Below, piece after piece: positions 1 through 64,000 of a DNA stretch of 64,000 nucleotides (position 1 is its first letter; each line of letters starts with the position of its first letter). The notes under the pieces were generated by a model. That model was not told where the DNA came from and did no database searches. It was given only the letters and a program-made list of their open reading frames with translations. The stretch is from a bacterium (lineage in GTDB: Bacteria; UBP15; UBA6099), in contig JAKQPS010000149.1 of NCBI GenBank assembly GCA_029564595.1, forward strand, positions 35,003-99,002, given 5' to 3'. The position numbers and the translations under genes are program-made.

Positions 1-1
1 A

Positions 2-376
2 AAACTCGTCAAGGAGATGGAGAACCGGGGCATCGAGTTCGAGGGCGATGACGACCGCGAGACCGAATTGAAACGGCTGGCGGGACTCACCGACGACGCT
101 TTCTCGGCCACCGAGGCCGCGGTGAAGCGCGTGAAAAAGCCCAAAGACCAGAAGGAGGAGCCGAACCCGGACGAGAATCCGGAGGACGAGGACAAGAAGA
201 AGGAGAAGGACAAGAAACAGCCGCCCAAGAAGAGCAAGGCCGACTCCGGCGGCGGTATGAGCGCGGACGCGGACGTGCGCCCGTTCGATGTCGAGGACGG
301 CGACAAACCCCTCGAGGAAAAGCTGAAATCCGGCTTCATGGCGGCGTACAACGAGCGCGTCGGCGCGGACAACTGA
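2..376 (+). CDS. Phage head protein, C-terminal part (scaffold/protease-like), partial
   Basis: The window opens inside this gene, so only the last 124 residues are visible; reading is open from base 2. The tail is extremely charged: a Lys/Asp/Glu/Pro-rich stretch (roughly residues 45-85) that looks disordered, preceded by a short helical piece (LKRLAGLTDDAFSA). Its place just before a decoration protein and the major capsid gene is where prohead proteases and scaffolding proteins lie in tailed phages, and charged flexible tails are usual for them. Without the N-terminus the exact role, including a portal, cannot be settled. Confidence 0.5.
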   Translation, partial: KLVKEMENRGIEFEGDDDRETELKRLAGLTDDAFSATEAAVKRVKKPKDQKEEPNPDENPEDEDKKKEKDKKQPPKKSKADSGGGMSADADVRPFDVEDGDKPLEEKLKSGFMAAYNERVGADN

Positions 377-405
377 AAAACGGAAAGGAATGGAGGTAAC
401 CGACA

Positions 406-765
406 ATGGCATATCTGAACGCGAATCACCCCGGCCTTGCGTATGGCGACGGCTACATGCAGGGCGCGGGGAGCATAGGGCAGTTCGTGAAGGCGGTCGG
501 AGACGACACCTTCGCGGTGAACACCGATCCGGCTGTTCCGTCCGTGGGCGTCCTGATGAAGGATTACGCCGACGGCGAGATGCCCGCTTTCTGGTGCAAC
601 GGCGGGGTGTACGAGACCGACGTGTTCAGCGGCACGATCAACCCGAACGAGCTTCTGAAGATCGACGGCAACGGCAAACTCACCGGCGGCGGCACGAGCG
701 CCAACGCGGTCGCCCAGGCGATCAGTGTCTCCGGCGGCATTCTGAAGTTCAAGCTGCTGGTTTAA
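406..765 (+). CDS. Probable capsid decoration / head-stabilising protein
   Basis: A 119-residue protein starting at an ATG with a GGAGG ribosome site at 393-397. It is rich in Gly, Ala and Asp with short beta-like segments and no enzymatic motif (for example VGVLMKDYADGEMPAFW and SGTINPNELLKIDGNGKL). The size, composition and position directly before the major capsid protein match the small decoration proteins (lambda gpD/DUF2190-like) that sit on the outside of phage heads. The call rests on position and appearance. A longer reading in another frame across 390-1082 is a shadow. Confidence 0.6.
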   Translation: MAYLNANHPGLAYGDGYMQGAGSIGQFVKAVGDDTFAVNTDPAVPSVGVLMKDYADGEMPAFWCNGGVYETDVFSGTINPNELLKIDGNGKLTGGGTSANAVAQAISVSGGILKFKLLV

Positions 766-792
766 CCCACAAGGAAGGAGGACACATCCAGC

Positions 793-1656
793 ATGGAAAC
801 GAAAAAGGTAAAAACGGACTCCCAGGAGTTCATGGAAAAGATGGGCAAGCTGATGCGCCAGGCGCTGGAGACGCCCGAGGGAATGCGGGCGCTCGCGGCC
901 GCCATCGCCGCGCCCATCGAGTCGGACATCGCACGCAAGGAAATCACCTCGCTTCTGCTCACGAAGCACAACCTGCCCAAGGGCGAGCGCGCCGTGTACC
1001 AGAAGCGGCCCCGGCTGAGAGCCTACTTCATTTCGAAGGAAGGCGAGGCGCGGGAACAGGAAGTTGGCAAGGACGAGATTGAAATCCCGACCCACCGCGT
1101 CCACAGCGCACCGATGGTCGATATCTCGATTTTGAAGCATGGGAATGTCGGAACGCTCACGGACATCCAGACGGCATCCTCGGATGAAATCCGCAAGGAG
1201 ATCGACAAACGCACGATCACCGTCATCTCCGCCGCGGTGCCCGCCGAGAACGTTGTCACTATCTCCGGCGGGGTTCTGACCGAGGACGGCCTCAACGACG
1301 CCATCAGCATCCTCGAGGACAAGGAACTGACCGTGAAGTACATCGTGCTTCGCGGCAAGCGGTTCAACGAGATGCGCTCGTGGGACCTCGACCCGGTCAC
1401 CCAGCTCGAACTGCGCCAGAAGGGCATCATCAAGGTGTACGGCGGCGCGAACATTCTGCTCACCTCGGCGGCGGACGTGAACGAGATTCTCATCGTCCCG
1501 GACGAGGAAATCGGCAAAATGCCCGTGCGCGAGCCGCTCACCGCGGAAGCCATCGACAAGAAGCTGAAATTCAAGACCGGCTGGCTCATCTGGAGCGAAC
1601 TCGGCATGGGCGTAACCCGCCCGGACATCGTCGCAAAAGTCGTCATCCAGCCGTAA
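793..1656 (+). CDS. Major capsid protein (HK97-fold type)
   Basis: A 287-residue protein behind a strong AAGGAGG site. It has a helical N-terminus (residues 1-60, possible scaffold contact), a central region with phrases usual in capsid proteins (VHSAPMVDISILKHGN, VVTISGGVLTEDGLNDAIS), and a C-terminal part with KGIIKVYGGANILLTS and a GWLIWSELGMGV strand near the end. This matches a phage coat protein that self-assembles into the icosahedral shell. The length is within the usual range for uncleaved or short HK97-fold coat proteins. Neighbours on both sides are head genes, supporting the call. The exact family was not identified. Confidence 0.8.
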   Translation: METKKVKTDSQEFMEKMGKLMRQALETPEGMRALAAAIAAPIESDIARKEITSLLLTKHNLPKGERAVYQKRPRLRAYFISKEGEAREQEVGKDEIEIPTHRVHSAPMVDISILKHGNVGTLTDIQTASSDEIRKEIDKRTITVISAAVPAENVVTISGGVLTEDGLNDAISILEDKELTVKYIVLRGKRFNEMRSWDLDPVTQLELRQKGIIKVYGGANILLTSAADVNEILIVPDEEIGKMPVREPLTAEAIDKKLKFKTGWLIWSELGMGVTRPDIVAKVVIQP

Positions 1657-1673
1657 GCGGAGGAGGAACACGC

Positions 1674-2033
1674 ATGGCAAAGATCAGAAATCTCACACCC
1701 GGCATCCTGCACGTTCCCGCGGCGAAGCTGCGCCTTCAGGGCGGCGCGGTCGCCGATGTCGACCGTGTAACGCCGGAGATTCAGAAGCAAATCGACGCGG
1801 GCCGCATCGCGGTTGTCACGGACGACGACGCGGCGAATACGGAAGCGCCCGCGCCGGAACTGCCCGAGCCGCCCGCAGATTTCGACAAGCTGGATGAGGC
1901 GGACGCCATCGAGTACGTCGAGGACGAGACCGACCCGAAAGTCATTCAGTCCATTCTGAACGTGGAAAACCGGCCCGGCGTGATCGAGGCGAGCAAAAAC
2001 CGGCTGAAGGAGATAACGGATGCTCGCAAGTGA
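1674..2033 (+). CDS. Small phage head-associated protein, function unknown
   Basis: A 119-residue protein; the ATG at 1674 is chosen because a GGAGGAGGAA ribosome site lies just before it, although the frame is open much further upstream through the capsid gene. The N-terminal half (residues 1-45) could be a small beta domain with the phrase VPAAKLRLQGGAVADVD. The middle is acidic and Pro/Ala-rich (probably a linker), and the end is helical (KVIQSILNVENRPGVIEASKNRLKEI). It overlaps the next gene by 14 bases, so the two are probably translationally coupled. It could be a head-completion or Ig-like accessory protein. Confidence 0.6.
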   Translation: MAKIRNLTPGILHVPAAKLRLQGGAVADVDRVTPEIQKQIDAGRIAVVTDDDAANTEAPAPELPEPPADFDKLDEADAIEYVEDETDPKVIQSILNVENRPGVIEASKNRLKEITDARK

Positions 2034-2508
2034 CCTCGTCACGCTTCTGCGGCTCGATATCGGGGACACCGCCGGGGAGATGCTCGGAGACGAGTATCTC
2101 GCCCGGTGCGTGACCCGGGCCGTGTACGCCCTGAACAAGGACGCCGGGACATCGTTCGCGGTAAACGGCGGCGAGGTCACACCCGATCCGTCCGGAGAGG
2201 AACAGGAACTCCTTCTCCTGAGAGCGCACATAAACGTCTGTTCGCTCATGCGCTCGATCACGGCGAACGCCTTCTCGTTTCAGAGCGGCGACAAGCACGT
2301 GGACAAGACGAAACAGCCGTCGTTCTGGGCGGACCTTCAGGGCGATCTGGAGAAGGACTACAAGGATCGCGTGAAGAAGTCCGGGATGGACGGCGGCGGC
2401 GGTGAAATCGTGGATGACCCGGACAGCGGAATCATGGCCGCGCCGGCGGTAAAACCCGTGATCTATGAAAGCGGAATTGCAGAGGACGAGAATGCTGCTC
2501 TCGGATAA
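2020..2508 (+). CDS. Head-tail connector / adaptor-like protein
   Basis: A 162-residue, mostly helical protein (MLASDLVTLLRLDIGDTAGE...LLLLRAHINVCSLMRSITAN). Small helical proteins lying right after the major capsid gene are commonly head-tail adaptors that dock on the portal ring. The C-terminal 30 residues are Gly/Asp-rich and probably flexible. It overlaps the preceding gene by 14 bases and the next by 17, in keeping with tightly coupled expression of late genes. The assignment is from position and predicted fold, not from a recognised motif. Confidence 0.6.
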   Translation: MLASDLVTLLRLDIGDTAGEMLGDEYLARCVTRAVYALNKDAGTSFAVNGGEVTPDPSGEEQELLLLRAHINVCSLMRSITANAFSFQSGDKHVDKTKQPSFWADLQGDLEKDYKDRVKKSGMDGGGGEIVDDPDSGIMAAPAVKPVIYESGIAEDENAALG

Positions 2509-2854
2509 GGACAAGGCGTTCATCGCGGAATGCACGGCGGAACTCATCACCAGTTCCGGCCAGACGGGCAAGAGGTATGTGCCCGATCCTAACGCTGAGA
2601 AGATTTACGGCACGGACGACGCGCCGTTTATCCTGGACTGTGAATTCCCGTTTGAGTTCGTGGAGACGCCCCCTCAAATCCTCACAACGCAAAAGACGGA
2701 TGCGGCGATATCCGTCCTGCCGGATCAGGAGATCAACGAGGGCGACCATGTCGAGTTTAATGGCGTCCAATACAAGGTACTGACGGTCGAGGCGCTTAAC
2801 GTGTTCGGCGTCGTCAGTCACAAGGTGGTGACGGTTGCGAAACTGCACCCATGA
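2492..2854 (+). CDS. Head-tail joining (stopper-like) protein
   Basis: A 120-residue protein. The ATG at 2492 (MLLSDKDKAF) is preferred to the in-frame start at 2465 because AGAGGACGAGA lies just before it and a family-like N-terminus begins there. It contains a helical start and a beta-rich C-terminal half with the pattern INEGDHVEFNGVQYKVLTVE. That pattern is typical of phage head-closure/stopper proteins, which have a small beta-barrel in which a 'define-and-convert' strand pair occurs. The stop overlaps the next start (ATGA). Confidence 0.6.
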   Translation: MLLSDKDKAFIAECTAELITSSGQTGKRYVPDPNAEKIYGTDDAPFILDCEFPFEFVETPPQILTTQKTDAAISVLPDQEINEGDHVEFNGVQYKVLTVEALNVFGVVSHKVVTVAKLHP

Positions 2855-3339
2855 AAGTGAAGAAATTCGGTTATTGGAAAAAGGTCGACAGGGTTCTGAA
2901 GAACTGTCTTCCGGCTAATGTCGAGAAAGTTCTGAAAAAGGCGGCGGAGAAATGCGCCTTGCTTCTCGTGCGCGAGATAAAGATGGGAATCAAGTCCCAG
3001 GCTCCCGGCGGCCAGAAGTTTCAGCCGCTCGCGGAGGCGACCATCGAGAAGAAGGGTTCTTCAAAGGCTCTCATCGACACCGGATTTCTGATCAGCGCGA
3101 TCACCCAGAAGATCATGGGCGACAAGGCATTCGTGGGACTACTGAGAGGCACGCGGAACAAGGACGGGGACGAGATCGTGAATATCGGTGCGATCATGGA
3201 GTTCGGCGCGACAGTGCAGATGCCGAGCGGCGTAACCATCGTGATCCCGGCGCGCCCGTTCATCCATCCGGTTATGGAGCAGCACAGGGACGAGTTAAAG
3301 CGGATTTTCGCGGAGGCGATTCTTGAGCTCTTTGGTTAG
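2851..3339 (+). CDS. Phage virion morphogenesis / tail completion protein (gpG/HK97 gp10-like)
   Basis: A 162-residue protein with the pattern of phage virion-morphogenesis proteins. It has a basic helical N-terminus, then LLVREIKMGIKSQAPGGQKF followed by PLAEATIEKKGSSKALIDTGFLISAI, the usual 'substrate Lys/ALIDTG' region, and near the C-terminus GAIMEFGATV and PARPFIHPVME. In P2- and Mu-like phages such proteins finish the tail-top or head-tail junction. It overlaps the preceding gene by 4 bases and the next (TTG start) by 17. Confidence 0.75.
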   Translation: MKVKKFGYWKKVDRVLKNCLPANVEKVLKKAAEKCALLLVREIKMGIKSQAPGGQKFQPLAEATIEKKGSSKALIDTGFLISAITQKIMGDKAFVGLLRGTRNKDGDEIVNIGAIMEFGATVQMPSGVTIVIPARPFIHPVMEQHRDELKRIFAEAILELFG

Positions 3340-3937
3340 GGAAACAGTCGAGACGCTGATCTGGAAACTTCAGGCGGACGTGACACCGCACACGGTTCTC
3401 GTGCCCCCGAACGATTACTACGAGATCAAGCACACGCCATCGCTTCTCGTCATAGGCCCGAAGATGGAGGAGAACCGCGCGAAACGTGTATCGGAGAAGA
3501 TCGTGGTGATAGACCGCGATGCGCTCACTTACACGGAGCGCAACTGGCCCCGGTTCTACCATCTTGATTTTGATTTCGTACTCACGGCGGGCAACGGAAT
3601 GGAACTTCTCGAACTCCAGGAGAGCCTGATCGCGTTTTTTCTGGACAACATCGCGGTGGCCGTGCCCGTTTCCGCCGGATGGGGACTTGGCCCGTTCGGC
3701 ATCGAGCCGTGGGGCTCGGAGGACGGCGCCCTGAAGTTTTATCTCCGAGAGATGATCCCCATCGGCGGGCTGGATCGCCCGAATCTGTCGAACCTGCGGC
3801 AGGCGTCCGGCAGGTATCGCATCGAGGACGTGCCGATCTTCGATCACGTTCTCGAGGAAGGCAAACTCGTTCTTTACCGGGACTTCGTTATCTGCGATTT
3901 CAAAACGAGGATGCCGGTCGAGACATTTTCACGATAA
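3323..3937 (+). CDS. Phage tail-neck protein, function unknown, with WG motif
   Basis: A 204-residue protein beginning with TTG inside the end of the previous gene, so translation is probably coupled. The N-terminal 120 residues are consistent with a tail-terminator type protein (short helix, then strands: SLLVIGPKMEENR, RFYHLDFDFVLTAGN). Residues about 113-130 carry GWGLGPFGIEPWG, a tryptophan/glycine motif that recurs in the 50-residue protein at 15691. It sits between the tail-completion gene and the sheath gene. No enzymatic motif is visible. Confidence 0.6.
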   Translation: MSSLVRETVETLIWKLQADVTPHTVLVPPNDYYEIKHTPSLLVIGPKMEENRAKRVSEKIVVIDRDALTYTERNWPRFYHLDFDFVLTAGNGMELLELQESLIAFFLDNIAVAVPVSAGWGLGPFGIEPWGSEDGALKFYLREMIPIGGLDRPNLSNLRQASGRYRIEDVPIFDHVLEEGKLVLYRDFVICDFKTRMPVETFSR

Positions 3938-3956
3938 CGAAACGAGGTGATACGTT

Positions 3957-4169
3957 TTGAAAAACGTTCTTTTGAAAAATATCTCCGGCGCGCTTCTGCC
4001 CGTGAATCTCGGACGGAACCGGGGTCTGCATCTTCTGGCCGGCGAGACGAAAAGCGTTCCGGCGTCAACGATTGAGAACCCCGACGTATTCCGGCTCTTC
4101 CGAAAAGGGTTCCTCGCGGTCATGGACGAGAAGCCCGCCGCGCCGGAGAAAAAGAAGGGCAAATCCTGA
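3957..4169 (+). CDS. Small basic phage protein, unknown
   Basis: A 70-residue protein starting with TTG at 3957 behind a GAGGTGA ribosome site; there is no ATG alternative that keeps the N-terminus. It begins KNVLLKNISGALLPVNLG, reminiscent of small beta-strand proteins found before tail sheath genes, and ends in a Lys-rich tail. It is probably a structural or assembly accessory of the tail; no family is recognised. Confidence 0.55.
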   Translation: MKNVLLKNISGALLPVNLGRNRGLHLLAGETKSVPASTIENPDVFRLFRKGFLAVMDEKPAAPEKKKGKS

Positions 4170-4189
4170 AAGAGAGGTGATCCATCCTC

Positions 4190-5740
4190 ATGCCCGAATA
4201 TTTATCCCCTGACATTTTTGTCGAGGAACGGGAAAGCACCCGGCACACCATTGAGCGCGTCAGCGCATCGGTGGCCGCGTTTTTCGGCATCACGGAGCGC
4301 GGGCCCGTGGGGGTTCCCGTCCTCATCACAAGTTTTGCCCAGTTCCGGCGCATCTTCGGCGGCTACATACCGAACAGCCACCTCGCATACGCCGTGGACG
4401 GGTTCTTCAAGAAGGTCAAAGGGCGCTGCTATGTCGTCCGCGTTGTGCATTACACCGACATAACGGATGCGGCCACCGCGACGGCGGCGTCCAGCCTGAC
4501 CGCGCTAAACGACCGGGCCGCGACGCCCGTTCCGACGCTCGGCGTGAAGGCGGTCTCCCCCGGCAAGTGGGGCGACGACATTTCCACGAAGATCGAAGCG
4601 GCGACAAATATCCCCGCGATTCATTTCAAAATGAAGGTCTACCTGCGGGGGACGCTTGTCGATCTTCACGACGACCTGTCGATGGACGCGGCGTCCGAGA
4701 ATTACGCGCCGGAGCGCATCAATGGAAAATCGGAATACATTCTCGTTGAAGACCTCGGCAGCGCCAGCGCCGCCCCGGAAAACAGGCCCGCGGAAGGACT
4801 GTTTCCCCTTACCGGCGGTGACGACGGCCTCGTCGACATCGGCGACACGGACTACGCGGGAAGCCAGGCGGCGCGCACGGGCGTGTTCGCATTCGATCCC
4901 GTGGACGAGATCAACATTCTGGCCTGTCCGGGCATTACCACCCAGGCGGTGCAGAACGCGCTCTGCACGTATTCCGAGCTGCGGCAGGATTTGTTCGTGA
5001 TTCTCGATCCGCCCGTGGGCATGAACGTGACGGAAATAAAGGAATACGTTCAGGACACGGCGGCGTTCAACAACCGGTTCGCGGCGCTCTACTACCCGAA
5101 CATCATCATCCTCGATCCTCTTTCCCACAAAAACAGGATTGTTCCGCCCTCCGGCCAACTCGCGGGAATCTACGCGAAGACGGACGTGGTGCATGGCGTC
5201 CACAAAGCCCCGGCTGGAATCGAAGACGGCAAATTCGCGGACGTCATCGGTCTTGAATACACGCTCGATAAAGGACAGCGCGACACGCTGTACCCGGCGC
5301 GCATCAATCCCATCGTCAAGAAACGCGGCGTGGGCATTGTCGCGTGGGGCAACCGGACTCTTTCGGCGCTCTCCGACTGGCGCTCGATCAACGTGCGGCG
5401 TCTGTTCCTGAACGTGGTGGAATCCATCGCCGAGGGAACCGAGTGGGCCGTGTTCAAACCGAACAACATCGATCTGTGGAAAGACCTCACCACCACGATC
5501 ACGCTCTTTTTAAAGGAATACTGGCGAGAGGGCGCGTTTTTCGACGGCGGCACGGGCAACTGGCGCGACTCTTTCTACGTCAAGTGCGACGGCGAACTGA
5601 ACACGCAGGAGATCATCAACCAGTACAAAACCGTCTGCGAAATCGGCATCGCGCCGACAAAAGCCGCCGAATTCGTGATCTTCCGCATCACGCAATGGGA
5701 CGGCGGCCGCTTAATTGAAGAATCGATGGGAGGTGCATGA
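4190..5740 (+). CDS. Contractile tail sheath protein
   Basis: A 516-residue protein with hallmarks of contractile sheath subunits. The N-terminus PEYLSPDIFVEERESTRHTI leads into the strand that hooks the neighbouring subunit. A variable middle domain occupies about residues 90-300. The C-terminal sheath domain contains INPIVKKRGVGIVAWGNRTL, SIAEGTEWAVFKPNNIDLW and the closing YKTVCEIGIAPTKAAEFVIFRITQWDGG. Subunits stack around the tube and contract to drive it through the cell envelope. Its presence makes this a myovirus-type phage. The tube gene follows directly. Confidence 0.93.
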   Translation: MPEYLSPDIFVEERESTRHTIERVSASVAAFFGITERGPVGVPVLITSFAQFRRIFGGYIPNSHLAYAVDGFFKKVKGRCYVVRVVHYTDITDAATATAASSLTALNDRAATPVPTLGVKAVSPGKWGDDISTKIEAATNIPAIHFKMKVYLRGTLVDLHDDLSMDAASENYAPERINGKSEYILVEDLGSASAAPENRPAEGLFPLTGGDDGLVDIGDTDYAGSQAARTGVFAFDPVDEINILACPGITTQAVQNALCTYSELRQDLFVILDPPVGMNVTEIKEYVQDTAAFNNRFAALYYPNIIILDPLSHKNRIVPPSGQLAGIYAKTDVVHGVHKAPAGIEDGKFADVIGLEYTLDKGQRDTLYPARINPIVKKRGVGIVAWGNRTLSALSDWRSINVRRLFLNVVESIAEGTEWAVFKPNNIDLWKDLTTTITLFLKEYWREGAFFDGGTGNWRDSFYVKCDGELNTQEIINQYKTVCEIGIAPTKAAEFVIFRITQWDGGRLIEESMGGA

Positions 5741-5741
5741 C

Positions 5742-6203
5742 ATGCCCGCACAGGCAACCGCAATCAACTATTGGGACAAATACGCCTTCATCGTAAAGAT
5801 CGACGGCGTGGTCCGCGCGGCGTTCAACAAGTGTTCCGGCCTGAAGGCCGAGGCGGAGGTCATCGAGTATTCCGAGGGCGGCGCGCTCACGCCGCACAAG
5901 CAGCCCGGCACGATCAAGTTCGACGACATCGAACTCGAACGCGGCATGACGGACGATGACGACCTCTACAACTGGTGGAACGAGATTTACAACCACGCGT
6001 CGGGGACAGGATCGGCGGATGAGAGGAAGTACAAGCGCAAGGTGACCGTCATCCAAAAGGACAGATCGGGAGCGGAGTTGACCCGATGGGTCATCCCGAA
6101 AGCGTTTCCCGCCGCGTTCGAGACCGACGACTGGGACAACGAGTCCTCCGAGCACCAGATCACCAAGCTGACGCTGGCGCACGAGGGATTCGAGAAAGAA
6201 TGA
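5742..6203 (+). CDS. Tail tube protein (T4 gp19-like)
   Basis: A 153-residue tube subunit. The ATG at 5742 is chosen over the in-frame start at 5715 because GGGAGGTG precedes it. Typical features of the gp19/Hcp-like tube fold are YAFIVKIDGVVRAAFNKCSG near the start, TIKFDDIELERGMTDDDDLY in the middle and KRKVTVIQKDRSG before the C-terminal strand. It stacks as hexamers inside the sheath. It follows the sheath gene by one base, the standard sheath-tube order of contractile tails. Confidence 0.9.
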   Translation: MPAQATAINYWDKYAFIVKIDGVVRAAFNKCSGLKAEAEVIEYSEGGALTPHKQPGTIKFDDIELERGMTDDDDLYNWWNEIYNHASGTGSADERKYKRKVTVIQKDRSGAELTRWVIPKAFPAAFETDDWDNESSEHQITKLTLAHEGFEKE

Positions 6204-6211
6204 GGTGACTC

Positions 6212-6898
6212 ATGGAACTTTACACAGAAAAGGTAACACTGCCATCGGGGCTTGAATGCACCATCCGCGAGATGACCGCCACCGAAGAGGGCTTTCTCGC
6301 AAGTCAGAAGATGCTGAAATCCGGCGAAGCGTTCGAGAAGATTCTACGCAACTGCGTCGTCGAAAAAGACATTGACCTCGACAACCTGCTCGTGGGCGAC
6401 CGCTATTACCTGATGCTCGCAATCCGCCGCCTGACTTACGGCGACGACTACGACTTCAAAGTCCGGTGCGCGTCCTGCGGTCAGACGTTCAACATGAGCG
6501 TCAATCTCGCGGAACTTCCGATCAAGAAACTCGAGGGCGACCCCGACGCGACGCACACGATCACGCTACCGCGAACCGGCAAGAAGGTCACGTTCCGGCT
6601 CCTTCGCGGCCGCGACGAGAAGAAGATCGCGGCCACGCTCCGAAAGACCCCGCAGGAGATCATCCGGCTGTCCCTCTACCTGCACACGGTGGCCGTGGAC
6701 GGAAACGAGAATTTCTCCGAGAAGTTCTTTGAAACCCTGCCCGGGGCGGACTCGCAGTATTACCGGAGGGAAATCGACGCCGTCACCTGCGGCGTGGACA
6801 CCGTCGTCGAGGTGGAGTGTCCCGAATGTGACAATGAATTCGAGGTGCAGCTGCCTATCAGCGAAAATTTTTTCTTCCCGAACTCCAGGAAGACCTGA
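6212..6898 (+). CDS. Tail assembly chaperone, zero-frame product (T4 gp26-type baseplate assembly family)
   Basis: A 228-residue protein with two CxxC pairs: CASCG near residue 89 and CPECD near residue 207. These suggest a zinc-bound fold as in the T4-type baseplate/hub assembly chaperones found between tube and tape-measure genes. It begins LYTEKVTLPSGLECTIREMTATEE. Near the stop it carries a slippery heptamer, and a -1 frameshift there would replace the last nine residues with a 65-residue extension (see 6872-7065). Tail chaperones in this position normally exist as a short and a frameshifted long form that coat the tape measure during assembly. Confidence 0.75.
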   Translation: MELYTEKVTLPSGLECTIREMTATEEGFLASQKMLKSGEAFEKILRNCVVEKDIDLDNLLVGDRYYLMLAIRRLTYGDDYDFKVRCASCGQTFNMSVNLAELPIKKLEGDPDATHTITLPRTGKKVTFRLLRGRDEKKIAATLRKTPQEIIRLSLYLHTVAVDGNENFSEKFFETLPGADSQYYRREIDAVTCGVDTVVEVECPECDNEFEVQLPISENFFFPNSRKT

Positions 6899-6906
6899 TC
6901 CTGGAG
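6865..6906 (+). promoter_or_regulatory. Probable programmed -1 ribosomal frameshift signal
   Basis: The heptamer A AAT TTT occupies 6865-6871 in the zero frame and fits the X XXY YYZ slippery rule exactly. Eleven bases downstream is a perfect 8-bp stem, CTCCAGGA (6883-6890) with TCCTGGAG (6899-6906), around an 8-base loop that contains the zero-frame stop TGA (6896-6898). Slipping back one base leads into an open frame that ends at 7065, overlapping the tape-measure start. Confidence 0.7.
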
Positions 6907-7065
6907 GAAACCTTCTTCCTCTGTTACGGCAAGGGGCCGTTCAAGTCGTTTAATGAAGTCGAGCGGCTCCCGGCCCGCGTGCGGCGCTGGTTCGTGGAAA
7001 AACTCTCGGACCAGTACCGCGAAGAGGAACGTCAAATCAGGAACGCGGCGAGAAGGAAACGATGA
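6872..7065 (+). CDS. Frameshift extension of the tail assembly chaperone
   Basis: The -1 frame encodes FLPELQEDLILEETFFLCYG and onward to ENAARRKR-like basic residues, ending at the TGA at 7063-7065, which overlaps the tape-measure ATG (ATGA). The frame is closed by a stop at 6835 and has no ATG, and no GTG or TTG is well placed after a ribosome site. Entry by frameshift from the upstream gene is therefore the simplest reading. The product is a helical, charged tail segment, as expected for the T-domain of gpG/gpGT-type chaperones that recruits the tape measure. Independent initiation at a CTG (6895 or 6901) cannot be excluded. Confidence 0.65.
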
Positions 7066-10000
7066 ACAACTACGGTCTCGGCATACTCATTCAGGCGAAG
7101 GATCAGGCCTCGGCGGTCTTCCAGAAGGTGGAGCGCAATTTCGACTCCCTTTCAAAGAAGAGCGACGAGATGGCTTCGCGCATGCAGGCGTCCTCGAAGA
7201 TGTTTTACGCCGGGATCGGAATGATGGGCGGCGGCGCGGCGCTCCTGGGAGGGGTCGGGGCCACAATCAAGGTGGCCGGGGATTTTGAGGAGGCCATGAT
7301 CGGCGTGCAGAAGACCACCGGCATGGCGGACGCCGAACTCAAAAAACTCGGCGACCAGTTTCTTACCATGTCCGCGCGGATGCCCAACTCGGCGCGCGAA
7401 CTCGCAAACATCGGCGAGATCGGCGGGCAGCTCGGTATTTCCGGCGTCGAGAATCTCTCCGCGTTCACGGACACGGTGGCGAAACTCGCGTCGGTGTCGG
7501 AATTTTCAGCGGAGGAAGGCGGCGCTGCGCTCGCAAAGATCGCCAACCAGTTCAAGATTCCCATTCAACAGGCGAAAAACATGGGGTCCGTGCTCAACGA
7601 GCTGTCGAACATTTCCACCGCGACGGCCCCGACGATTGCCGAGTTGACGAGCCGCATGGCCGGAGCGGGTTCATCGCTCGGCCTGACCATGCCGCAGATT
7701 TCCGCCATCGGCGCGGCGCTCACGGACATGGGTGTCAGTTCCGAGGTTGGCGGCACGGCCATGTCGGACATGTTCATGGAGATGATGAAGCGCACGGACC
7801 AGTACGCGAAAGTCGCGGGCGTCTCCACTGCCGAGTTCAAGCAACTCATTGAAAAGGACGCCTACGGCGCGCTGACGAAATTCGCGTCGGGATTGCAGAA
7901 GTTCGACAAATTTCAGGTCGCGGACATGCTGACAGACCTCGGCATCGGCGGCGCCCGCGGAACGGACGTACTGCTCAAACTGGTCGAGGCGAACAAGTCC
8001 GTCAACGGACAGCAGTCGCTTCTGGGGCGGTTCGTGGATACGTCCAACAAGGCGTTCGCCGAGGGAACGTCGCTACAGAGGGAATATGACAACTCTCTCA
8101 AGGGCATGAACGCGCAGCTCAAAATCGCATGGAACTCCATCGTCGCGGTCGCCATCAGCATCGGGCAACAGCTCGCGCCTTATATAACCCAAGCGGCAAA
8201 AGCGGTGTCTTCGTTTCTCCGGAAATTCGGGGACTGGGCGAAACAGAACCCGAAACTGCTCAAGGGCATTGTGCTGGTCGTCGCCGCGCTCGGCGGACTT
8301 CTTCTCGTCGGCGGCGCGATTCTCACGTTTCTCGGCGCTATCGGGATGCTGTCTGTGGGGCTGTCCGCTCTTCCCGCGGCCGCGGGCGCTATCGGAGGTG
8401 TCGTCGCGGCGATATGGCCCGTGGTCGCGGTCATAGCCGCCGTGATCGCCGCCGGCGCGCTTCTCTACTACGCATGGAAAACCAATTTCGGGGGCATCCG
8501 GGATTTCATCATGCCGATATGGAACCAGTTGAAACGGGGATTCCAGAATTTCGTCAACATCGTCAAGGGCGTGATCGCTCTCCTTCGCGGACAGCCCATC
8601 GGCCCGGAACTTGAGAAAAGCCTCAACGCCGCGGGACTCATGAAGACGGTTAAGGGCATCGCCAACTTTCTGAAAATGGCATGGAGTTTTGTCAAAGGCT
8701 ATGTCACCGGCTTTATCGAGGCCGTGGAGCCTGTGTACAGAAGTTTGTTTGACGCCCTGAAACCGGTTGTGACGTGGGTTGTCGAGGGCTTCAAAATCGC
8801 ATGGAACGCCATCGGGAAATTCTTCGCCCTGTTTTCCGGTGAAAGCAAGGGCGCCGGGAACAGCGCACAGAGTTTCGGAAAGACTCTCGGACAAATTATC
8901 GGATTCATTGTAACTCTCGGTACACGGGGACTGGTAATCGTCATTCGCATCCTGACGTTCATACTGCCGATCATCGGTAAGATAATCCTTTTCATTTTCA
9001 AAGTCATCGTTGCCGTCGTGAAATTCCAGATCGCGTTCGTAAAAGCAATCATTCAGGCAATCGTCTGGGTGTGGAACTTCGCAAAGGCCATCTGGAACGG
9101 ACTCGTGAGCGCCTGGCAAACCGCGAGCCAGTGGATATCGGGCGCGATCAACTACATTTCCAATCTCATATCGATGGTCATCCAGTGGATCGTCGCACGG
9201 TGGGCAGCGTTCAAACAGGCGGTAATCATGATCTGGAACGCGATCACCATGTCCGTTTCCACAGCCGTTAATTTTATTCGCCAGATCATCTCAATGGTTC
9301 TCATGGCGATCCAGATGCGGTGGCAGCAGTTCAAAATGTTTATCACCATGCTCTGGCAGGCGATATCCATGTCCGTGTCGATGGTGGTGAACGCCATCCA
9401 GTCCAGGGTCATGGCCGTGGTCTCCGCGATTCAGATGCGCTGGCAGCAGTTCCGGAGCGCGGTCGCCGCCGTGTGGAATTCCATCTCCGCGACGGTGTCC
9501 GGAGTGGTCGCGGGCATTCAGTCGCGCGTACAGGCGGTGATCACATTTATCACCGGCCTTTGGAACGGCCTGAAAACCGCAGTCGGTGCCGTGTGGGATT
9601 CCATCGTCGGCCAGGTCAGTGGAGCCATCGCAACAATCAAGAACAAGCTGCTTGGGCTTATCCCCGGCTGGCTTCGGACGGCGCTCAGTTATATCGGAAT
9701 CAATATTCCCGCGCCGTCCGCAAAGGGCGAAGCTTACGCGACCGGCGGTTACGTTGCGAGGACGGGTAGTGTTTCCGCGACGCTCCACGAGGGCGAGGTC
9801 ATTACCCCGGCGCCCGCCGTCCAGAAGATTGTCAGTTTTGCGGATAGAATCCCGGCAAGCGGAATCTCCGGCGCAACCAGCGCGGGCAACGTAACACAGC
9901 ACTTCTCTCCCCAGATTCATATCAGCCTGCCGAATGTGAAAGAGATCGACAGGCAGTCCGTCGAAGAACTCGCGGAACTGATAATCCGCAAACTCGAATA

Positions 10001-10073
10001 TCTCCAGAAGCGGAAGCGAGAGGCCGGTTTCTCGAACGATTTCAATCCCAGTCTGGCGGTGGCAAGACCATGA
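7062..10073 (+). CDS. Tail tape measure protein (TP901 type)
   Basis: A 1003-residue protein, the longest structural protein here. Residues about 90-290 form the TP901-type core (EEAMIGVQKTTGMADAEL, TVAKLASVSEFSAEEGGAA, ALTDMGVSSEVGGTAMSDM). Hydrophobic stretches at about 398-472 and 608-676 are likely to insert in the membrane during DNA entry. Residues about 686-860 contain imperfect 40-residue repeats built on IQMRWQQF and VWNSIS. The C-terminus has TGGYVARTGSVSATLHEGE, usual near the end of these proteins. It sets tail length and is packed inside the tube. It overlaps the chaperone and the next gene by 4 bases each. Confidence 0.92.
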   Translation: MNNYGLGILIQAKDQASAVFQKVERNFDSLSKKSDEMASRMQASSKMFYAGIGMMGGGAALLGGVGATIKVAGDFEEAMIGVQKTTGMADAELKKLGDQFLTMSARMPNSARELANIGEIGGQLGISGVENLSAFTDTVAKLASVSEFSAEEGGAALAKIANQFKIPIQQAKNMGSVLNELSNISTATAPTIAELTSRMAGAGSSLGLTMPQISAIGAALTDMGVSSEVGGTAMSDMFMEMMKRTDQYAKVAGVSTAEFKQLIEKDAYGALTKFASGLQKFDKFQVADMLTDLGIGGARGTDVLLKLVEANKSVNGQQSLLGRFVDTSNKAFAEGTSLQREYDNSLKGMNAQLKIAWNSIVAVAISIGQQLAPYITQAAKAVSSFLRKFGDWAKQNPKLLKGIVLVVAALGGLLLVGGAILTFLGAIGMLSVGLSALPAAAGAIGGVVAAIWPVVAVIAAVIAAGALLYYAWKTNFGGIRDFIMPIWNQLKRGFQNFVNIVKGVIALLRGQPIGPELEKSLNAAGLMKTVKGIANFLKMAWSFVKGYVTGFIEAVEPVYRSLFDALKPVVTWVVEGFKIAWNAIGKFFALFSGESKGAGNSAQSFGKTLGQIIGFIVTLGTRGLVIVIRILTFILPIIGKIILFIFKVIVAVVKFQIAFVKAIIQAIVWVWNFAKAIWNGLVSAWQTASQWISGAINYISNLISMVIQWIVARWAAFKQAVIMIWNAITMSVSTAVNFIRQIISMVLMAIQMRWQQFKMFITMLWQAISMSVSMVVNAIQSRVMAVVSAIQMRWQQFRSAVAAVWNSISATVSGVVAGIQSRVQAVITFITGLWNGLKTAVGAVWDSIVGQVSGAIATIKNKLLGLIPGWLRTALSYIGINIPAPSAKGEAYATGGYVARTGSVSATLHEGEVITPAPAVQKIVSFADRIPASGISGATSAGNVTQHFSPQIHISLPNVKEIDRQSVEELAELIIRKLEYLQKRKREAGFSNDFNPSLAVARP

Positions 10074-10591
10074 ACGAAACGATCAGCGCGATACCGACGC
10101 CGGACAAGGGATTCCTCTATTCAGCGGAGAGTGGTGTTGTCCTGGAGTTTTCCGTGAACCCGGCGCAACTCCAGCGGCAGGAACAGGCGACATTCAACAC
10201 GAGCCTGTCGCCAGGCGCGCCGGGCGCGTTCGTGCAATATACAGGCGGCGGGGAGCGCAACGTGACGTTCGAACTCGTCCTCGATGCTATCGGAACCAAG
10301 GCTGGTCAAGGCGGTGTCCTGCGCGAGATCGCGATCCTCGAGGCGTTCACCTACCCGGACACGAACGATCTGGTCAACGCGCAATTCGTGCCGCCGCCAC
10401 GGGCTCTGCTCGGCATCGGAACCCGTATCTGGGAAGGATACGTCGCGCAGATTCAGTTCACGGAAGAGCGGTTCAATGTGCGGATGGAGCCGGTTTATGT
10501 GAAAGCACAGATAACTTTTACTCTTGATTTGTGGAAAAACGCAACCAGTCAGAGGATGCACCAGACGCGCCGCCAGATGCTGTCGAGGTAA
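10070..10591 (+). CDS. Tube-baseplate adaptor (CIS tube/LysM-type) protein
   Basis: A 173-residue protein with the pattern of the tube-initiator proteins of contractile injection systems: VLEFSVNPAQLQRQEQA near the start, RNVTFELVLDAIG in the middle and LLGIGTRIWEGYVAQIQFTE before a final strand. Such proteins link the first tube ring to the hub below the tape measure. The start overlaps the tape-measure stop (ATGA), and the following gene has a gp53-like fold, so the order tape measure - tube adaptor - gp53 - hub is conventional. Confidence 0.75.
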   Translation: MNETISAIPTPDKGFLYSAESGVVLEFSVNPAQLQRQEQATFNTSLSPGAPGAFVQYTGGGERNVTFELVLDAIGTKAGQGGVLREIAILEAFTYPDTNDLVNAQFVPPPRALLGIGTRIWEGYVAQIQFTEERFNVRMEPVYVKAQITFTLDLWKNATSQRMHQTRRQMLSR

Positions 10592-10594
10592 ACG

Positions 10595-10879
10595 ATGAGC
10601 GTTTTTGAAGGTTCAAGATACGAGAAGGTGTTCGTCTACACGAGGCGGCTTCGGAATTTTGTGAGAAATACCCTCACGTTCCGGGAAATCGACCGGGCCG
10701 TGCCGGACGGGAGCATCCTGCACACCGTGACCGAGACCGACCGCATAGACAACATCAGTTACCAGTATTACGGAACGCCCGATTACTGGTGGTACATTCT
10801 CGACAAGAATCCCGGCTTTGATGCTCTCGAACTGCCGGTCGGAAAACAGTTGTGGATACCGCCGATTCCACAGGGGTAA
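10595..10879 (+). CDS. Baseplate protein, gp53/tail-X-like (LysM-type)
   Basis: A 94-residue protein. The phrase ISYQYYGTPDYWWYILDKNP and the ending VGKQLWIPPIP fit the LysM-like fold of phage baseplate wedge protein 53 and of P2 tail protein X, both of which sit near the hub. In these families the 'YG.p.yWw.I...N' pattern is the conserved core. It starts three bases after the previous stop, with GAGGT as the ribosome site inside that gene. Confidence 0.75.
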   Translation: MSVFEGSRYEKVFVYTRRLRNFVRNTLTFREIDRAVPDGSILHTVTETDRIDNISYQYYGTPDYWWYILDKNPGFDALELPVGKQLWIPPIPQG

Positions 10880-10883
10880 TGAA

Positions 10884-11687
10884 ATGGCCGTCGTAAATGT
10901 CACATCAGCATCTTTCGCATCGCCGTACTTCGAGATCACGCTCGGCTCGCATACGCTCTCGCCAGAAGAGTTGTCTCTTGTGACAGATGTCGAAATCAAA
11001 GACGAGATTGAGGAAAAGGATACGGCGACTGTGACGGTGAATGATCCGTTCTTTCGGTTTCAGAAGCTGGCGTCGAAAGGCATGTCGGTGAGAATCGTGG
11101 CGGGTTACTTCATGGGAAAGACAAAAGAGTTCATCGGCGAGGTGTCCGGGCTCACGCCGCAGTTTCCTGAATCGGGGTTGCCGACACTCTCGATTGAATG
11201 TTCGGCGAAATCGAAAAAGGGACACGAGGGACAGGTGAACAAGTCGTGGAAAAAGATGAAACGCTCCGAGATCGCAAAAAAGATCGCCGGGAAACACGGC
11301 TGGACGCCCGACGTGGATGAAACAAAAGAAATCGTCGAGCAGGAATCACAGGCCGGTGAATCGGACGTGGACTTCCTTCGCAAAATGGCGCGAAAAGAAA
11401 ACTTCATCTTCCGTGTCAAAGGAAACGTCATGCAGTTCAAGAAAGCGCCCGACCTCGATGACCAGTCGCCCGTCGCGGTGTTCGATTACCGCATCGGGAA
11501 CAACACGGTAAAGAGTTTTTCGCCCCGTTATGCGAGCGACGAGACGGGAAAAGACATCGAGGGCGCGACCATAAATAACAAGTCGAAGGAAACCGTGAAA
11601 ACGAAATCCGAATCGAGCGTCGCCAAGCCGCAGGGAATCAATGACAGCGGCACGGTGAACCGTGGAATCGCCGAAACGCTCTATTAG
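10884..11687 (+). CDS. Baseplate hub protein, N-terminal part (gpD-like)
   Basis: A 267-residue protein. The ATG at 10884 is used because CAGGGG lies just upstream and the family-like sequence begins there. It resembles the first part of late control protein D/gp27-like hubs: strands at the start, LVTDVEIKDEIEEKDTATVTVND, a charged helical zone (KSWKKMKRSEIAKKIAGKHG), then ESDVDFLRKMARKENFIFRV, the conserved 'FL..La....' segment. The usual C-terminal hub domain is missing from this reading frame and appears in the next gene, so the hub is encoded in two pieces. Confidence 0.75.
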   Translation: MAVVNVTSASFASPYFEITLGSHTLSPEELSLVTDVEIKDEIEEKDTATVTVNDPFFRFQKLASKGMSVRIVAGYFMGKTKEFIGEVSGLTPQFPESGLPTLSIECSAKSKKGHEGQVNKSWKKMKRSEIAKKIAGKHGWTPDVDETKEIVEQESQAGESDVDFLRKMARKENFIFRVKGNVMQFKKAPDLDDQSPVAVFDYRIGNNTVKSFSPRYASDETGKDIEGATINNKSKETVKTKSESSVAKPQGINDSGTVNRGIAETLY

Positions 11688-11718
11688 ACCGACATGGTAA
11701 TAACGAGGAAATTCTGAA

Positions 11719-12210
11719 ATGCAGCCTGTTGAAGCACACGGCATACCGGGTGGTGATACGATCCCCCAGGCCCCGAAAGGCGGCGCGATTTCCGGCGTGG
11801 GCACGGGCGGCGGTAAAACCCAAGTTGAGACCACACATTATTTAAAGGATAACGAGATCGGCGGCGCGCTGCCGGATACCCAGGAGGGTCTCGATGCTGC
11901 ATCCGGCGCGAAACATTACAAGAATGAAAAAGCGATGGAGGGCTCGCTCACGCTCGTCCGGGGTTTTCCGCAGATAAATGCCGGTGACAAGATCACGGTT
12001 CTCGGCGTCGGGCCGGTTTTTTCAGGGGAATGGATTGTGAAAACACACACGCTCAAAGTATCGCAGGACGGATGCCAGAGCACGCTGGAACTCACCCGAA
12101 ACGCGGTCGGAAATACCGGCAGCGGGCCTGAAACAGGCGGCGGGTTCGAGACGGACAAGATGAAAATGGAAAATACGCCTCTTGATGAAGGCGATTATTC
12201 GGAGATGTGA
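11719..12210 (+). CDS. Baseplate hub protein, C-terminal part (gpD-like)
   Basis: A 163-residue protein in a different frame from the gene before it, 31 bases downstream with its own GAGGAAATT site. Residues about 70-135 (AMEGSLTLVRGFPQINAGDK, FSGEWIVKTHTLKVSQDG, STLELTRNA) match the last domain of gpD/VgrG-type hubs. It therefore looks like the second half of a split hub. The N-terminal 60 residues are Gly-rich and probably a linker. The ends are not simply one base off a continuous frame, so this is more likely a real split than a sequencing error. Confidence 0.65.
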   Translation: MQPVEAHGIPGGDTIPQAPKGGAISGVGTGGGKTQVETTHYLKDNEIGGALPDTQEGLDAASGAKHYKNEKAMEGSLTLVRGFPQINAGDKITVLGVGPVFSGEWIVKTHTLKVSQDGCQSTLELTRNAVGNTGSGPETGGGFETDKMKMENTPLDEGDYSEM

Positions 12211-12211
12211 C

Positions 12212-13144
12212 ATGCCGTCGTTTGTCGGGAAATTTCGCGGGATCGTCGAGGACAACAAGGACCCTGAACATCGGGGACGCCTGAAGTGCAAGTGTCCGCA
12301 GGTGTTCGGCGATGAAGTCCTGGACTGGGCGCTCCCGTGCATGCCTTATGGCGGGGATTCCGGCACCGGGTTCTTTTCCATCCCCAAGAAGGGATCGTCC
12401 GTCTGGCTCGAGTTCGAGCAAGGTGACGCGAACCGGCCCGTCTGGGTCGGCGTGTGGTGGGCAGCGCCGGAGGACAAGACCGAGGCGGCGGACGTCACGC
12501 ATAAAAAGGAAAAACAGTCATCGGGTCCGTGGGACGAGGCCGAGACCGGCGACGCGAAGCGGGATGTGCCCGACAACCACGCATGGCAAACGAAATCCGG
12601 CCATCGCATCGAATTGGATGACACGGACGGCCAGACCAAAATCAAAATCACCGACCGCAAGGGGCAGCACATCCTTATCCGGTCGGAAGACGGAAAAGAA
12701 AAAATCTACATGAAGGACGCCGGTGATAACCGGTTTCTGCTCGACGCCACATCAGGCAAACGGCGCATCCTGATGCAGGACGGCGCGGGAAGCGCGGTTC
12801 TCATGGACGCGGAAAAAGGCGACGTCTATATCGCGTCCGCGAAAGACCTGTCCCTTCTTGCCGGTGAAAATCTTTACATCGGCTGCAAGAGCAACCGCGA
12901 GGAGACGGTCGGCGGTAATCACAACATATCCGTCATGGGAAGCGGCGACTGGGATGTGGCCGGCGCACTCAAGCTGGCGAAGTCTTCCGGCGACGTGAAC
13001 ATTGCAAGCGGAAGCAAAGCGGCGGCGCGCACGGACGACCCGCTTGCGGCCGCGACGGAAACCGCGGGCGGCTCCGCGCCCCATTCGCACGGCCTGTCTT
13101 CGGGCAAGGTTGGACAGGGCTCTTCTAAAGTGAAAATCGGGTGA
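12212..13144 (+). CDS. Baseplate spike protein (gpV/gp5 OB-fold type)
   Basis: A 310-residue protein; the ATG at 12212 follows the previous stop by one base. Residues 1-95 are the OB-fold found in Phage_base_V proteins (KFRGIVEDNKDPEHRGRLKC, FSIPKKGSSVWLEFEQGD, RPVWVGVWW). Residues about 125-240 show the short-strand repeats of a trimeric spike stalk (KIKITDRKGQHILIRSEDGK). The C-terminus ends in a His-containing PHSHGLSSGKVG. It forms the membrane-piercing needle at the tail tip. No lysozyme domain is present. Confidence 0.88.
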   Translation: MPSFVGKFRGIVEDNKDPEHRGRLKCKCPQVFGDEVLDWALPCMPYGGDSGTGFFSIPKKGSSVWLEFEQGDANRPVWVGVWWAAPEDKTEAADVTHKKEKQSSGPWDEAETGDAKRDVPDNHAWQTKSGHRIELDDTDGQTKIKITDRKGQHILIRSEDGKEKIYMKDAGDNRFLLDATSGKRRILMQDGAGSAVLMDAEKGDVYIASAKDLSLLAGENLYIGCKSNREETVGGNHNISVMGSGDWDVAGALKLAKSSGDVNIASGSKAAARTDDPLAAATETAGGSAPHSHGLSSGKVGQGSSKVKIG

Positions 13145-13148
13145 TCGT

Positions 13149-13670
13149 ATGTCGGAGTGCCTTAACAACCTTAAAAATTACCTCGGCGATGAGTTGAAAT
13201 CTAAACTCGGCGACGTGCTCAAGGACGCGACCGACAGTTCGCCGATGGGTCTCGCTCAGAAAGCGCTCGGCCAGGCGCAGAAACTCCAAGATACAAAATC
13301 CGTCGTGTCGCAGGGCATACAGTCTTTTAAACAGCGGGTCGGACTTCCCGGTGGCCGTCTCGATGGCCTCGGCGGTCTCAATCTCGGGGAAATCAAACAG
13401 AAAGCTGAGGCGCTCAAAGCCAAGGCGCAGGAAGTGCAAAACAAAATCGCGGAGTTTCAGTCACAATTCCCCGGATGCGCGCTCGACCCGGATATCATGG
13501 AAACGATCAACACGGTCGCATCCATCGACACGAACCTCGATCCCATGAGCATGATCGACACGTCGAAATTGGACGGCGAAATCGCCGATGCGCAATCGAA
13601 GATCGAGGAAGCAACAGATATGCAGTCGCAGTCGGCGCGGCTTCAGGATATGTTTGGGGTGTCGTTATGA
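13149..13670 (+). CDS. Helical baseplate-region protein, unknown
   Basis: A 173-residue protein predicted to be almost all helix, with heptad-like stretches at about residues 15-60, 80-115 and 140-165 (KQKAEALKAKAQEVQNKIAE). It lies between the spike and gp25 genes and overlaps the gp25-like gene by 4 bases. Proteins of this kind here may be baseplate assembly factors or structural coiled coils. No motif is recognised. Confidence 0.6.
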   Translation: MSECLNNLKNYLGDELKSKLGDVLKDATDSSPMGLAQKALGQAQKLQDTKSVVSQGIQSFKQRVGLPGGRLDGLGGLNLGEIKQKAEALKAKAQEVQNKIAEFQSQFPGCALDPDIMETINTVASIDTNLDPMSMIDTSKLDGEIADAQSKIEEATDMQSQSARLQDMFGVSL

Positions 13671-14056
13671 ATCTTGGATATCGGGGCATTTCTTTTCCGT
13701 TCCGTTTCAACGGCCTCGGGTCGGTAGCTTCAAGCACGGTTGAAACGGGCAATCCGGCGCACATCCTTGAAAGCATCCGACAGATCATAGGCACGCGCCG
13801 GAGCGAGCGCGTCATGCGGCCTGAGTTCGGAGCGGACGCGGACAATATGGTTTTTTCGCCGCAGTCCAATTCCGGCATCCGGATCGCCGCACACAATATC
13901 GGCCAGCAGATACTCCGGTGGGAAAAGCGCGTCGATCTTCAGAAAGTTGAAATCACCCGTATCGAAGACCTCGAAGCCGAAATAAATCTCAACGTCCAAA
14001 TCAAGGTCACACGTGAGACCGAGGAAATGAAAATACCGATGAAGAAGGAAGATTAA
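13667..14056 (+). CDS. Baseplate wedge protein gp25-like (GPW family)
   Basis: A 129-residue protein beginning at the ATG (13667) that overlaps the previous stop. It shows the gp25/GPW pattern: HILESIRQIIGTRRSERVMR, followed by PEFGADADNMVF, and a C-terminal strand EAEINLNVQIKV. In T4 and P2 this small protein joins baseplate wedges to the sheath. The gene is followed within two bases by the gpJ-like gene, the usual order. Confidence 0.85.
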   Translation: MNLGYRGISFPFRFNGLGSVASSTVETGNPAHILESIRQIIGTRRSERVMRPEFGADADNMVFSPQSNSGIRIAAHNIGQQILRWEKRVDLQKVEITRIEDLEAEINLNVQIKVTRETEEMKIPMKKED

Positions 14057-14058
14057 TC

Positions 14059-15546
14059 ATGCCGGAACTCGACGTCAGCCGTCTAGTCAATTTCTCGAAG
14101 CAGATCGACTACACCAGTCTGGACTGGCTTTCGTTTCTATCCGACATGGTGGATAAGATTCCGCAGCTCACGCCGGAATGGACGGACTACTCCGCGTCCG
14201 ATCAGGGCATGGTCATCCTTGAACTTGTTTCTTTTGTACTGGACGCTCTTTCATACCGGTGCGACGTGATCGCAAACGAGGCCTACATCCAGACCGCCGT
14301 CCTGCGGAAATCCGTCCTGAACCTTGCGAAGATGATTGATTACACCCCGGCGCCCGCTGTTTCGGCGGTGACCGATCTTGTGTTCACGATAACGCAGCAG
14401 CCGATTGATTTTGTGATTCCGGCGGGCACACAGGTTTCCACCCAGCCGACCGGCGTCGAGGAAAGTTATGTGTTCGAGACGATGGACGACCTCACTATTC
14501 CGGCTGGACAGACAACCGGCACGGTCGCCGCAATCGAGGGGGAAACAAAAAAGGAAATCCTCGGAAGCAGCACGGGACTCCCCGCGCAGTTCTTTGAATT
14601 GAGTTTCAAACCTCTTTCTTATGCGCCGGACGCCACATGCTCGCTTGAAGTCTATGTGACTGAAAACGGCATCGAGGAACGATGGACGCTCGTGCCGTCG
14701 CTTCTCGACAGCAAACCGTTTGAAAAACACTGTGAAATCGAGATTGATGAAAACGACATCGTGACTGTGAACTTCGGAGACAATCAGAACGGCAAAATCC
14801 CCGCGCCGGGCATGAACAACGTCCGCGCCGTTTACCGTGTCGGCGGCGGCGCGCACGGCAATGTAGGCGCGAACAAGATCAACCGGATGGTTTCAAATAT
14901 CTCTGAAGTGTCGTCTGTGACGAATCCGGCTCAGGCAATGGGCGGCGTGGACCGCGAGACGGTTGAGAGTATCAAGCGCATGGCTCCGAGAATGCTGCGA
15001 ACGCTCTGGCGCGCCGTGACCGCCGAGGATTACAAAACACTCGCCGAAGTCCTACCGGGAGTTGCTAAAGCCACGGTTCTGTGCGCCCCGCCCGGGCAAG
15101 CGGCGTACTGGGGACAGGTGAATCTTTACATCGCCCCCGAAGGCGGCGGACTTCCGACAGAGGAACTCAAAAAGATGGTTGAGGAATATTTCGCCGACCG
15201 CGAAATGCTGACGGCGACGACTGTCGTGTTCGATCCAGTGTATGTTCCGGTGAATGTCTCTCTCGAAGTCGCCGTGAAAGAGAACTACATGCGGCTCGAT
15301 ATCGAGAACGCCGTTCGTAAAGCCGTGCAGGACTTCTTCAATTTCCCGAACGTGGACTTCGGGCAGTGTGTGTTTATGAGCGATCTCGTCGCCGCCGTGG
15401 ATGCTATCGAGGGTGTGCGGTATGTGAATCTGTCGGTTCTTTCACGCGACGTGACCGGCGTCGGGAACGTCATTATCTCCGCGAATGAAATCCCGCAGCT
15501 CGGAGCGCTTTCAATTGACACTTTTGGGGGCATAGAAGAATCGTAA
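14059..15546 (+). CDS. Baseplate J-like protein
   Basis: A 495-residue protein. Features of Baseplate_J (gpJ/gp6) proteins are an N-terminal helix with DWLSFLSDMVDKIPQLTPEW, VSAVTDLVFTITQQPIDFVI, IPAGTQVSTQPTGV, then PGMNNVRAVYRVGGGAHGNV, ESIKRMAPRMLRTLWRAVTAED and a C-terminal domain with LDIENAVRKAVQDFFN. It forms the wedge of the baseplate. Its stop is followed by a terminator-like hairpin. Confidence 0.9.
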   Translation: MPELDVSRLVNFSKQIDYTSLDWLSFLSDMVDKIPQLTPEWTDYSASDQGMVILELVSFVLDALSYRCDVIANEAYIQTAVLRKSVLNLAKMIDYTPAPAVSAVTDLVFTITQQPIDFVIPAGTQVSTQPTGVEESYVFETMDDLTIPAGQTTGTVAAIEGETKKEILGSSTGLPAQFFELSFKPLSYAPDATCSLEVYVTENGIEERWTLVPSLLDSKPFEKHCEIEIDENDIVTVNFGDNQNGKIPAPGMNNVRAVYRVGGGAHGNVGANKINRMVSNISEVSSVTNPAQAMGGVDRETVESIKRMAPRMLRTLWRAVTAEDYKTLAEVLPGVAKATVLCAPPGQAAYWGQVNLYIAPEGGGLPTEELKKMVEEYFADREMLTATTVVFDPVYVPVNVSLEVAVKENYMRLDIENAVRKAVQDFFNFPNVDFGQCVFMSDLVAAVDAIEGVRYVNLSVLSRDVTGVGNVIISANEIPQLGALSIDTFGGIEES

Positions 15547-15614
15547 ACAGGTAAAAACGAGTCCGGCAGTATTGAAACTTCGAGCCCGGTAACCAGCCCG
15601 GCCGCATCGAGGTC

Positions 15615-15660
15615 AAGCCCGGTGGTCACGCGAGAAATCGTGGATTGCCGGGCTTTTTAT
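15615..15660 (+). terminator. Intrinsic terminator after the gpJ gene
   Basis: AAGCCCGG (15615-15622) pairs with CCGGGCTT (15648-15655), with an inner CACG/CGTG pairing, followed by a T-rich tract. A hairpin plus U-tract at the end of a baseplate gene could end one late transcript; the next tail gene begins 31 bases later with its own strong ribosome site. Confidence 0.6.
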
Positions 15661-15690
15661 TTTGCCCACTTTTACCGGAGGTGACACTCA

Positions 15691-15843
15691 ATGGACGACA
15701 TCGGATGGGGTCTTGACCCGTGGGGAATGGAAGCGTGGGGCTCACCGCTCCAGGACTTCCCCGGTCTCGAGGAAATCGAAATTGAAAAAGTCGACGGGGT
15801 CGTTGAAAGCCCAGGGATTTTCTTTTTTGAAATTAGCGACTGA
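15691..15843 (+). CDS. 50-residue tryptophan/glycine-rich phage tail peptide
   Basis: A small gene with a strong GGAGGTGAC site and an ATG at 15691. The N-terminus is DDIGWGLDPWGMEAWGSP, followed by an acidic segment ending FFFEISD. The WG pattern closely resembles GWGLGPFGIEPWG in the neck protein at 3323. It lies between the gpJ gene and a large tail protein gene. No function is known; a small tail-tip or fibre-attachment component is possible. Confidence 0.65.
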   Translation: MDDIGWGLDPWGMEAWGSPLQDFPGLEEIEIEKVDGVVESPGIFFFEISD

Positions 15844-15869
15844 AAAACAACCACAAGGAGGCTGATTTT

Positions 15870-18527
15870 ATGGCATTCACATTCACAGATTTGCTTCACC
15901 TGGCCATGCCCGCGAGGGGCGACAAGAACTGGGACGCGGACGTAAACCGCGCTCTTCGCACCATCGACAATGCGCTCGGAGACCTCGGCGCGAGGCCGCG
16001 CCATTTCGACAAGCGCGTGGTGAATCCCGGCGCGGTCTCGGCCACCGGCAGGGACGTTTCCGTCACCGGCGTGGAAGCCGTCGTGGGACAGGCGAAGACG
16101 GCCCTGGACGGCGGCGCGGCGACCGTTCCGGCCAACACGACCCGGAAACCGCGAATGGACTCCCTGTCCATCGATCCCGCCGCGCCGAGCACGCTGGTTC
16201 TCACCCAGGGCGATCCCGCGGAAATACTCGACGTGTTCCGCGTGGAAAAGTTGTTCGACAAGAACAACACGAACCTCGGCGATTTAATTCCCGATGGGGG
16301 CGTCGCGCCGATTATCGGGCTGTTCGAGGACCCGGTCAACGACAGGCTGGTAGCCATGATCATGCGCATGAACAGGTTCGACCAGCCGCCCGATCCGCCG
16401 ATCCTGTGCGAGTTCGATCCCGAAACCGGGCTATTCACCAATCTGAACGTCACGTTCCGGGTGTCATCGGCGTTCCAGCAGGACGTCGGCTCATTGAACT
16501 TCGTGTTGCCTCTCGGCTGCATCGCGCCGGACGCGGCGGGCACGGACGTGAGCTACTTCTTTCTTTCCCTGCTCGGAATCGACGACAGCCCCATGGGCGT
16601 GAGCCTGTGCGAGTTCGATTCCACCGGGCTTCTCGTCAGGATGTACGGCCTCGCCAACGCGGACGGAAATTATTTCCCCGCGCTTCCTTTCAACATGCGG
16701 TACACGGGCCGTGGAGCGTCGGATGAAAGGTTGTTCGAGTCTCACCTGTGGCCGCTCTCCGTGAAAATGCCCATGGCGAAACCCTTCATGGCGGACCTCA
16801 AAATCCCGTCGCCCGCAGCCAACATAAAAATGCTCGGGCAGGACATCATTTTCGGTTCCGTGAGCGCGAAGGCCGTGGAGATGGAACTCGATTCCATCCA
16901 GTGCCTCGACGCGCGCGGCGACCGGCTTCTCATGCCCGGCGGCGGCCTTTCGGAGTCCGGCATTCTTGTCGGCGGCACGTTCGACTGGAACGGACAGATT
17001 CATTCCCTCGTAAAGGGCGGTGACCGGAACAGCGCCCCATGGAACAGCGTCCAGGGCGAAATGGACAACAAGAATAATTTCAATCCGTTCCTGCTTTTCC
17101 CGGAGATTCTGAAAAACACATATCTCTGGGACATGAACACCGCGCCGGTCGCGCCATCTTTCTCTTCGCCGGTGACACCGGCAAACACCGTGCAGTTCGC
17201 CATGTCCGGCCCGGTCAACAACAGCCGCGTCTATTTCAACAACGTCCAGATCAACAGCGCCCGGCTCATCATCAACAGCGGCACCATGAGCGGCTACAAA
17301 AAGCCGCCTGTCGGCAAATCCATCGTGGTTCATATAAAGACCCGCGACGGACTGGACTGCTGGTGGGAAAACGCGGTCGAGGATTTCGGAAGCAACGAGG
17401 TCGGCGTCACGCTGGACAACGCGCACGTGTTCAGAGGCGCGCCGCCGTCGGATTATAACCAGCTTAACTGGAATACCGATGGACGGGTAATCCGCATCGG
17501 CGTCCGGACAAACAACGGAAACGACTACGAGGAGCGCGCGTGCAATCTCACAGGCGTCAACGACAACGACATCGGAAAACCCGTCCGGTGCGTGTATGAC
17601 GACGGCTCGCAACACTTCGAGTTCATTTCCTACATCTGCGCCGCAGGAGAAAAGAGAAAGATTTACGCGGGCACGGATAATCTCGGCGACGACTGGCTCG
17701 GGCCGATTTACCGCGAAGCGAACCGGGGCGACATCCATATCGGCTGGAACGTGCTCGATTCAAACAACGCGGAATCCTGGCCGAAGAGTTCCATACTGAC
17801 GCCCCTCGTCCGGCAGCAGGACACGGATTTTATCACACTCTCTCAGTGGAACCACAATCCGTCGCCCACAAGGGATGTCACGTACACCAAGGGCGGCGCG
17901 ACGGGCACATGGCTCGATCCGAACGCCGGAACAAACGGCGAGACGTACCGGCTGGATGACACAACGCTCGTTTCGTCTTCCGGCCTTCCCCAGAAGTCCG
18001 GCGGAGGCACGGATTACGGCTCGCTCGATCCGAACTGCTTCTCCTGCGACCTTGGGCATGACGAACCCATGCTCACCGTCGATGTGCTCACCGATCCGTC
18101 CAATCTCACCGTGGAACTTATTCCATATATTCCGCCGCTCGTGGAAAAAACGCGGCTGGATATTCCTTCGATCATCGGCATTTCCGCGGGCGTCGCGCGG
18201 CACAACGGCGGGCATTACGCATTCGGCCTGACGTTCGCCGGGTTCCCCGCGGGCGTCGTCATGGAATTCTCCCCGTTCGCAGAACCGGTCGCGCCGGATA
18301 CTCCCGCGAATCAGATCAAGGTCGGCGAGGTGCTTGTTCCGCCGGACGAGGAGTCGCCGGACATCCTTCCCGAAAACGTCCGCGTCGAGCCGGATTACTC
18401 GGATGCGACCGTGTCCCGCGCGGACCAGTTCGTGTCGTTTCTCATCGCGTCATACCTGAACAACGATTTCAGGAATATCACGAATATCGCCATGAACTTC
18501 CTGCCGATTCTCGCAAACATGAAATGA
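15870..18527 (+). CDS. Large tail / fibre protein
   Basis: An 885-residue protein behind an AAGGAGG site. The N-terminus (TFTDLLHLAMPARGDKNWDA, then DVNRALRTIDNALGDLG) is the kind of short attachment segment seen in tail fibre proteins. The rest is long, Gly/Asn/Asp-rich and beta-like without catalytic motifs, and could form a trimeric fibre or receptor-binding protein. It is flanked by gpJ and gpI-like genes. Precise homology is not recognised. Confidence 0.65.
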   Translation: MAFTFTDLLHLAMPARGDKNWDADVNRALRTIDNALGDLGARPRHFDKRVVNPGAVSATGRDVSVTGVEAVVGQAKTALDGGAATVPANTTRKPRMDSLSIDPAAPSTLVLTQGDPAEILDVFRVEKLFDKNNTNLGDLIPDGGVAPIIGLFEDPVNDRLVAMIMRMNRFDQPPDPPILCEFDPETGLFTNLNVTFRVSSAFQQDVGSLNFVLPLGCIAPDAAGTDVSYFFLSLLGIDDSPMGVSLCEFDSTGLLVRMYGLANADGNYFPALPFNMRYTGRGASDERLFESHLWPLSVKMPMAKPFMADLKIPSPAANIKMLGQDIIFGSVSAKAVEMELDSIQCLDARGDRLLMPGGGLSESGILVGGTFDWNGQIHSLVKGGDRNSAPWNSVQGEMDNKNNFNPFLLFPEILKNTYLWDMNTAPVAPSFSSPVTPANTVQFAMSGPVNNSRVYFNNVQINSARLIINSGTMSGYKKPPVGKSIVVHIKTRDGLDCWWENAVEDFGSNEVGVTLDNAHVFRGAPPSDYNQLNWNTDGRVIRIGVRTNNGNDYEERACNLTGVNDNDIGKPVRCVYDDGSQHFEFISYICAAGEKRKIYAGTDNLGDDWLGPIYREANRGDIHIGWNVLDSNNAESWPKSSILTPLVRQQDTDFITLSQWNHNPSPTRDVTYTKGGATGTWLDPNAGTNGETYRLDDTTLVSSSGLPQKSGGGTDYGSLDPNCFSCDLGHDEPMLTVDVLTDPSNLTVELIPYIPPLVEKTRLDIPSIIGISAGVARHNGGHYAFGLTFAGFPAGVVMEFSPFAEPVAPDTPANQIKVGEVLVPPDEESPDILPENVRVEPDYSDATVSRADQFVSFLIASYLNNDFRNITNIAMNFLPILANMK

Positions 18528-18537
18528 GGACACCGCG

Positions 18538-19593
18538 TTGAAGGCTGAACTCGACAGGGAAAACCATGTTGTTCTGTCCTGGACAAACCCGTCCGGGGCG
18601 GCGCGTTCCGTTCTCGTCCGAAAGACGCGGGATTATCCCCGCAACGTCCAGGACGGGATTGTTGTTATCGATGCCGCCCCGGCGGTGGAGTCCTGCGCGG
18701 ACGCATCTCCGGCGAACGGGCATTTCAACTATTACCGCGTGTTCTTTCAGGATGCTGCCGGCGCGTGGATGGATGTTCCTGTGGAAGACGACCGCACGCG
18801 CATCCGGTGTGAGGCGTCATTCGATTACCACGGCAAACTGTACGGCAATCTCCCCGAACTCTACGAGCGGAACGACGAGAATGACGAACTGCGCCGGTTC
18901 CTCGGCATCATCGCTTGGGAACTGGAGAAGTTCCGGGCGGGTCAGTCCGGACTGAATGACATCTCGAACGTGAATGAAGTCCGCGACGACCTGCTCGAGC
19001 ATCTCGCATGGAACGTAGGCTGGCTTCTGAACCGCGAGTTGCCGGTGCTGCGCCAGCGGGCCGAGATCAAACGCGCCGTCGCCATCTACCGAAAGAAAGG
19101 CACGCGCCGTGGGCTGATCGATCTCATTCAGGGGATCATGAACTGGGACATGGAGGTCATAAAGTTCAATCGCAACATCCTGATGACCGGTCACCCCGAC
19201 AGCACGACGCTCAGGGTGAGCGATCCGAACGTCACGATGAACATGGATACTGCGGCGGATACGGCGGACTACATTCTCGGGGGCGATAAATCCCCGGACA
19301 GAATCCGTATCAAGATCAAGGCGACCTACGACTTCCACATGTTCGAGAAGGTCCGGAACAAGCTTTTCCGCATCCTTCGTTTCTGGGTGCCCGCGTGCAT
19401 GGCGGTCATTCTGGAGCTTGCCACCTACAACGAGGAATCCGGATGCATCGAGGACTGGCGACCGCCGCAGGCGGACCTTCTATCGAACAACTGGCTTCTC
19501 ACGAACGCATACACGGGAAGTGAATGGCAAATACTCTCTGAAAGGACAACCAACAATCTCTTATGGCGAACAATGTCACTTACATCCCTTTGA
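18538..19593 (+). CDS. Tail protein I-like (gpI) with N-terminal beta domain
   Basis: A 351-residue protein starting with TTG at 18538 behind GAGGACA. Residues about 1-95 look like a small fibronectin-like beta domain (HVVLSWTNPSGAARSVLVRK). Residues about 100-320 carry the gpI-type core: LYERNDENDELRRFLGIIAW, VRDDLLEHLAWNVGW, then RAVAIYRKKGTRRGLIDLIQ. P2 gpI-like proteins sit at the baseplate edge where fibres attach. The C-terminal tail overlaps the next gene by 31 bases. Confidence 0.75.
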   Translation: MKAELDRENHVVLSWTNPSGAARSVLVRKTRDYPRNVQDGIVVIDAAPAVESCADASPANGHFNYYRVFFQDAAGAWMDVPVEDDRTRIRCEASFDYHGKLYGNLPELYERNDENDELRRFLGIIAWELEKFRAGQSGLNDISNVNEVRDDLLEHLAWNVGWLLNRELPVLRQRAEIKRAVAIYRKKGTRRGLIDLIQGIMNWDMEVIKFNRNILMTGHPDSTTLRVSDPNVTMNMDTAADTADYILGGDKSPDRIRIKIKATYDFHMFEKVRNKLFRILRFWVPACMAVILELATYNEESGCIEDWRPPQADLLSNNWLLTNAYTGSEWQILSERTTNNLLWRTMSLTSL

Positions 19594-20087
19594 AAACGGC
19601 ATTCACGATTGAAGGCCGATTCATCGACATCGCGCATTACCTCGATGGCCGCTCGGAAGTCATCCGTGAGGGACACAACATCGTCACGGATACGGGACTC
19701 GGCCTCGTCGTAGGCGCTCTCGGCAATCTGACGAACGGAATCACTCACTGGGAGGTAGGAAGCGGCGATCCGGCATGGGATACCAACCCGGTTGAGGCGC
19801 AGCCCGATGTCGCCGATCTCATTGATCCTGTTTTCATAAAGCCGGTCACGGTCTCCTACTGGGACGCTGCGAACAATCGCTTCTCGCCGACGCCGACCGA
19901 CACGATTGACGTGCGGGTCGTATTCATGGCCGAGGAGGCGAACGCGCCGCTGCGGGAGTTCGGGCTTGTCGGTCCCGATCCGGAGAACGTCCTCTTCAAT
20001 TACGTGATCCACGAGCGCATTTCAAAGTCCGAGAACTTCAATCTCGAGCGCATCATGCGGATCACCGTGCGGCGCACACAGCAATGA
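19563..20087 (+). CDS. Putative tail fibre-associated protein
   Basis: A 174-residue protein starting inside the previous gene. It resembles small proteins of phage fibre modules: SEVIREGHNIVTDTGLGLVV followed by HWEVGSGDPAWDT and VFMAEEANAPLREFGLVG. That pattern ('N.vtn.G......l...... .....G.G......... ....lre.Gl') is common in phage tail-collar proteins. Its stop overlaps the amidase frame (ATGA). It could be a fibre hinge or collar protein. Confidence 0.6.
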   Translation: MANNVTYIPLKTAFTIEGRFIDIAHYLDGRSEVIREGHNIVTDTGLGLVVGALGNLTNGITHWEVGSGDPAWDTNPVEAQPDVADLIDPVFIKPVTVSYWDAANNRFSPTPTDTIDVRVVFMAEEANAPLREFGLVGPDPENVLFNYVIHERISKSENFNLERIMRITVRRTQQ

Positions 20088-20101
20088 AAGGAGTGAACGC
20101 T

Positions 20102-20629
20102 TTGAATAAAAGAAAAATCCGTCATCTCATCGTCCACCATTCCGTGAGTTCGTGGGGCGACGGCTCCGTAATCACGGAATGGCATATGGCTCCGAAACCG
20201 AAAGGTAACGGCTGGAAGGCCCCGGGCTATCACGCCGTTGTTTGCAACGGCTACCCCAACTACAGCGCATGGAACAAACGAAAACCCATTCCCGCCGCGG
20301 ACGGGCGCGTCGACCGGATATGGCAGGAGGACAAATCATCGAACGGCTGCAAATACGCGAACGCGGACGCGCTCCATGTCTGTCTCATCGGCGATTTCGA
20401 CAAGGATACGCCGACAGAGCACCAGATGGAAAAGCTCACCGACCTTCTGGCGTTCTGGTGCAGAAAGTACGGTCTCGATCCGCGCACGGCCATCTTCGGC
20501 CACGGCGAGATGCAACGGCGCATCGGCAAGGAAGGCTACAGCAAAACCTGCCCAGGCAAAAACGTGAGCATGAATGCCGTGCGCTCCGCCGTCGCAGAGG
20601 AACTCGCGCCGCAGGAGGTGAAGAAATGA
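20102..20629 (+). CDS. Endolysin: N-acetylmuramoyl-L-alanine amidase type
   Basis: A peptidoglycan amidase of about 175 residues. The TTG at 20102 is preferred because AAGGAG (20088-20093) lies eight bases before it; an in-frame ATG at 20084 overlaps the previous gene and would add six residues. It has LIVHHSVSSWGD near the start, GYHAVVCNGY, ALHVCLIGDFD, FGHGEM and TCPGKNVS, the layout of the Amidase_2/PGRP zinc fold in which two His and a Cys bind zinc. There is no signal peptide, so the holin-like genes downstream may be needed for release. It probably cuts the cell wall at lysis. Confidence 0.85.
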   Translation: MNKRKIRHLIVHHSVSSWGDGSVITEWHMAPKPKGNGWKAPGYHAVVCNGYPNYSAWNKRKPIPAADGRVDRIWQEDKSSNGCKYANADALHVCLIGDFDKDTPTEHQMEKLTDLLAFWCRKYGLDPRTAIFGHGEMQRRIGKEGYSKTCPGKNVSMNAVRSAVAEELAPQEVKK

Positions 20630-23600
20630 CCGTATCCCGCGATCAGTTTGACGAAACGAAAAACTGGACGGAGCCGCAATGGCAGGAAGGCGTCCCCGTT
20701 ATGGATGCCGATCTGAACCTCGCCATGAAGATCGGCAAAACAGGTCTGCGCCGGGCGGTGTGTGATTTTCTGGGGAACGGTTCGGCGAACGATGGCTTCA
20801 AACTCTCCGGTCTGACGACCAACCCGACAATCCACGCCGGAGACATCTGGGTGGCGGGCCTCAAAATCGAACTGCCCGAAGACATGCAGGCGTCCGCGCA
20901 GCCAAACGCGCCGGTTACGTTTCCATCCGGCAACGGAATCTGGTACCTCGACATCGTCGAGCGGTTGCTCACAAACGCTGACGACCCGGCGATCCGGGAC
21001 TACCGGCTCCCCGCGAACGTGGAAACGCCGATCAAGGTGTGGAAAACGGACTGGACTCTCCGGAAAGTCCTCGGCGCGTCGCTTCCGACACCAGAACCCG
21101 ATCATTACCATCTCGGCATCGCGCTCGAGGCGGGCGACGTCCTCACGGACATCCGCAACACGGGGATGATTCTCGCCGGAGCGGACACGGGATACCAGAA
21201 CCGCACGGGCGGCAGGCCCGGAAGCGGTCACCGCCACCGCGACGAGGACGTGGATGTCTCGAACCCGAACTATACCGGAGACACCCTCGAGGAAGTTCTG
21301 AATGAAATCGACTCCCGAATCGAGACCGTTGAAGGGGATGTCGGCGTGGTCGCGCACCATGCGGCGACGCACGGCGCAGGCGGTTCGGACCCGGTGAACA
21401 TTGCAAACCTGCCCGGGCAATGCACACAACCGCAGGTTTCCCCGGCGCATTCCGGGCTGCACACCGCGCCGTTCAACGGCGGACTGCCTATTTCGCCGGA
21501 CGTAAATGGCAACGCCTCTCTCGGCGCGCATCTCACGGACGCATCCATTCACCGCAGAAACCACAACGACCTTCTTTCCATGCAGGGCGGCACGGCAACG
21601 GAGCGGTATCATCTCGCCCTCGATCTCTACAACGCCGCAACCGGCGCGGCGGGCGCGAATGCCGCCAACCCGTTCGCCACAGTCGGCGACCTCTCCGGTG
21701 TTGCGGCCAAGTTCGCGGGACCCGTACAGACCGTCCAAGAATTGCGCAACGTCGCCCCCGCCGACCGCTCGGACAAACAGGTCCGGCTCGTCGAGGACAA
21801 AGGTTCTCTGTACCGCTTTGACGAGACCGGCACGGGAACGGACGACGGCGACGGCATCATCGCCCCGTCTTCCGGCTCCGGGCGCTGGTTCAAGATGTCC
21901 TCTGCGGTTCCCGACCTCTCGACAGTGCTCGCAAAAGGAAACAGCGCGGGCAACAAGCGCATTACCGGGCTTCTTAATCCGCAGGCTGGCGCCGACGCGG
22001 CGACCATGGACTGGGTGCTCGGCAAAATCGGCGCTGGCGGCGGCACGGCTCAGGCCGCATGGATCGTCATGGACCCGACCGGCGCGCCGGGCACCTATTC
22101 GGATTTGCAGCAGGCAATCAATGCGCTCGGCAGCAGCGGCGGCATCGTCTGGGTCAAGCCGGGTACATACACACTTAGTTCACACGTCACAATGAAGCAC
22201 AACACCATCCTCTACGGGCTCGGCTCGATGGAGGAAGGCATCCCGGATGTCATGCCGACGTTCGTTCCCGCTGCCGGATTCACCGACTACTGCATGGTCC
22301 AGGCGTCGCCGGGAAACAAGTTCCTGAACCTCTGGATCAAAGTGCCGATAAACGGCATCGGCATCAGCCCGTACCGCTACTACGGCTCCCGGCTCGACGT
22401 GGACGGCTGTTTCATCGAAAGTGCCACGACGGACTTCGGAACCAACCTCACAGCCCGCACCATCGGCATCGGCGGCGACTGGGGGCTCTGGGGACAGGAG
22501 ATCATGAACGGCAAAATCCGCAACTGCGTGTTCCGGCGGCTGCGGCACGGCATCTACTGCGAACTGAATAACAACACGGTCATCGAATACAACCGGTTCC
22601 AGGGCGCGGGCAGTTTCAGGTATGAACTCGATTCGATTATCTATTCGTCGATCAATCAGGGCTGGGACCAGTTCCGCGCAACCACCGCCGCGGTCAACGC
22701 CGGGCTGATCGCCGAAGGATTTTCAGTTGGATTCAACAACGGCACAAACACCGAGTACAAAAAAATCGAGAGCATGGTGTACGACAGCACATACGGATTC
22801 TGGCTCTGCACCGTGAACGGCACGTTCCAGTACGGTTACTCCGGCGCGGCGGGCCAGAGCTTCTACTGTCAGCCGTCGTCCTCTGGCATAACCGCGGGGG
22901 ACAACACCTACGAGACGTTCATCTGCTTCAATTACTTCGACGGCGGCGGGAACAACTATCTCGACATCAATGCCGTGAGAGACCAGGGCACGGATATCGG
23001 GTTGCTGAACGCCTACATCATCGGCAATACGTCCAGCACGTGGGCCGTCAGCACCGAAAAGCCGACCATCAAGCTCCAGACCAGCCCGTACTCGTTCTCC
23101 GGTGGCGACATCCTGTTTATCAACAACACTTTTCCGGGCCGGATATTCATCGACGGGGACGACGACGTGATGTTCATCGCGGCGGGCAACAACATCGGCT
23201 CCATCGACGCTACCGCATATGTGGGCCGAGTGATTTTCTGTAACAACCTGTGCCATGGGGACGCGAAACTCATGAATGCCGCGACGGTCAACGGCAACTA
23301 CGTTCTGGGCGCTCTTCAGGTCATCAGCGGCACCACGGAAAAGACGCTGGCAGTCGGCAATTATGTCGAAAACGGCATGACGCTCGCCGGTGATTACAGC
23401 GTCGCGGCCAATAACGTCATCGAAAATGGCGGGTTGAGCGTGGGCGGCAAGGGATCACGTGCATCGGGGAATTCCGTGCGGGGCACTCTGACGCTCGGCT
23501 TCTGGGGTTCCGCTACCGGCAATGTCATCCGCACGACACAACAGGTGGCCATCAGCGCCATCGTGCCTCGGGCGCAGATCGCGGGAAACGCCTGCATCGA

Positions 23601-24150
23601 TGAGTTCAACATCCACTCCGACACCGGCAGCCAGAGATTCTACGCGACCGGCACATCCTGCACGTTCTATACGGCTGGCGACGTGGATAACTTTCAGCCC
23701 GGTTACTGCGTCACGTTCCAGAGCAGCAAAGACATCGAGACGAGGATGATCACCGGCGTGTCCGGCAACACCATCTCGTGGGCCGATGCGCTGAATTCCT
23801 CTTACGGCGGGTCATCCAACCAGGCATGGGCGTACACGAATCTGGCGCACATCGACGGTGTGTCCTCTCTCTCGGTTGTCACCGGCAACTTCGTGTGCGG
23901 CGACATCAACGTCACGGGCGGCGTGAACCTGTCCTGCACATTCGTGGGCTCGTCATGCGTTGTGAACGGCAACCGCGTCCTCGGCATGATGGTCACCACG
24001 GCCGCCGCGAAAAAGAACGCGGTTATTGGAAACATCTTCACGAACTCAAAGGCCGTGCAGCCCGGCTGGCCCAAGGTTTATCCCTTTGTCGGCAATCCCG
24101 ACAACACAAATGAAATCGCGCACAACATCATCAACGGCTCCGTGATCTGA
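20626..24150 (+). CDS. Large tailspike / tail fibre protein with beta-helix
   Basis: A 1174-residue protein. The ATG at 20626 is chosen because GGAGGTG precedes it; the frame is open upstream but only through the amidase gene. The first about 90 residues (QWQEGVPVMDADLNLAMKIG) resemble the baseplate-attachment modules of large fibres. From about residue 488 it becomes a pectate-lyase-like parallel beta-helix (LQQAINALGSSGGIVWVKPG, YTLSSHVTMKHNTILYG) with many Asn/Gly turns up to the end. This looks like a receptor-binding or polysaccharide-degrading spike; catalytic residues cannot be assigned by eye. Confidence 0.8.
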   Translation: MTVSRDQFDETKNWTEPQWQEGVPVMDADLNLAMKIGKTGLRRAVCDFLGNGSANDGFKLSGLTTNPTIHAGDIWVAGLKIELPEDMQASAQPNAPVTFPSGNGIWYLDIVERLLTNADDPAIRDYRLPANVETPIKVWKTDWTLRKVLGASLPTPEPDHYHLGIALEAGDVLTDIRNTGMILAGADTGYQNRTGGRPGSGHRHRDEDVDVSNPNYTGDTLEEVLNEIDSRIETVEGDVGVVAHHAATHGAGGSDPVNIANLPGQCTQPQVSPAHSGLHTAPFNGGLPISPDVNGNASLGAHLTDASIHRRNHNDLLSMQGGTATERYHLALDLYNAATGAAGANAANPFATVGDLSGVAAKFAGPVQTVQELRNVAPADRSDKQVRLVEDKGSLYRFDETGTGTDDGDGIIAPSSGSGRWFKMSSAVPDLSTVLAKGNSAGNKRITGLLNPQAGADAATMDWVLGKIGAGGGTAQAAWIVMDPTGAPGTYSDLQQAINALGSSGGIVWVKPGTYTLSSHVTMKHNTILYGLGSMEEGIPDVMPTFVPAAGFTDYCMVQASPGNKFLNLWIKVPINGIGISPYRYYGSRLDVDGCFIESATTDFGTNLTARTIGIGGDWGLWGQEIMNGKIRNCVFRRLRHGIYCELNNNTVIEYNRFQGAGSFRYELDSIIYSSINQGWDQFRATTAAVNAGLIAEGFSVGFNNGTNTEYKKIESMVYDSTYGFWLCTVNGTFQYGYSGAAGQSFYCQPSSSGITAGDNTYETFICFNYFDGGGNNYLDINAVRDQGTDIGLLNAYIIGNTSSTWAVSTEKPTIKLQTSPYSFSGGDILFINNTFPGRIFIDGDDDVMFIAAGNNIGSIDATAYVGRVIFCNNLCHGDAKLMNAATVNGNYVLGALQVISGTTEKTLAVGNYVENGMTLAGDYSVAANNVIENGGLSVGGKGSRASGNSVRGTLTLGFWGSATGNVIRTTQQVAISAIVPRAQIAGNACIDEFNIHSDTGSQRFYATGTSCTFYTAGDVDNFQPGYCVTFQSSKDIETRMITGVSGNTISWADALNSSYGGSSNQAWAYTNLAHIDGVSSLSVVTGNFVCGDINVTGGVNLSCTFVGSSCVVNGNRVLGMMVTTAAAKKNAVIGNIFTNSKAVQPGWPKVYPFVGNPDNTNEIAHNIINGSVI

Positions 24151-24169
24151 GCCGGAAGGAGGTTTGAAT

Positions 24170-24649
24170 ATGCAGACAGTTGAAGGTTCGTTTTTTGCCG
24201 TCTTCAACGCGGATACCGGTGACTACGATGTCGGCATTCCGAAAATAGCGGTGACCGATCCCGAGGACGGACAGGAGAAAGTATTCGGCGACACGGGAGG
24301 GCTGTTCTGTCCGTTCCGCGAGTCCGGGTTCCAGTTCCCGCTTCTCGCGCCGGACGCGCAGAGAAAGGTGGCGAAGCCGCCAGCCATGCGCAGTCGTATG
24401 GTCTCCGGCAAGAAACCGATCTACGCGCACGCGATGATCCTCGACCGAGGCGGTCCCGTGTGGAACGACACCATCGTGTGCCGCGACCTGATCGTCACGG
24501 AGCTTACCGCAGAGGAGTGTCTCGGCTTCCTTCACAAAGTTCCCACGCGGCTCCTGCAAAGCTACCGCATCGTGGAATCGGTCATTGTCCTGGCGCCGCC
24601 CGCCGCGTGGGGCGAAGACTACACGGTTTGCGAGATCGGAGGTGAATAA
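24170..24649 (+). CDS. Phage protein of unknown function
   Basis: A 159-residue protein. The ATG at 24170 is preferred to the TTG at 24164 because AGGAGG lies seven bases before it. The sequence is soluble, with no motif recognised (YDVGIPKIAVTDPEDGQEKV; CLGFLHKVPTRLLQSYRIVE). It lies between the tailspike and the holin-like genes and could be a spike chaperone or accessory. Confidence 0.55.
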   Translation: MQTVEGSFFAVFNADTGDYDVGIPKIAVTDPEDGQEKVFGDTGGLFCPFRESGFQFPLLAPDAQRKVAKPPAMRSRMVSGKKPIYAHAMILDRGGPVWNDTIVCRDLIVTELTAEECLGFLHKVPTRLLQSYRIVESVIVLAPPAAWGEDYTVCEIGGE

Positions 24650-24652
24650 CCA

Positions 24653-25045
24653 GTGGAAAATAATTTGATCGTGCAGTTGGGAAGCGTGCTGTTGACGCTC
24701 GTCATCTCACTCTTCGGCATCTTCCGCGGGCTGGTGCCGAAAATTCTGGAATCGTTCGAGAAACGCCTCGCGGATAAGGATTCTGTTCTCGCGCAGCAGA
24801 ATACCGCGCTCGACGAGGTGTGCAAGGAGCGGAAGTCGCTTACAGACAATTTTCTCAAGTCATTGAACGACGTGGTCGTTCAGAATTCAACTTCAATGAC
24901 GGCTCTTACGCAGACGCTTTCCGAGTTTCGCAAGCAGATGCACGACGACCATGCTGTGCAACATGAAAACCACCGCGACATTTTGTCTCTCTTGCAGGAG
25001 AAGAAACCGAAGTCCCGCGCCGCCGCAGGCTCGCGGAAATCATAA
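24653..25045 (+). CDS. Membrane-anchored coiled-coil protein, spanin/holin-like
   Basis: A 130-residue protein with a GTG start supported by GGAGGTG. Residues 4-27 form a membrane span (LIVQLGSVLLTLVISLFGIF), followed by a long charged coiled coil (residues 35-110) and a basic end. That layout, one N-terminal span and a coiled-coil tail, resembles inner-membrane spanins or holin accessories next to an endolysin. It is placed between the spike gene and another small membrane protein. Confidence 0.55.
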   Translation: MENNLIVQLGSVLLTLVISLFGIFRGLVPKILESFEKRLADKDSVLAQQNTALDEVCKERKSLTDNFLKSLNDVVVQNSTSMTALTQTLSEFRKQMHDDHAVQHENHRDILSLLQEKKPKSRAAAGSRKS

Positions 25046-25081
25046 ATCCGGGCATCGCCCGAAAGAAAGAGGAGGCATTTT

Positions 25082-25507
25082 ATGAACTTATCGTTCGAGC
25101 AGTTGTTCCAAATCGTCACAGCGCTCGTGCCGCTGATTGTGGCTGTGATCGGAATTCTGATGAAGCTCAGTCACGAAGATCGTGAGGAATTAAGTCACGC
25201 CGCCGACTCCGCGCTCAAACGTCTCACCGCCGGCGAGATAGATTCCACGCACGCGAAGGAACTCATTCTCGCCACAGGTCTCATTTCGGAGAAAAAGGTG
25301 GACAAGGTCGTCGCGGCTGTGGACGCGGTAAACAGCAAAGTCACCATTCGTAAGAAAAAAGGCGAACCCCTCGAAATCTTCACGGACAAACTTATTCCCG
25401 GCGTCGGCGTGACTGTGGACACAACCGGCGAGGTGAAGATCGAGCCGACCACTCTTACGGCCAAAGTCGGCCACAAGATCGGGAAGTGGCTCAAGAAACA
25501 ATTCTGA
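25082..25507 (+). CDS. Small membrane protein, holin-like
   Basis: A 141-residue protein behind AGAGGAGG. Residues about 7-27 (FQIVTALVPLIVAVIGILMK) form one membrane span; the remainder is soluble and charged and ends in KIGKWLKKQF. It is the last gene of the late operon and is followed by a terminator. With one clear span it could be a class III-type holin or an anchored accessory; both are guesses from position. Confidence 0.5.
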   Translation: MNLSFEQLFQIVTALVPLIVAVIGILMKLSHEDREELSHAADSALKRLTAGEIDSTHAKELILATGLISEKKVDKVVAAVDAVNSKVTIRKKKGEPLEIFTDKLIPGVGVTVDTTGEVKIEPTTLTAKVGHKIGKWLKKQF

Positions 25508-25535
25508 TTTGACTGAAGTCTCGACGGAAATCATT

Positions 25536-25570
25536 CGGGGGTCGGCGTAGGTTTGCCGGTCCCCGTTTAT
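25536..25570. terminator. Terminator at end of phage late operon
   Basis: GGGGTCGGC pairs imperfectly with GCCGGTCCCC around a short loop, followed by GTTTATTTT. It lies 30 bases after the last late gene and just before the end of a convergent gene, so it may act on both transcripts. Confidence 0.55.
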
Positions 25571-25579
25571 TTTGCATTC

Positions 25580-27082
25580 CTATGTTTTCCTCTGTTTTTT
25601 TGCAGCCTTTACAGCCTCCGACCATGAACCGAAATGGCGATTTGCCGCGCCATATAAAGCCCCGTTGTCCGATTTCACAGCCTCGCTGTTAATCGCTTTG
25701 CCCTGTCGCATTCTGTCTTGAATGGTTTTTACAATTACATCCTTGTTCCAACGGCGCTTTTTGCGATGCTTCTCGTAGTTTATACACGCGGCTTCAACGG
25801 CCTTTTCCCACGTTCCGAAGATACGACTTGCCCCTCTGACAAGTCCGCCGTCGTCCTGGTGGACAGCACTGACGTTTATTTTTCTCCCTTCTTTGAGCCG
25901 GTTTCTTATAAACATTTTTACTTTTCTCTCATCCCATTGTCTGATCTTTCGGTAATCATCATAGTTTGTAATCCCCGCAGCGCGAACGGCTTTTTCCCAT
26001 CCTCCGAAAAAACGAACGGCCCACCAAAACAATCTACCGTGCTCCGCCGCGACTTTTCTGGAGATCAGGTCAGCGTCGCTTGCCTGCAATTGTTTGATGT
26101 TTTTCAACACACGTTCTTTTGTCCAAATCGGAATAAGGGTAATTTTCTCATAATCGATACCCGCCGCTTCAATCGCGCTTTTCCAATTTCCGAAGTGCTT
26201 TGTTCCCGCGTTCATTAATCCCATATCTTCTTCTCTTATTGCTTTCATATTGAGGTTTTTACCTTCTTTGTATCTCTTCCTTATGGCTTCCTTCACTTTT
26301 TCCCTGTTCCATTTACGCCCCGGTTCGGGGGCATGCTTTTCATAGTCAAATCCCGCCGCTTCGACCGCCTCTGTCCATGTGCCGAAATAAAGCCTCGCGG
26401 CCTGGTGCAATTTATTGTCATCACGCTGTACCGATAGGCTGTTGATAGCCTTTTCCTGAGAGGCCCGCTTCCTTATGGCACTGATTACTTTTTCCGCGCT
26501 CCATACAATGTGGGGTAAATGAGATTCGTAGTCTATCCCGGCGGCAAGCACCGCATTTTTCCATGAGCCGAACCATAATTGCGCCGCCCAGAACAATTTA
26601 CTGTGTTTTTCTTTCACCCGTCCGGCGCATAGATTCTCTCCCCTGGATTCCAAAAGACATATTTCCCTTTTAATCCTTCTTTCAGACCATGCCTGCGTCA
26701 TGCGAATTCTGTTGTAGTCATAACCCGCAGCTTCGACCGCCGCCTGCCACGTGCCAAAATGCCCCCTGGCAGCTCCTACTAACCCGTGGTCTTCTCTTTC
26801 AACTTCTTTGTACCACAGTCCTTTCTTTTCCCGTTTCCGTTCTTTTATAGCCTCCACGACCTTCTTCTTATTCCATTTTTTCTTTGCGGGATAATTGAGC
26901 GGAATACCGTTATCCTCGAATGCCCCGGGCCAACTACCATAGTAACGTTGAACCGCATGTACCAACCCAGGATCGTATTCAGCCACGCTTTTTTGTCTTA
27001 AGTCGGCTCCTCGTTTGTATAACGCCCACAACGCCGCTTTTACCGCCGTCTTGTTCCATGTTCTCTGGTGCGGCTTTCTCAT
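25580..27082 (-). CDS. Protein of eight tandem HNH-associated (homing endonuclease-type) repeats
   Basis: A 500-residue protein that consists almost entirely of eight repeats of about 61 residues. Each begins with Trp (WNKKKVVEAI, WSERRIKREI, WNREKVKEAIRKR...) and ends with a conserved FGSW/FGTW..AV.AAG.DY block. This is the 'homing endonuclease-associated repeat' (HNH_repeat), thought to be a Myb-like DNA-binding helix bundle. Normally a few such repeats flank an HNH nuclease, but here no HNH or other catalytic motif is seen. It is transcribed against the phage operon and is lower in G+C, which suggests separate acquisition. It probably binds DNA as an extended array; its role is unknown. 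Confidence 0.7.
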   Translation of the reverse strand: MRKPHQRTWNKTAVKAALWALYKRGADLRQKSVAEYDPGLVHAVQRYYGSWPGAFEDNGIPLNYPAKKKWNKKKVVEAIKERKREKKGLWYKEVEREDHGLVGAARGHFGTWQAAVEAAGYDYNRIRMTQAWSERRIKREICLLESRGENLCAGRVKEKHSKLFWAAQLWFGSWKNAVLAAGIDYESHLPHIVWSAEKVISAIRKRASQEKAINSLSVQRDDNKLHQAARLYFGTWTEAVEAAGFDYEKHAPEPGRKWNREKVKEAIRKRYKEGKNLNMKAIREEDMGLMNAGTKHFGNWKSAIEAAGIDYEKITLIPIWTKERVLKNIKQLQASDADLISRKVAAEHGRLFWWAVRFFGGWEKAVRAAGITNYDDYRKIRQWDERKVKMFIRNRLKEGRKINVSAVHQDDGGLVRGASRIFGTWEKAVEAACINYEKHRKKRRWNKDVIVKTIQDRMRQGKAINSEAVKSDNGALYGAANRHFGSWSEAVKAAKKQRKT

Positions 27083-27244
27083 GAAATAAACCTTGCGAGC
27101 GCCTTCCGGTGAATCTTCACAAACACAATCCCATTTATAAGAAATGATATTTCATTTTGTGGAAACACTTCAAGCTCGAAGACATAACGTGCTGAGGTTT
27201 GAGAAAAGCATTTCCGCGTCGCCGAAAGACTTTTTTAATTCAGC

Positions 27245-27273
27245 TTGACTTTAAAAAGATGTCATCGCTTAAT
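27245..27273 (+). promoter_or_regulatory. Possible promoter of the recombinase unit
   Basis: TTGACT (27245-27250), then 17 bases, then CTTAAT (27268-27273). The same CTTGACTTTAAAA string recurs at 52531, upstream of another accessory unit. The start of the recombinase gene is about 45 bases downstream. Confidence 0.4.
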
Positions 27274-27317
27274 CTGATCGCTTGGCTTCAGGCCGGGCAC
27301 ATCTGATGTGATTCGGG

Positions 27318-29405
27318 ATGTTTTCAGATGTGATAAAAACAGGCCGGAATCAGATGGTAAAACGAAATTTGAAATCAGTCTTGGGAACATCGCCCCGGAG
27401 GCAGCCGAGGGACGCGCGGACTGAAATGAGAGGGGGAAAGACCACGGACAAGAACAATGAAAACAGGATCACGGTGGCCGGGTACGTCCGCGTTCTGTGG
27501 GACGAAATCGTCGGGACAGCCGAACAGCAGATGGAGCGCATCAGGGACTTCGCCGCGGCGCACAACATGGATGTCGTCCGTTTTTACACGGATGACGCCG
27601 TGGAGACCACGAGCACGGGCGAATACGCCTGTGAGCAATTTGAAAGGATGCTGAGCGAAATCGAGGGCGGCTCGGCCGATTTTCAGTTGGTTCTCATCCA
27701 GGACAGGAGCCGCTGGGGCGTTTCACCCGACGGCGACGACGGCGAATACCTTGAATACATCTGTCGCCGCTCCGGCGTAGACGTCCTTTTCTGCTCGGGC
27801 GGCACAACGCGCAACAGGGATTATTACCCTACCGCCGAAGAGCAGTTGATGAGATTCGGAAGGCCCGCCGAAGAAGAACAACCCGCTGTGCGCGCCGCGA
27901 TGTACGTCCGGATGTCCACCGAGCACCAGCAGTATTCGACGGAAAATCAGATGGACAGGATGAAGGAATACGCCGCCGAGCGCAACATGGAAATCGCGCA
28001 CGTCTATTCCGATGAGGGGAAAAGCGGGCTTCGCATCGAGGGGCGCGACGCGCTCAAGCAGCTCATTCTCGACGTGGAAAACGGCAAGGCGGATTTCGAC
28101 GTCATCCTCGTTTATGACGTCAGCCGGTGGGGGCGTTTTCAGGACGCCGACGAGAGTGGCTATTACGAATACCTGTGCCGCAAAGCCGGAATCCGCGTGA
28201 TTTATTGCGCCGAACAGTTCACGAACGACGGCAGTCCCGTCGCCACGATAGTCAAAGGCGTCAAACGCGCCATGGCCGGGGAATACAGCCGCGAACTGTC
28301 GGAAAAGGTGTTCGACGGCCAGTGCCGCCTGATCCGGATGGGGTACCGTCAGGGCGGGCCCGCGGGCTACGGGCTGCGGCGGCTTCTGATTGATCAAACG
28401 GGCAAACCAAAGACCGAACTCGCCATCGGCGAGATGAAAAGCATCCAGACCGACCGCGTTATCCTCGTGCCGGGGCCCGACGGGGAAGTCGAAACCGTCA
28501 GGTGGATATACCGCCAGTTCGTGGAAGCCGGAAAATTTGAACGTGAAATTGCGGACATGCTCAACGCCCGGGGAATCAAGACGGATTTCGGAAGGAAATG
28601 GACCCGCGGCTCGGTGCAGCAGGTACTCACGAATGAAAAGTACATCGGAAACAACGTCTACAACCGGATCAGTTTCAAGCTAAAGATGATCCGGATAAAG
28701 AATCCCCCCGATCTGTGGGTGCGGGCGGACGGGGTCTTCAACTCGATTGTGGAACCGAGCCTTTTCTATCAGGCGCAGGGAATTATCACGGAGCGGGCGC
28801 GGAAATTCACCAATGAGGAACTCATAGAAAAACTCAAGGCGCTGTACAACAAGAACGGTTATCTTTCGGGTATCATCATAGACGAATGCGAGGATTTGCC
28901 CGGCAGCTCGGTATTTCAGCGCCGGTTCGGCAGCCTTATCCGCGCGTACCGGCTTGTCGGATACGAGCCCGACCGCGACTACGCCTACATAGAAATCAAC
29001 CGGTACCTGCGCCGCCTGCACCCGAAAGTGGTGGACAACATAGTCGGCCAGATGCGGGACCTGGGCGGAAGCGTGGAACGGGATGCAAACACCGACCTCG
29101 TGCGGGTGAACGCCGAGTTCACAGCCTCGCTCGTCATCTCGCGCTGTCTGCGAACCGACGCGGGTTCATACCGGTGGAACATCCGTATGGACGCCGGGCT
29201 GGCGCCGGATATCACGGTGGCCGCGCGGATGGACGGCGCGAACCGCCGCGTGCTCGATTATTATCTCCTCCCCACCATTGACATGGCGGAACCGAAAATC
29301 AGACTGGCCGAGGACAACGGCATCTACCTCGATATTTACCGCTTCGACGACCTTGAATACCTGTTCGGCATGGCGAAGCGGGCGAAACTGAAGGAGGCCG
29401 TATGA
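27318..29405 (+). CDS. Large serine recombinase with an extra inactive resolvase domain
   Basis: A protein of up to 695 residues (start uncertain: ATGs at 27318, 27354, 27426). Residues about 52-165 form a resolvase-like domain in which the catalytic serine position reads YVRVL. A second domain at about 190-310 has the intact YVRMSTEHQQ motif, DVSRWGR and ESGYYEYLCRKAGI. A recombinase domain follows (about 330-500, MLNARGIKTDFGRKWTRGSV), then a C-terminal segment with FGSLIRAYRLVGYEP, reminiscent of DNA-binding repeats. It should cut and exchange DNA at specific sites using the second domain's serine. It overlaps the next gene by 4 bases. Confidence 0.85.
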   Translation: MFSDVIKTGRNQMVKRNLKSVLGTSPRRQPRDARTEMRGGKTTDKNNENRITVAGYVRVLWDEIVGTAEQQMERIRDFAAAHNMDVVRFYTDDAVETTSTGEYACEQFERMLSEIEGGSADFQLVLIQDRSRWGVSPDGDDGEYLEYICRRSGVDVLFCSGGTTRNRDYYPTAEEQLMRFGRPAEEEQPAVRAAMYVRMSTEHQQYSTENQMDRMKEYAAERNMEIAHVYSDEGKSGLRIEGRDALKQLILDVENGKADFDVILVYDVSRWGRFQDADESGYYEYLCRKAGIRVIYCAEQFTNDGSPVATIVKGVKRAMAGEYSRELSEKVFDGQCRLIRMGYRQGGPAGYGLRRLLIDQTGKPKTELAIGEMKSIQTDRVILVPGPDGEVETVRWIYRQFVEAGKFEREIADMLNARGIKTDFGRKWTRGSVQQVLTNEKYIGNNVYNRISFKLKMIRIKNPPDLWVRADGVFNSIVEPSLFYQAQGIITERARKFTNEELIEKLKALYNKNGYLSGIIIDECEDLPGSSVFQRRFGSLIRAYRLVGYEPDRDYAYIEINRYLRRLHPKVVDNIVGQMRDLGGSVERDANTDLVRVNAEFTASLVISRCLRTDAGSYRWNIRMDAGLAPDITVAARMDGANRRVLDYYLLPTIDMAEPKIRLAEDNGIYLDIYRFDDLEYLFGMAKRAKLKEAV

Positions 29406-30283
29406 AAGAAGATGAACCGAAGATAGAAATGATCCCAGTGGATAAAATCCGCATCATCAATCCGCGGGTGAGAGGCAAGAAGAAGTTCGACGAGATCATC
29501 GCCAGCATATCGGAAGTCGGACTGAAACGCCCCATCAAGGTGAGCCGCCGACCGGAGAACAAAGACGACGACGGCTATGACCTCGTCTGCGGCCAGGGGC
29601 GGCTCGAGGCGAGCATCTTTCTCGGGGACAAAGAAGTGCCCGCAATCGTCACCACGGTGTCGCGTGAGGAGCGGCTGCTCATGAGCCTCGTCGAAAACAT
29701 CGCCCGTCGCAATCCCACAACTATGGAGCATGTAAAACAAATCGCGTATCTCAGGGATGAAGGCGGATACAGCGCGTCGCAGATAGCGAAAAAGATCGGC
29801 ATGGGGAAATCTCATGTGATCGGGCTGCTTCAACTCCACGATCACGGGGAATCGAGGCTGCTCAAAGAGGTGGAATGGGGCCGCATCTCGTTGCATGTCG
29901 CGGTGCTGATTGCGTCCGCCCAAGACGAGGAAGTGCAGAAAGCGCTCACGGAAGCCTTCGAGAAAAAGGAAATCAAGGCGAAAGATGTGATCCGCGCGAA
30001 GAGGGCTTTGGAGAGAAGAAAATTATTCGGAAAATCCTTCTCGTCTCCGAGGCTCGGGAAAAAGAAAAAGAAGCCGACATCAGAGGATGTGATTCGGGCT
30101 TACAATCAGGAAGCGCAAAAACAACGGCACCTGCTCAAAAAAGCAAAACTGTGTGAAACGCGGCTTGTTTTCGTTACGAATGCGCTCCACATGCTTCTTA
30201 AAAACGAGAATTTCGTAAATCTTCTCCGGGCGGAAAAGCTGGACACACTGCCTCAATATATCGAGAAAAAAATGGGAAGGTGA
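29402..30283 (+). CDS. ParB-like partition / nuclease-domain protein
   Basis: A 293-residue protein. The N-terminal ParB box is visible: IPVDKIRIINPRVRGKKKFD, then LVCGQGRLEASIFLG and SLVENIARRNPTTMEHVKQI. A helix-turn-helix follows (YSASQIAKKIGMGKSHVIGL). ParB proteins bind DNA sites and use CTP to slide as clamps; related proteins also regulate genes or mobile elements. It overlaps the recombinase by 4 bases and is followed at 7 bases by a second family member, so the three are probably one operon. No ParA ATPase is present, which argues against simple plasmid partition. Confidence 0.8.
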   Translation: MKEDEPKIEMIPVDKIRIINPRVRGKKKFDEIIASISEVGLKRPIKVSRRPENKDDDGYDLVCGQGRLEASIFLGDKEVPAIVTTVSREERLLMSLVENIARRNPTTMEHVKQIAYLRDEGGYSASQIAKKIGMGKSHVIGLLQLHDHGESRLLKEVEWGRISLHVAVLIASAQDEEVQKALTEAFEKKEIKAKDVIRAKRALERRKLFGKSFSSPRLGKKKKKPTSEDVIRAYNQEAQKQRHLLKKAKLCETRLVFVTNALHMLLKNENFVNLLRAEKLDTLPQYIEKKMGR

Positions 30284-30289
30284 TGCCGG

Positions 30290-31174
30290 ATGGGAAAAAT
30301 TGGATTTGAAATGGAGGGGAAAAAGATTCCCCTCGACCGGATAATCCCCATCAAACAAGTAAGCAGCCAGATACGCGGCAGCACGAAGTACAGGACGATA
30401 AAGGCCTCGATTCAGGAGGTCGGAATAATCGAGCCGCCTGTCGTCAGCCGCATGAAAAAAGAAAGCGGCGAGCCCCAGCGGTACATACTCCTTGACGGGC
30501 ACGTGAGGATCGATGTTCTCAAAGAGCTCGGCCACACCGAGGTCTTTTGCCTCATATCCACCGACGACGAACCCCACACGTACAATTACAGCGTCAATCG
30601 GATTTCCCCGATTCAGGAGCATTTCATGATGATTCGGGCAATCGAAAACGGCGTGAGCGAAGAGACAATCGCCCGCTCTTTGTGCGTGGACATGGCCTTC
30701 ATCCGCCAGAAGAGGAACATGCTCGACGGCATCTGTCCCGAGGCCGTGGAACTGCTCAAGGAAAAGATGATCGCGCCGGCGACTCTGCGGCTCTTTAAAA
30801 AAGTCAAACCCATCCGTCAGATCGAAATGGCCGAGATGATGAACATGGTGGGCAATTTCTCAAGACCGTATGCCATGGCGCTGATCGCTTCCACGCGGAA
30901 AGACCTGTTCCTGGACGCCGAATACAAAAAGGAAAGCACCGGGGTAAAGCCCGAGGACATCGCCCGCATGGAGCGCGAAATGGAAGTGCTGGAGAAAGAC
31001 ATAAAACTTGTCGAGGAATCCTACGGTAAAAATGTTCTCAATCTCGTCCTGGCGCGGGGCTATCTCGCAAAACTGCTCGATAACGCTAAAGTCGTCCGGT
31101 TCTTGTCAAATAAATACGCTGATATTCTCGACGAGTTTCAGAAGATCGTTGAAGCAACGTCTCTGGAGACGTGA
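30290..31174 (+). CDS. Second ParB/RepB-like protein
   Basis: A 294-residue protein with a divergent ParB box (IPLDRIIPIKQVSSQIRGST, YILLDGHVRIDVLKELG) and a RepB-type C-terminal half (CPEAVELLKEKMIAPATLR, RQIEMAEMMNMVGNFSRPYA), which in Rhizobium RepB is associated with DNA binding. It lies seven bases after the first ParB-like gene. Serine recombinase plus two ParB-like genes is a grouping I recall from proteobacterial annotations, but no mechanism is established for it. Confidence 0.78.
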   Translation: MGKIGFEMEGKKIPLDRIIPIKQVSSQIRGSTKYRTIKASIQEVGIIEPPVVSRMKKESGEPQRYILLDGHVRIDVLKELGHTEVFCLISTDDEPHTYNYSVNRISPIQEHFMMIRAIENGVSEETIARSLCVDMAFIRQKRNMLDGICPEAVELLKEKMIAPATLRLFKKVKPIRQIEMAEMMNMVGNFSRPYAMALIASTRKDLFLDAEYKKESTGVKPEDIARMEREMEVLEKDIKLVEESYGKNVLNLVLARGYLAKLLDNAKVVRFLSNKYADILDEFQKIVEATSLET

Positions 31175-31194
31175 AACGCCGCCGCCGGAAAAAC

Positions 31195-31223
31195 TTGACT
31201 TCATTTTGATGTGGCCGCTGAAT
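31195..31223 (+). promoter_or_regulatory. Possible promoter for the small-protein unit
   Basis: TTGACT (31195-31200), 17 bases, CTGAAT (31218-31223), starting 20 bases after the RepB-like gene and 34 bases before the next ATG. Same layout as the element at 27245, but the -10 is weak. Confidence 0.35.
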
Positions 31224-31256
31224 ATCGGGGATGCCGGGCCGGGAGAAAATGACACC

Positions 31257-31481
31257 ATGAGAATCCGCGTCAAGTTCGGAAGGAACATCTATCAAAACGA
31301 ATTTACCTGCTCGCACTGCGGCCGGAAATTCAGCGGCGGCGGTCTGTTTTTAAGAATCGAATATTCCGGCTCTATTGTGGATATACCGCTCTGCTCCGCA
31401 TGTGTTGAAGAAACCGCGCTCTTCGAGGGATGCATCGCGCTCGACCGGCATCGCGTGGCTCATCCGATTGGGCGCGCTTGA
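31257..31481 (+). CDS. Small zinc-ribbon protein
   Basis: A 74-residue protein. The ATG at 31257 is selected because GGGAGA precedes it, although the frame is open further upstream through the end of the RepB-like gene. Two CxxC pairs, CSHCG and CSAC, separated by about 28 residues form a probable zinc ribbon (LFLRIEYSGSIVDIPLCSAC). Such small proteins can bind nucleic acid or protein partners. No family is assigned. Confidence 0.6.
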   Translation: MRIRVKFGRNIYQNEFTCSHCGRKFSGGGLFLRIEYSGSIVDIPLCSACVEETALFEGCIALDRHRVAHPIGRA

Positions 31482-31500
31482 TTGTGGGAGGTACGATCAG

Positions 31501-31737
31501 ATGACGGAAGATGACGAAGATTTGGGCGCAAGGATCGAATCTGGGAACTTCCTTTCCGTGACGGTTGAGTTCCGGCTCCGGGGCCTTCTGACGACGGATG
31601 AGATGAACGACGCGTTCCTCATGGAACGGGCCGAATGGGTCAGATACATGAGGGAAAAAGCCGGTCTCGAGCCGAAGCCGGGAAAAGAGAATGTTGAGCC
31701 GGTGAAAAAACGCCGAAAACAACCGCGATACGTTTAA
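31501..31737 (+). CDS. Small helical protein, paralog of the protein at 33416
   Basis: A 78-residue protein with the ATG placed after GGAGGTACGATCAG. It resembles the product at 33416 along its central 45 residues: here RLRGLLTTDEMNDAFLMERA followed by EWVRYMREKAG; there QRLGVLSKDDIRKAMGMKRS followed by DWISFMKKKAG. It ends in a basic KKRRKQPRYV. The pattern looks like a small helix-turn-helix. The two paralogs lie on either side of the amidoligase gene. Confidence 0.55.
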   Translation: MTEDDEDLGARIESGNFLSVTVEFRLRGLLTTDEMNDAFLMERAEWVRYMREKAGLEPKPGKENVEPVKKRRKQPRYV

Positions 31738-31913
31738 GATATGCTAAAATAGGCTATAATAGCGATTAAGATTGTAATTCTCCGTTATTCTAATTATTTC
31801 AACATCTTTCTTTCAAAATCGGCTTGACTTAACCCGCCCCCGGCTTAACCTGTGTGTGGAATTAAAAAACGGCGCAATCAAAGGGATTTTTGCGGAAACG
31901 GAGGCGGAAAAAC
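31738..31913. promoter_or_regulatory. Intergenic region before the amidoligase cassette
   Basis: No gene is seen here. It holds TTGACTTAACC (31824-31834) with a second CTTAACC 12 bases further, so a CTTAACC direct repeat within a promoter-like stretch. A ribosome site GGAGGCGG lies just before 31914. A promoter is plausible but no good -10 is visible. Confidence 0.3.
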
Positions 31914-32828
31914 ATGGATTTAAAAAACATCAGATTCGGCACGGAGCTCGAGGTCATCCGGATAACGCGCGAGACTGCGGCGCGCGCCATCCAGTCGGTG
32001 GTCGGCGGCGAGGTTCGACACGTTGGCGTTCCGAGCAATTTCGACCCGTGGGAGGTCACAGACAGGCGCGGCCGCATCTGGAAGGTTGTCGCGGATGCGT
32101 CGCTCTCTTCAGTGCCCTTCAATCTGCGGGCGGAAATTGTTTCTCCGATCCTGGAATATTCGGATATTCAGGAGTTGCAGGACATTGTCCGCGCGGTGAG
32201 AGAAGCGGGAGGGAAAGCTGATGAACTTTGTGGCCAGCATGTTCACATAGATGCCGCGCCGTTTGACGCCAAGTCCCTATCGAATCTCGTAAAGATTGTT
32301 TACAAGCAGGAAGACCTGATCGTAAAAGCCCTCGATATAGCACCGCACAGGCTGGCGCGGTACACAAAAAAATTGCCCGCTGAAATCATCGAGAAAATCA
32401 ACAAGACGCGACCGAGAACAAAAGACGACCTCAATCGAATCTGGTACGGATACTACAACGCGAATCCGGTGCATTATTCCCCGGAACGCTACTTTGGGTT
32501 ATCGCTACATAATGTTTGGTATCGCAATACTGTCGAGTTCCGATGGTTCAAGATGCGCGGGCCGAAAGGCGGATTGCATGCCGGGCAGGTGAAAGCGTAC
32601 ATCCAGTTCTGTCTCGCGCTCGGCGCGAAGGCCATCAACAACCGCGCGGCGAGCAGCCGCAAACGGACGGTCAATCCCATCAGCAGCAAGTACGACTTCC
32701 GTGTATTCCTGCTCGGACTTTCGCTTTCCGGAGACGAGTTCAAAACGGCTCGTCAGCACCTGCTCGCCAACCTCGAGGGAGACAGCGCATTCAAGAACGG
32801 ACGCCCGCAGACGGAACAGGCGGCGTGA
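31914..32828 (+). CDS. Amidoligase (COOH-NH2 ligase, Amidoligase_2 family)
   Basis: A 304-residue protein behind GGAGGCGG. It begins IRFGTELEV, the metal/ATP-binding glutamate motif of the glutamine synthetase-like amidoligases. It also has CGQHVHIDAAPFD, a histidine strand usual in this family, and NTVEFRWFKMRG near residue 200. These enzymes use ATP to form amide bonds, typically attaching amines or amino acids to carboxylates of peptides. The neighbours, a class II amidotransferase-like and a gamma-glutamylcyclotransferase gene, match the amidoligase neighbourhoods described by Iyer and colleagues (2009). The substrate is unknown. Confidence 0.82.
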   Translation: MDLKNIRFGTELEVIRITRETAARAIQSVVGGEVRHVGVPSNFDPWEVTDRRGRIWKVVADASLSSVPFNLRAEIVSPILEYSDIQELQDIVRAVREAGGKADELCGQHVHIDAAPFDAKSLSNLVKIVYKQEDLIVKALDIAPHRLARYTKKLPAEIIEKINKTRPRTKDDLNRIWYGYYNANPVHYSPERYFGLSLHNVWYRNTVEFRWFKMRGPKGGLHAGQVKAYIQFCLALGAKAINNRAASSRKRTVNPISSKYDFRVFLLGLSLSGDEFKTARQHLLANLEGDSAFKNGRPQTEQAA

Positions 32829-32834
32829 CGCGCG

Positions 32835-33197
32835 ATGAACGACACAATGAAATGGAACATCACGAAGGGATTCCTGAGCGGCGTCATCATACTTCTCGAA
32901 GAGGACGACCGGCGGGGGCTGCTCGATTACGACGAGATGATGATTGAACTCAAAGAGCTTGGGGCGTACTCGCTCACACACGCGGACGTCCTCTATTCGG
33001 CGAAGGGACTGCGGCTTCTTTCCCTCGCGGCTTTTTTCGGCATGCCGTTCGCAGGCGATGAATTTGATTTCTCGCGGAACGCATGGCGACGCGACAAGTT
33101 GTCGGCTCGCTCTCTGGAATACCGGCCGACAGGCGACATCTCAAAGTGGTTTTCGGAAGGAAGTGGTAACAATGCGGATTATTCTGCGGGACGGTGA
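32835..33197 (+). CDS. Unknown helical protein of the amidoligase cassette
   Basis: A 120-residue protein that begins six bases after the amidoligase stop, so it is probably in the same operon. Charged and helical (LLEEDDRRGLLDYDEMMIEL), with RLLSLAAFFGMPFAGDEFDF in the middle. No signal peptide, span or motif is recognised. Its end overlaps the next gene by 26 bases. Confidence 0.5.
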   Translation: MNDTMKWNITKGFLSGVIILLEEDDRRGLLDYDEMMIELKELGAYSLTHADVLYSAKGLRLLSLAAFFGMPFAGDEFDFSRNAWRRDKLSARSLEYRPTGDISKWFSEGSGNNADYSAGR

Positions 33198-33414
33198 AAA
33201 GTTCAGCGGCTCGCCGCTGAAAATCGTGACCCTGATGAAAGGCTCGACGATTTTCTCGGACGTAAAAACCATCCGCGAGTACGTGGACATGGTGCTTCGC
33301 AACGCGAAGATGGTAGAGAACATCGAGCTGATGGTCAAGGGAAACACGGACGATGAACTTGCGCGGTCGCTCGTTGGCGAGCTCATCGCACACGGGCTTG
33401 CAACGGAGGTATGA
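33172..33414 (+). CDS. Unknown small protein of the amidoligase cassette
   Basis: An 80-residue protein. The ATG at 33172 follows GGAAGGAAGTGG, and the start overlaps the previous gene. A two-strand start (MRIILRDGEKFSGSPLKIV) is followed by a helical part (TIREYVDMVLRNAKMVENIE) and TDDELARSLVGELI. No known family. Confidence 0.5.
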   Translation: MRIILRDGEKFSGSPLKIVTLMKGSTIFSDVKTIREYVDMVLRNAKMVENIELMVKGNTDDELARSLVGELIAHGLATEV

Positions 33415-33415
33415 G

Positions 33416-33628
33416 ATGGAAGACCCTGTGAAAAAGGTGGTGGCTTTTATTGAGCAAGAGAATTGCTTCGCAGTGCTTGGGCAACTCCAGCGGCTCGGCG
33501 TTCTGTCAAAGGATGACATCCGAAAGGCGATGGGGATGAAGCGATCCGACTGGATTTCCTTTATGAAGAAGAAAGCCGGAATCGCCGGGCCGGACATCAA
33601 TGTGGAGGGGGGTCGGAATGTCGAATAA
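33416..33628 (+). CDS. Small helical protein, paralog of the protein at 31501
   Basis: A 70-residue protein starting almost at the previous stop (GAGGTATGAG region). Its core QRLGVLSKDDIRKAMGMKRS, then DWISFMKKKAG, aligns with the product at 31501. It overlaps the start of the following gene (33618). It may be a small DNA- or protein-binding helix bundle, and the duplication suggests it matters to the cassette. Confidence 0.55.
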   Translation: MEDPVKKVVAFIEQENCFAVLGQLQRLGVLSKDDIRKAMGMKRSDWISFMKKKAGIAGPDINVEGGRNVE

Positions 33629-34061
33629 GAAAAAACGGAAGGCGGCGCGTAAGCGTCGGGACCTGAAAAAGGATTTTAATCCGATTATCACAATCAACGA
33701 GCCTGACGAGTGTCTCTACGTCATTGCTGATTTCTCGTTGCCGGATAGCAATGTCATCCGCCGCATCATGTCGAAGCGACTGAAAGCAACCGGCAACGTT
33801 ACCGCCGTAACTTATACGGGTGTCGTCGGGCCGGATCGCACCTGCCATTCGAAGAAAAACGTTCTCACAATGGAAAATGTCCCGCAGGAGAAGTTCTGGA
33901 TGTCCGTTCGCCTGCTGGAACAATTGTATCGACTGCGGGGCGGCACGTCTGAAATCCGCAACTATAACGGCCTGACGGTGCGGGAAGCGGCGGAACGGAT
34001 GAAGATGTTGAATAGCGCGCTTGTGTGGACTGGAGACGAGTGCGACAGGATAAATTTGTAA
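33618..34061 (+). CDS. Unknown basic protein of the amidoligase cassette
   Basis: A 147-residue protein; the ATG at 33618 follows GGAGGGGGGTCGG. It begins with a very basic helix (SNKKKRKAARKRRDLKKD) that could bind RNA or DNA, then a beta-like CLYVIADFSLPDSNV and a helix with EKFWMSVRLLEQLYRLRGG. Its place between the small proteins and the amidotransferase-like gene suggests a shared pathway. No family is recognised. Confidence 0.5.
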   Translation: MSNKKKRKAARKRRDLKKDFNPIITINEPDECLYVIADFSLPDSNVIRRIMSKRLKATGNVTAVTYTGVVGPDRTCHSKKNVLTMENVPQEKFWMSVRLLEQLYRLRGGTSEIRNYNGLTVREAAERMKMLNSALVWTGDECDRINL

Positions 34062-34073
34062 GGAGTGAATGGG

Positions 34074-34871
34074 ATGTGTGGTTTGACAGGAGTGGTTCTT
34101 CAGGCGAAGCGCCGCCGGAAAACGGAACGCAATGAAATTGGTCGCGTCTTCACCGACCTTCTTCTGCTCAATCAGGCGCGCGGGAAGGATGCCGCCGGTC
34201 TCGCTATGATTCGGCGCGACGGCTCGTACTCGCTTTTCAAGCGCCCGGGTCCCGCAGAAAAGCTGATCTTGGAAGAGAAATATGCCGAGGTCATCGGGCG
34301 GCTCGATAACAAAACGACATGCATCCTTGGTCACACCCGGTTAAAGACGCGCGGCACGGAGGCGAACAGCCTGAACAACCATCCGATCAGAGCGGGAGCC
34401 GTAATAGGCGCCGCCGCGGGCACGATCCTAAACGCGGACGCCCTTTTCAGAAAATTCCGGCTGCCGAGACGTGCGGAAGTGGACAGTGAGTTCATCTTCC
34501 GGCTCGCGGACAGAAAGGAAAGCATCGAGGACTTCACGGCTTGCCTCAGGAACGTCCGTGGCGGCATGTCCGCCGTTTTCACGCGCACGTCGGCACCTGA
34601 CACGGTTCTGGTCATAAAAGGCAACAAGCCGCTGACCCTGTGGTATCACAATGGCTTCCGGGCCGTTTTCTATTCGTCAGAGGAATGGCCGCTCGAGGAG
34701 GTCATCGGGAATAGCGCCGACGTGGTTCCTCTCGATGTGGCACCGTTCACCCTGTCGGTTTTCCAAACGGACGACCTGCTTGATTTTCATCAGCATGATG
34801 TCCAGTTCATTACCAGGAATTGGAGCGCACGTTCATGGATGTCTCTTTCGTATTCATCTATGGAACTTTGA
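34074..34871 (+). CDS. Class II glutamine amidotransferase-like (Ntn) protein
   Basis: A 265-residue protein. The ATG at 34074 puts Cys at position 2 (MCGLTGVV), the nucleophile after Met removal in Ntn amidotransferases; AAGGAG lies 9 bases before. It has LNQARGKDAAGLAMI, the HTRLKTRGTEANSLNNHPI substrate loop and DSEFIFRLADR. The position of the usual HNG oxyanion motif reads AAAGTILN, so the canonical oxyanion asparagine is absent. In this context it would release or transfer ammonia from glutamine for the amidoligase, or cut a gamma-glutamyl amide. It overlaps the next gene by 37 bases. Confidence 0.75.
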   Translation: MCGLTGVVLQAKRRRKTERNEIGRVFTDLLLLNQARGKDAAGLAMIRRDGSYSLFKRPGPAEKLILEEKYAEVIGRLDNKTTCILGHTRLKTRGTEANSLNNHPIRAGAVIGAAAGTILNADALFRKFRLPRRAEVDSEFIFRLADRKESIEDFTACLRNVRGGMSAVFTRTSAPDTVLVIKGNKPLTLWYHNGFRAVFYSSEEWPLEEVIGNSADVVPLDVAPFTLSVFQTDDLLDFHQHDVQFITRNWSARSWMSLSYSSMEL

Positions 34872-35260
34872 GACAAGGACTCCGAAATCACGACCGCTAT
34901 TGCGGCGATGCTCTCACTATCGAGCCTGCCGTTACAACGGGGCGGTTGTATCATCTTCCTTATGGTTTCCCAACGATGTTCGATGTGCCGGACGGACGTG
35001 TCTTGGGCGAAGTAATGACGTTTCCAGACATTGAAAAGACGCTCGAGACGCTTGATCACCTCGAAGGTTATCACCCGCATGGCCGATGTCATTACTTACG
35101 AATCGTAAAGCGAATTACTCTCTTGACTGAAGATCGAACCGTTCCCTCCTGGGTCTATGTCTATCCGGAAAGTCGTCTTCGAGAAATTCAGCGCGTCGGC
35201 ACCTTCATTCCCCACGGCTGCTGGCGAAAATTCATGATAGCGGAAAAAATCCCGGTTTGA
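34835..35260 (+). CDS. Gamma-glutamylcyclotransferase (AIG2-like)
   Basis: A 141-residue protein. The ATG at 34835 is preferred over a TTG at 34820. It contains FIYGTLRQG, the glycine-rich substrate loop of the GGCT/AIG2 fold; TFPDIEKTLETLDHLEGYHP with the conserved acidic residue; and the pattern of a beta-barrel afterwards. Family members release 5-oxoproline from gamma-glutamyl amines. Here it would remove or edit the product of the amidoligase. It starts inside the preceding gene, so expression is coupled. Confidence 0.75.
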   Translation: MDVSFVFIYGTLRQGLRNHDRYCGDALTIEPAVTTGRLYHLPYGFPTMFDVPDGRVLGEVMTFPDIEKTLETLDHLEGYHPHGRCHYLRIVKRITLLTEDRTVPSWVYVYPESRLREIQRVGTFIPHGCWRKFMIAEKIPV

Positions 35261-35363
35261 TTTCCACTAACTATTCTCCTCGTATCGTTCCCTCTGAAAG
35301 TTATTTCTGAAGCGGTAAATCTGAATTTGGTTGTTTTTCCTATGCAACGCGCAGGTGAAAAAG

Positions 35364-35369
35364 TATAAT
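35364..35369 (+). promoter_or_regulatory. Possible -10 element (TATAAT)
   Basis: A perfect TATAAT lies about 75 bases before the GTG of the next gene in an otherwise empty 180-base gap (35261-35441). No good -35 is seen at the correct distance, so this is a weak promoter call. Confidence 0.35.
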
Positions 35370-35441
35370 CCCCTGAAGGGCGTAATCTGTTTTGCCGCCC
35401 AGACGGGTAAATGAGAAGTCGATTGTAGAGGAGTTTTTCTC

Positions 35442-35951
35442 GTGCGTATGGAAAGAATCAGCCTTGATGAATTTGATCGTTCTGAATTTACCTTCGATGA
35501 TCTGACTTATGAGAAAATGGTGTTTTTATGGTGCTTCTGCGAATTTCCTGATTCAGTAATCGCCTATAAATGCGGTGTCCCAAAGGATAAAATATCAAGA
35601 CTGAGAAGAGACAAATACAAGATAAACATGATGAACTCGTGGGAACATATCGAGAATATGTCCGGGGCCGGGACCGTTGTGACAGAGATGACGCTGAGAG
35701 AGGAGTCCAATGCGATGGTAGCCCACGTGTTCCGCAACAGCTACCTGAAAGACCTCCATGCGGGAGTCGTCGAAGAGAAATTCCTAGACCCAAAATGCAG
35801 CCGAATTACAGATGACGAAATGAAAAAGTTGATGATCGAATGCTGCGAGAAAATGGCAAAGCTGCTGGAACTCAGAGACAAAGACCCTCGGGAATACAAG
35901 GCATTTCTGAAACGCACCCACAGGAATTACTGCAAGCAATGGATAAAGTAG
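35442..35951 (+). CDS. Unknown protein, possibly regulatory, next to the BREX/TIR operon
   Basis: A 169-residue protein with a GTG start 9 bases after GAGGAG (an ATG two codons downstream is an alternative). It includes YKCGVPKDKISRLRRDKYKI near residue 45-65, which could be a helix-turn-helix, and a helical C-terminus with KLMIECCEKMAKLLE. It converges with the TIR gene; the stops are only a few bases apart. No family is recognised. It could close the amidoligase cassette or be a separate regulator. Confidence 0.5.
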   Translation: MRMERISLDEFDRSEFTFDDLTYEKMVFLWCFCEFPDSVIAYKCGVPKDKISRLRRDKYKINMMNSWEHIENMSGAGTVVTEMTLREESNAMVAHVFRNSYLKDLHAGVVEEKFLDPKCSRITDDEMKKLMIECCEKMAKLLELRDKDPREYKAFLKRTHRNYCKQWIK

Positions 35952-35957
35952 TCATAC

Positions 35958-37385
35958 TTATACTTTATTCATATCAATATTAAATCCTACTTGCTTCATC
36001 TCTTTGGCAAGAGTAAACTTCCATGCGCCTCCAGAATCCATCGGCACATAGACAACACCATCGTAGTCAGACGGCAATTCAACGCCTTCTTCATAAATAA
36101 TACATACTCTTTCCCGGCCAATCTTTCCGACAAAAAAACCCATTTCAAAAATTACATTCTGCCTGGCTCTCGGAATAAGTCTCTCTTCACCTTTTGCCCT
36201 GCCTTCGTCATCAGATGTCAGCAATACAATCGCATAGCCCACATTGGAGTATGTTTCAAACTTCTCAATTATCGTTTTTCCAGATGAAGGCTGTTCGTGG
36301 AGAATGATGGCTTCCAGTCCAAGTTTCTCAATAAACCTAGCAACAGTCTCTTTAACTTCTTTATTGTGTCCATGAACAATAAATATCTTTTCACCCAGCA
36401 ACTTACTGGATTTGACGTTGCTACCCATGTCAGACTTATCACCATCCTTTTTTACTATTCTATCTTCGCTTTTTGCGATCTCTATTTTCCTACGTGCTTT
36501 GAGTTTTATTGTCATCAGTTCATCTTTCAGTCTTGTTTGAGGGCCTTTAACACGATTGCCCTCGCCACGTGAAAAAAGATCGCGCTCGATTTGTTTCTCA
36601 CCAGCTTTCCCTCTTTTTTCTATATAACCCTGTATTTCCTGAATTAGCCATTCAGATACAGCATCGTCAATGCAGCCTCTTTTGTTTCGGATCAAATCTA
36701 TAAGTATATCAACTCGGGAAAGCACCTCTTTCTCTATATCTTCGGCAACTTGAAGAGCAGGATTCCTATTATCTGGCTGTTTTTCCGCAATCCTTTTCCT
36801 GTCTTTTGTTATATTTTCCTTTATCTCACCAGTTTTCATATCCACTAATTTTAGAATTTCTCTTTTATCATCGTCTGAAAGAATATCCTTCCTGTTTTGC
36901 TCATCCATAATTAAGCTGTCACTTACATTCTCACTCTCAGAAAGGACTGTTTCTTTTTTTACAATCTCTACATCTCTTCTCATGCCTTGTTTTAGCAGGT
37001 TCGCTCTATCTCTTATCTTTTCTTTTAAATATTCCGAGTCCGTAGTGCCTTCACCAAATCGTTCTTCGATTTGGTTCTGTTCGGACTTTAGTTTTAAATC
37101 AATGTGTTCTTCAACAAGGTTGACGATCCAACCGAAATCAGAATCCTCTAACGATCTTTTTTTCTGAACTGATTTGTTCTTAGCTATTTCTAAAAGGGTA
37201 TTAACTTCATAGTTTATAACTTCCTCAAACTGTTCACGCGAGACTTCAAAATACACGTCTCGACCTATCATTCCTCTTTGAGCTGGTAAAAGCGTTTTTC
37301 TCTCTTCTGCTATTTTATCGCATTTTTTACCAACTTTTAACTTTAGAAGCTGGACAATCTCGTTTTTCTCATCATCGGTAAGCAT
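35958..37385 (-). CDS. TIR-like (PF10137) protein with duplicated helical domain, BREX-linked
   Basis: A 475-residue protein. The start at 37385 is used because the frame upstream runs through the end of brxL and the sequence there is not conserved-looking. The C-terminal about 145 residues are a full TIR-like nucleotide-binding domain: KIFIVHGHNKEVKETV, LHEQPSSGKTIIEKFE with the likely catalytic Glu, PRARQNVIFEMGFFVGK and LPSDYDGVVYVPMDS. The N-terminal part consists of two copies of one helical domain: TDDEKNEIVQLLKLKVGKK...YLKEKIRDRANLLKQ, then SDDDKREILKLVDMKTGEI...RLKDELMTIKLKARR. TIR domains of this family cleave NAD+ in other defence systems (CBASS, Pycsar); here that is inferred. It is 13 bases after brxL. 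Confidence 0.78.
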   Translation of the reverse strand: MLTDDEKNEIVQLLKLKVGKKCDKIAEERKTLLPAQRGMIGRDVYFEVSREQFEEVINYEVNTLLEIAKNKSVQKKRSLEDSDFGWIVNLVEEHIDLKLKSEQNQIEERFGEGTTDSEYLKEKIRDRANLLKQGMRRDVEIVKKETVLSESENVSDSLIMDEQNRKDILSDDDKREILKLVDMKTGEIKENITKDRKRIAEKQPDNRNPALQVAEDIEKEVLSRVDILIDLIRNKRGCIDDAVSEWLIQEIQGYIEKRGKAGEKQIERDLFSRGEGNRVKGPQTRLKDELMTIKLKARRKIEIAKSEDRIVKKDGDKSDMGSNVKSSKLLGEKIFIVHGHNKEVKETVARFIEKLGLEAIILHEQPSSGKTIIEKFETYSNVGYAIVLLTSDDEGRAKGEERLIPRARQNVIFEMGFFVGKIGRERVCIIYEEGVELPSDYDGVVYVPMDSGGAWKFTLAKEMKQVGFNIDMNKV

Positions 37386-37398
37386 ATCGAACGCGCTC

Positions 37399-39438
37399 TC
37401 ACTCCACGCCAAAAGCTTTGAAAACGGCATCCTTCGGGTCGGAATAAAACGAGGTCTGGAACTTGGCAAAGAGTTCCCCCGGAACAGTTGGTATATCGCT
37501 CACGCTGGACATCGGCAACAGGATTCTTTTCGCCCCGGCATCAAACGCCACCTGTAAGCACCCTGCAAGGTTCTCCACGGGCACAATGCTCCCGCCAAGA
37601 CTCATATCCCCAAGAACAACGATCTGACTCTGTAATGACTTTCCCATCAATCCTGAACACAACGCCACAAATGCCGCCAGCGTCATGCCGTGCGCCGGGC
37701 CTGTGTTATGAAGCTCAACGATGTGAAGATGGTAATCGTGATCCAGGGCCTTCGCCGATGCGCTGACTCCCGACACGTTTGCCTTAAAATAATCGTAGGC
37801 TATCCTGAGAGGTTCTTTTGCTTTCTGGTTTGAACCGACCCCGGATGTCGTCAGCTTCCCGTTTCCGGCCGTCACTTGTACCTCGAACCTGTACAACCCC
37901 AAATTTGCGCTGGAGCCCACCGCCACCGTATGCAGCGTCCCCGGATCGAGCGGCCCTTCCGGTATCAATGAACCGCCGCCCTGTTCCGGCACACTGACAA
38001 ACCGTTCTTCCGTGCTCTCATTGTCTATATAGCTGAAATGGACGTTGTAGAACTCCATCCCGCCGATCTTCTTCAACTGCTCTTTAACCCTGCGCCTGAC
38101 CTCCATTGCATACGTCAGGCACTTTCGTACATCCTCTTTATCAAACTCACCATGCGGGAACAGCAGCTTTATCAACCCTGAGACCGTGTGCTTCACGGCG
38201 ATAACATCTCTCTGATTCAGGTTGTTTCCGAACCTGAAATACTTGTCTATCGCATCCGAGTGAGTCTGCTTCCGCATCTCCCGCAGGAACTCAGCCAGAT
38301 AATCCACGATGAATCCATACCTGTTCGTGAAGAACTCCGGCTTCATCTTCGGGATTTCCCATCCCGGCACATAAGCGTGTATCCTGTCAAAGAACGCCGA
38401 ATCAATCATGTCCTCCGGGAACGGAGCAAACAGGTGCCCGGTCTTTACCAGCACATCCACGGCCTGATTGATATTCCCAACAAACACCATTGCCGCATTC
38501 GCATTTATCATGTCCCGGCCGCGTGAAAACGAACCCGAAGCCATGAAGTCTTTCATTATCTGAACACCGTCTTTTTCCTTGTAACTTATTCCCGCAACCT
38601 CATCAAACGCCACCACATCCCAAAGGCCAACCAGTCCGACCTTATGGCTGCTCATGTTGTAGAACAGGTTCGCAACCGTCGTCTGTCCGCCTGACACCAG
38701 TATGCTGTTCGGGCTTATCTCTTTGTAAATGTGACTCTTGCCCGTGCCTCTCGGCCCAAGCTCACACAGGTTGAAATTGTTTTCCACAAGCGGTATCAAC
38801 CGGGCGATTAAATGCCACTTAACCCGCTCTTCGAACTGTGTCGGCTCCATCCCGGTTGACCGCAGCAGCACATCAATCCACTGTTCAGTCGTGAATTGCT
38901 TGCGGCCTTCCACAATTTCATTCAGGTCCATGTTCGGCATCTGGATCGGCTTCAGTTCTTCAAGAATGAACGGAGTGCTTTTTTTATTCTCATCGTAAAC
39001 ATAATTCAGCGAGACAATGCACCAGATGCCGCCTACCAGCAGCTTTTCATATTTCTGGATGGTCTCGCTTCCAACCTCTACTCCCTTGACTCCGAGATTC
39101 GACAGCAACGCCTCATAAACATCCCGTTTCTCATTCAGATGCACCGTCACCTTATCAATGACCCGGTAGCTGCCTTTCTCCTTGATAAGCGACTTCACTT
39201 TCTCGGCTTCATCCGGGCGCACGTAATTCTCAGCCAGAATCCGTTTTACATTGTTTAAACCGTCTTCTATCGCTTTTTCATCGTCGGAGGCGCAGTACAT
39301 CCCCAAAAGGTACTCCAGAACGTAAACCGGGACGTTTGCGCCTTCCTTTATCAGCTTGGTCAGGTCTTTCCTCACGACCCGCCCGGCGAAGTGTTTATTC
39401 AACATCACATCGAGGTTTTCATGCGCTTCGTTTTCCAT
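37399..39438 (-). CDS. brxL: BREX protein BrxL (AAA+, Lon-like C-terminus)
   Basis: A 679-residue AAA+ protein; the start at 39438 is chosen because GGGGG lies before it and the upstream frame overlaps pglZ. The N-terminus has NKHFAGRVVRKDLTKLIKEG. Walker A is GPRGTGKSH near residue 229; VVAFDEVAG is the Walker B region. A Lon-like domain follows at about residues 540-670, but the place of the catalytic Ser reads GPAHG and that of the Lys reads ENLAG, so peptidase activity is unlikely. In type 1 BREX, BrxL is needed for phage defence. It is the last core gene of the operon. Confidence 0.92.
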   Translation of the reverse strand: MENEAHENLDVMLNKHFAGRVVRKDLTKLIKEGANVPVYVLEYLLGMYCASDDEKAIEDGLNNVKRILAENYVRPDEAEKVKSLIKEKGSYRVIDKVTVHLNEKRDVYEALLSNLGVKGVEVGSETIQKYEKLLVGGIWCIVSLNYVYDENKKSTPFILEELKPIQMPNMDLNEIVEGRKQFTTEQWIDVLLRSTGMEPTQFEERVKWHLIARLIPLVENNFNLCELGPRGTGKSHIYKEISPNSILVSGGQTTVANLFYNMSSHKVGLVGLWDVVAFDEVAGISYKEKDGVQIMKDFMASGSFSRGRDMINANAAMVFVGNINQAVDVLVKTGHLFAPFPEDMIDSAFFDRIHAYVPGWEIPKMKPEFFTNRYGFIVDYLAEFLREMRKQTHSDAIDKYFRFGNNLNQRDVIAVKHTVSGLIKLLFPHGEFDKEDVRKCLTYAMEVRRRVKEQLKKIGGMEFYNVHFSYIDNESTEERFVSVPEQGGGSLIPEGPLDPGTLHTVAVGSSANLGLYRFEVQVTAGNGKLTTSGVGSNQKAKEPLRIAYDYFKANVSGVSASAKALDHDYHLHIVELHNTGPAHGMTLAAFVALCSGLMGKSLQSQIVVLGDMSLGGSIVPVENLAGCLQVAFDAGAKRILLPMSSVSDIPTVPGELFAKFQTSFYSDPKDAVFKAFGVE

Positions 39439-39448
39439 AATGCCCCCG

Positions 39449-42085
39449 CTAAAAATCATTTGATATTGCAATGTCTATGATGATCGGAAACCTCTCGTAT
39501 TCCGTTTGCGTATCCGCATTCCTGAGCACAAGATGGTAGTCTTTCTTTCCGCTGTATTTACCCGACAGCAGCGTCAGCTTCGCTTCCTTCTTTCTTTCCT
39601 CCATCGAGTCCGACTGGCTATCGAATGTCAGCGTCTCCTCATTGCTTATGATATTCTCTCCGTCGTAAACAGCAACGGTCAGAATCCGCGGCTTCATCCT
39701 GTCGGTAACAGCCTCGTTCTGAATGAACTCAAACCTGTGTACAGGCGTAACGACTTTTTTGTGCCCTCCCAGTAGCGACACTCCCACCTTGTCTGCAACC
39801 GCTTTTTTCGCTTTCTCACCGTGCAACTCTTTAACCGTGATCACAGGTACAACAATCTCCTGCAACATCGCCCCGCCGTGGATGAATCTGGAGCCTCCGA
39901 CAAAATGGAATTTGTTTGCCCCTTTCGGTATCCAGAATTCCATGTCTCCATCGGCGCCGGCAGTCACCGCTGTTTTCCCATGAAACACTTTCGGCGACTC
40001 ACCAAGGTTTGTTCCAAGCAAGTATCGCTTCTTTGCCTTCAGAGTTCCAGTCGGCTTCGTATCCAGTCCGCTCTTGTCTGTCGCCTCCGGCATGGACTGT
40101 TGATACAGGAATCCGTGATCCGCCGTTATGACGACGTGGTTCCCGTTCAGGTTGTTTATTATGTGGCTGACAAGCTGCGCCAGTTCCTCTATCGTTTTCT
40201 CCACTGCCTCGAAGGTCTCTGTCTCCGTCGCCGCAGAGTCGCCCGTCGAATCTATCCTGTTGTGATAGATGTATATGACCTTCAAATCTTTGACGAACTC
40301 CCTGCCTTCATCTCTTTTCATTCCGAGCAGGGCATCCGCTTTTATCGCTGTTCCATCCACTCCAGCAAGCACTTTCGCTCTCTGGTCTATGGAACTCGTT
40401 CCCATGCCGTCCACAAGCACATCAGCATTCGCATCCAGTTTGAACGCCAGTTCCTTCTTTGGCAGCAGCGCAGCCATCCCAAGCCCGGTATAACTCGGCA
40501 GCACTCCCATCTGTGTTTCAAGCTTGGCATCGAACCTGTTCTTGCCGCACAAAACCCTGTAAAGCTCTTCCGCAACCTCGTATCTCAAGGCATCGCTTAC
40601 GATTACATAAACCTTGTTGGTCACGCTTCCCAGAACCCTGCCTACACGCTCATCATAAAAGTCCTTCTGTCTGCTTATTTCCGGCAGCCGCCATGTGTTC
40701 AACAAACTTTTCTCTTCGCCTTTTTCCAGCAGCCCGTTCCACGCAACCGCCATCTGCTCCAGATACCAGTTGCAGTAACACGCCTCCACCGCTTCTCGCA
40801 TCGGCTTCAGTCCGTCCTTCAAAAGCAGTTCCACTCTGTCAGCAAAAAAGTTGAACTTCCTGTAAAGCTGATCAAATACAAAAAGCTCTCCAGCGTATGC
40901 ATCATACATGCTTTTGGCATCCGGGAAGTCGAAACCGTCCTCATATCGTTTCCTCAGTTCAAAAAGCTCCGCAGCCGCTTCAATTGCCTGATATGCCTGA
41001 TTGTATGTTTCAATATTGTCACCATCAGCGGCAAATCTCGGATTCGCCCAGAACCCGTCCCGCCGCTTTTGTATCAGCGTCTTCACCCCGTCTATGCTTT
41101 CATACTTACGGTTCATCACGGTATCACGCAACGAGCGGATCAGCTTGCGTTCAACGGCCTCAAATGTCATGCACTCTGCAAGGTCATTTTCATCCAGCAG
41201 ATTTATGTGATTTTTGATATTGAGTTCTTCGCCGACCTGCTTTGACAGCATCTTGTAAGCGTCGTAGCTCGTAACATTGTTCCGCCACTGTGAGAGGAAT
41301 ACCGATGCGTTCTGCGCGATAGCCCTGTTCTGCAACTGAAAGTGCTTCAGCGCGAAAGGCAGATCGCCTTTCAGGCTGTTTTCCATGTCCGCCACAAATA
41401 TTCTGAGCGTCAGGTTTAGAAGTGTCTTTTCAGCCGGGTTGTACCCGAACTTCTTTGCCATCAGTTCCCAGAACATGTCAGACAGCCCGAACTTTTCAAT
41501 CTCCTCCCATGCCTTCGGCGGCTGGCTCAGATCACAGTCTCCGTCCTTGCAGTATTGCGACAGCAGCTTCATCAGGATGTTGAACGGCTCCGACTGATCC
41601 GCTTTTGTTATCACGGCCAACATCTTCAGATCAATATCGTCTGCGAGGTCATCCGGCGATACAAACTTCTTCAGCTTCGCAACCCTGTCCTTGTTGGCGC
41701 AGAACTCCTGCCGCTTGCCGATGTGTTCTCGCATGGAGAGGTTGGATAGTTCAAGCTCGTTCAGAATCATCGAGGCCATGTCCGCATAGAACGTCCTGCT
41801 GTACAGCCGGATGTCCATCAGCCAGTCCGCTTCCGGCTCCGGCTCGGCAAAAGGCGCATACAGCAGATAACGGCCTGTCGTGTCTTCTGTTTCGAGTTTA
41901 ACCTTCAGCCCGAATGCGGATTCATCTTTCAGGTTGATGATGCTGACACCTTCAAGCCCAATGAAATGTATGTCGTTCTCAAACTCCCGGTCTTTATCAA
42001 ACCAGAAAACGATCCGCTTGTTTTCCTCTTCGTATATCTTGCGGAGGCTTTCTCTCAGTTTTTCCGACTGTTTACTGTCCATCAT
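39449..42085 (-). CDS. pglZ: BREX-1 protein PglZ (alkaline phosphatase superfamily)
   Basis: An 878-residue protein. The PglZ core lies in the second half: VYVIVSDALRYEVAEEL near residue 492 (metal-binding Asp), YIYHNRIDSTGD and VVITADHGFLYQ near residue 657 (Asp/His). The N-terminal half is helical with no motif. In BREX, PglZ works with PglX and BrxC; its hydrolase activity is inferred from the family. Its start overlaps the pglX stop by 4 bases, showing coupled translation. Confidence 0.93.
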   Translation of the reverse strand: MMDSKQSEKLRESLRKIYEEENKRIVFWFDKDREFENDIHFIGLEGVSIINLKDESAFGLKVKLETEDTTGRYLLYAPFAEPEPEADWLMDIRLYSRTFYADMASMILNELELSNLSMREHIGKRQEFCANKDRVAKLKKFVSPDDLADDIDLKMLAVITKADQSEPFNILMKLLSQYCKDGDCDLSQPPKAWEEIEKFGLSDMFWELMAKKFGYNPAEKTLLNLTLRIFVADMENSLKGDLPFALKHFQLQNRAIAQNASVFLSQWRNNVTSYDAYKMLSKQVGEELNIKNHINLLDENDLAECMTFEAVERKLIRSLRDTVMNRKYESIDGVKTLIQKRRDGFWANPRFAADGDNIETYNQAYQAIEAAAELFELRKRYEDGFDFPDAKSMYDAYAGELFVFDQLYRKFNFFADRVELLLKDGLKPMREAVEACYCNWYLEQMAVAWNGLLEKGEEKSLLNTWRLPEISRQKDFYDERVGRVLGSVTNKVYVIVSDALRYEVAEELYRVLCGKNRFDAKLETQMGVLPSYTGLGMAALLPKKELAFKLDANADVLVDGMGTSSIDQRAKVLAGVDGTAIKADALLGMKRDEGREFVKDLKVIYIYHNRIDSTGDSAATETETFEAVEKTIEELAQLVSHIINNLNGNHVVITADHGFLYQQSMPEATDKSGLDTKPTGTLKAKKRYLLGTNLGESPKVFHGKTAVTAGADGDMEFWIPKGANKFHFVGGSRFIHGGAMLQEIVVPVITVKELHGEKAKKAVADKVGVSLLGGHKKVVTPVHRFEFIQNEAVTDRMKPRILTVAVYDGENIISNEETLTFDSQSDSMEERKKEAKLTLLSGKYSGKKDYHLVLRNADTQTEYERFPIIIDIAISNDF

Positions 42086-45000
42086 TCCTCCGCCCCCCCG
42101 GTAACAACTTTTACTTCGGCAAGGAGATTTCCAAACTTGCCGTAATTCACCTTCACACCGTCATCGAGGTCTATGGCGATCCGCTTGTCGGCGTAGTGCC
42201 TGAGTTCATCGTCAAAGGCAGAAAGTTCAGCCTGTTTCTTTTTCATGGTTTCAAGCAGCTTTCTGAACTTTGTCTTTGCGGATGTAGATGATACTTTCTC
42301 GATTTCTTTTTCAAGGAAGCCTATTCGAGCATTTATCTTGCCTTGAAGAGGTGTCACATACTCGCTTCTCATACGGGATAGCGTTCCTTCGTTATATCTG
42401 TGAAGATACACAAGGCACTGAAACGCTTTCTGCTTACCGCTGCTGAACAGCCAGTATATCGGGCGTTTCCGATATGTGCTGAGATGATCCTTGAAAAAAC
42501 CAGTGCTGAAATATCTGCGGATTGTTTCCTCCGGTGTTTCATCCTGTTTTGGCGAGAGGCTGTCCGCCACAAATTTAAGATTTTCATCCAGCGTTTCGGG
42601 AGACCACGCCACTTTCAGGAACTCAATGAATCTGTTTGTGGCATCATCCGGGAACCAGTCCATGTCCATAACGGGCACGATACCGTCTTCATCGGCAGCG
42701 AAGGTTTTATATTTTGAAGCGTCGAAGTTTCTATTGCCGCTTTCTGCGTAAACCAGACCCGGCTGATCGAGGCAGTATCGCCCCATCATGCAGCCGACTG
42801 CATAAGAGATGAGTTCCTTGATAGTGTCAGTCAGCAGCAACGATTCCAACTCCTTTTCACTCCTATTGCCACCATAACGATAATGCGGATTGCAGGTCAG
42901 CGTGATCTCGGAGAACGGTGTCTCTGGCTTTATTTCGTTAAGCAAACCATAGGCTTCAATTAAAATACGGTTGTTTTCCGTTTCCAATCGTAACATCTCC
43001 AAGGCCGTCTCTTTCCGGTGCTTGTTTAGCAATTTATAGGTTTCCATCAGGGATGGTTTGTAATAATCAGGCTGAAATAGAGGGAAAATGCCAAAGCTAC
43101 AAGAAGTTTCATAAGAATTCCAATCAATCTCAGATATTAAAAGACATCTTTCAACATTGCTTACTACAAGTTGGTCAATTTTGTCTGGAATGTAAGGAAG
43201 TGCAAATACATCATTAACCGTTGTATTAAGTGTCGGATTTATTGCCTTCAAATAATAATATGCTATAGGTGAATTTAGGAATGCCAGTGCTTTTTCATCA
43301 CATTTGTATTTTGAATTAAAAATTGTAGGCGAACCAGAACTATAAAATACGCAATCTCGTTTTATTCTGAAACTTGAAATTGCCGATGTTATCAAAGACC
43401 ATGTAATTCCTTCCCTATTCCAGAATTTAGGATTACATAATCCTCCGTTTGAATCATAAAAAGCACGGGCTGAATCAGACCAGTCAACAACATTTGTCTC
43501 ATTTCCATAATACTTCCGAAAATCCCCTCCATTTGCGTATAAAGCCCATCTGTTATTACCAGATTGAATTTCCCAGAAAAAACGAAGGTATTTTTCATTG
43601 CCATGTGTTTTATTTCTGCCCCCAGAGAAAAACCGATCCCCAATTATAGTCTGTTTGAACAAATCAGTTCCTTTTACCCAATATGCAATAGGGCTACCGG
43701 GGATTTTGGGAAAATCCTCTGGAGTCGCCTCATAAAACCATCCACAAGCTCTATTCCTTATTGCATCCAAAGTCTTCGGAGCTTGGTTGTCTGCCCCTTT
43801 GAAATCAGAGAGCCTAATAAAGCAAGATTTGTGACGATCTACTTTTTCATTCGCTATCGTGAAAGTACATATTGGAACTGTCGCTCCTTCAAAACCGGAA
43901 TATTCTAACTGGATCAAGCTGGTGATTGTTGCATCTTTAATCAGCTTGTTTCTAAGATTCTCGTAAGAGGCTATGAACATCCATACAAATGGAGACATGA
44001 ATCCAAGATTGCCAGTATATTTTGCAAATATCGTGTTTCTCACAATAAAGGATGAAAACAAATCTTTCTCGAATCCGTCGTAATTGTCTTTCAAAAAATC
44101 TTTCAGCGCTGGATTGAGGTATTTGTTTCCCATATATGGCGGATTTGCAACAACATTGCAGTATTTACCTGATAGAATCGCAGACTGTCTCACAAAAGGC
44201 ATCAGAGTATCAGCAGCCTTGTCAGCAAACAAATCACCGCTGCCACATATTGCTACTGCTGTTTTTTCAAGTAAAGGTAAGACACCCGATACATCATCAG
44301 GAATCTTTATAAGGGAACCGAAAGTCTTTCCATTTTCAAAAAGCTCAAATAGTTTATATATCTTGTCTCTTGACACTGACGGCTTGTGTTCTTCGGCAAG
44401 CGTCTGCTGCCGCTCAGTTTCCGGGAATAACTCGTTGTTGTCCACAAGCCTCTGTCGTCTTGGTTTCAGCAGCACATCGGCAATTTCTTTGGCATCAATG
44501 CCGTCGCTGCTCTGTATCGAAAGCACATTCAGCCTGACCGGATCGCCGCCGTTCAGAACACTTCTGTCATCCGCTCTCGCTTTCATCATCAGGGCGAACC
44601 CGGCAAGCTGCGCCGCCCGATCATCTATGTCCAGTCCGAAAAGGTTCTTCTCCAGTATCAGCTTCGGTATGTCCCGCAGTCTGTATCCACGTTCAAGATA
44701 GATTTCCTTCAACAGGTCATAAGCTTCCACAAGGATGTGTCCCGAACCGCAAGCCGGATCGAGTACGGTAATCTCTTCTGGGTGAAGTTCTTTCGGCGTT
44801 ATCACCGCAAGCTGTTTCTTTGCCTCGTCCGTCTGTTCCGCTTGCTCGATGTAATACTCCATCTTAGCCTTGAGAGGCGAGTGCGGGTATGTCATCAGCC
44901 ACTGCCGCCCGATGGTATTCTGAACCAGATATTTTACAATCCACTTGGGCGTAAATAACTGAGTCGCAGCCGGGATGTCCTCACTCTTTACAACTTTGCC

Positions 45001-45669
45001 GATAACTTCATCTTTTTTCTCCGAGATGTAGAACTGGTAAATCCAGCCGATGATCTCGACTTCCCGCCATTCGGATTCGTCTATGTCCGACACCAGTTTC
45101 CGAATCAGAGAATCCGTGTGCAGGAGATTTCCCGGCATCAGAAGTTCGGTTTCATCGTCAATCCGCTCGAACAGAAACGGCATCGCATGATTGAGAGCGT
45201 TGCACTGCGCCACGAGCAACATCCTGTAAAGTTCCTCATCCTTGCCGCCGTGCAGCTTCAGATCAATAGCAACATCCTTTTTCAGCCCAGGCAGTTCGAC
45301 ATCAGCAGCCTTTTCCAAAATCTCCGGTATCAGCCCACCGTCCGGATGACTTAAAACCCTGAACCCGTGATTCAGATATCCGTGAATCTCCATATATCGA
45401 AGAGCCACAAACCTGTTGAACCATGTATATGCTGCGGCTTCCATGACCTGCTCGAATCCGTTCCGTTTTGTGCGCTCCTCCAGCTTCCGCCGCTGCTCTT
45501 TAATCTTCGCCGGGAACTCCTTTCCGCCGATGAATGCAATCTCGCCCCGAACCTCCACAGGCTCAATCCTGTCTTTTGACAACCCGTAAAACCCGGCTCT
45601 CTCCGTTACCGCCTGTATGAACTCCCGTCGTGCCTTGGGAGCGTATGCTTTCAGTTGAGCAGTGTTCAT
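42082..45669 (-). CDS. pglX: BREX-1 adenine-specific DNA methyltransferase PglX
   Basis: A 1195-residue protein. SAM-binding motif I (VLDPACGSGHILVEAYDLL) is at about residue 305 and the catalytic NPPY motif (VVANPPYMGNKY) at about 510, typical of N6-adenine methylases. An N-terminal helical region and a long C-terminal target-recognition part complete the BREX-1 length. It marks host DNA at a short asymmetric site so that BREX does not act on it. The start follows the brxC stop directly (TAAATG). Confidence 0.94.
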   Translation of the reverse strand: MNTAQLKAYAPKARREFIQAVTERAGFYGLSKDRIEPVEVRGEIAFIGGKEFPAKIKEQRRKLEERTKRNGFEQVMEAAAYTWFNRFVALRYMEIHGYLNHGFRVLSHPDGGLIPEILEKAADVELPGLKKDVAIDLKLHGGKDEELYRMLLVAQCNALNHAMPFLFERIDDETELLMPGNLLHTDSLIRKLVSDIDESEWREVEIIGWIYQFYISEKKDEVIGKVVKSEDIPAATQLFTPKWIVKYLVQNTIGRQWLMTYPHSPLKAKMEYYIEQAEQTDEAKKQLAVITPKELHPEEITVLDPACGSGHILVEAYDLLKEIYLERGYRLRDIPKLILEKNLFGLDIDDRAAQLAGFALMMKARADDRSVLNGGDPVRLNVLSIQSSDGIDAKEIADVLLKPRRQRLVDNNELFPETERQQTLAEEHKPSVSRDKIYKLFELFENGKTFGSLIKIPDDVSGVLPLLEKTAVAICGSGDLFADKAADTLMPFVRQSAILSGKYCNVVANPPYMGNKYLNPALKDFLKDNYDGFEKDLFSSFIVRNTIFAKYTGNLGFMSPFVWMFIASYENLRNKLIKDATITSLIQLEYSGFEGATVPICTFTIANEKVDRHKSCFIRLSDFKGADNQAPKTLDAIRNRACGWFYEATPEDFPKIPGSPIAYWVKGTDLFKQTIIGDRFFSGGRNKTHGNEKYLRFFWEIQSGNNRWALYANGGDFRKYYGNETNVVDWSDSARAFYDSNGGLCNPKFWNREGITWSLITSAISSFRIKRDCVFYSSGSPTIFNSKYKCDEKALAFLNSPIAYYYLKAINPTLNTTVNDVFALPYIPDKIDQLVVSNVERCLLISEIDWNSYETSCSFGIFPLFQPDYYKPSLMETYKLLNKHRKETALEMLRLETENNRILIEAYGLLNEIKPETPFSEITLTCNPHYRYGGNRSEKELESLLLTDTIKELISYAVGCMMGRYCLDQPGLVYAESGNRNFDASKYKTFAADEDGIVPVMDMDWFPDDATNRFIEFLKVAWSPETLDENLKFVADSLSPKQDETPEETIRRYFSTGFFKDHLSTYRKRPIYWLFSSGKQKAFQCLVYLHRYNEGTLSRMRSEYVTPLQGKINARIGFLEKEIEKVSSTSAKTKFRKLLETMKKKQAELSAFDDELRHYADKRIAIDLDDGVKVNYGKFGNLLAEVKVVTGGAEE

Positions 45670-48600
45670 TTATTTCAGCCTCACACGGGTATTCTCTTTT
45701 AATGCCGCCATCAGTGTCGCTTTCAGGTCACTCACATAATCTTCGACATCCTGCTCGGTCTCAAGGAAAGCCTTCTTTGAAATCGCAGACGGTTTAATTT
45801 CCTTAACGGCTTTTACAGGTTTGTCATCCTTTTTAAGGGAAGCCACAACCTCATCCAAAGCCGACTCGATTCTCTGCGCTGCTTTATCTTTCATATAGCC
45901 GATGTTTGGTATGCCGGATTCGGTATCAACCTTTTCAAGAATATCCAACACAGGTTTGAGCGCCTTGTCCACAACTGCGGTATCCGCACCCATCTTCTTG
46001 AATTCATTTTTAGCCCTGTCAACTGACTGCCGGATCACTTCAGCGGCCTTGGCTTTTTCATCCGCCACCAGGGATTCATTCGCCGTCCTGATTTTCTGAA
46101 TCAGCGCATCCACATCTTTTAGAAGGGCATAAGGACTTGCCGCCTGTCTGATGTTGTTAAGCTGTGATAGTGCGCTTCTAACATCCCCGTTATCCTCAAG
46201 AATGGATTTGTTAGGCTTGAATTCATCGAGCGCTTCAAGCAGCCGCTCCCAGACAGGTCTCTGGTTCTTGAAGAATTCCGCAATGTTCGCAACATCCTCC
46301 GCAGCGTCCAGCAGTGCGTTCTTCTGCGCCACAAATTCCTTGATAAACTCGAATGTATCTTTTTTTGCGAGAACCTTCTGGATTACCGACAGAGAATCGT
46401 TAATCTCTTTTTTGCCCGGATAATTCCCTGTGTCAGCCAGAGGCTTACATCCGAGGAGTTCCTGCTGCCATGTCTTCAGGCTTCCGAATAGATATTCAAA
46501 AAGCGGGTCTTCCGCCTCCGGACCCAACTGCCCGAACAATTCTTTTCCAAGTTGACTTGCTGCCGTGAGGTCTGCTTTCTCCGCTTTCTTTTTCTTCAAT
46601 ATGGTTATCTGTTTCCATTGTCCTGTCTTCGTAAGCGGCCCTACGGCATCAGCGGGCTCGAGTGCGGAGCCGTCCATCAGTAGCGTTATTTCCCCGGCCC
46701 GGAAAAGCTTTGCAATGATGATGGCTGTTTCATATTCAGGCCAGCCACAGGGCGCTTTTGACAGCTTGGTCGTGATTTCGCCAAGCGTGATCTTGGCGTT
46801 CTTGATCGTCATCAGGTTTATCTGATCACGAATCTCGGAAATCGCTTTCGGATTCACAGCCGGAGTCGGCCCGGCAATGTCTATGCTCAGTTGTGTAACG
46901 TCGTTGGATGTGAGAATTGCTTTTATCTCAGCAACCGGGTCTTTGTGTTGCTTCTCGATGTAATCCAGTTTGTTGTAGATGTTCTGAATTAGATAATCGA
47001 GTCCCTGCTGGAGAACGGCGGCAGGTGTCGAAGCCTTCAATTGCAGTGAGTTACCCTTGGCGTAATACTCGGCTCCGCTGATGAGCTTGTTTAGCATTTC
47101 GATGATTCTGGTTTTTCGTTCCCTGTTTTCATCCTGTCTGCTTCTTAGAATGCTCTTGATGGATTCAGTCGCATCGCCGCTCTTTTTACGGATGTATTTG
47201 TCCGTCTGGATAAACGTCCTCAGTTCCCGCTCAAGGTCGGCATCATCCCAGAGCTTTATTACAAGCCGCCCCTGATCCTCCATGCTCCTCATTACGCATT
47301 TCGCTTCGTTATACATCGGATAATCTTCGGAGACCGGGGTTATAACCTCGATGCTTATATCGTTGTCCAGCTTTCCTTTGTAGGGTTGTCCGTCGCACAG
47401 GCGACTGTAAGTGTAAGGATTGTTGTTCGCCGAGTATCTGTGCTTGCCATCGGCCTTAAAAACCTCTTCAAAAAGAATTTCATTCAGTTCTTTTGTCTCC
47501 TCACTGTTCGAGACATCTTCGCCCTTTATTTCCCGGCTAACATCCCGCTCTTCGTTTGTGAGAAAGAAGAAATTGTCGCCGCTACGGTTTATCAGCGTTT
47601 CTTTTTCAAGCCGCTGTAGGCTTTCCTGTATCTTGCGTTTCAGTTCAAGCCTGTCGGCATCCACTTTATCAATTAAAAGCGTAACGAGGTTGTCCACGTT
47701 TGGTTTTGTAAGATCGACATATCGAATCAGGAACAGCGTCTGGAGCATCTGAATATCAAACGGCTTTTCGAGGCTCGGATTGTCCGCCGCCTGATCAATG
47801 ACGCTCTTCACAACGCCTTCCAGGAAGCTTTCGATGGAAGGGTAGAACTGATACAGCGGAACCAGAACGCCAGTGTCCTGATCTGAAATGGACTTTGCGG
47901 CCGTCTGGAAGGCATCCAGCATGGAGCGTTCACCACGGGCGAGATGAAGCCCGGTAACTCCCACTTTCCTTATCTGCTCGAATATCTTCTGGAGAAGCTG
48001 GAATTGATACGGCGCAAACGGATATATGGCGGCGAAATCTTCGGTGCTCTTGAAGTTTCTCAGCGTCGGCCCGTCAGACGTGAAGCTCAACTGGTTTTTA
48101 ATGATGTCGCCTTTGGTCTCGTACAGGGTAGCCAACTCCGTCTTGGCAACTTCCGTTTTTTCAAGCAGACGGGCCTGTATGACTTCATCGGTGTTGGAAC
48201 TCGAAAGAGATAACCGGGTAACAAAACGCCCCTGAATCTTGGAGAAGTCGTTGGCTTCCGTTGACCTGAGTTCTCCGATAATCCGGTCAATGTCTTCCTG
48301 TGATGTAACGATAACCCACGCTTTGCCCTTACAGACACTGCCCAAGTTCTCTGTGATCGTCTGGAGACTGAGCATCAGGTGTCCATCCTTGCCGATGAAC
48401 TGCCCGACTTCATCCACGAGAAACACAATGCGGTGATCCCGCCCGGCCTTATCAAGGTAATCCTTTACGCTCTTGGCGAAGCCTTCCACAGTCAGGCTGA
48501 ATTTGGATTCAGCATCTTCAAACCATTTCTTCGCCGACTCCTCGCTCATTCCGAGAGCCTGAGACAGGGCAGCAATCAATTCATCCTGCCTGAACAGATA

Positions 48601-49221
48601 GGCATCCCGTTCTTCCTTCCACTCGGAACCGGATATATCCTTGAAAGCCTCGTGGAATTTTTTCAGCTTTCCTTTCTTGCTGAGATACCTTTCCATTTCA
48701 GCGATGTGAGGATCACTGCTGAAACCCTGCATCTGGTTGAACACTTTCATAAAGACTGCAAGTATGGATTGACGACCATCCCGTGCATCTGCTTTACTGT
48801 CTATGTTGAACAATATGACATCGGTGTTTGTGTCAGCGGCTCTCTTCATGTCTGAGTACAGCATGGCATCCGGGACTCGTTCTTCCATGAAAGAAACGGC
48901 ATTCCGAGATTCGCCAGTGGCGGGGTTGCTGACCGAGAGATTGCTTAAAACATAAGAGAGGATTTTTATGAAATGGGATTTACCGGAGCCGAAAAAGCCG
49001 GATACCCAGACACCTGTCTTACCGCTGACGTTGGGGTCTCCGGCTCTGTCAATGGATTCCAGATATGCGGTAAAAAACTTATGCAGATATTGATTGAGTT
49101 CACGGGTGACGACATACTCGCTGAGTTCCTGATAGATTATTTCTTCGTCACGCTGGTCAGCCTTAACCACGCCGTTTATCGGCCTGAATATATCCTTTGC
49201 GAACAGGTTCTTGATTTTCAT
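45670..49221 (-). CDS. brxC: BREX ATPase BrxC
   Basis: An 1183-residue P-loop protein. Walker A is GFFGSGKSHFIKIL near residues 75-88; HRIVFLVDEVGQFIG near residue 270 fits Walker B. The long C-terminal part is charged and coiled, as usual for BrxC/PglY. It is the largest ATPase of BREX and probably the engine that couples DNA sensing to restriction; this is inferred from the family. The gene follows brxB by 34 bases in the same operon. Confidence 0.93.
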   Translation of the reverse strand: MKIKNLFAKDIFRPINGVVKADQRDEEIIYQELSEYVVTRELNQYLHKFFTAYLESIDRAGDPNVSGKTGVWVSGFFGSGKSHFIKILSYVLSNLSVSNPATGESRNAVSFMEERVPDAMLYSDMKRAADTNTDVILFNIDSKADARDGRQSILAVFMKVFNQMQGFSSDPHIAEMERYLSKKGKLKKFHEAFKDISGSEWKEERDAYLFRQDELIAALSQALGMSEESAKKWFEDAESKFSLTVEGFAKSVKDYLDKAGRDHRIVFLVDEVGQFIGKDGHLMLSLQTITENLGSVCKGKAWVIVTSQEDIDRIIGELRSTEANDFSKIQGRFVTRLSLSSSNTDEVIQARLLEKTEVAKTELATLYETKGDIIKNQLSFTSDGPTLRNFKSTEDFAAIYPFAPYQFQLLQKIFEQIRKVGVTGLHLARGERSMLDAFQTAAKSISDQDTGVLVPLYQFYPSIESFLEGVVKSVIDQAADNPSLEKPFDIQMLQTLFLIRYVDLTKPNVDNLVTLLIDKVDADRLELKRKIQESLQRLEKETLINRSGDNFFFLTNEERDVSREIKGEDVSNSEETKELNEILFEEVFKADGKHRYSANNNPYTYSRLCDGQPYKGKLDNDISIEVITPVSEDYPMYNEAKCVMRSMEDQGRLVIKLWDDADLERELRTFIQTDKYIRKKSGDATESIKSILRSRQDENRERKTRIIEMLNKLISGAEYYAKGNSLQLKASTPAAVLQQGLDYLIQNIYNKLDYIEKQHKDPVAEIKAILTSNDVTQLSIDIAGPTPAVNPKAISEIRDQINLMTIKNAKITLGEITTKLSKAPCGWPEYETAIIIAKLFRAGEITLLMDGSALEPADAVGPLTKTGQWKQITILKKKKAEKADLTAASQLGKELFGQLGPEAEDPLFEYLFGSLKTWQQELLGCKPLADTGNYPGKKEINDSLSVIQKVLAKKDTFEFIKEFVAQKNALLDAAEDVANIAEFFKNQRPVWERLLEALDEFKPNKSILEDNGDVRSALSQLNNIRQAASPYALLKDVDALIQKIRTANESLVADEKAKAAEVIRQSVDRAKNEFKKMGADTAVVDKALKPVLDILEKVDTESGIPNIGYMKDKAAQRIESALDEVVASLKKDDKPVKAVKEIKPSAISKKAFLETEQDVEDYVSDLKATLMAALKENTRVRLK

Positions 49222-49255
49222 CTTGGCTTCCTCGATCCTCTGATTGTGTCTGTCG

Positions 49256-49828
49256 TCAGTCCACGAGCCTGAACGCCCGGTAGTAATTGCTTTTGATTTT
49301 TCCGAACAGTTTTAGCTCCTGCCCGTCGTAAGTGCCCGGATAGAAAAGCACCAGCGGCACATTCTGGAAGTATGTGTGAAGGTTATTCAGCAGGGTATGG
49401 CTGCGGAGCATCGGGTAGCAGCTTCCAACGCCATACACTAAGATCAGGTCGTGCTTGTCCGGCTCCGCTTCCTTAACAAACACTTCGGCGACCTTGGTTT
49501 CATTCAACGGCCCCTTCAAAGCCTTCATCAGGGCTTCATCGCCTTTTTCTCTCTGTATTGCGAATGATTTGTCCAGAAGATTACGCTCTTTCAGATACTG
49601 GATAAGCAATTCAAAAAGGTTGATTGTTTTTATCCGAATGTCAGGATGCTTCTTTGACACCTGTTTTGCTATGTGGTGTACGTTCTCCCGAATCTCAAGT
49701 TCACAATCAGGCGGGTAGTCAAAGATGTAGAAAGCAATTTCATTGCCCAAACCCGTGCTTTCAAGAAACTCTTTTGACTGGACTCTCTGAATTGCTTTGT
49801 TCAAGCGGTTCTTCAGGTCTTCATTCAT
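49256..49828 (-). CDS. brxB: BREX protein BrxB (DUF1788)
   Basis: A 190-residue protein of the BrxB family: GLGNEIAFYIFDYPPDCELE, then LLDKSFAIQREKGDEALMKA, LILVYGVGSCYPMLRSHTLL and VPLVLFYPGTYDGQELKLFG. That last phrase is the recognisable core of DUF1788. The biochemical role is unknown, but the gene is a core part of type 1 BREX. It overlaps the brxA stop (ATGA). Confidence 0.92.
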   Translation of the reverse strand: MNEDLKNRLNKAIQRVQSKEFLESTGLGNEIAFYIFDYPPDCELEIRENVHHIAKQVSKKHPDIRIKTINLFELLIQYLKERNLLDKSFAIQREKGDEALMKALKGPLNETKVAEVFVKEAEPDKHDLILVYGVGSCYPMLRSHTLLNNLHTYFQNVPLVLFYPGTYDGQELKLFGKIKSNYYRAFRLVD

Positions 49829-50427
49829 TCAAATATCCCCATACACCGGATCAGGTAGTATTCGCTGTGAGATTTCAGATAACTCTGTATCTCAGGCAGT
49901 ATTCTAACAGGTATCAGCTTCATTGACTTAGTGCTGTCCATATATTTCGCTTCGGCGAGAATTCGGAACACCACTTGCCGTACCTTCTTCTTGGTCGTTT
50001 CAGCCCACGATGTGATCTCCGGTGCTCTCTGCTCACAGGTTTCAAAGAACTTGTCCCAGTCCCGAAGCGACAGTTGGCTTTCAAAAACCTGAACCTTTGT
50101 GCTTTTTACTTCTAAAAGAAAGTCGCCGAGCAGACGGCTCTGTTTTACCGTCGCCGCCATCAGAGCCTGTACGCAAGAATCATAACTTCCATCTGTGACA
50201 ATTTCCCACAGTTCGGGCTGCATAAGCTCCAGACGGTTTCGGATCAACCGTGTCTGCCTCTTAGCGGAGGCCGGGCTGCGCTTCATCAGCACGTTGTCGC
50301 CCCGGATGGCTTGTTTCCAGTCCTCCTCAGTGGCGTTGGCAAGCAGGAGCTTCGCCACCTCCCGGCTTTCCGATATGAGCAGGGAGCCAGCGGCTATGTC
50401 GGCTGCATAAATTTCCGAAACACGCAT
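49825..50427 (-). CDS. brxA: BREX protein BrxA (DUF1819)
   Basis: A 200-residue protein. The ATG at 50427 is chosen because AGAAGGTCTGAGAAA lies before it and the family begins there. The sequence IYAADIAAGSLLISESREVA, RSPASAKRQTRLIRNRLELM and LLGDFLLEVKSTKVQVFESQ matches DUF1819/BrxA, a small helical DNA-binding protein. It is the first gene of the BREX operon, transcribed leftward from a promoter near 50495. No BrxR-type WYL regulator gene is seen next to it. Confidence 0.92.
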   Translation of the reverse strand: MRVSEIYAADIAAGSLLISESREVAKLLLANATEEDWKQAIRGDNVLMKRSPASAKRQTRLIRNRLELMQPELWEIVTDGSYDSCVQALMAATVKQSRLLGDFLLEVKSTKVQVFESQLSLRDWDKFFETCEQRAPEITSWAETTKKKVRQVVFRILAEAKYMDSTKSMKLIPVRILPEIQSYLKSHSEYYLIRCMGIFE

Positions 50428-50491
50428 TTTCTCAGACCTTCTGATCGCAAGACCTCCCGGAGGCCACAATCCTCAGTGGAGAGCATGGAGT

Positions 50492-50497
50492 ATTATA
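50492..50497 (-). promoter_or_regulatory. -10 element of the BREX promoter
   Basis: On the minus strand a perfect TATAAT lies 65 bases before the brxA start; the -35 region (TTATTT at 17-base distance) is weak. About 100 bases further upstream TGTGAC (50599-50604) and GTCACA (50618-50623) form an inverted repeat that may serve as an operator. Confidence 0.5.
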
Positions 50498-50666
50498 TCC
50501 CACTTTTGTCTCCAAAATAAAGCTTTGGGAGCACAGAAAAGCCGCTTTCTGGCTGTCATTTTATAAAATATCGGGTTTGAGTGTCATGTGTCTATTTATG
50601 TGACGGATGCTCCCTTTGTCACATCCTGCTGGTAAAATGTAAACAGAAGGTGTAAACGGAAACCGC

Positions 50667-50873
50667 ATGTTTGATGATCATGGCTTCGATTTCGATGATT
50701 TTCTGCTGCTCGGTGGAATCTACTACCTCGCCGATGTCATGGAGAAGGAGGAACGTAAACTTGCCGCCGAAAATCCTGAGCAAGCGGAGAACGAAGCGAA
50801 AGCAACTTTATTGGGCTGTGTCATAACGATTTGCATTCTTATCGGAATCATCGTTGTTGCCATACTTCTATAG
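50667..50873 (+). CDS. Small single-span membrane protein
   Basis: A 68-residue protein transcribed away from BREX. The N-terminus is acidic (MFDDHGFDFDDFLLLGG), the middle is helical and charged, and residues about 48-68 form one membrane span ending at the stop (LLGCVITICILIGIIVVAIL). It could be a C-tail-anchored protein. Both neighbours are defence-type genes, so an effector role is possible but not supported by a motif. Confidence 0.45.
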   Translation: MFDDHGFDFDDFLLLGGIYYLADVMEKEERKLAAENPEQAENEAKATLLGCVITICILIGIIVVAILL

Positions 50874-50959
50874 ATTTAACCTGCGTTTCATAGGGGATTT
50901 TTATAAAAACAAGCGCGTAAAATACGACTCATTATATGATGTGTGCGAGCACAAAAATA

Positions 50960-51832
50960 TCAAACAGCGTCCTCGACATAATCTTCAATACTGTATTTTT
51001 CGTATCTTTCTTTCTTTAAAATGCTTTCTAATTTTTCAACTAAAGAAATAAATTCCGTGCGTTCTGGTTTTGCTAACGACTCGGAGATCCTATATAACGC
51101 GACAGGGGTTTCTATCCCCTTCATTTTTCTATTGTGTGTGAATTGAATGCAAAGGATGTAGTTGTAGATATTCATCTGGTTCTGATACTTGTATCTAAGA
51201 TGAGATGACGGCTTTGACTCCTTTATAAGTGAATTATAATCAACTGCTTTTCCATTTTTATCAACGCAAAGGTTAGTGCATAGAAACTGATTCGTATTCT
51301 GAGTGACAATCATTCTCGAACTATCCATGTCTTTTGTAGAGGATTCGACTCGAGCAGCAGAATTTATAACATCACCTATAAAACTCCATCCAAAACCGGA
51401 TAAATGGGCATAATGTTTTTCAACAAAACGAATCTTATCTGCTGTTCCTGAATCTATACCGATTCCAAAATCAAGTACCTCCGGCTTTTTGCCTTTGAAC
51501 CTCTTTCGTATTTCCTTAAGTTCTGTATTATCATTATTGAAAATATTTCTCATGCTATTGTGAATCAACAGCCCTGAAAGAAATGCTTCAATGTAGTGTC
51601 TATCCGAAAAAAACACGGCAACAAACCCATCGCCAGTTGAATTTACATATACTTTTTTGCCCTTATGCTTTGCTACCCTGTTAATAATCTTAAAACATTC
51701 ATAGAAAGCCTTACTGATGTATTTCAAAAATAGCTTTTTAACTTCGGGTTCAGATTCGGGTTCAGAGCACGCTTTTAGATTCGGAGTAAAGTTCCTTATG
51801 TCAAGTAGTAACGCAGTGCAGGGTTTGCTCAT
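50960..51832 (-). CDS. Class III nucleotide cyclase-like protein
   Basis: A 290-residue protein with the catalytic core of class III adenylate/guanylate cyclases: TALLLDIRNFTPNL (metal-binding Asp near residue 11), NSTGDGFVAVFFSD (second Asp near 68), DFGIGIDSG and FGWSFIGDVINSAARVESS. The core covers about residues 1-190; a variable C-terminus follows. No receptor or membrane domain is present. Soluble stand-alone cyclases of this type make cCMP/cUMP in Pycsar defence, but no CNB- or TM-type Pycsar effector is adjacent, so this is only a possibility. It lies 35 bases after the MerR-like gene. Confidence 0.72.
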   Translation of the reverse strand: MSKPCTALLLDIRNFTPNLKACSEPESEPEVKKLFLKYISKAFYECFKIINRVAKHKGKKVYVNSTGDGFVAVFFSDRHYIEAFLSGLLIHNSMRNIFNNDNTELKEIRKRFKGKKPEVLDFGIGIDSGTADKIRFVEKHYAHLSGFGWSFIGDVINSAARVESSTKDMDSSRMIVTQNTNQFLCTNLCVDKNGKAVDYNSLIKESKPSSHLRYKYQNQMNIYNYILCIQFTHNRKMKGIETPVALYRISESLAKPERTEFISLVEKLESILKKERYEKYSIEDYVEDAV

Positions 51833-51867
51833 ATGTATAAAGCGAAAAGAGACTTAAGAGGTGCATT

Positions 51868-52251
51868 TCACTGATCTTTGGGTTTATTCCTATTAAGCTC
51901 TTCCAGTTCCTTCTCCTTCATTTCTCCAAGCTTATCCAAATCGTCTATATTCTTAAGGTCTTTGTAAAGAATCTCATCTTTCTTTCCACATATCTGATTT
52001 ATGCGTTTTCCGATTTCAACCAATGTTATCCCGCTGCCAGGCACAAAGCAGGAATCCAAAAGCCTTTTTCTGATTTTTGCGCACCTGCGTTCAAAGAGAT
52101 ATTTTTTTCCGTCCTCCGGGTCTCTCGCGGCAGGGACATAGATTTTGTACTTGCTTACGTAAATGCGCAGCTTGGCAATCTTCTTTATACCGACGAGCTT
52201 CATCAGCTCCGGTGTGTCTATCAGAAAATTTGGGTCCCACTTGATGGCCAT
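51868..52251 (-). CDS. MerR-like small protein upstream of the cyclase
   Basis: A 127-residue protein. The pattern TPELMKLVGIKKIAKLRIYV, then KIYVPAARDPEDGKKYLFER and KIRKRLLDSCFVPGSGITLV resembles the winged helix of MerR proteins (recognition helix, 'wing' with a Tyr/Lys, then a third helix). The C-terminal part is charged and helical. It precedes the cyclase in the same direction, so it may regulate that operon or sense its signal. Family assignment is tentative. Confidence 0.5.
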   Translation of the reverse strand: MAIKWDPNFLIDTPELMKLVGIKKIAKLRIYVSKYKIYVPAARDPEDGKKYLFERRCAKIRKRLLDSCFVPGSGITLVEIGKRINQICGKKDEILYKDLKNIDDLDKLGEMKEKELEELNRNKPKDQ

Positions 52252-52735
52252 ACAGGTCTGCTCGGTTCGCTCTTTTTGCTTCCTACCGCCTGTTTATCCG
52301 ATAGATACACAGAAGCGGTGATGTTTGAAAGGCTCAAATTCTAAAGACCAACAATCCCTCCTTGCTTTTTCCGCGATGTGTTTCCTTCGAGGTATGGGGT
52401 TTGTGTTTTTGTCCGCCTCCCATATTTTTTTAATTTTACGAAAAAGGCAGAAAAAGCTTGATTTTAAATGGTGTTTTTCACTTTGCAAATCCAAACAAAC
52501 TCAAACAGTTCTTTAAAACATTTCAGTTTTCTTGACTTTAAAAGACAGTTCTCCATTTTACGTAATTGTGCAATATAGCACATAAAGGATGATTAGTCAA
52601 CATTAGAAAACATTAGATTAGATACAGTCGCTGTAAACCGATTTTATTTGAGGGCAAAAAATCCGTAAAATTGTGATTAACAAAGGCTTTTTTCTGTATG
52701 GGGACAGAAAAATACTTCGCCACGGGGGAACAGTT
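52252..52735. promoter_or_regulatory. AT-rich divergent control region with operator-like palindrome
   Basis: No gene is seen in these 484 bases. TTGACT (52532-52537) with 17 bases to ATTTTA gives a possible promoter for the Com-like gene. Immediately downstream, TGTGC (52567-52571) and GCACA (52578-52582) form a palindrome with the spacer AATATA, probably an operator. The string CTTGACTTTAAAA here matches that at 27244. The opposite side must hold the promoter of the MerR-like gene, but no clear match is seen. Confidence 0.45.
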
Positions 52736-52924
52736 ATGAAGACGACATGTGAAGAAAGGAAAGAAATCCGGTGTCAATCATGTGAAACTCTGCTTGCGAT
52801 TGAATCGGACGGAACCATTCAAATCAGATACAAAAAGGAGGTGAATCTCACGGTTTCAAAAGACCTGCATGTTGTGTGCAGGGGATGCGGAAAGGTCCAT
52901 CTTATCAGGATCGAAAAAAGATAG
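52736..52924 (+). CDS. Com-like zinc-finger protein (Mu Com family resemblance)
   Basis: A 62-residue protein; the ATG at 52736 follows GGGGGAACA. Two CxxC knuckles (IRCQSCETLLA and VVCRGCGKVHLI) are separated by a strand rich in Lys. Size and pattern resemble phage Mu Com, an RNA-binding translational activator that opens a hairpin hiding the start of mom. The second knuckle is further away than in Mu Com, so the match is partial. The next gene begins 79 bases downstream, inside a strong hairpin, as in com-mom. Confidence 0.6.
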   Translation: MKTTCEERKEIRCQSCETLLAIESDGTIQIRYKKEVNLTVSKDLHVVCRGCGKVHLIRIEKR

Positions 52925-52968
52925 CCTGAAATTCATGGACAACAGGATTCAGAAAATGGCTTAGAGAG

Positions 52969-53014
52969 GTGCGTGACGCCCGGCCGGAAAGGACGGCGGG
53001 CTTATGTCACGCAC
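52969..53014 (+). promoter_or_regulatory. Hairpin enclosing the start of the sigma-like gene
   Basis: GTGCGTGAC (52969-52977) pairs with GTCACGCAC (53006-53014), and GCCCG (52978-52982) with CGGGC (52997-53001). The bulge TTAT holds the A and U of the AUG at 53004, and the loop holds GGAAAGGA, the likely ribosome site. This would block translation until opened, for example by the Com-like protein encoded just before. Confidence 0.65.
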
Positions 53015-53822
53015 ATCGAAGGAAGAAATTCGTCATGCCATTTTTACGGAGGTACAGTCAAGGGAGTTCAACCAGCCGTTTCAAGAGATGCAGGAGGCAT
53101 CTCGCGCGCTGGCTCTTTTCACAGATGCGGGTGAACTCGTCCATTGTATGCATCAGCGGGACAACGGCAAAGACGAGGAACAGGACATAAAAAACAGAGT
53201 TCTCCGCGATCTGATAATCGCGGCCAAGTATTCGCGGAAATATAGTTCCGCGGCGCAGTCCCTCTGTATCGCGGCGCTGTGGCCGGGGCTGGATAGGGTA
53301 TCAAAGCAGGTGGAATCCTCGCCGGAGCCGATTCAGGATTCCTTCGCGGAGGTTTACAACGCGACTCTTCAGGAAATCCAGTCCTGGGACATGGACAAAC
53401 AGGATAAAATTGCCGCCAATATTCTGCTGAACGTGAAGAAGCGCGTTTTGATGCTGTACGATGCCGTCAGAGAGACCGAAACAACCCCGTTCAAATCCCC
53501 CGACAACACGGACGACGATGTTGACGCGGGAGCGTTCGAGGGTGGCGCGGATGAAGTCGTTGATGAAAAAACCGTCGAGTCGCAGGTTGAGGAGGAGCTT
53601 TGCTCTTCCGCGCTCGACCGGCTGGTCGCGGCGAACGTTATCAGTCCCCAGGAATCGCTTCTGATCGTTCTTCGCGTCTTTCAAGGGCACGAGCTTGACG
53701 CAATCGCTGAATCACTCGGCATAAGTTACAAGACTTTATGCCGTAGATACGAGCGCGCGATAGAGCGACTGGAGAAGTTTTTCAAAGACGAAAAGGGTTA
53801 CTGGGCGTTTCTGAATTCATGA
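53004..53822 (+). CDS. Sigma-70-like regulatory protein
   Basis: A 272-residue protein. Residues about 215-265 (SPQESLLIVLRVFQGHELDA followed by IAESLGISYKTLCRRYERAI) form a region 4-like helix-turn-helix. The middle is acidic (DDDVDAGAFEGGADE), as in a linker, and residues about 60-160 are helical and could be a region 2-like part, though no -10 recognition motif is clear. It may direct RNA polymerase to phage or cargo promoters. Its start codon is partly buried in a hairpin, so its translation is probably switched. Confidence 0.6.
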   Translation: MSRTSKEEIRHAIFTEVQSREFNQPFQEMQEASRALALFTDAGELVHCMHQRDNGKDEEQDIKNRVLRDLIIAAKYSRKYSSAAQSLCIAALWPGLDRVSKQVESSPEPIQDSFAEVYNATLQEIQSWDMDKQDKIAANILLNVKKRVLMLYDAVRETETTPFKSPDNTDDDVDAGAFEGGADEVVDEKTVESQVEEELCSSALDRLVAANVISPQESLLIVLRVFQGHELDAIAESLGISYKTLCRRYERAIERLEKFFKDEKGYWAFLNS

Positions 53823-54213
53823 CTCGGCCGGACTGCGGCGACGCGCGGGAAATCGGCGACTGAATTTCCAATTATCGCGTGACGCGTGATAAGATATGTG
53901 GACAGGGAGCGGCGCGTCATGATGATAACTCCGAGGAATTCTTTTAGATTAAACTATGCTTTAATTGCACCTGCCTTAATTAAAGGATGGCGGCACATCC
54001 TTTAATTGGCAAGCCTCTTGGTAATGTTTGCGGTTTTCGCGGGCGGTATTTTTTGGGTATCAAACCGGATCGCTCCAAGATATACACATCTGGAAATATC
54101 ATGTCTGTTTTACGTATGGAGAGAATCTATTCAAAATGCTTGCATATTTGCAGTTGAAATGCATAATTACATATTAGACGGGTTTTGTTGAGCTAAAAGG
54201 CAAGGTGATTTGC
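53823..54213. other. Intergenic region with repeat elements
   Basis: Nothing convincing is coded in these 391 bases. A palindrome-like TTATCGCGTGACGCGTGATAA lies around 53873-53893, containing the same GCGTGACGC string as the hairpin at 52971. It is followed by the 12-bp inverted repeat at 53978-54007. A hydrophobic reading at 54006-54191 has no ribosome site and begins inside that repeat. Confidence 0.4.
53978..54007. repeat. Perfect 12-bp inverted repeat
   Basis: AATTAAAGGATG (53978-53989) and CATCCTTTAATT (53996-54007) are exact inverses around a 6-base GCGGCA loop. It lies between the sigma-like gene and the ATPase gene. It could be a hairpin terminator lacking a clean U-tract, or a DNA-protein binding site. 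Confidence 0.6.
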
Positions 54214-55428
54214 ATGAAATATATTCCACGTTCCGTAGAGCCAATTCTGAAGAAATCCGCAAAAGAGTTTCCCGTTATCGCGCTGACCGGGCCGAGGCAA
54301 GCCGGGAAAACAACTCTTTTGAAACATCTGTACGGAAAAAGCCACAAGTATGTTTCCCTTGAGACCCCGGTCATTCGCGCTGCTGCGACGGATGATCCCC
54401 GCGGCTTTCTCGACATGTATTCTCCGCCTGTTGTATTCGATGAAGTTCAGCATGTTCCCGATTTGCTCCCGTATATAAAAGAAATGGTTGATGCAAATAG
54501 AAACACACCAGGACAATTCATTCTGACAGGTTCGCAGAACCTTCTCCTCGCGCAAAACATCACGGAAACTCTGGCCGGAAGATCAGCGGTGCTCAGGCTA
54601 CTGCCTGTAACCTACCGTGAGCAGACAGGTGTTCCGGGACAGCCGCTGCCATGGGAAAAGGGGAAAAGAAACGAAAGAAAAAAGATATCGTCGAAAGACC
54701 TGTGGCGAAGCATCCTGCGTGGCGGGTATCCTGAGCTCGTCGCCGGTGGACACCGGAATTTATCGCTCTGGCACGGAAGTTACGTGCAAACATATCTTGA
54801 AAGGGATGTGCGGACACTGCGGCAGGTGGGCGACCTCACACAGTTTCAGACGTTCCTGCGGGCGCTCGCCGCCCGAAGCGCGCAGTTGTTGAATCTCTCG
54901 GAACTTGCGCGGGATATCGGCGTAGCGGTAAACACGGTCAAATCGTGGTTGTCGGTTCTTGAGGCCTCCTATCAGGTGATAATCCTTCGCCCATATTTTG
55001 AGAACATCGGAAAAAGACTTGTGAAATCGCCGAAAGTGTATTTCACTGATACCGGAACGCTATGCTACCTCGTTGGTCTCGAAGACCCCGAACACGCCGT
55101 CAAAGGACCAATGGGTGGCGCGATCATGGAAACAGCGGTCGTGAATGAAATCCACAGGTCACTGATTCATCGTGGAGAAACACCGCGGATGTATTTCTGG
55201 CGGACGTCCAACGGTACGGAAATTGACATTGTTATTGACGCAGGGAACCGACTGATACCCATAGAAATTAAATCGTCCGCCACGCCGAACCGTGGCATGG
55301 CAAAAGGCATTGAGGCGTTCAGAAAAGATTTCGGCGAAAAAGCCTCAAAGGGATTTGTGATATGCCCATGCGAAGCGTCGCTGCCACTCGGCCCGGACGC
55401 TGCGGCATGGCCGTTTTTTGATCTGTGA
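54214..55428 (+). CDS. AAA ATPase with DUF4143 (AAA_14 family)
   Basis: A 404-residue protein; the ATG at 54214 follows AAGGTGATTTGC. Walker A is TGPRQAGKTTLLKHL near residues 28-42, VVFDEVQHVPDLL is Walker B and LTGSQN is the sensor region. The C-terminal DUF4143 nuclease-like part contains AIMETAVVNEIHRSL, YFWRTSNGTEIDIVID and IPIEIKSSATPN, in which D/E...E.K residues suggest a PD-(D/E)XK fold. Such proteins are common in mobile and host genomes and their role is not settled. It is the last gene before the tRNA fragment. Confidence 0.85.
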   Translation: MKYIPRSVEPILKKSAKEFPVIALTGPRQAGKTTLLKHLYGKSHKYVSLETPVIRAAATDDPRGFLDMYSPPVVFDEVQHVPDLLPYIKEMVDANRNTPGQFILTGSQNLLLAQNITETLAGRSAVLRLLPVTYREQTGVPGQPLPWEKGKRNERKKISSKDLWRSILRGGYPELVAGGHRNLSLWHGSYVQTYLERDVRTLRQVGDLTQFQTFLRALAARSAQLLNLSELARDIGVAVNTVKSWLSVLEASYQVIILRPYFENIGKRLVKSPKVYFTDTGTLCYLVGLEDPEHAVKGPMGGAIMETAVVNEIHRSLIHRGETPRMYFWRTSNGTEIDIVIDAGNRLIPIEIKSSATPNRGMAKGIEAFRKDFGEKASKGFVICPCEASLPLGPDAAAWPFFDL

Positions 55429-55532
55429 TTAATAAGGCTGATTCGCACGTTTGTCGTGAAGGCCCCTCAATAGAAGGCGCAAACCCGGAACAGAGCTGGA
55501 ACATACGGATGTGAGCGCTCAAAAAACCTTGT

Positions 55533-55624
55533 GTTTATGCGGCTTTTTGAAATCGGCGTCTGACTGGCAGTCAGAAGGTCACGGGTTCGAATCCCGTTAG
55601 CTCCACTAAAAAAGCCGCATAAAC
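55533..55624. repeat. 16-bp inverted repeat around the tRNA fragment
   Basis: GTTTATGCGGCTTTTT (55533-55548) and AAAAAGCCGCATAAAC (55609-55624) are exact inverses with 60 bases between, and the tRNA fragment lies in the middle. The right arm overlaps the terminator of the tRNA. It could be a binding site for an integrase or a product of insertion. Confidence 0.6.
55559..55605 (+). other. 3' fragment of tRNA-Ala(GGC), probable attachment site
   Basis: The 47 bases fold exactly as the 3' half of a tRNA: anticodon stem TCTGA/TCAGA with loop CTGGCAG (anticodon GGC, T before and A after), variable loop AGGTC, T arm ACGGG-TTCGAAT-CCCGT, acceptor TAGCTCC and discriminator A. The D arm and 5' acceptor strand (GGAGCTA) are missing upstream. 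Such 3' ends remain at the far end of elements that integrate into tRNA genes. Because the 3' side with the terminator is kept here, the inserted element should lie to the left. Confidence 0.75.
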
Positions 55625-55640
55625 AGTGGCTTTTTTTATT
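55610..55640 (+). terminator. Terminator following the tRNA fragment
   Basis: AAAAGCC (55610-55616) pairs with GGCTTTT (55628-55634) around an 11-base loop and continues with T's. It is an intrinsic terminator of the original tRNA-Ala gene. Bases 55641-55812 carry no gene. Confidence 0.65.
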
Positions 55641-55812
55641 TCTGGAAATTCCGTAAATCCAAAAATAGCCGTAACATAGCTGTAACATTTGGCAATTTCA
55701 CATGAATTGAGGCTGCGTCGCATTTGATAAAATGGCACGTTGTGATTGATCATTCATATGCTGATGCAAGCAAGAGCATAGAAAATATTATTCAAATTGA
55801 CTGGGAGACAGA

Positions 55813-56550
55813 CTAATCGAGTATCAATTCGGTCTGAGGTTTTTGATAGTTCCAAAGAAATCCAGCATCATCTTTTGATTCGCTGATAATTTCGACAAGA
55901 ATATTTTCAATTTCCTTATTCCACCATTTTCTACTTCTGACGTTATCGCCAAAAACTACCAGTAGCGTGGTAAATATGTAATCAAGCGACTTCCCGCAAA
56001 TAAATGGAACCCAGTTTTTATACAATTCTTGTTTCGTCATAGGGGTATTTTCTTCTATTTGATAACAACCATCGGGTCCCAAGAAAACATTTTGGATTGA
56101 GCGATAAGAAAGGGATGGTATAACCTCCAACTTTCTTATCGATGATTTCCTACAGTCAAAAGAAGAATCGTAATTGCCATGTGTCCTTTTGTTGAGAAAT
56201 ACATACGTTGTTTTATACTCATTTTGATATCCAACCTGATTGAACCTATTCTGAATACTCGGCATACGATCTTCGTAATATTTCATTTCATTTACTTGAG
56301 GATTTTTCGATATCCATTGTAGGTTCACTGAGGTTTCTATCAAACATCTCAATAATGCCAAGGAAGATGTAACGTGGGCTGCTTCAAGCAGTTGAGATAT
56401 CCCCTTCGTATATTCAGACATTAGATTTATATGTATCTTGAACACTTCCAAGCAATTTGAAAAAATTCGAGGATTTGCTTTTTTAACCGACATATCTAAC
56501 CATTCCGCCGCGTCAAGCATAGTAACAAAAAGCGCAACGTGCTTTTTCAA
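55813..56550 (-). CDS. DUF5677-like protein of the methylase cassette
   Basis: A 245-residue protein. The core LLEAAHVTSSLALLRCLIET, then SVNLQWISKNP resembles the DUF5677/AbiV-type helical domain, which often appears in phage defence and has a conserved His region (here NKRTHGNYDSS). Its start overlaps the Vsr stop by 4 bases, so it is the last gene of the leftward operon. The function is unknown; an effector role is possible. Confidence 0.55.
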   Translation of the reverse strand: MKKHVALFVTMLDAAEWLDMSVKKANPRIFSNCLEVFKIHINLMSEYTKGISQLLEAAHVTSSLALLRCLIETSVNLQWISKNPQVNEMKYYEDRMPSIQNRFNQVGYQNEYKTTYVFLNKRTHGNYDSSFDCRKSSIRKLEVIPSLSYRSIQNVFLGPDGCYQIEENTPMTKQELYKNWVPFICGKSLDYIFTTLLVVFGDNVRSRKWWNKEIENILVEIISESKDDAGFLWNYQKPQTELILD

Positions 56551-57011
56551 TAAGTCGTTCCCCCCTCTAAAAGCGAAGATGCGTCCCTTTTCTTATCAAC
56601 CCAGCCTTTTTGAAGTAATTTTCTTTCTATGCGAACGATAGTGCGTTTGTATTTAAGTTGACATTCCCATACTCTAATAACTGACCAACCTTCTCGCCTA
56701 AGTTTCGAAGTTACTTTTCTATCATGTCTTTTATTGATATCGATTTTATCTTCCCAGTAAGCAACATTACTTTTAGGGGGGGTATAACAATGGGGACAAC
56801 CATGCCAGAAGCACCCATCGACAAAAAGGGCTATCTTCTGTCTTGGCCAACAGAAATCCGGCGTTCCAGGTATTTTATAGTGTCTTCTCCAGCCATTTAA
56901 TCGGTTATTGCGCAGAAGAGACAGCATCTTTTTTTCTGTGCTCGCATTTCCTCGCGACTTAATCGCCGCCATGTATTGAGATCGGGTTGCTTTATCAACT
57001 ATATCGGCCAA
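56547..57011 (-). CDS. vsr: Very-short-patch repair endonuclease
   Basis: A 154-residue protein with the typical Vsr layout. It has RSQYMAAIKSRGNASTEKKM at the start, then KIPGTPDFCWPRQKIALFVD with the catalytic Asp, GCFWHGCPHCYTPPKSN with zinc-binding Cys/His, and DIDINKRHDRKVTSKLRREG. It nicks at T:G mismatches that arise when 5-methylcytosine deaminates. Being next to a cytosine methylase is the usual context; it can also serve as a nuclease in restriction-like systems. Confidence 0.9.
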   Translation of the reverse strand: MADIVDKATRSQYMAAIKSRGNASTEKKMLSLLRNNRLNGWRRHYKIPGTPDFCWPRQKIALFVDGCFWHGCPHCYTPPKSNVAYWEDKIDINKRHDRKVTSKLRREGWSVIRVWECQLKYKRTIVRIERKLLQKGWVDKKRDASSLLEGGTTY

Positions 57012-57084
57012 AGTTTTCTTCTCTTTATCAAACTGAAAACGACATGTTCATAGTGTCTTTATCAAAAAAAGAGATGCTTTTACC

Positions 57085-58005
57085 TTATATAGCAACTTTA
57101 GTGAAATAGGGATAATATTTATAAAAATCAGCGTATTGCCGCATCATTTCTGAATTTTCCGCTTCAGATTCTCCAATCATGTAACCAAGTTTTGTAGCTA
57201 AATTTCTTTCAGTATTATTTTCATCTGGAAGTAAATGTTCCAAATGAAGCCTCTCCTTAATACTCAATACAGGAAGCTTGATCTTGTGTGGAGCTTCCCA
57301 TTCAGTGTTTGCAAATTTCCAAGTTGCAAAAAGGCCTTTAACCATATCAACATTCCCTAATTCGCATATTATTCCCGTTACATTTAGCATGTCAGTACCA
57401 TCTGAATAATAGGTCGATGATATAGGTTGAAAAACAATTCCGTTAGAAGCTGGAAGGATACCTTCGACAGACTTTCTAATCATTTTTTGAATAAGTTCTG
57501 GTAAGCTTTTCTTTATATATTGATCACTTACAGCAGAAGGCAACAACGATTGAAATATCTCTTTAAAAGATTCAACTCCCTGCTCGCGATTCGCTCTTAA
57601 TGTCAGTTTTATGATTGTTCCGTTACAACCCCTATCTAACAATTTATTGAACTCCAAAAACCTCTCGATTTTTAAGTCGGTATAATCCAACCAAAAAATC
57701 TCTCTTCCTGTACAAGAGTATGTTGTTATAAAGTCGTTAAGGCTCGCGTGATGTAATTCTAATCGCTTTGTAAATTTGTGAAATTTCTGTCTTTTATAGG
57801 TTTCCTCGTTTTGTTCAATAGAAACCATCTTAATATTGGGATAAAATGTATTTATCAGGCGGCAATCTTCTAAAAAAGGCCCACATAAGCCGTAATATGT
57901 ATAGTTAGATAGAGTATAATTATTGCTCAGTTTTGATAAAACCTCTATCAGTAAGTTGCGATCTACAGCTTTGTTAAGACGGAGATGATATGGCGGATGA
58001 TTCAT
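57085..58005 (-). CDS. Unknown protein, perhaps methyltransferase-like fold
   Basis: A 306-residue protein. Segments such as YGLCGPFLEDCRLINTFYP, IKMVSIEQNEETYKR and REIFWLDYTDLKIERFLEF are arranged like a Rossmann-type domain with an acidic end of strand 2 (IEQN), as in SAM-dependent enzymes, but the glycine motif is poor. The C-terminal part (LPVLSIKERLHLEHLLPD) is helical. Its start overlaps the GHKL gene by 4 bases. Its function is probably tied to that protein. Confidence 0.45.
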   Translation of the reverse strand: MNHPPYHLRLNKAVDRNLLIEVLSKLSNNYTLSNYTYYGLCGPFLEDCRLINTFYPNIKMVSIEQNEETYKRQKFHKFTKRLELHHASLNDFITTYSCTGREIFWLDYTDLKIERFLEFNKLLDRGCNGTIIKLTLRANREQGVESFKEIFQSLLPSAVSDQYIKKSLPELIQKMIRKSVEGILPASNGIVFQPISSTYYSDGTDMLNVTGIICELGNVDMVKGLFATWKFANTEWEAPHKIKLPVLSIKERLHLEHLLPDENNTERNLATKLGYMIGESEAENSEMMRQYADFYKYYPYFTKVAI

Positions 58006-59414
58006 TTGCGAGCCTCTTTCAATACCCGATCAAAACAGCTTTCGCCGACTTTTGATGCGCTCGCATCAGCATCATCAAGCAAGAACTTTCCAATTATCTT
58101 AATCTCATTTGTTTCGCGGACAAAAGCAATGCGTTGCTTTGTTGTTGGTTCTGGTGGCGGTAATGGTAAGTTCGGCCTAAATTGTTTGCCGCCCGGGCCC
58201 TTTATTACGGTTCTAAATTGTTCTTTTCCAATTTCTTTTTTCAATTCCTCAAAGGGCATTAATTTGCCTTTCTTAATATTTTCTTTCCCCTCCTTTACGT
58301 TGATTGATTTCCATTTGTTAGTGTAGTTAATAAAAAGACCCATTCCTTCTCTCATTTTGTTCTTAACTTGAAGGTAGATGGTAGAATTTGCATTGATTCC
58401 CCGCTTGGTTGTAGTTGTAGGTAAATTTCTAGGATCATCACTCTTGAACTCTACAATTCCTGAGATTGCGATAAACTGTGTATGATACGAAGGCAAGCCA
58501 GCTTCACCCCAGCCGGTAAGCTCGCTTTTATCGTTGTATAGAACCACTCTGTCATTGCATATAACTGTCCATCCTGCATCTTTTGATGAAAATAGTTTGC
58601 CCTCCTGGTCCTTATCCAATTCTTCCTGTGAAGGAATGGGGCGGGTAAAACCGACTGCTAAGTACACCTCAACACCGTTTGTCTTTGCCCTATAAATGAA
58701 AGGTTTTATTGAATTTTTATTTTTTATATCTGAAAAAACCAGACTAGGAATTTTAGCCTCAACTTTTTTCCCGTTCAAAAACACTTCAAATCCTCTGTCA
58801 ATTATGAGAGCATAATGTGACGACACGGCTTTATACAATTCATCTTCAAACAAGTTTGAATCGTGCCCAAGAAGGGTGGAAATACCAGGATAGATATCTT
58901 TAATACATACTGTTGTGCCGTCTTCTTTTATAGTTGGTTTCGTTTTTTGAGTCGGTAGATACCAATTATCTTCATCAATAATCCAATCAGATGAAATTTT
59001 GACTTCGTAAGAGTCACCTTGATTTTTTGTGGAAATCAAACATTCCTTTCCAATTTTAAATATCGCCCTTTTCATACCTATGCCATAAGCCCCTACACCT
59101 CCTTTTTGTATTTTGGCATCTTTGGGTCTGCCCATTTTGAAAGCATAATCATGCAGCGCCCATGGAATGCCACCACAGTTGTCATGAATTGAAAAAATGG
59201 AGTCCGAAAATGTGATTTTTGCATAAAACCCTTTGTATGGTTTGTCGCTGGCACGCTTATTCGCGCTTCTTAGTATTCCATCGACGCAATTGTCTAACAA
59301 GTCGAGTACAGCGTCTATCAATTGTATGTCTCTCGTGAGCATATCAACAAAAAAAGATTTTGCAGGCCGCGCATCAACAACATCTGGATGTGTAGTCGTT
59401 GTTTTGGGATTCAT
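58002..59414 (-). CDS. GHKL ATPase (MORC-like) of the methylase cassette
   Basis: A 470-residue protein. The ATG at 59414 is preferred because AGAGAGATG lies before it. The GHKL N-box DAVLDLLDNCVDG, G1 box IHDNCGGIPW and GVGAYGIGMKRAIFKIG are clear, so it binds ATP in a Bergerat fold, as in MutL, Hsp90 and MORC. Prokaryotic MORC-type ATPases are known beside Dcm methylases and Vsr nucleases in restriction-like operons (Iyer, Abhiman and Aravind 2008). It may form a clamp on DNA. It follows the methylase gene closely and overlaps the next gene. Confidence 0.85.
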   Translation of the reverse strand: MNPKTTTTHPDVVDARPAKSFFVDMLTRDIQLIDAVLDLLDNCVDGILRSANKRASDKPYKGFYAKITFSDSIFSIHDNCGGIPWALHDYAFKMGRPKDAKIQKGGVGAYGIGMKRAIFKIGKECLISTKNQGDSYEVKISSDWIIDEDNWYLPTQKTKPTIKEDGTTVCIKDIYPGISTLLGHDSNLFEDELYKAVSSHYALIIDRGFEVFLNGKKVEAKIPSLVFSDIKNKNSIKPFIYRAKTNGVEVYLAVGFTRPIPSQEELDKDQEGKLFSSKDAGWTVICNDRVVLYNDKSELTGWGEAGLPSYHTQFIAISGIVEFKSDDPRNLPTTTTKRGINANSTIYLQVKNKMREGMGLFINYTNKWKSINVKEGKENIKKGKLMPFEELKKEIGKEQFRTVIKGPGGKQFRPNLPLPPPEPTTKQRIAFVRETNEIKIIGKFLLDDADASASKVGESCFDRVLKEARK

Positions 59415-59433
59415 AATGACATCTCTCTTTCTG

Positions 59434-60597
59434 TCATACATTTTGAAGTTTGCAAAATACAACTTTCATAATGAATTCAGCAAGTATTGGGCTCACACTG
59501 TTTCCTATTTGTCGGAAACTATGCCACTTGGTTGGTGAAAATTGAAACCAATCTGGAAATCCTTGCAGTCTGGCCGCCTCCCTTGGCGTAATCACCCGGT
59601 TCTCGGTTGGATGAAGCGGTCTTACAGCCTGATAACTTCCGCGTTCGCGACCTGTTCCTGCCCTGAGAGTTGGGCAAAATCCATTTGGATCAAGTCTTTG
59701 CGCTTTCGAGACATAATCACGTTTGCCCTGTCCTACCTTCGCGTATCTTTCAGAGACTTCTTGTGAATGCACCGTTCCCAAAAAACCAGATACAAGCCTC
59801 TTGCTTTTAAGACGTTCGATAGCTTCCATATCCCCAACCTCTTCAGGAATATGTCCATGCAATCTTCCGCCAAAATAACCGTTCAGTACATATCGGACTG
59901 GTCTCCATCCATCCCGTTCGGATTGCCAGGACGGTTTTATCTTTGTTGGCAGGCCTTTTAGTGCGTCACATACACGTACGATTTCCATCCCTTTTGGAGG
60001 CATAAAGTCTTCTGGTGTCAAAGGGCTCATCTCGTCTTTCTGATATCCGAAAAAGAAAATGCGTTTTCTTGTTGTAGGCGCGCCATATTCATTGGCTGAG
60101 AGAACCATTGGGGACAATAAAACATAATCCTTTTCAATTATTGAAAAGGCTCTTTCCCTTGTTTCCCGATTTTTTTCGCCCATTATTCCCGGAACATTCT
60201 CAGCCAAAAAGAATTTTGGGCGAGTTTCCGCGACTATTCTAAAAAACTCAACAAACAGGCCATTGCGAGCATCGCCCTTATTGTTTCTTCCTATGTGACT
60301 GAAACCTTGGCATGGCGGCCCACCAATGATTCCAGCAAGGTCGCCGTTCCTTAAATTCAATGAAGTTCTCAGGTTATGTCCTGTGAGTTTTGAAACATCA
60401 ACAGCTAAATGATCCGTCTTCAGAAAATTTTTTTTATGGGCGTTCATTGCTTCCGAATCAATCTCCACTGCTCCGCTCACAACAAATCCTGCACGAGCGG
60501 CTCCAAGACTCAATCCTCCTGCTCCGCTGAATAGATCGACAATCTGATGAGAATCGCGCCTTTGCTTGATTCCGACGCTGTGTAATTTGTTGGACAT
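59434..60597 (-). CDS. DNA cytosine-5 methyltransferase (Dcm family)
   Basis: A 387-residue protein. Motif I is DLFSGAGGLSLGAARAG near residue 20, motif IV is GGPPCQGFSHIGRNN near residue 94 with catalytic Cys, motif VI is FLAENVPGI, and the closing VITPREAARLQGFPDWF with IGNSVSP matches motifs IX-X. It methylates cytosine in a short DNA site that cannot be read from sequence. It is the first gene of the leftward operon with a TATAAT promoter. Confidence 0.93.
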   Translation of the reverse strand: MSNKLHSVGIKQRRDSHQIVDLFSGAGGLSLGAARAGFVVSGAVEIDSEAMNAHKKNFLKTDHLAVDVSKLTGHNLRTSLNLRNGDLAGIIGGPPCQGFSHIGRNNKGDARNGLFVEFFRIVAETRPKFFLAENVPGIMGEKNRETRERAFSIIEKDYVLLSPMVLSANEYGAPTTRKRIFFFGYQKDEMSPLTPEDFMPPKGMEIVRVCDALKGLPTKIKPSWQSERDGWRPVRYVLNGYFGGRLHGHIPEEVGDMEAIERLKSKRLVSGFLGTVHSQEVSERYAKVGQGKRDYVSKAQRLDPNGFCPTLRAGTGRERGSYQAVRPLHPTENRVITPREAARLQGFPDWFQFSPTKWHSFRQIGNSVSPILAEFIMKVVFCKLQNV

Positions 60598-60652
60598 ACT
60601 ATTCAGGCCAGTCCCTTGTTGGGCGCAATTTGAAAATTACCACTGAAGTGGA

Positions 60653-60681
60653 ATTATACTTGTTCGCAAAATATTTGTATA
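60653..60681 (-). promoter_or_regulatory. Promoter of the methylase operon
   Basis: On the minus strand TATACA (60676-60681) is followed after 17 bases by a perfect TATAAT (60653-60658), 55 bases before the methylase ATG. No operator is obvious in the 185-base gap. Confidence 0.5.
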
Positions 60682-60782
60682 TCTTTGCGAGCCCATTGGG
60701 CGTACTGCCGATTTATCGAATTCCTTCATGATTTCGATGGAAAGGATGTTTTTTAATTGAAAAAGAGAAAACGCAAATCATA

Positions 60783-61907
60783 TCACACCGCCCTCACCAG
60801 CCTTGTCTTTTCCCCGAACATCAAATTGATATACGGTCTGCAAAGCTTCACTGCCCTATCCGGGAACTTGATGTAGTTCTTATATAGCGATCCCGTCTGA
60901 CCACGCCACTGGTGGACGTTGATGATGCTCTCGTCCGCCCCGGCCTCTTCCATGCGGCAGGCAAAATCCTTGCGGAATGTTTTTGCCGTGAATTTCAAAC
61001 CCGTCTCTGCGGTGAGCTTCCGTATCTGTCTTGCCACCGTTGTTTCACACAACGGCAGCGCGCCGGTAATTCCCTCGTTGTCCAGATACGTGATTATGTG
61101 CTGGGGCACCGCAATCTTCCGGTACATCGGACGCCCCGCTTTTTTCGTAACGAACACCGTCCAAGAACACTTCTGGCGGTCAATGTGCTTCATTTCGAGC
61201 CGGAATATCTCCGACGGCCTCAGCCCTGTGCATCGCGCCACCTCGATAAAAATCCTCGTTGAGCGATACTCCTCTGCCGACACCGCCCCCATAATTACTT
61301 CCCACTCCATCTCTTCAAATCTCGGATTATCTGGTTCTTCCGGCATGAATCTATTCGCATACCTCTTAAGAAGCGTGCTGAATGGATTCAAACCCGGCCA
61401 GAGCCTCTCGTCTTTCAGCCATGCAATCATTCCCGACGCTGTCGTGATGACGAGCCGGACAGTGTCGTATCCGTATGGGTGGTCAATCATCTTCTCGATG
61501 AATTCCTGGGCGGTGACATCGTTGATATCCGTGATTGGGGAGTCGCCGTAGTGGTCATAGAACTTTTTGCATAGATAATGGAATTTCCTCTTGTCGCATC
61601 TCCGATTCAGTCCATGCCATTCCTCGTATGCCGTCATGGCCTCTCGGCACGTCTTATATTTCCCACTTGGACGCGGGCCCTCGTCGTGGAGGCTCTGGAG
61701 AAGATTGAATACGGCCAGATGCGCCTTGTTCTGGATTTCCATCGGCTCTTCATTGAAATTGCTTTTTGTCGGGAACAGTCCAGGTAGTCGCTTTGTAATC
61801 AGCTCGCCGTTGTCCAGCTTGAGCTTGACGGCGTATTGATGGCCGTGCGCGTAATGCCCGATTTTAACAATGTTGTAAGCCACGATTTTGTGCTTTTCCG
61901 GTTCCAT
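60783..61907 (-). CDS. int: Tyrosine-type phage integrase
   Basis: A 374-residue protein with an N-terminal arm-binding-like part (HGHQYAVKLKLDNGELITKR), core-binding region and C-terminal catalytic domain: GLRPSEIFRLEMKHID (Arg I), KTFRKDFACRMEEAG (box II with K in place of the usual H), HQWRGQTGSLYKNYIKF with the Tyr nucleophile. It cuts and joins DNA at att sites. It reads leftward and the early genes read rightward, as at the left end of many prophages. The distance from the tRNA-Ala fragment (over 5 kb) makes it uncertain that this enzyme uses that site. Confidence 0.88.
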   Translation of the reverse strand: MEPEKHKIVAYNIVKIGHYAHGHQYAVKLKLDNGELITKRLPGLFPTKSNFNEEPMEIQNKAHLAVFNLLQSLHDEGPRPSGKYKTCREAMTAYEEWHGLNRRCDKRKFHYLCKKFYDHYGDSPITDINDVTAQEFIEKMIDHPYGYDTVRLVITTASGMIAWLKDERLWPGLNPFSTLLKRYANRFMPEEPDNPRFEEMEWEVIMGAVSAEEYRSTRIFIEVARCTGLRPSEIFRLEMKHIDRQKCSWTVFVTKKAGRPMYRKIAVPQHIITYLDNEGITGALPLCETTVARQIRKLTAETGLKFTAKTFRKDFACRMEEAGADESIINVHQWRGQTGSLYKNYIKFPDRAVKLCRPYINLMFGEKTRLVRAV

Positions 61908-62049
61908 GCAATCACCCCTTTTTGTCAGGGGTGAGGTTGCCTCTGAACCGGATTAACCTCAAGCCATTTTTAGTTAATTTCAGGTGTCCGGTCCCGGTGT
62001 CCTTACCGATGTGGGGTCACATCCGAGAGATCCGAAAAACACCTTCTAT

Positions 62050-62275
62050 CTGGTAAAGGCCCTTTTGATATGGCTTGAGGCGACAACTTTTGAAAAAATA
62101 TTTTAAGCGCCGGTCGGGATGCAGTGGTTTCCCGGTCGGCGCTTTTTCTTTTATTAAGGTACACGCGCGATCCTTTTATATCCCCAACCACCCAAAATCC
62201 GAGCTTTTCCCACCCCCGATAAATTTATTTTTGAAACCTGTCGCCTTGGGCACCCCCAAAAGGGCCTTTACCAGG
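62050..62275. repeat. 18-bp inverted repeat pair
   Basis: CTGGTAAAGGCCCTTTTG (62050-62067) recurs inverted as CAAAAGGGCCTTTACCAG (62258-62275). Each arm also holds a near palindrome AAAGG-C-CCTTT. Outward, CTAT and GTAG extend the match with one G-T pair. Candidates are integrase arm sites or regulator operators that bring two promoters together. Confidence 0.6.
62106..62150. terminator. Terminator hairpin between integrase and early genes
   Basis: AGCGCCG (62106-62112) pairs with CGGCGCT (62137-62143), and the right side runs into TTTTTCTTTT. It would stop rightward transcription before the early operon. Confidence 0.55.
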
Positions 62276-62307
62276 TAGAGGCACAAAAAAACGAGGCGAG
62301 CGGGACC

Positions 62308-62592
62308 ATGAACAAGACTGCGGAAATCCTAACAAACGAAGACGCCGGCGGAATCTACGGCACCTGTCCTTTTCCCACGGAAAACGATATCCAGATGCGG
62401 ATCGACGTCGACAAAGCGGTTCGCGCGCTACCTCCGCGGCTCATGCTAATATGCCGCCTCATCGCACAGGGCGCGCCGAAGCATGAAATCTACGAACAGG
62501 CCGGAATAAGCCACACGACATTCCTGCGAGACATCGTAAGGATCAGACGCATTTTCACACAGCGCAATCTTCAAATTTACATCAACGACTGA
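62308..62592 (+). CDS. Sigma region 4-like small regulator
   Basis: A 94-residue protein, first of the rightward early genes; GGCGAGCGGGACC precedes its ATG. The C-terminal two-thirds (LPPRLMLICRLIAQGAPKHE, IYEQAGISHTTFLRDIVRIR) form a helix-turn-helix like sigma region 4. It is too short to be a complete sigma factor and is probably a regulator of the early operon. Confidence 0.6.
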   Translation: MNKTAEILTNEDAGGIYGTCPFPTENDIQMRIDVDKAVRALPPRLMLICRLIAQGAPKHEIYEQAGISHTTFLRDIVRIRRIFTQRNLQIYIND

Positions 62593-62611
62593 AAGAAAGG
62601 AGGGTTGGAAG

Positions 62612-63658
62612 ATGCAAAACGACAGAGACCGGGAAATTCTCACTTACTCGAGCATCAAGACGTTTCGCAACTGTCGGAGAATGTACGACCTGAGATATAA
62701 CCGGCATCTTGCGCCGATTGACGAGGACTCGGAAGCGCAGGCTCTCGGAACCATTTTTCACGGGAGCATGGAACGGTGGTACGGTCGCGACATAGCCGTC
62801 CCCGTGGAGCAAGCCGGAAACAGCGTCCTCGAATACATCGACGGCGCCTGCCCCGACAGGGTTCATGATGACCGTCAGCGGAAGATGTGGCATCTCGCCC
62901 GTGCGATGTTTCTGGGGTATGTGAAGCGGTATCCCTCGGAAGGCTTCGACGTCGTCGCGGTTGAGAAAGAATTCGAAAGCCAGATCATCAATCCCGACAC
63001 CGACTGTCCGAGCCGCACATTCATCATGCGAGGCAAGGTCGACGGCATCATTCTGAAGGACGGGAAGCACTATCTCCTCGAACACAAGACAGCCTCGACC
63101 ATCGACGGCAATTACATCGAGCGGCTGCCGATGGATTTTCAGATTATTCTCTATTCCGACTACATAGAGAGATTCCTGAACATCCGCATCGCGGGCATTC
63201 TGTACAACGTCGTCGGCAAAGCGCAGCTCAAACAAAGCAAGGGCGAGACTCTTGCCGAATTCGAAGAGCGCCGAGCGGCGCTGATAGCAAAATCCAAAAC
63301 CGGCAAATCGTCCGCAAAGCAGCAGATGCCAGAGTCCGACGATGATTTTCAAGCGCGGCTCGCCGTGAAATATGCCGAAGACGATATGTTCCACCGCGAG
63401 CTTCTCATCATTTCCCGCGACAACTTCGATGTGTTGCATTCCGAGGTCTGGGAACTTACCCAGCAGCTTCTGCTCGCGCGGCGCTCTGGCCGATGGTATA
63501 TGAACACCGATTACTGCTTCCACTACAACCGCCAGTGTATTTACTTTCCCATCTGCCGCTCGGGCGAAAATCCCAACGTCATTGAAAACCTCTATCGCGT
63601 TGTGCCGCCTCATTCCGAACTGAGCGGCCCCGCCGTGGAGCCAGAACCAGTTTTTTAG
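62612..63658 (+). CDS. PD-(D/E)XK nuclease, Cas4/RecB-like with Fe-S cysteines
   Basis: A 348-residue protein behind AAAGGAGGG. It starts LTYSSIKTFRNCRRMYDLRY with a first Cys, has GTIFHGSMERWYG, the catalytic GKVDGIILKDGKHYLLEHKT (D...E.K), and near the C-terminus a Cys group in YCFHYNRQCIYFPIC. The one-plus-three Cys layout is that of Cas4/AddB nucleases with an iron-sulfur cluster. In phages such exonucleases work in recombination or replication. It is followed 29 bases later by an ATPase gene. Confidence 0.82.
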   Translation: MQNDRDREILTYSSIKTFRNCRRMYDLRYNRHLAPIDEDSEAQALGTIFHGSMERWYGRDIAVPVEQAGNSVLEYIDGACPDRVHDDRQRKMWHLARAMFLGYVKRYPSEGFDVVAVEKEFESQIINPDTDCPSRTFIMRGKVDGIILKDGKHYLLEHKTASTIDGNYIERLPMDFQIILYSDYIERFLNIRIAGILYNVVGKAQLKQSKGETLAEFEERRAALIAKSKTGKSSAKQQMPESDDDFQARLAVKYAEDDMFHRELLIISRDNFDVLHSEVWELTQQLLLARRSGRWYMNTDYCFHYNRQCIYFPICRSGENPNVIENLYRVVPPHSELSGPAVEPEPVF

Positions 63659-63687
63659 GCCTATGCGGCCAGAAAGGAGATTTACCA

Positions 63688-64000
63688 ATGGCAGTAACAC
63701 TACCCAAGGCTCCGACGCCGAAAAAGAACGATCTTCGTAGCCTGACCGTACTTCTGCATGGTGGGAAAAAAATCGGGAAGTGCCTGAGTGGCGACACGCT
63801 GATCTATGATGCGAATTCCTGCAAACCTGTAACCATACGCGAAATTGTCGAAAGCTCTACCGGCGTGATCCACACAATGAAGGAAGCCGGATGCATAGTC
63901 CCTGTTAGGCCTTCGCATTTTCTGCGAAACGAGCCGGAGCAGTTGTACAGGCTGCTGACCCAGACAGGCAGAACCATCGAAGCGACGGCACATCATCCGT
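63688..64000 (+). CDS. Phage P-loop ATPase interrupted by an intein (partial)
   Basis: The gene runs off the window. The ATG at 63688 follows AAAGGAGATT. After a short N-terminus the protein reads VLLHGGKKIGK, a Walker A of the phage AAA/RecA-like ATPases. At the point where Ser or Thr should follow, it goes into CLSGDTLIYD, the N-terminal splice block of inteins. About 65 residues on it has GRTIEATAHHP, which fits intein block B (TxxH). The Cys would be the first intein residue; splicing would rebuild the P-loop. The C-terminal half, including any homing nuclease, lies outside. Confidence 0.8.
   Translation, partial: MAVTLPKAPTPKKNDLRSLTVLLHGGKKIGKCLSGDTLIYDANSCKPVTIREIVESSTGVIHTMKEAGCIVPVRPSHFLRNEPEQLYRLLTQTGRTIEATAHHP

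Follow-up and report, generated by a model that had tools for sequence, protein, structure and literature searches.

The 64,000-nucleotide stretch of bacterial DNA analyzed here (the window) contains what is likely to be a Com-type, protein-controlled RNA switch that gates the translation of a prophage sigma-like factor, probably by activation, although both protein binding and the activating sign are inferred. The Com protein of phage Mu is the classic and nearly solitary case of a protein that activates translation by remodelling a hairpin at the start of an mRNA, and its mode of recognition is still debated. In Mu, Com is an activator that binds a short hairpin adjoining a translation-inhibition structure that includes the mom start codon; its motif is CC(N)2-3GAG in a hairpin loop, of which the loop C and the GA are protected by Com (PMC6483171). 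A preliminary description of the window had proposed that a Com-type RNA switch outside com-mom gates a transcription factor, and this is supported, the sign remaining an inference. Com was already known upstream of mom and Dam genes, being annotated before a Dam gene in phage B3; what is new is the placement of such a switch on a sigma-like gene, for which there are no binding or translation data. No report of Com together with a sigma gene was found in the literature searched. The features of the locus are collected in Table 1.

Table 1. Features of the Com-like/sigma-like locus (positions are those of the window)
Feature	Position	Strand	Description and basis
Com-like zinc-ribbon protein	52736..52924	+	62 aa; C13xxC16 ... 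C48xxC51; open reading frame, PHROG 6417, family alignment and hhalign
Leader between the Com-like and sigma-like genes	52925..52965	+	Relatives have the first short-hairpin copy here; no recognisable one in the window
Linker GGCU	52958..52961	+	Counterpart of the conserved linker GGCC able to pair with GGCC after copy 2 (52982-52985)
Presumed Com-type binding hairpin, second copy	52968..52980	+	GGUG-CGUGA-CGCC, loop C-NN-GA; fits the Com motif C(N)2-3GA (PMC6483171)
Start-codon hairpin	52969..53014	+	Fold, conserved in L004 and L009, covariance model match; counterpart of the mom translation-inhibition structure
SD-like AAAGGA	52988..52993	+	Apical loop, 10 nt 5' of the AUG; from sequence
Sigma-like regulator	53004..53822	+	272 aa, ECF-like regions 2 and 4; start codon inside the hairpin; Sigma70_r4, TIGR02937 and CnrH matches

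The start-codon hairpin begins 45 nt past the last base of the Com-like stop codon (44 bases between) with a 9-bp outer stem, GUGCGUGAC/GUCACGCAC, in which 52969-52977 pairs with 53006-53014. The inner stem (52978-52986/52994-53001) has 4 + 4 bp around one bulged G, GCCC at 52978-52981 being paired with GGGC at 52998-53001 and GCCG at 52983-52986 with CGGC at 52994-52997. The 7-nt apical loop, GAAAGGA, contains the Shine-Dalgarno (SD) sequence, and in the AUG (53004-53006) the A and U lie in a UUAU bulge and the G is paired in the 3' arm. The RNA from 52960 to 53020 folds as a very stable hairpin with an energy of −32.2 kcal/mol (z −5.4), a stability reached by 0 of 200 dinucleotide shuffles. 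The earlier claims of a 62-residue protein with two CxxC knuckles, of a hairpin 45 bases on and of the presence in it of the AUG and ribosome site therefore all held; of the “9+5-bp” hairpin, the outer stem was correct but the inner stem was not. The claim that the hairpin hides the start is only partly right, as the RNA folding shows that the ribosome footprint is folded, yet the SD and the AU are unpaired; any sequestration in the free leader would thus be by a folded footprint and not by full pairing.

The distinctness of this site was examined by running over 386 genomes a covariance model trained on 27 leaders, among which the window, its two near relatives and one further locus (L015) were not included. 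At E ≤ 0.001 it matched only a distant genome, G041, and the window site; the former match is expected because the G041 leader is in the training set, but the latter (52965-53008, E 8.6e-4) is the single match at this threshold in a 4.4-Mb genome. Since a model made without the window finds exactly this site, the hairpin is not a chance structure, and the restriction of matches to these two genomes also indicates that the family is sparse outside prophage contigs. Within the window, the only exact match to the 16-mer motif is at 52966-52981, other, chance matches carrying 2-3 mismatches. A palindrome-like sequence, TTATCGCGTGACGCGTGATAAG, whose core resembles GCGTGACGC of the hairpin, is found at 53880-53905, right after the sigma-like gene.

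The Com-like protein was proposed to resemble Com, and sensitive profile searches support this. It matches PHROG 6417, “translational regulator,” with an E value of 1.8e-4, and a profile of its 25-member family aligns with the six classical Com proteins with an hhalign probability of 96.4% and E ~1e-9 (1.1e-9), with a gap of ~16 columns between the CxxC pairs that represents an insertion. The four Cys are invariant across the family (alignment A9), and the two CxxC pairs have the conserved surroundings RC..C.(K/R)LL and C..C.TLN (alignments A9 and A10); in the window protein the Cys and RC..C..LL are present and TLN is absent. It should be noted, however, that the match of the window protein to Pfam PF10122, Zn_ribbon_Com, is 13.6 bits, under the curated cut-off of 22.9, and that this model is the most frequent match of the family (13 of 25 members), weak and under the cut-off throughout, with a best E value of 3.8e-4. 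The predicted structure is all-beta (pLDDT 78), and a Foldseek search with it gave no informative match. Judged from sequence alone, the protein is probably a distant relative of Com and not a certified member, the term “Com-type” referring to its working; in the absence of binding data it is a presumed RNA-binding regulator.

The controlled gene was described as encoding a region 4-like regulator, and region 4 is confirmed by a match to Sigma70_r4 (PF04545; E 4.4e-6, 26.6 bits, above the curated cut-off of 24.1). The description is to be extended, as the protein also matches TIGR02937 over residues 110-258, covering regions 2 to 4 (E 5.8e-9), and the family profile matches the CnrH sigma over the same regions (E 1.3e-5). 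The TIGR02937 score, 35.8 bits, is under the curated whole-protein cut-off of 42.9 for sigma70-ECF factors; 12 of 21 family members match this model at E ≤ 0.001. By these sequence comparisons, the protein looks like an ECF-type sigma factor with recognisable regions 2 and 4, but it differs from ECF sigma factors such as CnrH in having an extra N-terminal domain with a conserved motif, LWPGL, and in that no anti-sigma partner was noticed.

In Shinella (L143), the sigma-like gene heads a run of genes for an AAA_24 ATPase, a helicase, a PD-(D/E)XK nuclease, AAA_25 and DUF6362, and genes similar to this run come after the sigma-like gene in other viral loci; the next genes in Shinella and other relatives are a replication and recombination module. 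In the window, the sigma-like gene is followed by ATPase and defence genes, with a PD-(D/E)XK nuclease at 62612. The gene immediately 3' of it (54205-55428) encodes an AAA ATPase of the PADLOC candidate family PDC-S01, and a very similar gene also adjoins a paralogous locus in the same genome (L009, 1-610). Two other groups in the window, both on the minus strand, may be recorded. BREX defence genes occupy 42082-50469 (PglX, 42082-45669; BrxC, 45670-49221; BrxB, 49256-49828; and a probably BrxA-like gene, 49825-50469), and a second defence-like group at 56547-61907 comprises a Vsr endonuclease, an unknown protein of 306 aa, another of 486 aa with the look of a MORC-type ATPase, and a cytosine methyltransferase, with an integrase-like open reading frame at 60783-61907 after it.

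Comparison shows that the Com-like gene, hairpin and sigma-like gene form a widespread prophage cassette, found in dozens of prophage-like contigs of IMG/VR, and not a one-off. The paralogous locus in the window's own genome (C149, L009) and a third locus in a related genome (G003, bacterium ADurb.Bin236; L004) each have a small CxxC/CxxC open reading frame, a leader, the same hairpin and a sigma-like gene. The window and G003 differ in 3 of ~50 hairpin bases, as compared with 66% DNA identity over the remainder of the sigma-like gene and ~30% identity of the Com-like proteins. The same gene order is found in G041, which belongs to another phylum and in which the stem sequence is partly different and a UUG start directly follows the 3' arm, and the arrangement recurs in a different family of that phylum (L015). 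The leaders have GAGGYGCNNGACGCCC in common. Early viral scans with alignments A1, A3 and A4 gave no match, and the family was found through a motif scan: the hairpin pattern retrieved 85 stretches from IMG/VR, most with a Com-like open reading frame upstream and a sigma-like gene that begins 36 bases past the motif's first base. Matches to the pattern that had U tracts, or that were not accompanied by the gene pair, were discounted as terminators or chance. A tblastn search of the GenBank phage collection found no sigma-like relative, with one hit in an unannotated stretch of a Shinella megareplicon.

Loci fetched by the motif are biased for it, and the counts of genes, hairpins and compensatory changes use loci fetched by protein instead. 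IMG/VR was searched with the sigma-like proteins alone, giving 97 loci with ≥120 nt upstream; 80 of 231 A6 relatives were kept. A Com-like open reading frame and a start hairpin are present in 91 of the 97, which is 91 of the 91 with an assessable start, as in the remaining six (L227, L241, L244-L247) the protein match is only partial and does not extend to the true start. The predicted conservation of the stem in relatives with the same genes was thereby borne out. These counts are of non-independent events; many contigs are near-identical, and 17 or 30 representatives were used for this reason. A separate group of viral contigs (L069, L078, L098, L107, L120, L140) has hairpins resembling terminators, GAGGCGCAAGACGCCC...GGGCGTCTTTTT, in which the 16-mer is also present, and in L078, L107, L120 and L140 these precede another conserved gene, of ~490-497 aa.

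The leaders contain a short hairpin, NNNN-C(N)2-3GA-NNNN, usually in two copies. The gene-proximal copy (copy 2) is GGYG-CNNGA-CGYC in all leaders; the upstream copy (copy 1), with 4 bp, lies 30-34 nt 5' of it in 16 of 17 non-redundant protein-selected leaders, as against a frequency of 1.5% in mononucleotide shuffles, and the window is the one leader without it. Pairing is supported by double compensatory changes at pair 2 (G-C to A-U, in L146 and L194) and pair 4 (G-C to C-G, in L238 and L015) and by G-U variants at pairs 2 and 3, whereas in the loop the C and GA are invariant and the NN is free. In L238 and L015, copy 1 agrees letter for letter with the published Com motif. In viral leaders the 3' arm of copy 2 doubles as the 5' arm of the start-codon hairpin, and that of the window copy overlaps both stems; the two structures share bases and are therefore mutually exclusive. 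The start-region hairpin averages −32 kcal/mol over 30 leaders, compared with −15.5 kcal/mol for 87 control starts from these loci, and AGG is present in its apical part in 28 of the 30, marking the likely SD; its lower stem is nearly invariant and shows little covariation of its own. A helix between the linker GGCC and the GGCC after copy 2 can form with 3-6 bp in 30/30 leaders (mean 5, versus 3.6 in shuffled linkers) and might keep the short hairpin in place, but this evidence is suggestive only. In some leaders the linker pairs with early codons instead, extending the closed form. In L029, L042, L146 and similar leaders, for example, the linker GCCACGAGAAGG is complementary to the stretch CCTTCGCGTGGC of codons 3-7 of the sigma-like gene (11/12 pairs in L146), a pairing that would lengthen the closed hairpin.

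Six classical Com leaders from GenBank phages (Mu, JD024, Phipami28, B3, Chuche and Mcat3) were compared with these; in Phipami28, B3 and Chuche, Com is associated with Dam or other DNA methyltransferase genes. A 4-bp hairpin with the loop C-NNN-GA is present at −29 to −35 from the next start in five of the six, and in the sixth, Chuche, the loop is present but one pair is mismatched; the background is ~2% in shuffles and ~6 of 150 control starts. This hairpin before Dam or Mom-like genes (L248-L252: Chuche, JD024, Phipami28, Mcat3, B3) may be a general signature of Com control. The present cassette resembles com-mom of Mu, D108 and SfMu in having a small CxxC/CxxC protein encoded directly upstream in the same orientation, a hairpin over the SD and start codon of the next gene and a short hairpin with the loop C(N)3GA ~30 nt 5' of the start. 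It differs in that the controlled gene is sigma-like and not a DNA modification gene, the leader is intergenic (79-123 nt from the com stop to the next start) and does not overlap com, there are usually two sites, one of which overlaps the start-codon hairpin, and ~13-16 residues are inserted between the two CxxC pairs of the Com-like protein. The com-dam systems of Pseudomonas phage B3 and its relatives Phipami28 and Chuche also have Com upstream of a gene other than mom, with the C-NNN-GA hairpin at the same place in B3 and Phipami28, but a DNA modification gene is still controlled and the reading frames still overlap. The coat-protein operator hairpin of RNA phages (MS2 type) likewise holds an SD and start codon and is bound by a small phage protein; that protein is unrelated and a repressor, however, and there is no alternative hairpin.

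In the proposed mechanism, the leader without the protein would fold as a strong hairpin occupying the ribosome-binding region and start codon, so that little sigma-like protein is made. The Com-like protein, encoded on the same strand just upstream, would bind the short hairpin GGYG-C(N)2-3GA-CGCC; as the 3' arm of copy 2 and the 5' side of the start-codon hairpin consist of the same bases, binding at copy 2 would exclude that hairpin, freeing the SD (AAGG in the loop) and start codon for translation. In most relatives the second site, ~30 nt upstream, would also be bound. The sigma-like protein is then inferred to guide RNA polymerase to genes of the prophage. Comparison shows the three-part anatomy and its conservation, the compensatory changes and the match to the known Com site; binding and this last step are inferred only, and activation is argued from the Mu analogy and from the mutual exclusion of the two structures. 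Forcing the short hairpin costs 0-20 kcal/mol at equilibrium (16 in the window), and opening would therefore need co-transcriptional timing or more than simple binding; by inference, the choice is expected to fall during synthesis of the RNA, in which the short hairpin is completed ahead of the 3' arm. A further difficulty for the mechanism is that in several leaders, with copy 2 alone engaged, copy 1 is able to pair with the 3' arm. The window member is diverged and without copy 1, and it is possible that the family-wide case is weaker there.

Among the alternatives, a switch of opposite sign is unlikely but is the most substantial: the Com-like protein would repress, or the closed hairpin would be the active form, bringing an upstream purine-rich SD, the GAGG at the hairpin base, near the start, as in hairpin-bridged starts. 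In its favor, the start of copy 2 reads AGGAGG in 10 of 30 leaders, and the start codon lies 0-2 nt past the stem in most, so that a closed stem would put GAGG near it. However, GAGG also precedes the core of copy 1, which is before no start codon, in most leaders and is thus probably part of the binding motif; the apical AGG is at a normal SD distance in 28/30 leaders, the AUG of the window itself enters the 3' arm, and classical Com is an activator (PMC6483171).

Two further readings appear very unlikely. The repeats could be DNA operators for a transcription factor, the RNA hairpin being a by-product, and the spacing of two direct repeats by ~30 bp, near three helical turns, would suit this; but RNA pairing is kept by G-U pairs and double compensatory changes, the loop (C..GA) is asymmetric, and the site lies between two co-oriented genes at a fixed distance from the start codon. 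The hairpin could instead be an attenuator or terminator between the genes, as suggested by its strength and G+C richness, its location in an intergenic leader and a few look-alikes with U tracts from the same pattern scan (L069, L078, L107, L120). No U tract follows it in the window, nor as a rule in the family, and it sits on the start codon; the look-alikes, moreover, are without Com-like and sigma-like genes.

The reading of the locus as a Com-type switch that activates translation is thus preferred. A bolder version, for which the case falls a little short, is that in a large phage or prophage family, as yet undescribed, a two-site Com-type switch serves for timing or as a threshold gate on a dedicated sigma-like factor, both short hairpins having to be occupied first (copy 1, too, is able to pair with the 3' arm), and that a zinc-dependent RNA-binding protein would thus control the prophage transcription program. 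The family provides dozens of natural leaders with matching proteins, divergent enough for the recognition rule to be read, a loop of C(N)2-3GA on a stem of largely free sequence, and these sets allow tests of recognition by co-variation and swaps. A device of DNA modification genes has apparently been transferred to the gene of a transcription factor that heads a replication module, and this points to a strategy that may be more general among phages.
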